Shown piece after piece: positions 1 to 36,050 of a stretch of DNA of 36,050 bases. Origin of the DNA: Saprospiraceae bacterium. GTDB lineage: Bacteria > Bacteroidota > Bacteroidia > Chitinophagales > Saprospiraceae. The notes below the pieces were generated by a model. That model made no database searches and was not told where the DNA came from. It saw only the letters and a list, made by a program, of their open reading frames with translations. Each line of letters starts with the position of its first letter. Within the stretch, counting starts at the first letter, position 1. The stretch lies in the NCBI GenBank assembly GCA_007125435.1, contig SLDF01000036.1:1-36050 (forward strand), read 5' to 3'. Position numbers and translations under genes: made by a program.

Positions 1-860
1 GTTGTCCGTTGTTTACGCTTCGCTGTTTAATGTTTGAGATTCGCTTCGCTTTCTCAAACGTTTACGCTGCGTGGACTTTGTCCACTTCGCTGTTTATGCT
101 TGAAGAGAACTTAAGGCTTTCAAGTCATATTTGATTAAAAGCTCCTTGTTAATAAGCTATCGAAAAATCCGTAATAGATGCTCCGCTATAAACGCGAGAG
201 AAACGAGTTAAACGTGAGCGAAGCGAACTAAACGCGAACGATAGTGAGTTAAACATGAGCGAAGTGGATTAAAAGTTTACGCTTCGCTGTTTATGCAAAC
301 GATCGGCTATCGCCTCCGTTTGCTGTTTACGCTACAAGCACTCTGTGCTCTCCGCTGTTTAGACTTGAAGATGAATTGGAAGCTTTCAAGGTCTATTTGC
401 ATGAAAGCTCCTGACTAAAAAGCTGCCTAAAACCCCGTAATAAAAGCTCTGCTATAAACGCGAGTGTAGTGAGGTAAACTAGAGCAAAGCAAACCGATTA
501 ACTTCACCATAAAAAAAGATCAGTATCCCCAAGCACCAACGGTGCGACATCCAAACTTTAAGATCATAAATTACTTACCATAAGGCCAATTAACTGATAA
601 AAACAAACCTTTCAGCCCACAAGGCCAATAGTCATGGTCATCCTTAAATCCTATAAACCATGGTTCAGACAGTTAATAGCACCGTTCAGTCAGCATTTCG
701 CTGTTTATGCTTGAAGAAGACATAAGGCTTTCAAGATCTATTTGGATAAAAGCGCCTTATTAACGAGCTACTGAAAAATCTCCACCACCAGTTCTGCTAT
801 AAACGCGAATGATAGCGGGCTAAATATGATCGACAGGTAACTAAGTGAGCTATAATGCTT
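1..860. repeat. Cluster of three tandem copies of a composite structured repeat (family R2): left arm of GTTTACGCT..CGCTGTTTA units with small hairpins, ~100-bp core, right arm of ~20-21-bp TAAACGYGAGCGAAGCGAAC units
   Basis: Core 'gcttgaaga..aaggctttcaag..atttggataaaagctcctt..aagct..ctataaacgcga' recurs at ~98-200, ~362-465 and ~708-808. Internal perfect hairpins include GTTTGAGA/TCTCAAAC (32-59) and GTGGACtttGTCCAC (71-85). No plausible CDS. Confidence 0.75.
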
Positions 861-873
861 GTTTGAGGGCTCT

Positions 874-910
874 GTCGATGCTGAGCCAGAGGCAGCTCGG
901 CTCCTGATCT
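874..910 (+). repeat. Short dispersed palindromic repeat (family R5), copy A
   Basis: tcgatgctgagccagaggcagctcggctcc matches the minus strand of 23451-23480 and 23529-23560. Confidence 0.5.
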
Positions 911-966
911 AAGAAAGAACAATGTTTCTATATCTGCTTTAGAATTATGACACTGAACACATTAAT

Positions 967-1124
967 GCATCAGCGATGTGTAGGGGTGGCGACGGCAGGA
1001 GCCAGACTCGATGTAGCGATAGCGGAATCGAGGCCAAGCGAATAGCGCGCCCCGAAACGTAGCGACCCCCATTACCATTTGCCCACCAGGACATTGGTGG
1101 GCAAATGGTAATGGGGGGTGATGC
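967..1124 (+). repeat. Structured dispersed repeat (family R1), copy 1, with 23-bp perfect hairpin and GCATCA/TGATGC ends
   Basis: GCATCAGCGATGTGTAG...AGCGAATAGCGCGCCCCGAAACGTAGCGA + hairpin 1066-1088/1095-1117 + GGGGTGATGC. Flanks match copy 2 at 16247-16371. Confidence 0.8.
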
Positions 1125-1382
1125 CCCTAAGCAGCAAAATCAAAATGTCTCTACAGACCGGCATATCAAATGATAAAAAATAAGTTTTTCACGTGATTTT
1201 CTTCTGACTTATTGTAAAAAAGACAATATTGATTTGCCATTGAACAAGCGGATATGACGTCTAAAGTCTATACTCAAATTGTATATACTTCGAAAAATAG
1301 TCAATGTAGTGAGTGACTTGAAGCTTTGATCAAAACACTTTTAAACCAATGCTCTATACATGCCTAAATCTTTAATATAACC

Positions 1383-1418
1383 CCTCATGGCCTATGTATA
1401 TATAATGTATATATGAGG
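1383..1418. promoter_or_regulatory. AT-rich inverted repeat upstream of the glucan operon (possible operator)
   Basis: CCTCATggcctatgtatatataatgtatatATGAGG about 80 bp upstream of the first operon gene. Function is inferred from position only. Confidence 0.3.
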
Positions 1419-1495
1419 TTGATTTTACAGTCTTCATAAGTCGTCTTAAATTAGTGTTCGCTATAATCACTTTTTAACAGAATAACATTTTTACT

Positions 1496-4400
1496 ATGCG
1501 GGTCGAATCAATACAAAAATGTCTTACCCTGGTCTTTGTGTGTTTTTCTTTTTTGCTGGTTGCACAGAGAAACAATGTCAAAATAGAAAACTCTACTGAC
1601 GGTATCAGATTAAAAGTTGACGGAAAGTATTTCATGGTCAATGGTATGAATTGGGATTATTTTCCCATTGGTACCAATTACACCTATAGCTTATGGGACG
1701 AAACTGATCAATTTATTAAGCAAGCCCTTGACGATGAAATGGGACTCCTCCAAAATATGGGTGTTAATGCCATTAGAGTCTATACTGGGATTCCTCCGAA
1801 ATGGATAACTTATATTTATGAGACTTATGGCATATACACTATGCTCAATCATTCTTTTGGAAGATATGGTGTAGATCTCAGCGGCGTATGGATGGCTAAT
1901 ACTGAATACTCCGACGAGCGTGTCATTGAATTACTGATGCGCGAGACACAAGAACTAGCAAGCCAATATAAAGACACGCCAGGGCTATTATTATACCTAC
2001 TAGGTAATGAGAACAACTATGGTTTGTTTTGGGGTGGAGCCGAGACAGAAGATATACCTATCCAGGACAGAAAGTCTACACAGCGGGCTGAGTATATGTA
2101 TCAGTTGTTTAATCAGGCCGCTAAAGCCATGAAAGTCATAGATGATGCCCATCCGGTAGCGCTTTGTAATGGTGACCTTTTATTTATGGAGCTGATAGTG
2201 AAGTATTGTCCCGATGTGGATATTTTCGGAACAAACATGTATAGAGGACTTTCTTTTGGAGATGCATTTGAGAGGGTACAGAAAGAATATGGCAAGCCAA
2301 TTCTTTTTACAGAGTTTGGTGCAGATGCTTTTAATGTCATTACCAACCAGGAGGATCAAAAGGCGCAGGCCATGTTCATGACTTCCAATTGGGAAGAGAT
2401 ATACGCAAATGCAGCGGGGCTAGGCAAAGCAGGTAACTCCATAGGAGGATTTACCTTTCAGTTTAGCGATGGATGGTGGAAGTATGGACAGACTACTAAT
2501 CTGGATGTTCATGACACAAACGCATCTTGGGAAAATGGGGGGTACTTTGTCGACCATATACCTGGTGAGAATAATATGAATGAAGAATGGTTTGGAGTTT
2601 GTGCTAAGGGGCCTACAAATAGTAAAGGTTTTTATGCATTATATCCAAGAGCCGCATATTATTCTCTAAGAGAAGCTCATGCTTATGACCCTTATGGTCC
2701 TGAAGCCAGCATGTCCACATTGCAGGCACACTTTAATAATATACTATTAGCAGATGCAGAGCTAAGGGCTCGCGGAGACAGGGCAGCTCTTCTCGGCGAA
2801 CGAAGTAGTTTAATCAGCTTGAGTCGATTTACGGCTATTTTAAATACATTCAATACAGGAGGAAGCCTTATCTCTACGCCTCAAAGTCCAATACCGGGCA
2901 GTCAGACCTTCCCGGACCAGACAGGTTTTGATCATATGCAATCCTTTTTCTTTGGTATTGAAGCTAACCCTGCCCCGAATTTTAGAGCAAACGTAGACTT
3001 TAATGTCCTGGGGAATGTAGCAACCAACCCAATTGATCAAATATTCTATGAAAACAGAGGACGCCCTGTAGCCGTCAATACACCAAATGGACTAACTAAC
3101 CTAGAGTCCATTAACAGAGTGGCGGTCTACAGCGCCTCCTATGAATGGGATCATCGCATGTTCAAAATGAATGGCTTCTATCGTACAGGGCATTACCACT
3201 GGGGATATGAGGGTGATTTCTTTGGATTATATCCAGAAGCCAACTACGGACCACTGATGGACGTGTATAATGGTATAGCCCCTTTCGGCATGGAGATAGA
3301 AGGAAAAAGAGAATTGAATGGATTAAAGGTAGCTTTCGGACCACAGCTGTGGTGGGGAGCCAACCCTGCAGTACTTGTCAAATATTCAAAGGAAGTCGCC
3401 GGCACTAAAATTACAGGTATATTTCATGAAGACCTGGAGCAGCTTGGCTTGACAGAGAGTTCATTCGCCATACCTCAGCCGAAGACGAGAAGACTTACGC
3501 TCCACGCCAATAGAAAGTTTGGAAAATTAGGTGTTGATGTTGGTGGTATCTGGGGCGGTCAGCCTCTAGAGGGCAGAGCTTTTCAAGTCGTGAGAGGTGA
3601 GGGTAAAGATATGCAAGTCTTCCAGTCTACTATCAACCCCAATGATACCTGGGGTGGTAAAATGAAATTAACCTATCAAGGTGGCAAGTTTAATTGGTAT
3701 GCGCAATCTGCTGCTATGGGTCTTGCTGCGTCAGGTACAGGAGATCCCACTATCACTTTCACAGGATGGCGTCTTAAGGATAGTGGAAGTGGTAATCAAT
3801 ACAACTTCATGTCGGGTATGACATACCTCATTGGCAATCTACAGATAGCGCCTAACTTCCTTTGGCAGAGACCAATAGAGGGGCCTATTCCAGGAGATGC
3901 TCCAGCGCCAGCCAGACCTAGAAATATTCTTGACGATCCATTTGTCGTAAGATTAAATAGAGAGACTGTCGCCGGTGAGTTATTACTGACATATGACCCT
4001 ACACCGGGTACATACATGTATGACTGGGATAGTGATAGGACAGAAGATTCAAAGCTTGCTATCAGTGCAGGTGTGGTATTTAGACATCATCCAACAACAA
4101 TGGATGCAGCTATAGGTATCTTACCTGATGGTCGTACGACTTTCGCCTTCCCGGGTGCTGTTCCAGCTGCTGATTTGTGGGAGTTTCATGCCAGGGTCGT
4201 TTCAAAACTGACTAAAGAGTTTGGTATCATTACTAATATTTATGGTGGAGATGCCCAGGCTAATGGTAGTGATGAAAGACTTATTACTAGATTCGGAGCT
4301 GATGTCAGAATGATTTACAAGCGACTGAAGCTGTCCACATTTGTAAAGGTCAACGACTGGGGTCCTTACGATTATCATCGGGACTTTAACTTGACATTCC

Positions 4401-4642
4401 CTTTACAAATTATGGGTGATTTGTCATTTTCATCTGATAGACAGGATTGGTTTGATATGCCATCTACCAGAGTCGGTATGATGGTGACGTACAGGACGCT
4501 TGATCGATTTTCACCGAGATACCAGCCTACAACCTTCTTTGACGCTAATGGTAATTTAGAGCCCGATCCCAATGCCATAGGTTTTCCCAATGGTAATGAA
4601 TGGGAGATAAGAACATACGTTATAATTAATATCAGCAAATAA
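1496..4642 (+). CDS. GH-A-clan (GH2-like TIM barrel) glycosidase fused to a C-terminal predicted outer-membrane beta-barrel
   Basis: Signal peptide; TIM-barrel motifs (FMVNGMNWD, LLYLLGNENNYGLFW, ILFTEFGADAFN) in the first ~400 aa. The remaining ~600 aa alternate short amphipathic strands and Gly/Asn turns (e.g. LKVAFGPQLWWGANPAVLVKYSKEVAG) and end in a strand (WEIRTYVIINISK). Confidence 0.7.
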   Translation: MRVESIQKCLTLVFVCFSFLLVAQRNNVKIENSTDGIRLKVDGKYFMVNGMNWDYFPIGTNYTYSLWDETDQFIKQALDDEMGLLQNMGVNAIRVYTGIPPKWITYIYETYGIYTMLNHSFGRYGVDLSGVWMANTEYSDERVIELLMRETQELASQYKDTPGLLLYLLGNENNYGLFWGGAETEDIPIQDRKSTQRAEYMYQLFNQAAKAMKVIDDAHPVALCNGDLLFMELIVKYCPDVDIFGTNMYRGLSFGDAFERVQKEYGKPILFTEFGADAFNVITNQEDQKAQAMFMTSNWEEIYANAAGLGKAGNSIGGFTFQFSDGWWKYGQTTNLDVHDTNASWENGGYFVDHIPGENNMNEEWFGVCAKGPTNSKGFYALYPRAAYYSLREAHAYDPYGPEASMSTLQAHFNNILLADAELRARGDRAALLGERSSLISLSRFTAILNTFNTGGSLISTPQSPIPGSQTFPDQTGFDHMQSFFFGIEANPAPNFRANVDFNVLGNVATNPIDQIFYENRGRPVAVNTPNGLTNLESINRVAVYSASYEWDHRMFKMNGFYRTGHYHWGYEGDFFGLYPEANYGPLMDVYNGIAPFGMEIEGKRELNGLKVAFGPQLWWGANPAVLVKYSKEVAGTKITGIFHEDLEQLGLTESSFAIPQPKTRRLTLHANRKFGKLGVDVGGIWGGQPLEGRAFQVVRGEGKDMQVFQSTINPNDTWGGKMKLTYQGGKFNWYAQSAAMGLAASGTGDPTITFTGWRLKDSGSGNQYNFMSGMTYLIGNLQIAPNFLWQRPIEGPIPGDAPAPARPRNILDDPFVVRLNRETVAGELLLTYDPTPGTYMYDWDSDRTEDSKLAISAGVVFRHHPTTMDAAIGILPDGRTTFAFPGAVPAADLWEFHARVVSKLTKEFGIITNIYGGDAQANGSDERLITRFGADVRMIYKRLKLSTFVKVNDWGPYDYHRDFNLTFPLQIMGDLSFSSDRQDWFDMPSTRVGMMVTYRTLDRFSPRYQPTTFFDANGNLEPDPNAIGFPNGNEWEIRTYVIINISK

Positions 4643-4653
4643 AGCATACAACA

Positions 4654-6537
4654 ATGAAACTTACTTTTATAAAACGCAGTCTAGTAGCCATTTCAGCTTT
4701 TCTTCTCATTGTAAGTTGCAGTAGAGATATAGATGAACTAGAGCCGGCTCAATACCCTAATAATCCTAATGTTTTTATTGACGCCTTCAGTGCAGGTTTA
4801 AATTATGCTGCATTTAGCGGATCTGTACCGGCAGCTTTTCAGGTAGACACTGAGGTTACTATAGAAAACTCAGAAGCATCTATGCGATTTGAAGTACCTG
4901 ACGCTAATGACCCACGAGGTGCATATGCAGGAGGTGCTTTTTTTACTGAAATCGGCAGAAACCTCACAGAGTATGATGCCCTCACTTTTTGGATGAAAGC
5001 ATCCATGGCCTGTAATATTGATATCATTGGCTTTGGAAATGATCTGGGGGAGTCCCTGAACCAGGCATCAGTAAATGCAATTGCTGCCACGACCAATTGG
5101 AAAAAAGTTGTGATTCCGATTCCTAACCCAGAAGTGTTAACCCAAGAGAAAGGATTGTTGTTTTACTCCGCCGGACCGATAGATGGCAGAGGTTATACAT
5201 TTTGGCTTGATGATGTTAAGTTTGAAAAGTTAGGTACAATTGCTCATGGTAAAGCTACTATTTTGGATGGTGAGGATGTAACTCAAAGCCCAGGAGTCGG
5301 GTCAACAATACAAATAACGGGGTTGATTTCTACTTTTAATTTACCTACAGGTGTTAACAGGACACTTGATACAGGGCCGGGATACTTTACATTTACATCA
5401 TCTGATACATCAGTTGCTAGTGTTGATCAACGCGGTCTCGTTACAGTTAAAGATTTAGGTGAAGCTGTCATTACTGCCGAGTTGGGTTCTGTAGAAGTTG
5501 AAGGATCTTTAATTATTAGCTCCGATGGAATTCCTGGCGGACCTTCCACTGTGTCGCCAACACCTGCTTTTCCAGCAGATGCTGTCATTTCTATGTTTAG
5601 TAATGCTTATGAGAATGTTCCTATAGACACATGGAATACCAGATGGGAATTTTCTACAGCTGATGAGTTCTTTCTCAATATACAAGGTAGTGATGTCATT
5701 CGATATAGAAATCTAAACTTTGTGGGCATTGAATTTGCATCATCAACAATTGATGCCTCAGGAATGACAAATTTTCATATGAATTTGTTTACTCCTGAAA
5801 ATACAGATCCACCAGCTGCATTTAATATTCTACTGGTGGATTTTGGTCCTGATGGCGAATTTGGTGGTGGAGACGATAGCTCTCATGAAATTACCATAAC
5901 AAGCCCAACTCTTGCATCAGATGAATGGATAACTATAGATATACCATTGTCTGAATTTTCCGGATTGCAAAGTCGTGCTAATCTTGCACAGTTGGTGTTA
6001 TCCGGGGATTTATCGGATATTTATATAGATAATGTTTTATTCTATGATGATGGTAGTGGCTCTGGTGGTGGTGATCCGGAGACGCCAGATGCTGCAGCAC
6101 CAGCGCCAACTATCGATGCCAATCAAGTAAAATCTATTTTTAGCGATGCATATGATAATGTTCCGGGTACTGACTTTTTCCCTGATTGGGGACAGGCCAC
6201 AGTAGTAACTCAAGTCAATATTGGTGGTAGTAATACGCTCAGATATGGTAATCTAAATTATCAGGGTACACAGCTGGCCTCGAGCATAGATGTGTCTGAT
6301 ATGGATTTTTTACATCTTGATTTTTGGACAGCAAACTCTACGTCTTTAGAGGTGTCTTTGATTAGTCCGGGTCCTAATGAAACTCCATTTAGTCTAGTAG
6401 TACCGACGAGCGGATGGGTAAGTGTTGATATACCATTATCCGAATTTTCCGGTGTGGATATTGCAGATGTGTTCCAGTTTAAATTTGAAGGGAACGGAAA
6501 TGTATACCTAGACAACATATTTTTTCACAAACAGTAA
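4654..6537 (+). CDS. Lipoprotein with CBM-like jelly-roll domain, Big_2-like domain and two repeated CBM-like modules (probable surface glucan-binding protein)
   Basis: Lipobox ...LLIVSC|SRD; Ig-like segment (ITSSDTSVASVDQRGLVTVKDLGEAVITAEL); two modules starting VISMFSNAYENVP and VKSIFSDAYDNVP, each ending in YIDNVLFY/YLDNIFFH. Confidence 0.7.
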   Translation: MKLTFIKRSLVAISAFLLIVSCSRDIDELEPAQYPNNPNVFIDAFSAGLNYAAFSGSVPAAFQVDTEVTIENSEASMRFEVPDANDPRGAYAGGAFFTEIGRNLTEYDALTFWMKASMACNIDIIGFGNDLGESLNQASVNAIAATTNWKKVVIPIPNPEVLTQEKGLLFYSAGPIDGRGYTFWLDDVKFEKLGTIAHGKATILDGEDVTQSPGVGSTIQITGLISTFNLPTGVNRTLDTGPGYFTFTSSDTSVASVDQRGLVTVKDLGEAVITAELGSVEVEGSLIISSDGIPGGPSTVSPTPAFPADAVISMFSNAYENVPIDTWNTRWEFSTADEFFLNIQGSDVIRYRNLNFVGIEFASSTIDASGMTNFHMNLFTPENTDPPAAFNILLVDFGPDGEFGGGDDSSHEITITSPTLASDEWITIDIPLSEFSGLQSRANLAQLVLSGDLSDIYIDNVLFYDDGSGSGGGDPETPDAAAPAPTIDANQVKSIFSDAYDNVPGTDFFPDWGQATVVTQVNIGGSNTLRYGNLNYQGTQLASSIDVSDMDFLHLDFWTANSTSLEVSLISPGPNETPFSLVVPTSGWVSVDIPLSEFSGVDIADVFQFKFEGNGNVYLDNIFFHKQ

Positions 6538-6552
6538 TTAAATGTATTAAAC

Positions 6553-7395
6553 ATGAATACACGTAAATTAATCAATAGCACACCTTCAATCTTATTTATA
6601 TTGAGTCTCTTTATCTCATTAATGTCATGCGAAAGAGATACCGAGCAGAAGCTGGATCCAAGGGACTGGGAGTTGGTTTGGAGTGATGAGTTTGACGGTG
6701 AAGCCGGTGAATCACCAAACCCTGCCAATTGGGCGTTTGATATAGGAACAGGCGAAAATGGATGGGGAAACGAAGAGTTGCAATACTACACCGATAGACC
6801 TGAAAATGTTTCTATGGATGGTGAGGGCAACCTTGTTATAACAGTAAGGAGTGAAAGCTTCGGCGGTCAACCCTTCACATCGGCAAGGATAAAATCAGAG
6901 GGTCTTGTAGAGCAAGAGTTTGGTCGAGTGGAAGCAAGGCTGAAAACTCCATATGGTCCGGGACTTTGGCCAGCATTTTGGATGCTAGGAGCTAATTTTT
7001 CAGAAATAGGATGGCCTCAATGCGGAGAGATTGACATCATGGAATTAAGAGGACAAGAACCGGATATTATTCACGGTTCTGTGCATGGACCAGGCTATTC
7101 TGCAGGACAGGCTGTGACCAAAAAGTTTGTATTGGACAAGAGCCGATTTGATGCTGACTTCCATGTGTTTGCAATAGAGTGGTATGAAGACCAAATTGAC
7201 TTTTTTGTCGATGACTTTTTGTACCAAAGAATTACTAAAGATGATGTGCCCGGTGAATATGTCTTCAATCAGCCATTTTTTATCATTCTGAATGTTGCAA
7301 TTGGTGGAACATTCGTAGGTTTTCCCAATGCGCAAACAGTCTACCCACAAGAAATGGTGATTGACTATGTCCGTCTGTATAAGTTGGCAGATTGA
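6553..7395 (+). CDS. GH16 family beta-glucanase (laminarinase-like) lipoprotein
   Basis: Lipobox LMSC|ERD; GH16 active-site motif GEIDIMEL; ELVWSDEFDGE, WGNEELQYYT and WPAFWMLG motifs. Confidence 0.93.
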   Translation: MNTRKLINSTPSILFILSLFISLMSCERDTEQKLDPRDWELVWSDEFDGEAGESPNPANWAFDIGTGENGWGNEELQYYTDRPENVSMDGEGNLVITVRSESFGGQPFTSARIKSEGLVEQEFGRVEARLKTPYGPGLWPAFWMLGANFSEIGWPQCGEIDIMELRGQEPDIIHGSVHGPGYSAGQAVTKKFVLDKSRFDADFHVFAIEWYEDQIDFFVDDFLYQRITKDDVPGEYVFNQPFFIILNVAIGGTFVGFPNAQTVYPQEMVIDYVRLYKLAD

Positions 7396-7479
7396 TAACA
7401 ATTGTACAAAAGCTGCAATGAAGCTGTAGATGATGATTGTCACCAATTGATTAATAGGAAAATAAAATAGATCGTTAAT

Positions 7480-10400
7480 TTGAACAAGACTGTAACAGAT
7501 ACTAGAAATTCGTCTTTGGACATTGTAGAAATAGACAATGAGTTTTACATATGTATTTCCCATTGTGACGCTTTAAGGCCATTTTTTATGAGCATAGTAA
7601 GCCACTCTGACCATTGGATGTTTATTTCCAGCAATGGCGGTCTTACCGCAGGAAGAAGAAATGCAGATTTTGCTCTATTTCCTTACTATACTGATGATAA
7701 GATTACTGATATGGCCGAGCTTACCGGTAGTAAGACCATCGTCAAAGTAATAGGTGATGACAAGATGCAATATTGGGAGCCTATGTCAAATAGGCAAATA
7801 GGGCAATTCGACATAGAAAGGTGCCTTTACAAGAGCATATTTGGGAATAAGGTCATTTTTGAAGAGATCAACAACAGTCTTGGACTCATTTTTAAGTATA
7901 GATGGAGTACAAGTGAAAAGTTTGGTTTTGTGAGAGATGCTTCCTTACAGAACATATCAGGTAGCGTTTGTAATGTTGAGATTCTGGATGGACTTCAGAA
8001 CCTCTTGCCATATGGTGTAAATAGTGACCTTCAAAATGCCAGTAGTAATCTGGTGGATGCATATAAGCGTAATGAATGGCACCCTGAAACGGGGTTAGGC
8101 ATATTTGCCCTTAGTGCTATCATAGTAGATAAAGCAGAACCTAGTGAAGCCCTCAAAGCTAATATCGTCTGGTCTCTTGGTATCGAGCAAGGCACATATT
8201 TACTCTCCTCCCGACAGTTGGACGCATTTAGAAATAATGAGAAATTAATTGCTGAGTCAGATGTAAAAGGTGAAAAGGGTGCGTATTTTGTACATACATC
8301 CAACAGAATTGAAGCCAACCAAAACATGTTCTGGAGAATGGTGGCTGATGTCAATAAATCGCATAGCCAGATTACTGAAACAATACAAACCCTATCTGAA
8401 AAGGACGGCCTCTGGAAAGATATTGATGAAGATATATCCATAGGTACTAAAAGCTTAATGTCTTTGGTAAGGGCATCAGATGGTATGCAAAGAACAAGCG
8501 ATCGTCTAAGGGATATAAGGCACTATTCCAATGTCTTGTTCAACATAATGAGGGGTGGGATTTTTGATGATGGCTACCGAATAGAGAAGAAAGATTTCTT
8601 TAACTATCTGTCCAAAGCCAATAAAGCGCTTTTTGAAAAACACAGGCATGTTTTGAATCAATTGGAAAATACTTTTTATAGAGACCAATTGATGGAGGTA
8701 ATAACTCAAATTAGCGATAGTGACTTGAACAGGTTGTCCATAGAATATTTACCACTTAAATTCAGTAGAAGACATGGTGATCCAAGTAGGCCTTGGAATA
8801 GGTTTTCAATAAACCTAAAGGATGAAAGAGATGGCTCTAAAATTTTGGACTATGAAGGAAATTGGCGTGATATTTTTCAAAATTGGGAAGCCCTTTCATA
8901 CAGTTATCCGGCTTTTATAGAGTCGATGATATATAAGTTTCTCAATGCATCTACTTTTGATGGATACAATCCTTACCGCGTTACAAAAGACGGCTTCGAT
9001 TGGGAAACTATTGAACCTGATGACCCATGGTCGTATATTGGTTATTGGGGGGACCATCAAATCATCTACCTTCAAAAGTTTCTAGAGATATTAGAAAAGT
9101 TCTCCCCCGGAAAATTAAAAGAATTATTATCTAAGGAAGACTTCGTATATGCTGCTGTACCATATCGAATCAAAACCTATGATGACATTGTCAAAAATCC
9201 AAAAGACACCATTGACTTTGATGAGGCCTGGGATAAGTCTATAAGAAAAAGAAGAGATCAGAAAGGGGCAGATGGAGCTCTTTTGACCGATAGCAATGAA
9301 CTGATATATCATGTGAATTTTATTGAAAAGATATTGGCAACTGTCCTGGCTAAACTCATCAATTTTATTCCAGAAGGCGGTATATGGATGAATACACAAA
9401 GGCCGGAATGGAATGACGCTAACAATGCGCTAGTGGGCAATGGTGTTTCAATGGTCACATTGTACTATTTGAGAAGAATGCTTTCATTTTTTACGCATGT
9501 TATTAACAGTACTGATATTGAGAATACGCAGATTTCTAATGAGATGGTTGAGCTCTATCACTCAGTTAGAAACGTATTCGAAGACAATAAAAGCCTGCTT
9601 GATCAGAAAGAAATCAGTGACAATAAGAGAAAGGAAATTGTCGATGCTTTAGGCAAAGCCGGCTCTGATTATCGAATGCACATTTACAACTCAGGGTTCT
9701 GGGGTAAGAAACGTACCATATCAAAAGAAGGCCTTCAGCGCTTTTTTAACTTAAGTCTTAAGTTTTTGGAGCACACTATTAAAAAAGGGAAAAGAAGTGA
9801 TGGCCTTTATCATACATATAACTTAATGACTTACTCGAAAGGTGGCATAAGCCTCACCTACCTGGATGAAATGCTTGAGGGTCAAGTGGCTGTATTAAGT
9901 TCAGCTTATCTGAGGCCTGAAGAGGCTTTGAAAGTTATGGATGCTCTGAAGTCCAGCGCACTTTTTAGACCTGATCAGTACAGTTACCTTCTATATCCAG
10001 AAAAAGAACTACCGGGCTTTCTGCACAAAAACATAATCGGCAAGGAAGATGCAAATTCTTCAGAGCTGATACAAAAACTGCTAAAGGATAATAACACAGA
10101 AGTCATTGAGAAAAGCATAAATGGAAATTACCATTTCAATGGCAACTTCAAAAATGCCAATGACCTCAAGGTGGCATTAGATCAACTGTCACAAAATGGA
10201 TACGAAGCACTGGTTAAAAAAGAGGGAGAAAGCATACTTGAAATATTTGAGAAAGTATTTAATCACAAGGCCTTTACAGGTAGGTCAGGTACATTCTTTG
10301 CTTATGAGGGTCTTGGTTCGATTTATTGGCACATGGTTTCCAAACTGCTATTAGCCATTCAGGAATGTTGCCTTGATGGCATTAATAAAAGAGTAGATAC

Positions 10401-10926
10401 CAAAGTGACAGGTAGAATGCTCGATCACTACTACGAGGCTCAGGCGGGAATTGGTGTACACAAATCACCCGAATTATATGGTGCATTCCCAACGGATCCG
10501 TATTCCCATACACCTAAACATAAAGGTGCTCAGCAACCCGGAATGACCGGACAAGTCAAAGAAGATATTCTTTCTCGACAAATAGAGTTGGGTATAATCA
10601 TTCAAGATGGGTGCCTCGGGTTTAATCCTGTCTTGCTGAGAAAAGAAGAGTTTCAAGATGAAGCTGTAAAGGTAAGCTTCACAACAGTTAATAAGTCACA
10701 AGAGGCCATTGAGCTATTAAATGGCCAACTCATGTTTAGTGTTTGTCAGGTGCCTGTAGTATACAGCCTATCTGACCAAGAGAGGATACGCGTCATTTTT
10801 ACTGATGGAACTGTAAAAGAAATCGAAGGTAATACAATGGACAATAGGACGAGTAGAGAGATATTTAGTAGATCAGGAATGGTCAAACAAGTCAAAGTAG
10901 ATGTAAATCAAGAAATATTGAAATAA
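7480..10926 (+). CDS. Cytoplasmic glycoside phosphorylase, probable GH149-type beta-1,3-glucan phosphorylase (GH94-related)
   Basis: 1148 aa, no signal peptide, TTG start. 'SSNGGLTAGRRNADFALFPYYTDDKI' N-terminal motif and 'GSIYWHMVSKLLLAIQE ... HKSPELYGAFPTDPYSHTPKHKGAQQPGMTGQVKEDIL' as in GH94-like phosphorylases. Lies in a glucan operon. Confidence 0.75.
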   Translation: MNKTVTDTRNSSLDIVEIDNEFYICISHCDALRPFFMSIVSHSDHWMFISSNGGLTAGRRNADFALFPYYTDDKITDMAELTGSKTIVKVIGDDKMQYWEPMSNRQIGQFDIERCLYKSIFGNKVIFEEINNSLGLIFKYRWSTSEKFGFVRDASLQNISGSVCNVEILDGLQNLLPYGVNSDLQNASSNLVDAYKRNEWHPETGLGIFALSAIIVDKAEPSEALKANIVWSLGIEQGTYLLSSRQLDAFRNNEKLIAESDVKGEKGAYFVHTSNRIEANQNMFWRMVADVNKSHSQITETIQTLSEKDGLWKDIDEDISIGTKSLMSLVRASDGMQRTSDRLRDIRHYSNVLFNIMRGGIFDDGYRIEKKDFFNYLSKANKALFEKHRHVLNQLENTFYRDQLMEVITQISDSDLNRLSIEYLPLKFSRRHGDPSRPWNRFSINLKDERDGSKILDYEGNWRDIFQNWEALSYSYPAFIESMIYKFLNASTFDGYNPYRVTKDGFDWETIEPDDPWSYIGYWGDHQIIYLQKFLEILEKFSPGKLKELLSKEDFVYAAVPYRIKTYDDIVKNPKDTIDFDEAWDKSIRKRRDQKGADGALLTDSNELIYHVNFIEKILATVLAKLINFIPEGGIWMNTQRPEWNDANNALVGNGVSMVTLYYLRRMLSFFTHVINSTDIENTQISNEMVELYHSVRNVFEDNKSLLDQKEISDNKRKEIVDALGKAGSDYRMHIYNSGFWGKKRTISKEGLQRFFNLSLKFLEHTIKKGKRSDGLYHTYNLMTYSKGGISLTYLDEMLEGQVAVLSSAYLRPEEALKVMDALKSSALFRPDQYSYLLYPEKELPGFLHKNIIGKEDANSSELIQKLLKDNNTEVIEKSINGNYHFNGNFKNANDLKVALDQLSQNGYEALVKKEGESILEIFEKVFNHKAFTGRSGTFFAYEGLGSIYWHMVSKLLLAIQECCLDGINKRVDTKVTGRMLDHYYEAQAGIGVHKSPELYGAFPTDPYSHTPKHKGAQQPGMTGQVKEDILSRQIELGIIIQDGCLGFNPVLLRKEEFQDEAVKVSFTTVNKSQEAIELLNGQLMFSVCQVPVVYSLSDQERIRVIFTDGTVKEIEGNTMDNRTSREIFSRSGMVKQVKVDVNQEILK

Positions 10927-12239
10927 TGAGACATGGTAAGTATCAGATTAGACATAGTCAAGGGTCATTTGACCTGATACGATTATTTGCTTTGTCAATA
11001 TTATCAATTATCATTTTGTCATGTAATTCTATGGAAAAAGAAAAAAAAGAAATTATAACAGCGGCTGAAATCCTGGGTAATCCAGATTATCAAGCCATAT
11101 CATATGGTGGGTATAGGCACAAGACTAGAGATATCCAGCCTACAATAGAAGAGCTCAAAGAAGATCTTAAAATCTTGCATGCCATGGGCATCAGGATCCT
11201 AAGGACATATAATGTTCATCTGGAGGAAGCCTCAAATCTGCTAAAAAGTATCAGAGCCTTAAAAGAAGAGGATAATACATTTGAAATGTACATCATGCTT
11301 GGAGCCTGGATAGATTGTAAGAATGCCTGGACACACTTGCCCCTTGATCACAATGCTGAGAGTGAAGATAATGCTATCGAAATCAATAGAGCGGTAGAGC
11401 TTGCCAATACTTATGATGATATTGTCAAGGTTATTGCAGTAGGTAATGAAGCTATGGTGAAATGGGCCACTAGCTACTATGTACAACCTTGGGTCATACT
11501 GAAATGGGTAAATCACTTACAGGGCTTAAAGTCAGAAGGTGAGCTTCCCTCAGACATTTGGATTACCAGCTCTGACAATTTTGCCTCATGGGGCGGTGGA
11601 GATGCTGAATATCATGTTGATGATTTGAACGAACTCATCAAAGCCGTAGACTTCTTATCTGTACATACCTATCCCATGCACGATACGCACTATAACCCAC
11701 AGTTCTGGGGAGTCCATCCTACAGAAAAGGATCTCGAAAAAGAGGAGATCATAAACAGAGCGATGGTCAGGTCAAGAGATTATGCAATAGAGCAGTACAA
11801 TAGTGTCATTGCATATATGAAGTCTATTGGAGAAAATAAACCTGTACATATTGGCGAGACGGGCTGGGCTACACATTCGAGTGGATACTATGGCCATAAT
11901 GGATCAAAAGCAACCGATGAGTACAAGTCAGCACTTTATCACCAGCTTATGAGAGAGTGGTCAAATGAAAACAATGTCAGTTGCTTTTACTTCGAAGCAT
12001 TCGATGAGCAGTGGAAGGATAGTGCAAACCCAAAAGGTTCCGAAAATCACTTTGGTCTGATCAATCTAAAGTCTCAAGTAAAATACGCCCTTTGGGATCT
12101 TGTGGATAAAGGTATTTTCGATGGTCTGACAAGAGACGGACAACCTATCACAAAGACATTCGGTGGAGACACTTCTCTCCTGATGCAAACTGTGGAGATG
12201 CCTCCAATTGTAGAACACTTACAAATAGTAGAAAAATGA
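10926..12239 (+). CDS. GH17-like beta-1,3-glucanase/transglycosylase lipoprotein
   Basis: Lipobox IIILSC|NS; conserved VGNEAM (acid/base) and HIGETGWAT (nucleophile) motifs. Start overlaps the upstream stop (TAATG). Confidence 0.85.
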   Translation: MRHGKYQIRHSQGSFDLIRLFALSILSIIILSCNSMEKEKKEIITAAEILGNPDYQAISYGGYRHKTRDIQPTIEELKEDLKILHAMGIRILRTYNVHLEEASNLLKSIRALKEEDNTFEMYIMLGAWIDCKNAWTHLPLDHNAESEDNAIEINRAVELANTYDDIVKVIAVGNEAMVKWATSYYVQPWVILKWVNHLQGLKSEGELPSDIWITSSDNFASWGGGDAEYHVDDLNELIKAVDFLSVHTYPMHDTHYNPQFWGVHPTEKDLEKEEIINRAMVRSRDYAIEQYNSVIAYMKSIGENKPVHIGETGWATHSSGYYGHNGSKATDEYKSALYHQLMREWSNENNVSCFYFEAFDEQWKDSANPKGSENHFGLINLKSQVKYALWDLVDKGIFDGLTRDGQPITKTFGGDTSLLMQTVEMPPIVEHLQIVEK

Positions 12240-13732
12240 AAAAGATGGCATACAAGTCTGTGATATTTACTTTGGCATGTACTTTAATGCTGGTCACGTC
12301 TTGTCAAGAGGAACATGAGATGAATATTAAAGCATTTGAAACATCGTCTTCAGGGAAAAAATTTGAAGCAATAGATATGGGCATCGAAGGTGATGCTGAC
12401 GTTAATATTGTCATCAATAGAGAAGATGAGCACCAGGAAATAACAGGGTTTGGGGGATCATTTACAGAGGCCTCAGCATATTTGCTCAATCAGCTAAGTG
12501 ATGAAAACCGTCAAAAAATCATCAATGCATACTTTAGTGATGATGGTGCCAGGTATTCTCTGACAAGGACACATATTAATTCCTGCGACTTTTCTCTAGG
12601 ACAATATTCATATGCCCCGGTAGAGGGTGATACCGCTCTTGAGCATTTCAGCATAGAGGAGGATATGGATGATATCATACCGATGATTAAATCAGCAAGT
12701 GAAGTATCGAGTGAGGGGTTTAAGATTATTTCCTCTCCATGGACAGCACCACCCTGGATGAAGGATAATAACAGCTGGGTAGGTGGTAAGCTTTTAAAGG
12801 AACACTACCCAACATGGGCGCTGTTTTTTAAAAAGTATGTTGATGCCTATGCAGACCAAGGAATCAAGATTTGGGGGGTTACCGTCGAGAACGAGCCATT
12901 GGGCAACGACAATAACTGGGAGAGTATGCATTACACTCCGGAGGAAATGAATGATTTCGTAAAGAACCATCTTGGACCACTGTTCAGAGAGCACGAACTA
13001 AATGTAAAAATCATGGGCTACGATCAAAACCGAGATGAAGAGCTGTATCACTGGGTAGATATAATGTATGGTGATGAAGAAGCAGCTGAATACTACGATG
13101 GCACGGCCATTCATTGGTACGCCAGCACGTTTGATTATTTTCCGGAAGCGCTCAAGTATGCGCATGAGGCTGCACCAGATAAGCACCTCATTCAGACAGA
13201 AGCCTGCATAGATGCACAAGTGCCGGTATGGCAAGATGATGATTGGTATTGGTCAAAAGAAGCTACAGACTGGGGCTACAATTGGGCTCCTGAAGAGAGA
13301 AAGCATTTTCATCCAAAGTATGTACCAGCCTTTCGCTATGCGCGTGATATCATTGGCTGTCTCAATAATCATGTCGATGGATGGGTGGATTGGAATATGG
13401 TATTGGATCGTCAAGGCGGACCAAACTGGTTTGAAAACTGGTGCATTGCCCCTGTAATTGTAGACCCTGATCAAGACGAGGTCTATTTTACACCACTTTA
13501 TTATGTCATGAAGCATTTCAGTAAATACATCAGACCGGGAGCAAAGAGAATTGGGTTTGATATCGATAGTGATAGCATTATGTGCACAGCTGCTTTGAAT
13601 CCTGATGGCACCATTGCTGTCGTTTTATTCAATGAAAATAAAGAAAAAGTCAATGTAATTATAAAGGTTGGGGATGCTGAGAATCAAGTCATATTAAATG
13701 GCGAAGCCATACAAACTATAGTTTTTAATTAA
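12236..13732 (+). CDS. GH30 family glycosidase lipoprotein (likely beta-1,6-glucan active)
   Basis: Lipobox LVTSC|QEE; GFGGSFTEASAYLL, SSPWTAPPWMK, GVTVENEPL and LIQTEACI motifs. ATGA overlap with the preceding gene. Confidence 0.9.
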   Translation: MKKMAYKSVIFTLACTLMLVTSCQEEHEMNIKAFETSSSGKKFEAIDMGIEGDADVNIVINREDEHQEITGFGGSFTEASAYLLNQLSDENRQKIINAYFSDDGARYSLTRTHINSCDFSLGQYSYAPVEGDTALEHFSIEEDMDDIIPMIKSASEVSSEGFKIISSPWTAPPWMKDNNSWVGGKLLKEHYPTWALFFKKYVDAYADQGIKIWGVTVENEPLGNDNNWESMHYTPEEMNDFVKNHLGPLFREHELNVKIMGYDQNRDEELYHWVDIMYGDEEAAEYYDGTAIHWYASTFDYFPEALKYAHEAAPDKHLIQTEACIDAQVPVWQDDDWYWSKEATDWGYNWAPEERKHFHPKYVPAFRYARDIIGCLNNHVDGWVDWNMVLDRQGGPNWFENWCIAPVIVDPDQDEVYFTPLYYVMKHFSKYIRPGAKRIGFDIDSDSIMCTAALNPDGTIAVVLFNENKEKVNVIIKVGDAENQVILNGEAIQTIVFN

Positions 13733-13748
13733 ATCAATAAGGTTAGAC

Positions 13749-16169
13749 ATGGAGCAGAAAGCACTCACGAATCAAGTACCATGGGCACAAAAAATAGCCT
13801 TTGGTTTAGGTATGTTGGCCAACCAAATGTTCCCGGCAGCACTTGGTATTTTTATGGTAGTGCTGGTGCAGGACCTTGGGTTTCCGGGTTGGATGTGGGG
13901 TATTTTGTTTTTCCTGCCGCGTGTTTTTGACTCTATCACTGATCCAATTATGGGCTTTATCTCAGATAATACTAAATCAATCTGGGGGAGGCGACGACAG
14001 TACGTATTTATTGGCGCTATTATTATGGGGGTTGCCTTTATCGTCATGTGGCAGCTCTATCGAGAAAACGGTGTGAATTATAACTTTACCTATTTTTTGT
14101 TGTGGTCAATTGTGTTTTATCTAGGTCTGACTGTATTTAGTGTGCCATATGTAGCCATGGGATATGAGATGAGTGAGGACTTTCACGAGCGTACAGATAT
14201 TATGGCAGTGGCACAGTGGATCGGCCAGTGGGCATGGGTGATAGCGCCCTGGCTTTGGGTGGTAATGTATGATCCGGATTGGTTTCCTAATGCAGATACG
14301 GCGACGCGGACACTAGCCGTATGGGTGGGTGGAGTATGTATGTTATTAGCAATGGTACCTGCTATTTTCATAAAGAGTGAATCAACAGCAGATCGTAAAG
14401 ATCTTGCACCACTTAATTTTAAATCAATAGGCAAGAGTTTTGTTAATATTCTGAAAAGCTTTAAAGAAGCTTTTCAGTCTGTACCATTTAGGAAGCTTTG
14501 TGTATCTACCTTTTTGATTTTCAATGCTTTTAACACCATCGCAAGTTTTTCTTTTTTTATTGTAGTCTACTACTTATTTAATGGTGATGCTGCTGCTGCG
14601 GGTGTATGGCCTACGCTTTTTGGTAGTCTAGGGGCATTGGTAACCACGTTTTTGGTCATTCCTATTGTGGCTAGAATGTCTAAGGTGATGGGCAAGAAGC
14701 AAGCCTTTATATTGTCGCAGTCGATATCTATAGTGGGTTATATTCTGCTATGGTTTTTATTTGTCCCCGGCAAACCATACATGTTTATTTTTGCTTTGCC
14801 TTTTTTCTCATTCGGTATAGGTAGTTTGTTTACACTTATGATGTCAATGACAGCAGATGTATGCGATCTGGATGAGCTTCAATATGGAAAAAGGAGAGAG
14901 GGTATTTTTGGTGCCATTTACTGGTGGATGGTTAAGTTTGGTTTTGCTATAGCAGGATTACTTAGTGGAGCTATTATTTCGCTAGTGGGATTTAATCCTA
15001 CAGCTGAGGTTCAGACAGAGGGTGCTGTGACCGGTCTAAGAATTTTTTATTCAGGTCTGCCAATACTCGGAACACTGATAGCCATACTGGTCATGCGCAA
15101 TTATGATCTGACTGAAGAAAAGTCAAATGAAATAAGAAGACAATTGAATGAACGCAAGAGGCCAAAACCATCCGGTTATACAGGTGGTAACGTCTTAGGC
15201 GACCTGGATGTATCTCAATTATCAAAAGAAGGCCTTCTTGCTAAGTTTCCATACTACTTGCCTTCGCCACTTGACCCCACATTGTTGGATAGAAAGCCAT
15301 TGGGCAAATTATTTGCTGAAACTTTTGATGAGCAAATGCACGGTATATGCTTCAGTGCCTATCGCAAAGGTCAGTCTCCCGGAGATGAGGTAACTGAAGA
15401 TCAAATCCGTAAACGATTAGAAGTATTAAAGCCTCATACGAAGTGGATAAGAACATTCTCCTGTACACATGGAAACGAGAAAATCCCTGTCATAGCTAAA
15501 GAAATGGGCATGAAAACCCTCGTGGGTGCATGGATTAATGAGGATATAGAGCAAAATGAAGAGGAGATTGAGAGCTTAATAAGATTAATGAATGAAGGCT
15601 ATGTCGATATGGCAGCAGTCGGTAATGAGGTTTTATTCAGAAGAGAGTTGGTGCCGGAGCAAATCATACAATACATCCGAAGAATTAAAGACAATACAAA
15701 AGATATACCCGTGGGCTATGTCGATGTATACTACGAGTTTTTTGATAAGCCTGAATTAGTGGATGCTTGCGATGTCTTATTCATAAATGGCTACCCATTC
15801 TGGGAAGGCGTAAGTATAGAACATGCGAGCTTATACTTACAGGTGATGTACCAAAAAGTGGTAGACATAGCAATGGGCAAAAAGGTCATCATTGCTGAAA
15901 CAGGATGGCCATCGAAAGGACAAATGGTGAAGGCTGCTGTACCATCTACTGAAAATGTAAGACGGTATTTTATTGATGTAAGTCACTGGGCTAAGTCAAA
16001 GAAAGTAGACTTCTTCTACTTTGCCTCATTCGATGAATTGTGGAAGATTCACTTCGAAGGGTGGGCAGGTTCATCATGGGGACTATGGGATGTCAACGAA
16101 CAATTTAAATATGAATACGACGAACGTATTCAAGAGGATGGAGCAATCGAAAAGATTGAGGACGCATGA
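13749..16169 (+). CDS. GPH-family MFS sugar transporter fused to a C-terminal cytoplasmic GH17-like domain
   Basis: N-terminal ~455 aa polytopic with GPH motifs (PRVFDSITDPIMGFISDNTKSIWGRRRQY, PYVAMGYEMSEDFHERTD). Linker, then GH17-like domain (from ~15310) with AAVGNEVLFR and VIIAETGWPSKGQ. Continuous in one frame. Confidence 0.9.
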   Translation: MEQKALTNQVPWAQKIAFGLGMLANQMFPAALGIFMVVLVQDLGFPGWMWGILFFLPRVFDSITDPIMGFISDNTKSIWGRRRQYVFIGAIIMGVAFIVMWQLYRENGVNYNFTYFLLWSIVFYLGLTVFSVPYVAMGYEMSEDFHERTDIMAVAQWIGQWAWVIAPWLWVVMYDPDWFPNADTATRTLAVWVGGVCMLLAMVPAIFIKSESTADRKDLAPLNFKSIGKSFVNILKSFKEAFQSVPFRKLCVSTFLIFNAFNTIASFSFFIVVYYLFNGDAAAAGVWPTLFGSLGALVTTFLVIPIVARMSKVMGKKQAFILSQSISIVGYILLWFLFVPGKPYMFIFALPFFSFGIGSLFTLMMSMTADVCDLDELQYGKRREGIFGAIYWWMVKFGFAIAGLLSGAIISLVGFNPTAEVQTEGAVTGLRIFYSGLPILGTLIAILVMRNYDLTEEKSNEIRRQLNERKRPKPSGYTGGNVLGDLDVSQLSKEGLLAKFPYYLPSPLDPTLLDRKPLGKLFAETFDEQMHGICFSAYRKGQSPGDEVTEDQIRKRLEVLKPHTKWIRTFSCTHGNEKIPVIAKEMGMKTLVGAWINEDIEQNEEEIESLIRLMNEGYVDMAAVGNEVLFRRELVPEQIIQYIRRIKDNTKDIPVGYVDVYYEFFDKPELVDACDVLFINGYPFWEGVSIEHASLYLQVMYQKVVDIAMGKKVIIAETGWPSKGQMVKAAVPSTENVRRYFIDVSHWAKSKKVDFFYFASFDELWKIHFEGWAGSSWGLWDVNEQFKYEYDERIQEDGAIEKIEDA

Positions 16170-16246
16170 AGCGATATGTTTTGTTAGTGCCTAGATCACA
16201 TGTGGTCAGCTAGAATTTATGCATAATTAGGGTTAAATACTCTAAA

Positions 16247-16371
16247 GCATCAGCGATGTGTAGTGGGTCACGAGCGTATGCGAGTGAGTCCGAAGGACCG
16301 AGCGAATAGCGAGCCCCGAAACGTAGCGACCCCATCCCTACCTAATTCATTAGGGAGGGATGGGGTGATGC
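16247..16371 (+). repeat. Structured dispersed repeat (family R1), copy 2, inside the operon
   Basis: GCATCAGCGATGTGTAG...GAGCGAATAGCGAGCCCCGAAACGTAGCGA + 17-bp hairpin with one mismatch (16330-16346/16349-16365) + TGATGC. Flanks match copy 1. Confidence 0.8.
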
Positions 16372-16413
16372 CCAAATAAAAAATAATTATTAGCCATTTA
16401 AAAAATTGAAATA

Positions 16414-17334
16414 GTGTCATACAGGTCAGAACAGTTTTTAAAGTATAAGCCAAATAGTGAGGCATTGAAGTCAATGCTGGCTCAGGATCTATCGGAGGAT
16501 GATATAAGAGACTTGTTTTTGGAGGTGCTGAATAGCGGATTGCATGGTCTATGTTTTAGTCTCTATGAGGAAGGTCAAAAACCTGGTGATTATATATCTG
16601 AGGCACAGATCAGACGAAGGCTGAGAATACTGAAACCTTACACGCAATGGGTCAGGTCTTTCTCCACGACAGAGAGCAATGATATGATACCAAAAATAGC
16701 TAAGGAATTTGGTATGAAGACAATGGTAGGCGCATGGATAGGGTATGAGGCTGACAAAAATGAGGAAGAGATAGAGGGACTTATAAAACTGGCCCATGAT
16801 GGATATGTGGATATTGCAGCCGTAGGAAATGAAGTCCTGTACAGGGGAGACTTGTCCAAGGAGGAATTGATACAAAAGATAAACCATGTCAAATCCAAAG
16901 TGACCCATATTCCTGTGGGCTATGTAGATGCATATTATGAGTTTGTGAGGCATCCTGACCTGGTCGAAGTGTGTGATGTGATTCTTAGTAACTGCTATCC
17001 GTTCTGGGAGGGTAGCTCATGTGAGGATGCTCTGGGTCACGCCAGACACATGTATCACCAGTGCAAGCAAGTCGCACAGGGCAAAAAGGTCATCATCACC
17101 GAAACGGGCTGGCCATCGCAAGGTGAGTCTCTCGGTCATGCTTACCCCGGCAATATAAATGCGATGAAGTACTTTATCAATACCCAACTGTGGTCAGCTG
17201 ATGAGGATATAGAGATGTTTTATTTTTCGTCATTTGATGAAGATTGGAAAGTTGGAGCTGAGGGTGAAGTAGGCGCATACTGGGGGATCTGGGACAAAAA
17301 AGAGATACTGAAATATATTAAAAAAGCACAATAG
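16414..17334 (+). CDS. Stand-alone GH17-like protein, no signal peptide; paralogue of the transporter-fused GH17-like domain
   Basis: GTG start; AAVGNEVLYR and VIITETGWPSQGE. Collinear and highly similar to the C-terminal half of 13749-16169. Confidence 0.85.
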   Translation: MSYRSEQFLKYKPNSEALKSMLAQDLSEDDIRDLFLEVLNSGLHGLCFSLYEEGQKPGDYISEAQIRRRLRILKPYTQWVRSFSTTESNDMIPKIAKEFGMKTMVGAWIGYEADKNEEEIEGLIKLAHDGYVDIAAVGNEVLYRGDLSKEELIQKINHVKSKVTHIPVGYVDAYYEFVRHPDLVEVCDVILSNCYPFWEGSSCEDALGHARHMYHQCKQVAQGKKVIITETGWPSQGESLGHAYPGNINAMKYFINTQLWSADEDIEMFYFSSFDEDWKVGAEGEVGAYWGIWDKKEILKYIKKAQ

Positions 17335-17392
17335 ACTTTGTCTATTTTTATATAGTTATGTTTATATTTATTGAAATTCTAAAATATTAGTT

Positions 17393-18727
17393 ATGAAAAT
17401 TTTTACAATTACACTAACGGTGATTTTATTCTCGATCACCTTAAATGCACAAAATGGGCCGATAGATTTTGAGCCAGATGGTTTTGGTGCCGACTGGACC
17501 TGGACTGTGTTTGAGAATGACGACAACCCGCCTCTCGAAATCATAGAGAATCCCGATAAATCGGGTATAAATACTTCTGATTTCGTTGCGCAGTTTACAG
17601 CTACTCAAGATGGTCAGCCGTTTGCGGGCGTTGAGTCTCTCAGAGGTGGCCCTGATTTGGGTCCATTTGTATTAGATGCCACAAACTCAACGATAAGGAT
17701 CATGGTATGGAAGTCTGTCATTAGTGATGTGGGTATTAAGTTAGCCTCTCCAACAGGTTGGTCTCAAGGTGAAATAAAAGTAGCCAATACGAAAGTAAAT
17801 GAGTGGGAAGAGTTGACCTTTGATTTTTCTGGTTTTATTAATCCACCTGATGCTGAAGGCCAATTAGACCACATCGTTGTTTTTCCTGATTTTAATGACA
17901 GAGGTCAGGATAATGTAGTCTTTTTTGACAATATCACTTTTGGTGAGCCGGATGGTGGTGGTGATGAAGATGAACCGGCAACCGCGGCTCCAACTCCTCA
18001 AGAGGACCCATCTAGTGTCATCTCACTATTTAGTGATGCTTATGATAATGTGCCTGTTGATACATGGCGTACTGATTGGTCAGCGGGAAATCTACAAGAT
18101 ATAGAGATAAACGGGAACCCGACAAAGCTATATACGAATGTTGACTTTATAGGCATAGAGACTGTAGCCAATCAAATTGATATCACTGGAATGACCAACT
18201 TTCGAATCGATATCTGGTCGCCCAATCATACTTTTTTCGGCGTGAAGCTGGTAGACTTTGGGCCTTCTGGCGAATTTGGTGGGGGTGATGACACAGAGCA
18301 TCAGATAGATTTCGTCGACGTAGCTCAAGGTGAATGGATCAGTATCGACATACCTTTGAGCGAATTTGAAGGGTTAATGAATAGAGAGAACATTGCTCAA
18401 TTCATATTGGTTGGTCAACCAACTGGTGAGACCACGCTCTATGTAGACAATGTTTATTTTTATGATGCTACTTCTGTAAACACAAACATAGTCGACTTAG
18501 AGGAAGATATGATAGAGTTATTTCCCAATCCTGTGCTTTCAGGATCTGAGGTCAATCTAAGCGAATCAGTAAAAGAGATGACCATTGTTGACTTTAGCGG
18601 TAGAGTCATTGATAGAGCGTTGAATACTTCTATCATACAGACCAACAGATTGAGACCGGGGGCATACTTTCTTCAGGTCATTACCGATGATAATAAACGA
18701 CAAGTTTTAAAACTATTGGTACAGTAA
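17393..18727 (+). CDS. Secreted CBM-like protein with T9SS type A C-terminal sorting domain
   Basis: Signal peptide; module 'VISLFSDAYDNVPVDTWRTDW...TTLYVDNVYFYDA' homologous to modules in 4654-6537; C-terminal ELFPNPVLSGSEVNL...LRPGAYFLQV..KLLVQ. Confidence 0.8.
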   Translation: MKIFTITLTVILFSITLNAQNGPIDFEPDGFGADWTWTVFENDDNPPLEIIENPDKSGINTSDFVAQFTATQDGQPFAGVESLRGGPDLGPFVLDATNSTIRIMVWKSVISDVGIKLASPTGWSQGEIKVANTKVNEWEELTFDFSGFINPPDAEGQLDHIVVFPDFNDRGQDNVVFFDNITFGEPDGGGDEDEPATAAPTPQEDPSSVISLFSDAYDNVPVDTWRTDWSAGNLQDIEINGNPTKLYTNVDFIGIETVANQIDITGMTNFRIDIWSPNHTFFGVKLVDFGPSGEFGGGDDTEHQIDFVDVAQGEWISIDIPLSEFEGLMNRENIAQFILVGQPTGETTLYVDNVYFYDATSVNTNIVDLEEDMIELFPNPVLSGSEVNLSESVKEMTIVDFSGRVIDRALNTSIIQTNRLRPGAYFLQVITDDNKRQVLKLLVQ

Positions 18728-18743
18728 ATAAATTAGTGTTTAT

Positions 18744-18775
18744 GAGAGCTGCCTTCGGGCGGCTCTCTTTTTACT
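18744..18775 (+). terminator. Intrinsic terminator at end of glucan operon
   Basis: GAGAGCTGCC-ttcg-GGCGGCTCTC followed by TTTTT, directly after the stop of 17393-18727. Confidence 0.9.
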
Positions 18776-18809
18776 TATAATTTAGGTTAATACGACATAA
18801 CATCACTCA

Positions 18810-21506
18810 TTGAATAAGTGCATATCCTATATCATTGCTAGTTTGCTTACATTGATCGTGGGCGGGCTGCTTTCGGCACAGTCGAGGCTTGGTAGTCCTG
18901 CTATCAAGAATTATACGCCACTTGATTATGGTCATATTGGGAAGGCCTGGGGTATGGATTCAGCTCCTAATGGGTTGATATACTTTAGCACAGATTTTGG
19001 TTTAGTCGAGTTTGACGGCGATGTTTGGAAAAAATTTAAAGGTAGTAAAGGGTCCGTCAGATCTCTGAAGGTCTTGAATGACTCGATCATCTACACTGGA
19101 TCAGATCTTGATTTTGGTGTATGGAAAAGAAATGGCTCCCTGGATTTTGAATACCAATCTCTTTATCCTTTCAAAGAGGAAGTCGGAGACATCAGCGAAG
19201 AGTTTTGGAATATACAAGAGTATAAAGGCTCTATTTTGTTTATTTCCAACCACAACCTTTACTTTCATAAAGATGATCGCATTATTAAGATACAGTCACC
19301 AGACCGTATTGAGTCGACTTTTGTAGTTGGGGATTTACTTTATCTGGCTCTCAAAAATGGAGGTCTGAGTGTCTTGAAGGAAAATAATATTGAGACCATT
19401 GCAGATATCAAGTTGCCTACAGGCACTAATATCAAAGGCGGGTATGAAAGCCAAGACGGCTTTGTTGTTGTTACACAAAAGTCTGGTCTATTCATACATA
19501 AGGGCAGAATAACCAGACCAATTAAAAATGCACTATCTGCAATTCTCAAAGAGGCTAATGTCTTTTGTTTCGATAAGTTGACCAATGGTCAACTAGCATT
19601 TGGTACGGTATCTAAAGGTATTATTCTGGCCAATGAAGATGGTCAAATTATGCATCAAATCAATCGACAAAAAGGCCTCTTGAATAACACCATACTCTCA
19701 GTCCATATGACCAGTAATCAGCAAATGTGGCTGGGGCTTGATTATGGTATTTCTTACATCCGCTTAGCCGATAAACGTTCTTTCTTTTTTGATAATCAAG
19801 GCAACTTTGGTACCGGATATACCGCATCTATGCACGATAGGACTTTTTATCTAGGCACGAATCAGGGTCTTTATTCTAAGCCGCTAACAAGCATGTATAA
19901 TGATAATCCTTCATTTTCATTTGACCTCGTTGCCGGTACTGAAGGACAAGTATGGAGCATACAACTCATTGAGGATGATTTGCTAATCGGCCATGATCGA
20001 GGCGTTTTTATCAAGCAGGGAAATACCTTCAGACAAGTCAGTGACATCCCAGGCGTCTGGACATTAGTACCCCATAAAGGTCATATCCTTGCAGGTACTT
20101 ACAACGGCATTTATATCTTAAAAAAAGAAAGTAACCGCTATGTACAAACAGGAAAAATAGGAGAGATTCTCGGCTCTTGCAATCAATTGATCATACAAGG
20201 CGATAATACCATCTGGGTCAATATACCTAACTTTGGAATAGTGCGGGCAGAGTTAGATGATGCCCTGCAGCCAACTGAAAGGGAAATTTTTCCGGAGGAA
20301 GACTTCAAAGGAGTAATGCCCCAGCTTTCTGTGATAAATGACCAAATCGCCGTAACAACGGACAAATCGATATACATCTTCCATGCTCAAGAACAACAGT
20401 TTAGTAAAGACGATAGAGAGAGAAGCCCCCTTGCGCTGGACGGTCAATTGCCGGGTATATACCAGCCTGTAAAGCTCCGGGAGAATATCCATTTTTATCC
20501 TGTGTATAATGGGTTTGCATTAGTATATGACGAAGATGATGGCGGCGTGTCAGGAGATAGCCTTCAGGTTCTATTTAGAACGCTTTTAGTCTACAATAAT
20601 GATACTTCCAAAGTGATAAAGCAGAATGCCAACATTGATGCTGAGCTCAATAATATCATCATCAATTGGACAGCTCCTTTTACAGAAGGGGTGAAGTATC
20701 AATACAGGATTGGGGACAACAGCGAATGGTCATCATGGAGCCAAAAACGGGAGGTGAATCTGGTTAATCTGCCCTCCGGCAGACTCACCTTTAACCTTAG
20801 AGCAAAGGACAAAAGTGACCACATCACAGTATCACAGCTGATCTTACAAGTTGACACGCCATGGTATCGAAGTTCATGGGCTTATGTTTTATATTTCTGT
20901 CTTTTATTGATAGTAGTCGCTTTGCTCAATCTTTGGAAAAAAAGTCTACTTCAAAAACAACGTAGAGTCATGATCCTCAAAGAACAACATGCACTCGATG
21001 AACAAGCCCTAAAATATGAGAAAGAAATCATGCTCATAGAACAAGAACGACTGCTCCGGCAGAATGATGAACTCAAGCAAAAGCTCCGCGAAAAGACAAT
21101 AGAGCTGGCAGCTAAAGCTAAACTTACTAATGAAAAAAACAGACTCCTCTCTAAGCTCAACGAAAAATTTGGACAGCTCAAAGCCAATCCCTCACCGGTC
21201 AATATCAAATGGAATGAAATCCAGTCCATCTTCAATGAGTCACTAGATGATCAGGACAAATCATTCGAGATACAAATGGACGACCTTCACCAGGAATACA
21301 TCCACAAACTCGAAGAAAAATTCCCCAATCTGTCGAGAAATGACCTGAGAATGTGTGCCTATATCAAGATAGGTATGGATACCAAGGAGATAGCTAATAT
21401 TTTGAACGTCAAGCCTTCCAGCGCTTACATCAGCCGGTCCAGGCTCCGCAAAAAACTCAACCTGGACGTCGAAGAAGACCTGTTCAAGTTTTTGAATAGC
21501 ATATGA
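18810..21506 (+). CDS. Membrane-anchored one-component regulator: periplasmic propeller + Y_Y_Y domain, TM, coiled coil, LuxR-like HTH
   Basis: TTG start, signal peptide; propeller-like repeats; YQYRIGDNSEWSSWSQ Y_Y_Y motif; TM (SWAYVLYFCLLLIVVALLNLW); C-terminal LSRNDLRMCAYIKIGMDTKEIANILNVKPSSAYISRSRLRKKLNL. Confidence 0.85.
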   Translation: MNKCISYIIASLLTLIVGGLLSAQSRLGSPAIKNYTPLDYGHIGKAWGMDSAPNGLIYFSTDFGLVEFDGDVWKKFKGSKGSVRSLKVLNDSIIYTGSDLDFGVWKRNGSLDFEYQSLYPFKEEVGDISEEFWNIQEYKGSILFISNHNLYFHKDDRIIKIQSPDRIESTFVVGDLLYLALKNGGLSVLKENNIETIADIKLPTGTNIKGGYESQDGFVVVTQKSGLFIHKGRITRPIKNALSAILKEANVFCFDKLTNGQLAFGTVSKGIILANEDGQIMHQINRQKGLLNNTILSVHMTSNQQMWLGLDYGISYIRLADKRSFFFDNQGNFGTGYTASMHDRTFYLGTNQGLYSKPLTSMYNDNPSFSFDLVAGTEGQVWSIQLIEDDLLIGHDRGVFIKQGNTFRQVSDIPGVWTLVPHKGHILAGTYNGIYILKKESNRYVQTGKIGEILGSCNQLIIQGDNTIWVNIPNFGIVRAELDDALQPTEREIFPEEDFKGVMPQLSVINDQIAVTTDKSIYIFHAQEQQFSKDDRERSPLALDGQLPGIYQPVKLRENIHFYPVYNGFALVYDEDDGGVSGDSLQVLFRTLLVYNNDTSKVIKQNANIDAELNNIIINWTAPFTEGVKYQYRIGDNSEWSSWSQKREVNLVNLPSGRLTFNLRAKDKSDHITVSQLILQVDTPWYRSSWAYVLYFCLLLIVVALLNLWKKSLLQKQRRVMILKEQHALDEQALKYEKEIMLIEQERLLRQNDELKQKLREKTIELAAKAKLTNEKNRLLSKLNEKFGQLKANPSPVNIKWNEIQSIFNESLDDQDKSFEIQMDDLHQEYIHKLEEKFPNLSRNDLRMCAYIKIGMDTKEIANILNVKPSSAYISRSRLRKKLNLDVEEDLFKFLNSI

Positions 21507-21562
21507 TGTCTAGCTTTCGTACCATATTGTGATAGGTATTTATCGGCATCTATCTTTTATAT

Positions 21563-21736
21563 GGGCGTGCCCTCCACATCTCCCTGCGGTCGATCTGGAG
21601 GTCGGGCTATCCGCTTGTATTCACTATATCTCTATGGAGTGTCGCTACAGATGATGTTCGGCTTCTTCCAGTCGCCGACACATCTGTGCTCCACTAACCA
21701 TAGATCTATAGCTCATATCGCTGCTATCCCTCACGC
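21563..21736 (+). repeat. Dispersed structured repeat (family R3), copy 1
   Basis: GGGCGTGCCC..hairpin..GGGCTATCCGCTTGTATTCAC...GAGTGTCGCT...GCTCCACTAAC...CATATCGCT..ATCCCTCACGC. Confidence 0.7.
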
Positions 21737-21816
21737 ATGAAGCTTTGATTATAAAATTGGCAGTATAGCTGAGCCCCTTTTATAACTACTCATGGGTACT
21801 TCGGGAAGATAAGTGT

Positions 21817-21898
21817 ATAGCTTGGTCCCTCCCTCCCCTTTCCACAATATATGGAGAGGGAGAGGGAAGAAACACACCTAATAAAGGGTTCAAGCTAT
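21817..21898. repeat. Nested inverted repeat between convergent genes
   Basis: Outer ATAGCTTG/CAAGCTAT; inner TCCCTCCCTCCCCTTTCCA / TGGAGAGGGAGAGGGA. Confidence 0.5.
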
Positions 21899-21929
21899 TC
21901 ATCAAAAAATTGGTGCTACACAATGTGTC

Positions 21930-23093
21930 TTAATGTACATTAATCTTGCCTATGCTTCTGATGTTCCCATTGCCACTTATCAACTGGAAAACATATAATC
22001 CTGGCGTTAAGTACCCTGGCATGGAGATGGTGATATTTTCATTTGGCAGTGAGTCAATGCTCCTGACAAGTGCTTGCCTGCCATTCATGTCAGATAGTAT
22101 GAAGGTGCCATTCGTGAGGTCTTGGTCTGTCTGAATGGTCAACTCTTGCATAGGCGATATGGGATTAGGGTAGACTGTAGATGGTATCAATTCGACAGCG
22201 CTTACTGATGTGCTGATCTCATTGTGATCCGGCTTAAAAAATACTGAAATTATTTCGCCACCATCGATATTGATACGCATTAAATTTGATGGGTCATGCT
22301 GGTCAAAAAACAAGTAAAATTCATTTTCAAATATTTCGCCTTGGGTAAGACCAAATGCATCTATTAATGGTGGTGGTGCCGGCGCACCGGCAAGAAAAAA
22401 GCTATCCAGTGTAATGCCACTAGCCTGTACCAGCAGTACCTCTCTTGGCTCGTTAATACCACCTTCTCTATTGGGCGTAATAAGCTCACCCCATCCAACT
22501 ACGGTCCGTGTTTGGGTTAAAGTTCGTTTACGTGAACCGGGTACCATATTTAGCCCAAAAGCAGCTACCGTTAATTCAAATACTGTAGTCTCTATAAATG
22601 ACTCCGTCCAGGTGTCTTGATAAGATAATGGAAACTTAATGAAGTCTATTCGGCCATCGAGTGGTGATGGTGAACCCACAAATCGGATAACATCATCTGG
22701 TCCTCCTGATATTTGTGTGATTGAGAAAGAGGTGTCTTGAGGTAGACTGCCAACTCTATAAGCGCCATTTTCATCTATGCCATCGTATTCTGTATTAGCG
22801 TAAATAAACCCTTGAAACTGTAAAAAGGACGGCGTTTTATATTTGGCTTCTGGAAATGTAGTATCGCCTTCAGTGCTTAAGAACAATGTCATACTGCTGT
22901 CGATAACCGACAGGCTGGAATAATCCCAAATTTGGTCTTCACCTTCTTCAGGTATCTGCACATTATTGACATCTGCCACAAAACGAAAGATCTCATAGCT
23001 CTCAGGTTGTGGAAAGTCGTCATACTCAATCACTAATTGGCTGTAGACAGGCAGTAGCAATACGATAAAAAACATTGTAAAAATAAATCTCAT
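21930..23093 (-). CDS. Secreted protein with T9SS type A C-terminal sorting domain
   Basis: Signal peptide MRFIFTMFFIVLLLPVYSQ; C-terminal STVYPNPISPMQELTI...LTPGLYVFQLISGNGNIRSIGKINVH. Confidence 0.75.
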   Translation of the reverse strand: MRFIFTMFFIVLLLPVYSQLVIEYDDFPQPESYEIFRFVADVNNVQIPEEGEDQIWDYSSLSVIDSSMTLFLSTEGDTTFPEAKYKTPSFLQFQGFIYANTEYDGIDENGAYRVGSLPQDTSFSITQISGGPDDVIRFVGSPSPLDGRIDFIKFPLSYQDTWTESFIETTVFELTVAAFGLNMVPGSRKRTLTQTRTVVGWGELITPNREGGINEPREVLLVQASGITLDSFFLAGAPAPPPLIDAFGLTQGEIFENEFYLFFDQHDPSNLMRINIDGGEIISVFFKPDHNEISTSVSAVELIPSTVYPNPISPMQELTIQTDQDLTNGTFILSDMNGRQALVRSIDSLPNENITISMPGYLTPGLYVFQLISGNGNIRSIGKINVH

Positions 23094-23351
23094 AACTTGT
23101 GTTTTAAATGATTTAATAAAGTTTAATGTGTGATTTTACGTCTTGGTATTTCCCAGGTTTAAAGTAGTCGACTGGAGCCCTACAGTATTAACTGTGGTTA
23201 ATATCTCATCGGTCAGTAACTTTAATTGATGGTAATATCCAATGATTTTTTTCACACTACAAATCTACCTTGAAAGGGTCTTAGGCCCTATCAAAATTGA
23301 ACCAATAGATATAAAATTTGAATCATTTGCATTGATTATCATGGTTTTGGG

Positions 23352-23411
23352 ATGACTGAATGGTGCATGACTGAATGGTGCATGACTGAATGGTGCATGA
23401 CTGAATGGTGC
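23352..23411. repeat. Four perfect tandem copies of 15-bp ATGACTGAATGGTGC
   Basis: Direct reading of the sequence. Confidence 0.95.
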
Positions 23412-23450
23412 GCAGCAATTTGGTTGACTAAATGTCAAGCAAATAATGAA

Positions 23451-23480
23451 GGAACCGAGCCGCCTCTGGCTCGGTATCAC
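23451..23480 (-). repeat. Short dispersed palindromic repeat (family R5), copy B
   Basis: ACCGAGCC..GGCTCGGT perfect 8-bp stem. Confidence 0.5.
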
Positions 23481-23528
23481 TGTATCTGAATAAAATCGCC
23501 ATAATGAGTAAACTAGTAAATGATAATA

Positions 23529-23560
23529 AAACTGAGCCGCCCCTGACTCAGCATCGAGCT
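23529..23560 (-). repeat. Short dispersed palindromic repeat (family R5), copy C (possible terminator on minus strand)
   Basis: Minus strand reads GATGCTGAGTCAGGGGCGGCTCAGTTTTATT. Confidence 0.45.
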
Positions 23561-23600
23561 AAATTGTGATTAAACCCTTACCTAAGAATATTTTTTTGCA

Positions 23601-23695
23601 CAGCCACTTAAAGTAAAAGCCGCTCACACCAGCAGCGACACTCTATGGTAGACCTGTGAATACAAGCGGATAGTCCGACCCGTAGGGTCACACCC
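23601..23695 (-). repeat. Dispersed structured repeat (family R3), copy 3, partial
   Basis: Minus strand GGGTGTGACCC..CTATCCGCTTGTATTCACAGGTCTACCATAGAGTGTCGCTGCTG, identical over >40 nt to copy 2 at 28204-28411. Confidence 0.75.
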
Positions 23696-23705
23696 AAAAC
23701 TTACA

Positions 23706-25022
23706 TTAAAATATAAAACCCATACCTAGTTCAAATCGATCGCCTTCGGTTTCTCCCGATGGTAGCAATGCTGAGTTGATCCTGAACTGGTAATTGGCTT
23801 TGATGACTATACTTCGCTTGGGGTTGAAATTCAGACCTACAGTGATGGCGGTGAGATCGGAGAGGAAGATATCTTCATCTACAAGCTCTGGACTGATGGT
23901 GCGATGTGTATTTAGCCTTTCATATCTGACAAAAACAGGGAGCTTGACTTCCTTAGGGTTATAAAGTCGACTTTTGGCTTTTGACTTTATGTCTTTGCTG
24001 CGTCTGCCACGAATGAGAGGGAGGATATCATAGCCGACCTCTGCATAGTAGCCATAGACGTTCTCTCCAAGAACTTGCCCTTCTCTTTCTGTCCTTTGTT
24101 CGATGAGAGCATGTAGGTTTTCTGTATCCTGAATATAGCCCAGTGAGCCAAGGGTCATAAATGTCCAATTGCCTAATGTGTATCTCCAATATGAGCTCAT
24201 TAAGTATGTATGTGAATTAGCTTTGACTTGCTGTCCATCACGTATGATGCTGGCATTGTCACCAAGTCGTGTCCAGACGCCATTAAACCCTAGTTCTGTA
24301 TCTTTCAGCCCGGTGTAAGTCAGACTGGGGTTAACAATTAGGCTATTGAAGTTAAATCTCAGAACATTTTCACGTCCACCCCTGAGCCAGGTGCCACCAT
24401 TGAGCGCCAGAGGGTCAAGTCCCTGATAGAAAGAAAATGTCCATTTGAGATGCTCTGTAAGGTTACCGTAATTCATGATACCCAGATCTATCCACTGAGA
24501 AGGGATGATGATGCGCTCTACCTCGGGTCTGTTGACAGAGTAAAATAAAATAGGCTCATCATTGTTATTGATATAACCTGTCTGTACCTGGTGTGTACCA
24601 ATGCGCACATTGTAGTAGTCACTGATCAAGAAATCTACAAATACCTCAGGTAGATACTCTAAGTGCCACTCTCTATTGCCGTCATTGGCCAGCTCAGCAA
24701 AAATCTCGGCATATAATACCATCCAGTTCATTGGCTTATAGGCGGCATAAGCTACAAAGCGCTGGAGATTGGTATTGTATAGCTCGACATCCTGCGAACG
24801 AGTATCTTTGGGTCCGAGATAGTTGATGTAGCTTGTCTCACCAAACCCTGAAATAGTAAACTTACTGTCGCTAAAGTATATTTTAGAAGCTGCTACTGGC
24901 AGACCTGCCTGAGTCTCATAAGTCAGCGTATCTACTATTTTTGACTTTTCTTGAGCACATATATTAAAAGGTCGTAACAGCGCTACTAAAGAAAACAGTG
25001 TAATAAATTGAATATGTCTCAT
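23706..25022 (-). CDS. Outer-membrane porin-like protein
   Basis: Likely start at internal Met (MRHIQFITLFSLVALLRPFNICAQ signal peptide); beta-strand-rich; FELGMGFIF C-terminus with terminal Phe. Confidence 0.7.
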   Translation of the reverse strand: MRHIQFITLFSLVALLRPFNICAQEKSKIVDTLTYETQAGLPVAASKIYFSDSKFTISGFGETSYINYLGPKDTRSQDVELYNTNLQRFVAYAAYKPMNWMVLYAEIFAELANDGNREWHLEYLPEVFVDFLISDYYNVRIGTHQVQTGYINNNDEPILFYSVNRPEVERIIIPSQWIDLGIMNYGNLTEHLKWTFSFYQGLDPLALNGGTWLRGGRENVLRFNFNSLIVNPSLTYTGLKDTELGFNGVWTRLGDNASIIRDGQQVKANSHTYLMSSYWRYTLGNWTFMTLGSLGYIQDTENLHALIEQRTEREGQVLGENVYGYYAEVGYDILPLIRGRRSKDIKSKAKSRLYNPKEVKLPVFVRYERLNTHRTISPELVDEDIFLSDLTAITVGLNFNPKRSIVIKANYQFRINSALLPSGETEGDRFELGMGFIF

Positions 25023-25099
25023 CCTTTTGCACTTCTTAATTAAAGTGCAAATGAATATCATTAGAACTTAAAATTTACTTAATAGTGATAAAAAGGCTC

Positions 25100-26467
25100 T
25101 TAACCCATCTTTACTATAAACCTGTTTGTATTGGGTTTGTCCTTCTCATAGGATATATGCCAGTTATGAATCTGAACAATCTTTTGGGAGAGCACGAGTC
25201 CAAGGCCAAAGCCTGGAATGCCTTCACTGTTTTCACCTCTGAAAAAATGATCAAACAGTAGTTTTAGCTCGCTTTCTTTTAATGTTTTACCGGTGTTTTC
25301 TATGGTGACCAAGAGCCCGGACGCTTCCTTACCATCTATAGTGATGGTGGCTTCGGCTACATCAGCGTAGGCTATAGCATTTGATAGTAAGTTTTTGAAG
25401 AGCTGAGACACCAATACCTGGCTGCATTGCACATGCAGTCTGTCTTCATCGACGACTTGCGGTATATAGTTGATATTGAATTGAAAGGTCGGGTCTATAT
25501 GGTGCAGATCTGATATGATATCAAATAGCAGCTCATCAATTCGTACTTTATCAACAAGCAATGGTTGACCGGCATCCAGCTTGGCGATTTCCAGTAGAGC
25601 ATTAATGACGCCGCCTAGTGACTTGGCTTTATGTATTTGATGGGTTATGCTTTCTCTTATGGCATCTTTATTGTCCAGTGTATGGATGCGCTCAAGCTCT
25701 GATACCAGCACAGATATCGGTGTTTTCAACTGATGAGAGATGTGGTGAACAGTGTGCTTCTGAAATGAGAATGCTTCATGTGTGCGCTTCAGCAGCTCAT
25801 TGAACCGCTTTACCAGATAGTCCAGCTCGAAAGAAGAGCTCTGCACGCTTAATGCAGTGGTGTCTTGTTGATTAATGTCAAACCGGTTTAATTGATCAGC
25901 CATTTCTGTGATGGGTTTGGTGATCTTATTCGAAAGATACTGACCGATGAGCAGTACAGAAATAACCATGATTACAAATATACCTACAAGTACATTTCGC
26001 AAATACTCAATCTTAGTATACCCAAAGGCATCATAGGCCTTGCTGATGGCATAGTAGGTTTCATTGTTTTTTTCGATGAGGACGGCTACTATATCGTATT
26101 CACCCTGCTTGCTTTCATACCATTGGCTATCCTCCGAGAGTTCGTTTAGTATGCCCTGGACATCACTAATTTTGAGGTCATCTATACTTGAAAATAGCAA
26201 TTGGAGATCCTGGTCAAATATGAGCATTTTTTCATCGTAAAAGTCGTGAATCGTTAGCTTGTCTATGATGCTTGCAAGGTTTTCACTCATAGCTTTGTAC
26301 TCTGAGATCAATTCGATGGTCAGGTTGATTTTTTCGCTTTGCCTTTGCTGAAACTCCTCTTCTCTATACTCGGCAAACAGCCAATATACAATCAAAAGAG
26401 ATACCGCAGTCAAGAGTATCACCGTACTTGAAAAATAGATTAAAATCTTGTTTCTAATTTTCATCAT
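25100..26467 (-). CDS. Sensor histidine kinase
   Basis: Two TM segments, H-box (HHISHQLKTPISVL), N-box (LFKNLLSNAIAYA), G-box (GFGLGLVLSQKIV). Likely start at MMKIRNK or adjacent Met; ORF extends to 26524. Confidence 0.92.
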   Translation of the reverse strand: MMKIRNKILIYFSSTVILLTAVSLLIVYWLFAEYREEEFQQRQSEKINLTIELISEYKAMSENLASIIDKLTIHDFYDEKMLIFDQDLQLLFSSIDDLKISDVQGILNELSEDSQWYESKQGEYDIVAVLIEKNNETYYAISKAYDAFGYTKIEYLRNVLVGIFVIMVISVLLIGQYLSNKITKPITEMADQLNRFDINQQDTTALSVQSSSFELDYLVKRFNELLKRTHEAFSFQKHTVHHISHQLKTPISVLVSELERIHTLDNKDAIRESITHQIHKAKSLGGVINALLEIAKLDAGQPLLVDKVRIDELLFDIISDLHHIDPTFQFNINYIPQVVDEDRLHVQCSQVLVSQLFKNLLSNAIAYADVAEATITIDGKEASGLLVTIENTGKTLKESELKLLFDHFFRGENSEGIPGFGLGLVLSQKIVQIHNWHISYEKDKPNTNRFIVKMG

Positions 26468-26513
26468 TTCACCTGTGCTTAGTCTATCTTTTTTGTATGC
26501 TTTGACTGGAGCA

Positions 26514-27197
26514 TCAGACCACATCTATGTAGTAGCCATACCCTATTTTTGTCTTGATGGTTTTCTTGTCAAAGGGTTTATCTATTTTATTTCTCAAGAA
26601 GTTGACATAGACTTCGATGGTATTGGTATTGGTATTAAAGGAGGTGCCCCAGATCTCTTTGATCAATTCGCTCTTAGAGATCACCTCACCCTTGCGGCGA
26701 GTCAGTAAAAGCAGAATTTGATATTCCCTCGGTGTCAATTCTATCTCTTGTCCGTCACGCATCACTTTTTTCTGCTTGGTATGGATGATGATATCATCGG
26801 CTTTGACGGTATCACTGTCCGCCAGCTCACCGGCGGATCGTGTTCTTTTGACCAGGCTATTGATCCGCAGTATCAATTCCCTCATGAAGAATGGCTTGGT
26901 CAGATAATCATCTGCTCCACAGTCGAAGCCTTTGACCTTATCGTCCAGATCGCTAAATGCCGTGAGCATGATCACAGGTGTGACGGTGTTCCGGCTGCGA
27001 AAATCCCGGCACAAATCGTACCCCGTCTTAGACGGTAAATTAATGTCCAGTATGATGCAGTCAAACCGCTCTCTATCCAGCAATCGCTCCGCCAGTAGGC
27101 CATCATATACGACAGAGGTGGTCATGCCCTCAGCCGCCAGCGCATCGGAAATGTTTTTGCTGAGTGTCGGATCGTCCTCTACTATTAACACATGCAT
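26514..27197 (-). CDS. OmpR-family response regulator
   Basis: Receiver domain (VEDDPTLS, CIILDINLPSKTGYDL, TKPF) and winged-helix C-terminus (LTPREYQILLLL...GYGYYIDV). Confidence 0.95.
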   Translation of the reverse strand: MHVLIVEDDPTLSKNISDALAAEGMTTSVVYDGLLAERLLDRERFDCIILDINLPSKTGYDLCRDFRSRNTVTPVIMLTAFSDLDDKVKGFDCGADDYLTKPFFMRELILRINSLVKRTRSAGELADSDTVKADDIIIHTKQKKVMRDGQEIELTPREYQILLLLTRRKGEVISKSELIKEIWGTSFNTNTNTIEVYVNFLRNKIDKPFDKKTIKTKIGYGYYIDVV

Positions 27198-27336
27198 GTT
27201 CGGGTCGTGTTTTTTTATAAAACGCCATTTTTCTCTCTATTAGCGCCATTGAGATCGTAAATATAATTAATTTAAAAAGCTTCGCATGTAGAAAGGGTAG
27301 CTATGCAAACAGCAACCATCCCCTCATTTCCATACC

Positions 27337-28143
27337 TTACCTGCTTTGCTCTTTATGCATTCCATCTAGCGATACACACTCTGAGTAGCCTTCCTCCTTG
27401 AGGTCATTGATCACATTTATAACTTTTATAAGTGTGATGGCCGCCCCTTCTATACCTATGTTTTCGTAATGATTGCTCAGCTCCCTGTACCGATCACTCT
27501 TCTGGAACTGACGGATGTGCGAGCATAGGTCTTTCAGGTTCATGCTCAGTCGTATTAGGTAAGAGATCAGCTCAGGGTCAAAGTAATCCGTATATCTATT
27601 GTTGACAATGAGCCATATCTCATCCGCTTTCTCATTAAAGTACGTATAGCTCCGATCCGAGAATAGACTTTCCTTATTGATCATACTAGTTATTTCTTCT
27701 ACATTCTTGTGCTCCAGCTCTTGCAGCAGGGCAGTCCTCTGTACTCCTACCTCCTCCAGATGCGCCTTCAGAGACAAGGTATCTGATATCTTCGGGTCAA
27801 AGTTAAACACCCGCACCGACAGACCATCTCTGATGCGATGCACACTCCTTGCCACCAGATAATTGATCTCATCACTGACCACCGTCCACCGCTTCCGCTT
27901 AGACCTGACCAGCAGCACATCTATGATAAACAGCGTAAAAGCCGCTCCAAATAATTCCGCAAAAAAGTTCATAGCCAGTTCCTCATCATAGTGCCTGTAG
28001 TACCACAGCAGAGCCATACTGACCAGTACCACCAAATAGACTAGTATGGGCACATGCGACCGGCTGGCTCTCTTTGCAATTTTATGTCTCAGTCTTCTCA
28101 TATCCTTCCTTGTTTTTAGGTGTGTAAGATACAGTTTTTTCAA
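27337..28143 (-). CDS. Uncharacterised membrane protein with two N-terminal TM helices and a soluble C-terminal domain
   Basis: VPILVYLVVLVSMALLWYY and FFAELFGAAFTLFIIDVLLV hydrophobic segments; no family recognised. Confidence 0.65.
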   Translation of the reverse strand: MKKLYLTHLKTRKDMRRLRHKIAKRASRSHVPILVYLVVLVSMALLWYYRHYDEELAMNFFAELFGAAFTLFIIDVLLVRSKRKRWTVVSDEINYLVARSVHRIRDGLSVRVFNFDPKISDTLSLKAHLEEVGVQRTALLQELEHKNVEEITSMINKESLFSDRSYTYFNEKADEIWLIVNNRYTDYFDPELISYLIRLSMNLKDLCSHIRQFQKSDRYRELSNHYENIGIEGAAITLIKVINVINDLKEEGYSECVSLDGMHKEQSR

Positions 28144-28183
28144 AACCCGAATTATGCATCGGAAATTCGTAATGAGGGTTGAG
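28144..28183 (+). repeat. Palindromic repeat (family R4), short form
   Basis: AACCCGAATTATGCATCGGAAATTCGTAATGAGGGTT. Confidence 0.5.
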
Positions 28184-28203
28184 AATTGTTAGTTCTTCTG
28201 TTT

Positions 28204-28411
28204 GGGCGTGTCCCAACGGGCCGGGCTATCCGCTTGTATTCACAGGTCTACCATAGAGTGTCGCTGCTGTTTTGAGTGGCTTCCGTCCTGTCGCCCCTCC
28301 CTACAGCGCTCCACTAACTATGCTATTCCTGTTCATATCGCTAACCCGGTTTATGTGTTGGAAAATCGTAATAGATTTTCCAATGCATAAAACGGGTTCA
28401 ATCCCTCACGC
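28204..28411 (+). repeat. Dispersed structured repeat (family R3), copy 2, carrying a nested R4 hairpin
   Basis: GGGCGTG...GGGCTATCCGCTTGTATTCACAGGTCTACCATAGAGTGTCGCTGCTG...ATCCCTCACGC; hairpin 28343-28398 AACCCG..TTTATG..TTGGAAAATC-gtaata-GATTTTCCAA..CATAAA..CGGGTT. Confidence 0.75.
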
Positions 28412-28468
28412 AGTAGAGAGTTTTTAGCTTCAAGCTTCAAGCTACAAGTTGCTAATTAGATGTATTTT

Positions 28469-28625
28469 GTTTACGCCTGAGTTCAGCATTCGCCTCACTC
28501 CGGCTGTTTATGCAAACGATCGGCTATCGCCTCCGTTTGCTGTTTACGCTACAAGCACTCCGTGCTCTCCGCTGTTTATGCTTGAAGATGACAAGAAGCT
28601 TTCAAGTCTTATCTGGATATAATCT
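28469..28625 (+). repeat. Composite structured repeat (family R2), fourth, truncated copy
   Basis: gctgtttatgcaaacgatcggctatcgcctccgtttgctgtttacgctacaagcactcYgtgctctccgctgttta nearly identical to ~286-361, followed by the start of the R2 core. Confidence 0.75.
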
Positions 28626-28794
28626 CGTGATATGAATTTTTATTCTATTTAAGCCGTAATGGAAATCGCGAATGTAGAAAGCGGGTTTAACTGTAATTTG
28701 ATTTATTAAAAGCAGGAAGGAGAAATCACTTGAAACGTAAATTGGTTGATTTTTCTGAGAGAGGACTGTAGTCAGTTCTACAAATAGGGCATCC

Positions 28795-30075
28795 CTATGG
28801 TATAATTTGCTCCAAAACACCATCTCTAAGACGACTAATTTTTGACCTGTCGGATTGCAGACGCCACTTCACGTGATAGATCAATGACCACAGCTTCTCC
28901 ATGTAAATGGCTCCAGCCCAGCCCAGGATGGGGCCTGCAATTACAAGCCCCAGCCACTCGTACTTTCCTGATGACAGGCTCCATATAACTAAGGCCAGGT
29001 AGAGAGCCAAAGTGAATATCATTAATGACGCCATCCGCACTGCGGTATAAAACTCAATGCTCCTTCTGAACTTTGTACCCAGCCATAGCGATAAGGTGAA
29101 AGGCAAGCTATGTAAAAGCACACCGACAATTCCAATGGGCGATAATAACATCCATAGCCAGGTGTACGAGTCTGGGCGCTCTAGATTTTTTAGATAATAA
29201 TGGGGTATATTTGACGGGTAGCTGGCTTTGAGCTTGTTGACACTTTCTGTGATGGTGGATGTCTCTTCCTTAGTCCAGGTATTGACCCGGTCCGCCAGTT
29301 GGTGATCCCTGACGAATCTTTGGTTATCCGACTTTAGGGTCGGTATAGCACCATAAGGCTCGATACTATTGACAATATCCATAAGGTCATTGTAGAGCGG
29401 TTCTCTTTCTTTATCGACGATCTCAATGACCAGTGGCCGGATAGCGTCTTCAATACTCCGGGTAAGATTGTTGACAGCAGCACTGGCGTCTTGGCGATAA
29501 TCCTCCCAGAAGTCCTCTACTTTTATGGGCTGGCCTACATTGACCATGACCTCGCGTCTGTAGCGGTCACCGTGGGTATAATTAACACCTACGGGTAATA
29601 TGTAGAAATCTTCTTGTTGCCCTTTTGTCTCAATGGTACCAAGCGCTAGTCTGGCCGTACCTTTTTTGATGGGCCTTAGTCTTTTCTCCAGAATACATAG
29701 GCCCTCAGAAAAAATTACGATGGCCTCATTCTCATCAAGCTTATTGTAGCATGCCTCGAATGTCTCATTGTTGCGCTTCAGGCTTTTATAGCCATCTCTG
29801 ATTCTGTAGATGGGTATTTGATTGGTCTGTCTGAGCAGCCAGGCAATTATGACGTTTTCAAATACATCACCCCTTACCAAAAAGTGTAGCCGCCGCTTAA
29901 AGTGCGTGGCAAAAATAACGGGCTCAGCAAAAGAATTGGGGTGGTTACTGGCTATGATCAGCGGCCCATCCATGGGCACTTTACTTCTTCCTTTGATGTG
30001 CAGCTTCCTAAAGTAAATTTGTATTGTTACTTTTGCAAAGGGTCTGAAGATGGGATATAAGATACCGGATGCCAT
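28795..30075 (-). CDS. PlsC-like 1-acylglycerol-3-phosphate acyltransferase family protein
   Basis: GPLIIASNHPNSFAEP (NHxxxxD-like region) and FSEGLCI..RPIKKGTARLAL motifs; start chosen at MASGILYPIFRPF rather than the longer ORF, which overlaps miaA. Confidence 0.75.
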   Translation of the reverse strand: MASGILYPIFRPFAKVTIQIYFRKLHIKGRSKVPMDGPLIIASNHPNSFAEPVIFATHFKRRLHFLVRGDVFENVIIAWLLRQTNQIPIYRIRDGYKSLKRNNETFEACYNKLDENEAIVIFSEGLCILEKRLRPIKKGTARLALGTIETKGQQEDFYILPVGVNYTHGDRYRREVMVNVGQPIKVEDFWEDYRQDASAAVNNLTRSIEDAIRPLVIEIVDKEREPLYNDLMDIVNSIEPYGAIPTLKSDNQRFVRDHQLADRVNTWTKEETSTITESVNKLKASYPSNIPHYYLKNLERPDSYTWLWMLLSPIGIVGVLLHSLPFTLSLWLGTKFRRSIEFYTAVRMASLMIFTLALYLALVIWSLSSGKYEWLGLVIAGPILGWAGAIYMEKLWSLIYHVKWRLQSDRSKISRLRDGVLEQIIP

Positions 30076-30106
30076 ATTTACTAAAATATTAAAGCAAAAA
30101 TAGACT

Positions 30107-31033
30107 TTGTCAACAAGTAAACAAGAAAAACACAAACTCTTCGTCATATGTGGACCAACGGCTGTAGGAAAGACAGCCCTGTCTATTGCACTCGCAGAGA
30201 AATATAATACAGAGATCATATCGGCTGATAGTCGCCAGTTTTACAAAGAAATGGATGCCGGCACCGCCAAGCCTTCGGCTCGCGAACTGATAGCCGTAAA
30301 GCATCACTTTATTAATTCCCTGTCGATCCATCAGGAGTATAGTGCCGGCCAATACGAGCGAGATGCTCTAGCTATCCTCGATAAGTTGTTCACTCGTCAC
30401 CAAGTCGTCTTTGCGGTGGGCGGATCCGGGCTTTATTTGAAAGCACTGACAGAAGGCCTTAATGATTTTCCGGACATTCCTCAGCATATCGTTGACTCAC
30501 TTAACGACGAAGTGCAGATAGATGGTTTAGGTAACCTTGCACTTGAACTCTCGGAGAGAGACCCCGAGTACTTTGCTATTGTAGACAAAGATAATCCTCA
30601 CCGGGTGATCAGGGCATTGTCTGTGATCAGAGCTACCGGCCAGACCTTTTCCAGCTTTAGGGTTGCCGACCCCATGGAGCGCCCATTTGATATCCATTAC
30701 ATCAGACTCGGACTCGATAGAGAAGCACTGTATGCCAGAATCAACAACCGGGTCAATGATTTTCTGGATAATGGACTCATAGAAGAGTGCAGACTGCTCT
30801 ATCCATATCGCAACTTAAAGTCTTTGCAGACTGTAGGCTATACAGAGGTGTTTGATTATTTCAATGGCTTGTATCCAAGTCTGGAGGTGGCTATAGATAA
30901 GATCCGTCAGCATACCAGAAATTATGCTAAAAGACAAGAGACATGGCTCCGCAAACACGTTCAAGAACCCATATATTCGCCGCTGCAAAAAGATAGAATT
31001 GTAGAAGAAGTAGCTCTTATTTTGAATGACTAA
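30107..31033 (+). CDS. miaA: tRNA dimethylallyltransferase
   Basis: VICGPTAVGKTALSIALA P-loop, EIISADSRQFYKEMDAGTAKP, VGGSGLYLKAL; TTG start. Confidence 0.95.
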   Translation: MSTSKQEKHKLFVICGPTAVGKTALSIALAEKYNTEIISADSRQFYKEMDAGTAKPSARELIAVKHHFINSLSIHQEYSAGQYERDALAILDKLFTRHQVVFAVGGSGLYLKALTEGLNDFPDIPQHIVDSLNDEVQIDGLGNLALELSERDPEYFAIVDKDNPHRVIRALSVIRATGQTFSSFRVADPMERPFDIHYIRLGLDREALYARINNRVNDFLDNGLIEECRLLYPYRNLKSLQTVGYTEVFDYFNGLYPSLEVAIDKIRQHTRNYAKRQETWLRKHVQEPIYSPLQKDRIVEEVALILND

Positions 31034-31061
31034 TCCCCATCTCATTAACCGGATTTAATTT

Positions 31062-33191
31062 ATGTTGAATGACAAACATTTTTCCTATCTGTCTGATGCA
31101 CAGGGCGTGCCGACAAAGGCGATCAAAGCAGTATTCCAATTGTTTGAAGATAAGGCGACTATTCCATTCATTGCCAGATACCGAAAAGAGGCTACAGGCA
31201 GCCTGGACGAAGTAGTACTCGAAAGCATATGGAAGGGTATCCAGCAACTAAAAGATCTGGAGAGGCGTAAACAAACGGTACTGTCCACCATTGAGGAGCA
31301 GGGTAAGCTTTCTGCAGTGCTTAAAGACAAAATTGTTAATTGTCTTTCACCCAGCTTGCTGGAAGACCTTTATTTGCCTTATAAACCTAAACGAAAAACA
31401 AGAGCATCTGTCGCTAGAGAGAATGGCTTAGAGCCACTGGCAGAGCGCATATTCGTCCATCAAAATATACAGCCTCATATCATTGCCAAACAATACAGAG
31501 GGAAATCCTATGAAGACTCGGAAGCCGTGCTTCAGGCAGCCAGAGACATTATAGCAGAGTGGATCGCAGAAGATAACCATTGTCGCAGTGCACTGAGACA
31601 AGTCTTTGAGAAACACAGTGTCATCAGCGCTAAACTGGTAAAAGGAAAAGAAGAGCAAGGTCAAAAATACAGAGACTACTTTGATTATAATGAAAAACTG
31701 AGCCGTTGTCCATCCCATCGTTTGTTGGCCATCAGACGTGCAGAATCAGAGGGGATTCTCAAAGTGAAGATACAACCTGATCAAGACCGCACTATACCTA
31801 TTATCATAAGACAGGTCAACATCAAAAATGGTCCATGCAAGCCCCAGATTTTAATGGCTATAGAAGATGCCTACAAGCGATTACTGTTACCGGGCATTGA
31901 GACCGAGTTTAAAAACAGTAGTAAAGCAAAAGCGGATCAGGTCGCCATCTCTGTCTTTAGAGAAAACCTTAAGCAGCTTTTGCTTCAACCACCCTTGGGC
32001 AATAAGACGGTTTTAGCATTAGATCCGGGATTCAGGACAGGCTGCAAAGTCGTCGTATTAAATGATATTGGTGAATTGTGTGAGGATACAGTTGTTTATC
32101 CTCACCCTCCTCAAAGTCAAGTGCACAAAAGCCAAGATGTCTTAATGGCGCTTATTGCTAAATACAAGGTTGAAGCCATAGCCATTGGCAACGGTACCGC
32201 CGGTCGTGAGACCATGAAGTGGGTCAGTGAGACACTCAAGGATGCCAACATCAAGATATTTATGGTCAATGAAGCCGGAGCTTCTGTGTATTCTGCTTCA
32301 AAAGTCGCACGCGAAGAGTTTCCCAATAAGGATGCTACCGTGAGAGGTGCCGTCAGTATAGGCAGACGATTAATGGACCCACTGGCAGAACTGGTCAAGA
32401 TAGATGCCAAGAGCATAGGTGTAGGTCAATACCAACACGATGTCGACCAAAGACAGCTCAAAGAAGGTCTCGATCAGACAGTCGTCAATTGTGTTAATGC
32501 CGTTGGTGTCAATCTCAATACGGCGAGTAAACACCTGTTATCTTATGTTTCTGGCCTGGGACCTACTCTCGCCCAGAATATCGTAGATTACCGACAAGCG
32601 TATCAATCCTTCAAGACGCGCAAGGAGCTTCTCAAGGTTAAGCGTCTCGGTGAAAAAGCCTATGAGCAATGTGCAGGCTTCCTAAGAATCGTTAATGGTG
32701 AACAACCTCTAGATGCCACAGCCATTCACCCGGAGCGGTATGGACTTGTAAACAAAATGGCCAAAGACCTGAATATATCTGTAATGCAGTTGATAGGTAA
32801 TCCTGACGTGGCAAATAAGATTGATCCCGCTATATATATCCGACCTGATACTGGAAGAGAAACGATTGAGGATATACTTAAAGAGCTGAAGAAACCAGGA
32901 CTGGATATCAGAGGCGAAGCTGATACATTTCAATTTGCTGAGGTCTATGATATAAATGACCTTGAAGTTGGTATGACCCTGCCGGGTAAAATTACCAACC
33001 TTACCAATTTTGGTGCATTTGTAGACATAGGCATCAAGCAAGACGGTATGATACACATCTCCCAGATGGCCGATAGATTTGTTTCTAATCCATCAGAAAT
33101 CGTCAGCCTGGGACAAAGTGTCCATGTACGAGTATTGGATGTCGACACCCCACGTCACCGCATTCAGTTGCAACTCATATCGGCCACATAA
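31062..33191 (+). CDS. tex: Tex-like S1 RNA-binding protein
   Basis: IPFIARYRKEATGSLDE, DLYLPYKPKRKTRA, ALDPGFRTGCKVVV, C-terminal S1 domain (GMTLPGKITNLTNFGAFVDIGIKQDGMIHISQ). Confidence 0.93.
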   Translation: MLNDKHFSYLSDAQGVPTKAIKAVFQLFEDKATIPFIARYRKEATGSLDEVVLESIWKGIQQLKDLERRKQTVLSTIEEQGKLSAVLKDKIVNCLSPSLLEDLYLPYKPKRKTRASVARENGLEPLAERIFVHQNIQPHIIAKQYRGKSYEDSEAVLQAARDIIAEWIAEDNHCRSALRQVFEKHSVISAKLVKGKEEQGQKYRDYFDYNEKLSRCPSHRLLAIRRAESEGILKVKIQPDQDRTIPIIIRQVNIKNGPCKPQILMAIEDAYKRLLLPGIETEFKNSSKAKADQVAISVFRENLKQLLLQPPLGNKTVLALDPGFRTGCKVVVLNDIGELCEDTVVYPHPPQSQVHKSQDVLMALIAKYKVEAIAIGNGTAGRETMKWVSETLKDANIKIFMVNEAGASVYSASKVAREEFPNKDATVRGAVSIGRRLMDPLAELVKIDAKSIGVGQYQHDVDQRQLKEGLDQTVVNCVNAVGVNLNTASKHLLSYVSGLGPTLAQNIVDYRQAYQSFKTRKELLKVKRLGEKAYEQCAGFLRIVNGEQPLDATAIHPERYGLVNKMAKDLNISVMQLIGNPDVANKIDPAIYIRPDTGRETIEDILKELKKPGLDIRGEADTFQFAEVYDINDLEVGMTLPGKITNLTNFGAFVDIGIKQDGMIHISQMADRFVSNPSEIVSLGQSVHVRVLDVDTPRHRIQLQLISAT

Positions 33192-33338
33192 TTACCGTGT
33201 GGTTCACGTGAACAGTGATATTTTCTCTTTAAATCACTTTCTTAGTTAATGGTTTGTTAACTCACATATCGCATGAAACAACCAATAAAAACCTTGCGTT
33301 AATGTAGTCGTAATCATCTAATAAAAACCTAATTTACT

Positions 33339-34481
33339 ATGAAACAATTAAGTTATTTGATAATAGCTGGCGTTCTTGGGGGACTTGTAGTTTTAGGTGG
33401 TTCACACCTACTAACTAAAAACAACCAACAAGACATTGAAGAAAAGCCATTTGTGAGGATGGCAACAAATAACTCGGTTAATCTACCTTCATTTGATTTT
33501 ACCGAAGCCACATCCAGAACGCTGGATGGCGTTGTACACATCAAAGCTAAAGAAAGTCAGGAAAAAGCCATGCAGAGAAGACAGCAAAGACGAAGTCCAT
33601 TTAGCTTCTTTTTTGATGATGACTCATTTTTCTTTGGCGAGCCTAGAAGAAGACAAGGGACAGGTTCAGGTGTGATTTTGACAAAAGATGGATATATTGT
33701 AACCAATAATCACGTCATTGAGTTTGCTGATGAAGTGGAAGTGACCTTGCATGATAATAGACGTTTTGACGCGGAGATTATAGGTAGAGATCCTCAATCA
33801 GATATTGCTGTTTTAAAGGTTGATGCCAATGACTTAGCTCCCGTGTCACTGGGTGACAGCGATGAGATTAAAGTTGGCGAATGGGTACTGGCAGTAGGCA
33901 ACCCCTTCAACTTGACATCAACTGTGACAGCAGGTATTGTGTCAGCTAAGTCTAGAAGTCTGGGTGTAAACAGAAATCAAGGCGCCATAGAGTCTTTTAT
34001 CCAAACCGATGCTGCTGTAAATCCAGGAAATTCCGGAGGGGCACTCGTTGACAAAGATGGAAACTTAGTAGGAATCAATACAGCGATTGCCTCACAGACT
34101 GGTAGCTTTGCAGGTTATTCGTTTGCCATTCCGGTTAACATTGCCATCAAGATTGTTGATGACATCATTCAGTATGGCAGTTATCAGAGGGCTTATCTTG
34201 GAATTGGTATCACTAATCTTGACGGAGACTTTGCCAATGAATTGGGTGTAAACTTTACTACTGGTGTTGTTGTTATGGATGTATACGATGGAGGTTCAGC
34301 CCAGTATGGGGGATTATTGCCAAATGATATCATTACAAAAGTTGATACGCACACTATAAAGAATGTACCTGAGTTACAAGAGATAATTGGAAGATACAAA
34401 GTGGGTGAAACCATCGAAGTATATATTAACAGGAGAGGAAAAGAGATAGTGCTGCCAATCACATTAAGGTCAGCCTCATAA
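33339..34481 (+). CDS. HtrA/DegP-like trypsin-family serine protease with one PDZ domain
   Basis: GTGSGVILTKDGYIVTNNHVIEFADEV (His), DIAVLKV (Asp), QTDAAVNPGNSGGALVD (Ser), then a PDZ domain. Confidence 0.93.
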   Translation: MKQLSYLIIAGVLGGLVVLGGSHLLTKNNQQDIEEKPFVRMATNNSVNLPSFDFTEATSRTLDGVVHIKAKESQEKAMQRRQQRRSPFSFFFDDDSFFFGEPRRRQGTGSGVILTKDGYIVTNNHVIEFADEVEVTLHDNRRFDAEIIGRDPQSDIAVLKVDANDLAPVSLGDSDEIKVGEWVLAVGNPFNLTSTVTAGIVSAKSRSLGVNRNQGAIESFIQTDAAVNPGNSGGALVDKDGNLVGINTAIASQTGSFAGYSFAIPVNIAIKIVDDIIQYGSYQRAYLGIGITNLDGDFANELGVNFTTGVVVMDVYDGGSAQYGGLLPNDIITKVDTHTIKNVPELQEIIGRYKVGETIEVYINRRGKEIVLPITLRSAS

Positions 34482-34516
34482 AGATATTTAAGAAGTAGGT
34501 GTTTATAGTTAGATGG

Positions 34517-34561
34517 AACGTCCGTCTCCCTTCTCAAGGGAGCGGGCGTTTTTCTTTTTTA
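34517..34561. terminator. Intrinsic terminator between convergent genes
   Basis: AACGtCCGtCTCCCTtctcAAGGGAGcGGgCGTT followed by TTTTCTTTTTT. Confidence 0.85.
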
Positions 34562-34566
34562 TGTAT

Positions 34567-35547
34567 TTATACGCCTTTACCTGAAAGAGTAGCGACGGTT
34601 TCAATGAGTTTGTTTTTATATTTTATCAGTCTGAAATAAGGGTGTATCTTAGCTCCAAAGCTTAGAAATACAGGAGCTACACCCTCTAACATACTGCCTT
34701 CAAAATCCAAAGTCTGCACACGTCCGGCATAAATCTGAATGACATGCCAATACAGTAAATTCAAAGCGCCTACATTCCCCAAGGATCGATCGACCCCACT
34801 GATTAAAACATAGACCTTCTCTTCGTCGCTAAATACCATGACACCGGCATAGACGCTTTCTCTATCGTCTACGGCCAGATGAATAGAAGCGCTTTGTCTT
34901 TCTGCTGCTGCATGGTAGAGCTTTTTCAAAAACGACCTTGGAATGGGAGAGTGACCTTCCTGATGCGCGAAAGATTTATTATGGATATCGTATAGCTTAT
35001 CAGGGTCAGTTGATGATATCACTTTTAGCTGGCGTTCAGCCTTCCTGATGTTTGTCCGTATATTACCTTTGAATTGTTCAAAGCATTTTTGAGGATCACT
35101 AATGTCTTCTATCAGAAAAGTGTATCTAATGCTCTGTCTATAGCCTTGCCATGTAAATGGCAAACTATCATCTATATCTGTGCTAGTCTGAATTATTGAT
35201 AAAGCTGCATGAGGCAGTGCGCTGACTAATGCGGTCTGGATTTCCCAACGCTGCATCTTTGTTTTGATGTATGTGCGCCGATCATCTTCTGGTAGACCTA
35301 TCCATGGACCTGAATAAGCTGTCATTAATGGTGGTAAGATCACAGACATGCCATAATATTTTTTTAAAACAAATGGCAGTGCACCTGTAACAGTGCCATC
35401 ATCTGATTGCACGATAACAGCTGACCATTCAGCACCATCGCTTACTATATCCAGCCACCAGTCCGACATGTACAGTGGCAAACCTGCCTGCTCAGAAGCC
35501 CAGCTGCGGTATTTGGCCTTGTCGACTGTTGCACTGTATTTTGACAT
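34567..35547 (-). CDS. FemAB/GNAT-like acetyltransferase-fold protein
   Basis: Length and motifs (FKGNIRTNIRKAERQL, HNKSFAHQEG, SGVDRSLGNVGALNLLYWHVI, LDFEGSMLEGVAPVFLSFGAK) typical of the BioF2-like/FemAB type. Confidence 0.7.
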   Translation of the reverse strand: MSKYSATVDKAKYRSWASEQAGLPLYMSDWWLDIVSDGAEWSAVIVQSDDGTVTGALPFVLKKYYGMSVILPPLMTAYSGPWIGLPEDDRRTYIKTKMQRWEIQTALVSALPHAALSIIQTSTDIDDSLPFTWQGYRQSIRYTFLIEDISDPQKCFEQFKGNIRTNIRKAERQLKVISSTDPDKLYDIHNKSFAHQEGHSPIPRSFLKKLYHAAAERQSASIHLAVDDRESVYAGVMVFSDEEKVYVLISGVDRSLGNVGALNLLYWHVIQIYAGRVQTLDFEGSMLEGVAPVFLSFGAKIHPYFRLIKYKNKLIETVATLSGKGV

Positions 35548-35718
35548 ATGGCAATATTACAGACTTAATTTGACCTATACAATAAAACAGACACAAGTAA
35601 GAACAACCATTAAGCGAACATTTAGATAAACGGAAGCCCTTATTAAGGGTAGCCGTCAGAAAATCTACTCAAATTTAGATTTGGTGTATTTTTTAGTCTA
35701 TCTTGTCGCATGATGACA

Positions 35719-35762
35719 TTTAACCCTCTTTACGAATTTTTCAATGCATAATTCGTGTTAAA
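35719..35762 (-). repeat. Palindromic repeat (family R4), short form, inverted relative to 28144-28183
   Basis: Minus strand TTTAACACGAATTATGCATTGAAAAATTCGTAAAGAGGGTTAAA aligns with 28144-28183. Confidence 0.5.
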
Positions 35763-35890
35763 CATAGCAAGTGAGTGTCTGTCATACTAAATTTTAAATG
35801 AAAAGAATGGATTGGGGTTGGTATTAAAGCTTTTTCCAATTCTGGTAAACAGTTGAAGAGTGCATTTCAAAATGTCGTATTTCTGGTCTC

Positions 35891-36050
35891 GCATCAGCGC
35901 TGCGCAACAGTGGCGACCCTAAGGGAGCCAGACCGGATGGAACGAATGTGGAAGCCGGGCCGACCGTTCAGGGAGCTGTGAAACGAGTCTGAAAATAGCC
36001 GTCGTATGATCTAAGTCGAAGCTATTTTGAGTGAGATCGAAGAATAAAAA
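35891..36050 (+). repeat. Divergent R1-like element, possibly running off the window end
   Basis: GCATCAGCGCTGCGCAACAGTGGCGACCCTAAGGGAGCCAGACC resembles the start of R1 copy 1; contains AAAATAGC...GCTATTTT inverted repeat. Confidence 0.5.

Follow-up and report, generated by a model that had tools for sequence, protein, structure and literature searches.

Gene content and layout of the operon

The window analysed here is the complete contig C69, 36,050 bases long, from an assembly of 429 contigs. ORF listing placed nine genes at positions 1496–18727, all on the plus strand. As originally predicted, these are tightly spaced and followed by an intrinsic terminator: most joints are overlaps or gaps of 11–16 bp (4642/4654, 6537/6553, 10926/10926, 12239/12236 and 13732/13749), with wider gaps ahead of the GH149 gene (84 bp), ORF8 (244 bp) and ORF9 (58 bp). 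The predicted terminator is a strong one (18744–18767, plus strand): it ranked first in the terminator scan and consists of a 10-pair stem with seven G–C pairs, followed by TTTTT. The non-coding leader (1–1495) comprises degenerate repeats up to position ~840, with three copies of ~122 nt and a 19-nt motif, GTTTACGCTTCGCTGTTTA; from there on, it forms the region upstream of the operon. These repeats probably caused the assembly break at the start of the contig. As base 1 of the window is the contig end (G000:C69:1) and lies inside the repeats, this genome provides no sequence for the 20 kb upstream.

Family-model searches upheld the domains assigned in the original prediction, namely GH16, GH149, GH17, GH30, the MFS–GH17 fusion and the T9SS tail. 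ORF1 (1496–4642) encodes a 1048-residue GH–barrel fusion, with a weak match to a TIM-barrel glycoside hydrolase family (PF02836) and ~600 unannotated C-terminal residues. It is followed by ORF2 (4654–6537), a 627-residue lipoprotein with a single Big_2 domain and, at its C-terminus, a repeated β-rich module shared with ORF9, which we propose to be a surface glycan-binding protein, and by ORF3 (6553–7395), a GH16 lipoprotein (PF00722, E 2e-25) proposed to act as a surface endo-laminarinase. ORF4 (7480–10926, TTG start) lacks a signal peptide and is a GH149 β-1,3-glucan phosphorylase, scoring 1744 bits against NF058639, above the NCBIfam equivalog cut-off of 1150, and 1563 bits against PDB 6hq6. 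ORF5 (10926–12239) is a GH17 lipoprotein by PF00332 and its N-terminus, and was assigned a proposed role as periplasmic endo-β-1,3-glucanase. The GH30 lipoprotein ORF6 (12236–13732; PF02055, E 4e-76) scored 254 bits against the model for BT3312-type endo-1,6-β-glucanases, under that model's cut-off of 700; a role in β-1,6 debranching is proposed. ORF7 (13749–16169) combines an MFS carrier (GPH-type symporter, MFS_2; PF13347, E 7e-66) with a C-terminal GH17 domain (PF00332, E 3e-10) in a single reading frame, i.e. a Formosa-type MFS–GH17 fusion. ORF8 (16414–17334, GTG start) is a leaderless cytosolic GH17 (PF00332, E 1e-12). Finally, ORF9 (17393–18727) is secreted and carries a T9SS tail (TIGR04183) along with ORF2-like repeats; its N-terminal part matched PDB 8qx6, a "PKD domain-containing protein", with an E-value of 1.5e-8. 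Of note, the repeats common to ORF2 and ORF9 span ~170–190 residues (FSDAYDNVP...DNV.FY), have no Pfam match and are present in more copies in the lipoproteins of other loci, which reach ~1400 residues. They possibly represent an undescribed β-glucan-binding module.

ORF and domain searches of positions 1–36050 found no SusC or SusD, as the original prediction had stated. The locus has the linked single-glycan hydrolases, transporter and regulator of a canonical polysaccharide utilization locus (PUL) and lacks the susC–susD pair within these 36 kb, which are bounded upstream by the contig end. The putative regulator, ORF10 (18810–21506, plus strand; 898 residues), displayed a sub-threshold Y_Y_Y match and a C-terminal LuxR-type DNA-binding domain. 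Similar genes lie beside many of the fused loci described below, and ORF10 likely regulates the operon. Further downstream (23706–27197, minus strand), a 451-residue protein without a Pfam match resembles an outer-membrane protein and adjoins a histidine kinase and response regulator pair.

Catalytic domain of ORF1

ORF1 comprises a signal peptide, a TIM-barrel (residues ~28–404), a helical linker (406–436) and a β-barrel (440–1047). The best PDB folds for the catalytic domain were GH158, with laminaritetraose soaked into one of the entries, and GH157 in complex with laminaribiose. These endo-β-1,3-glucanases (PDB 9p26, 9oro and 9g5g) are the nearest solved folds and share 12–15% identity with the ORF1 enzyme in the Foldseek alignment; unlike ORF1, they were solved as soluble proteins devoid of a barrel. 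Comparison with GH158(Pro) yielded E-values of 2.4e-4 by sequence, 0.0023 by profile and 1.6e-13 by fold. The two catalytic glutamates expected of a clan GH-A TIM-barrel, E172 within an NE motif and E273, were invariant in 77 of 77 proteins, and were likewise retained in genomes free of SusD. A search of the viral fold library contributed nothing further.

Fold and topology of the ORF1 barrel

The C-terminal ~600 residues gave no credible sequence match in Pfam or the PDB, i.e. none beyond chance. The AlphaFold model of full-length ORF1 (mean pLDDT 79) showed a C-terminal β-barrel of ~24 strands, which was obtained again when this part was modelled alone (pLDDT 76, pTM 0.72). All of the top 50 PDB folds retrieved with the isolated barrel were outer-membrane barrels, among them BtuB, FepA, PfeA, OprC, MOMP, MtrB and LptD, with TM scores that did not exceed 0.41 for any solved barrel. 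Because model confidence is moderate, the number of strands is an approximation. In these models, ORF1 has the attributes of an outer-membrane β-barrel: it is closed and even-stranded, with distinct long- and short-loop sides, and is preceded by a signal peptide. A Pfam search revealed no TonB plug domain (PF07715), the N-terminus being occupied by the hydrolase, so that by this criterion ORF1 is not a TonB-dependent receptor.

Odd-numbered strands are followed by long loops (mean 23) and even-numbered ones by short turns (mean 5) in both models (p 1.3e-4), in which the enzyme with the N-terminus and the C-terminus of the barrel both lie on the short-turn side. In outer-membrane barrels, the short-turn side faces the periplasm. 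The N-termini of unfused relatives of the enzyme, judged by eye, are plain signal peptides or lipoboxes with no obvious surface-export motif. On the basis of the modelled loop asymmetry and these N-termini, a periplasmic location is therefore the better guess for the fused enzyme.

The order of an N-terminal enzyme, a helix and a C-terminal barrel is also that of type V autotransporters, and the barrel might accordingly serve purely for anchoring, or act like an autotransporter and display the hydrolase at the surface, with uptake through SusC/SusD or TonB receptors encoded elsewhere. Classical autotransporter barrels have 12 strands. ORF1, in contrast, has ~24 and returned no autotransporter match in Pfam, including the type Va domain (PF03797), and the periplasmic appearance of the unfused relatives likewise speaks against surface display. 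In addition, conservation of the long-side loops roughly matches that of the catalytic domain, which would be unexpected for an anchor: four of these loops (563–596, 616–624, 741–767 and 955–967) are 90–95% conserved, and three (563–596, 616–624 and 955–967) are nearly letter-identical across distant genomes. This conservation favours a substrate path over an anchor and points to these loops as its constituents. We regard anchoring or export as unlikely, at roughly one chance in four, and a role of the barrel in glucan passage as the better reading.

Distribution and conserved neighbourhood

A scan of named genomes retrieved 80 fusion loci from Bacteroidales, Flavobacteriales, Cytophagales, Chitinophagales/Saprospirales and Balneolales; neighbour counts were limited to loci whose contig reaches far enough. 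An ORF2-type lipoprotein lies directly 3' of the fusion in 74/74 loci, and a GH16 within three genes in 66/66. The originally predicted family set of marine Bacteroidota agrees with the published laminarin gene set. The term "marine" covers only part of the range, as the fusion is also present in several records of Flavobacterium, Chryseobacterium and Cloacibacterium, among them the cultured F. agri, F. aquatile and C. rupense.

For the phylum sample, 396 Bacteroidota genomes were drawn evenly. The fusion was found in 33 of them (~8%) and the unfused enzyme in nine, with one further locus representing a broken gene. GH149 occurred in 70 of the 396 genomes, including all 33 with the fusion (p = 6e-29). 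A barrel profile run against the same sample detected no intact free-standing barrel that could be the source of the fusion, and the matches outside fusions were pieces only: one broken gene, one contig-end fragment and one 55-residue remnant.

These neighbourhoods bear on a second alternative, according to which the operon is an ordinary laminarin PUL with ORF1 as an accessory enzyme, and SusC/SusD is encoded just past the contig end or supplied in trans from contig C59. The contig does end in repeats only 1.5 kb upstream of ORF1, C59 encodes SusC, SusD and two GH16 enzymes, and SusC/SusD adjoins the ORF1 homologue in six fused loci (L087, L134, L154, L160, L161 and L174). Against this, SusD was absent near the fusion from 54 of the 56 named loci with at least 8 kb of upstream sequence (present in 2/56), and SusC/SusD from 25 of the 29 sampled fused loci with enough of it (present in 4/29); relatives with an ORF1 up to 70% identical also lack the pair in the corresponding upstream position. 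Together with the three genomes described in the following section, which carry the fusion and in which searches for four SusD Pfam families found nothing, these counts make this alternative improbable, clearly more so than the anchor. It follows from the six exceptions that the barrel is not always a substitute.

A clean swap, in which unfused loci have SusC/SusD and fused ones do not, was considered and weakened in the wider sample (SusD in 4/29 fused versus 2/6 unfused loci, counting those with sufficient upstream sequence). The count for unfused loci became 4/9 once relatives were added, a contrast that is suggestive only, and as some unfused loci also lack SusC/SusD, the exchange is not one-for-one. 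The unfused enzyme had been expected to be the ancestral form. The tree, whose root is not fixed, nests unfused among fused proteins with at least four well-supported changes, so that the barrel has more simply, and likely, been lost several times. Some of the nested unfused loci carry SusC/SusD.

SusD at the genome level

The host genome has SusC/SusD pairs elsewhere, on contigs C59 (SusC, SusD and two GH16) and C62 (GH3, SusC and SusD), and it is therefore the operon rather than the organism that lacks them. The former pair belongs to a second β-glucan-type locus (2613–12479 of G000:C59:16778–36777), which encodes a CBM/T9SS protein, SusC, SusD, a lipoprotein and the two GH16 enzymes, with a divergent Y_Y_Y regulator beside it.

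Three genomes with the fusion (G109, G124 and G313; 99–100% complete) had no match to the SusD Pfam families PF07980, PF14322, PF12771 and PF12741. An initial set of four or five such genomes was reduced to these by two additional SusD models. In all three, the genes for the fused barrel, lipoproteins, GH16, MFS, GH17 and GH149 form a single run, which includes GH30 in two cases. Each genome has 16–37 TonB receptors, which are unlinked and could take part in uptake. Their presence in all three genomes, and that of the SusC/SusD–GH16 locus in the host, is compatible with the barrel as an anchor, whereas the lack of any TonB receptor within the clusters themselves runs counter to it. The architecture independent of SusC/SusD put forward in the original prediction is supported by the operon itself, by a fusion conserved across the phylum and by these three genomes, and does not extend to the six fused loci that have both.

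Relation to known systems

The gene set of the operon is shared by the laminarin PULs of marine Flavobacteriia, which include the GH149-GH0-GH30_1-GH17-MFS "variant 1", Formosa PUL 2 and Kappelmann variant B (PMC10108472, PMC6246565, PMC6298971). Like the operon, they combine GH149, GH16, GH17, GH30_1 and MFS–GH17 under a logic leading from the surface through the periplasm to the cytosol. In contrast to canonical laminarin PULs, which have SusC/SusD, the operon is headed by the fused GH–barrel and has no linked pair. One NS4 metagenome-assembled genome without susCD was noted earlier, with no outer-membrane replacement described in the excerpts of that report (PMC10108472). Some Bacteroidetes GH149 clusters were similarly reported to lack susCD when the family was founded, and the corresponding excerpts propose no outer-membrane alternative (PMC5827456). 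The MFS–GH17 fusion was described in Formosa (FORMB_24740), with the architecture of ORF7, and found to be common (PMC6246565; see also PMC10108472).

Two of the novelties claimed in the original prediction are therefore not new, namely the MFS–GH17 fusion and the susCD-less GH149 cluster. Its strongest point, the GH–barrel as an alternative to SusC/SusD, gained weight from genome comparison: the fusion occupies the SusC/SusD position and is conserved across the phylum, with transport itself as the inferred element. The new part is ORF1, in which a GH158/GH157-like catalytic domain is joined to a predicted outer-membrane barrel of ~24 strands. It repeats the enzyme–transporter idea of FORMB_24740 at the outer membrane, with a barrel and a GH158/157-like enzyme instead of an MFS carrier and GH17. 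No description of such a fusion was found in the open-access literature. A parallel is the cellulose cluster chu_1276–1280 of Cytophaga hutchinsonii, for which the SusC/SusD homologues are not required, and which relies on an outer-membrane protein with a predicted β-barrel, an SGBP-B-like lipoprotein and an endoglucanase (PMC12016534). It differs in its substrate and in having barrel and endoglucanase as separate genes.

Proposed mechanism

Sequence, structure prediction and genome comparison provided the gene families, the fusion, the barrel fold, the intact catalytic residues and the conserved gene order, as well as the lack of a linked SusC/SusD pair and the occurrence in SusD-free genomes. 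From these, we infer, and consider rather probable, that this is an operon for β-1,3(1,6)-glucan of the laminarin type, induced by its substrate, in which ORF1 would perform the outer-membrane step in place of SusC/SusD. ORF1 is proposed to be an outer-membrane glucan channel with a tethered endo-β-1,3-glucanase. The ORF2 lipoprotein and ORF9 would capture glucan at the surface, where GH16 (ORF3) would cut it and GH30 (ORF6) would strip β-1,6 branches. Oligosaccharides would then enter via the ORF1 barrel along a sugar path formed by the conserved long-side loops, and be cut at its periplasmic mouth by the fused GH158/157-like enzyme, alongside the GH17 lipoprotein (ORF5). The products would be carried over the inner membrane by ORF7, with its GH17 domain in the cytoplasm, and their breakdown would be completed in the cytosol by the GH17 enzyme ORF8 and by GH149, the latter yielding glucose 1-phosphate. 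On this view, the channel or carrier of each membrane has a glucanase attached on its far side, an arrangement that would keep the gradient steep.

In more general terms, ORF1 may represent a previously undescribed class of outer-membrane glycan importer of Bacteroidota, a proposal that we hold with about even confidence. It would consist of a plug-less ~24-strand barrel with a covalently attached periplasmic endo-β-1,3-glucanase, forming an uptake complex independent of SusC/SusD with one conserved surface lipoprotein and GH16, and mirrored by MFS–GH17 at the inner membrane. The SusC/SusD pair is regarded as the signature of Bacteroidota glycan uptake, and PULs are identified and counted by it in metagenomes. 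If the proposal is correct, a second outer-membrane route for glycans exists in this phylum and surveys based on SusC/SusD undercount laminarin use.

Additional loci

In the clusters of the SusD-free genomes G109, G124 and G313 (L206–L211), an extra gene of ~415–423 residues separates the lipoprotein from GH16; the lipoprotein itself is larger or present in duplicate. Two copies of the fusion (L008, G009:C604; L009, G053:C84) are truncated at contig ends and have one internal stop codon each; the truncations likely reflect assembly ends rather than real breaks. Finally, 28 of the 70 GH149 loci of the phylum sample (L176–L203) lack any close relative of the ORF1 enzyme. Among these, L177 alone has SusC/SusD in the stretch examined. 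Several of the 28 have large unannotated ORFs of ~1000–1200 residues nearby, which could be other outer-membrane proteins.
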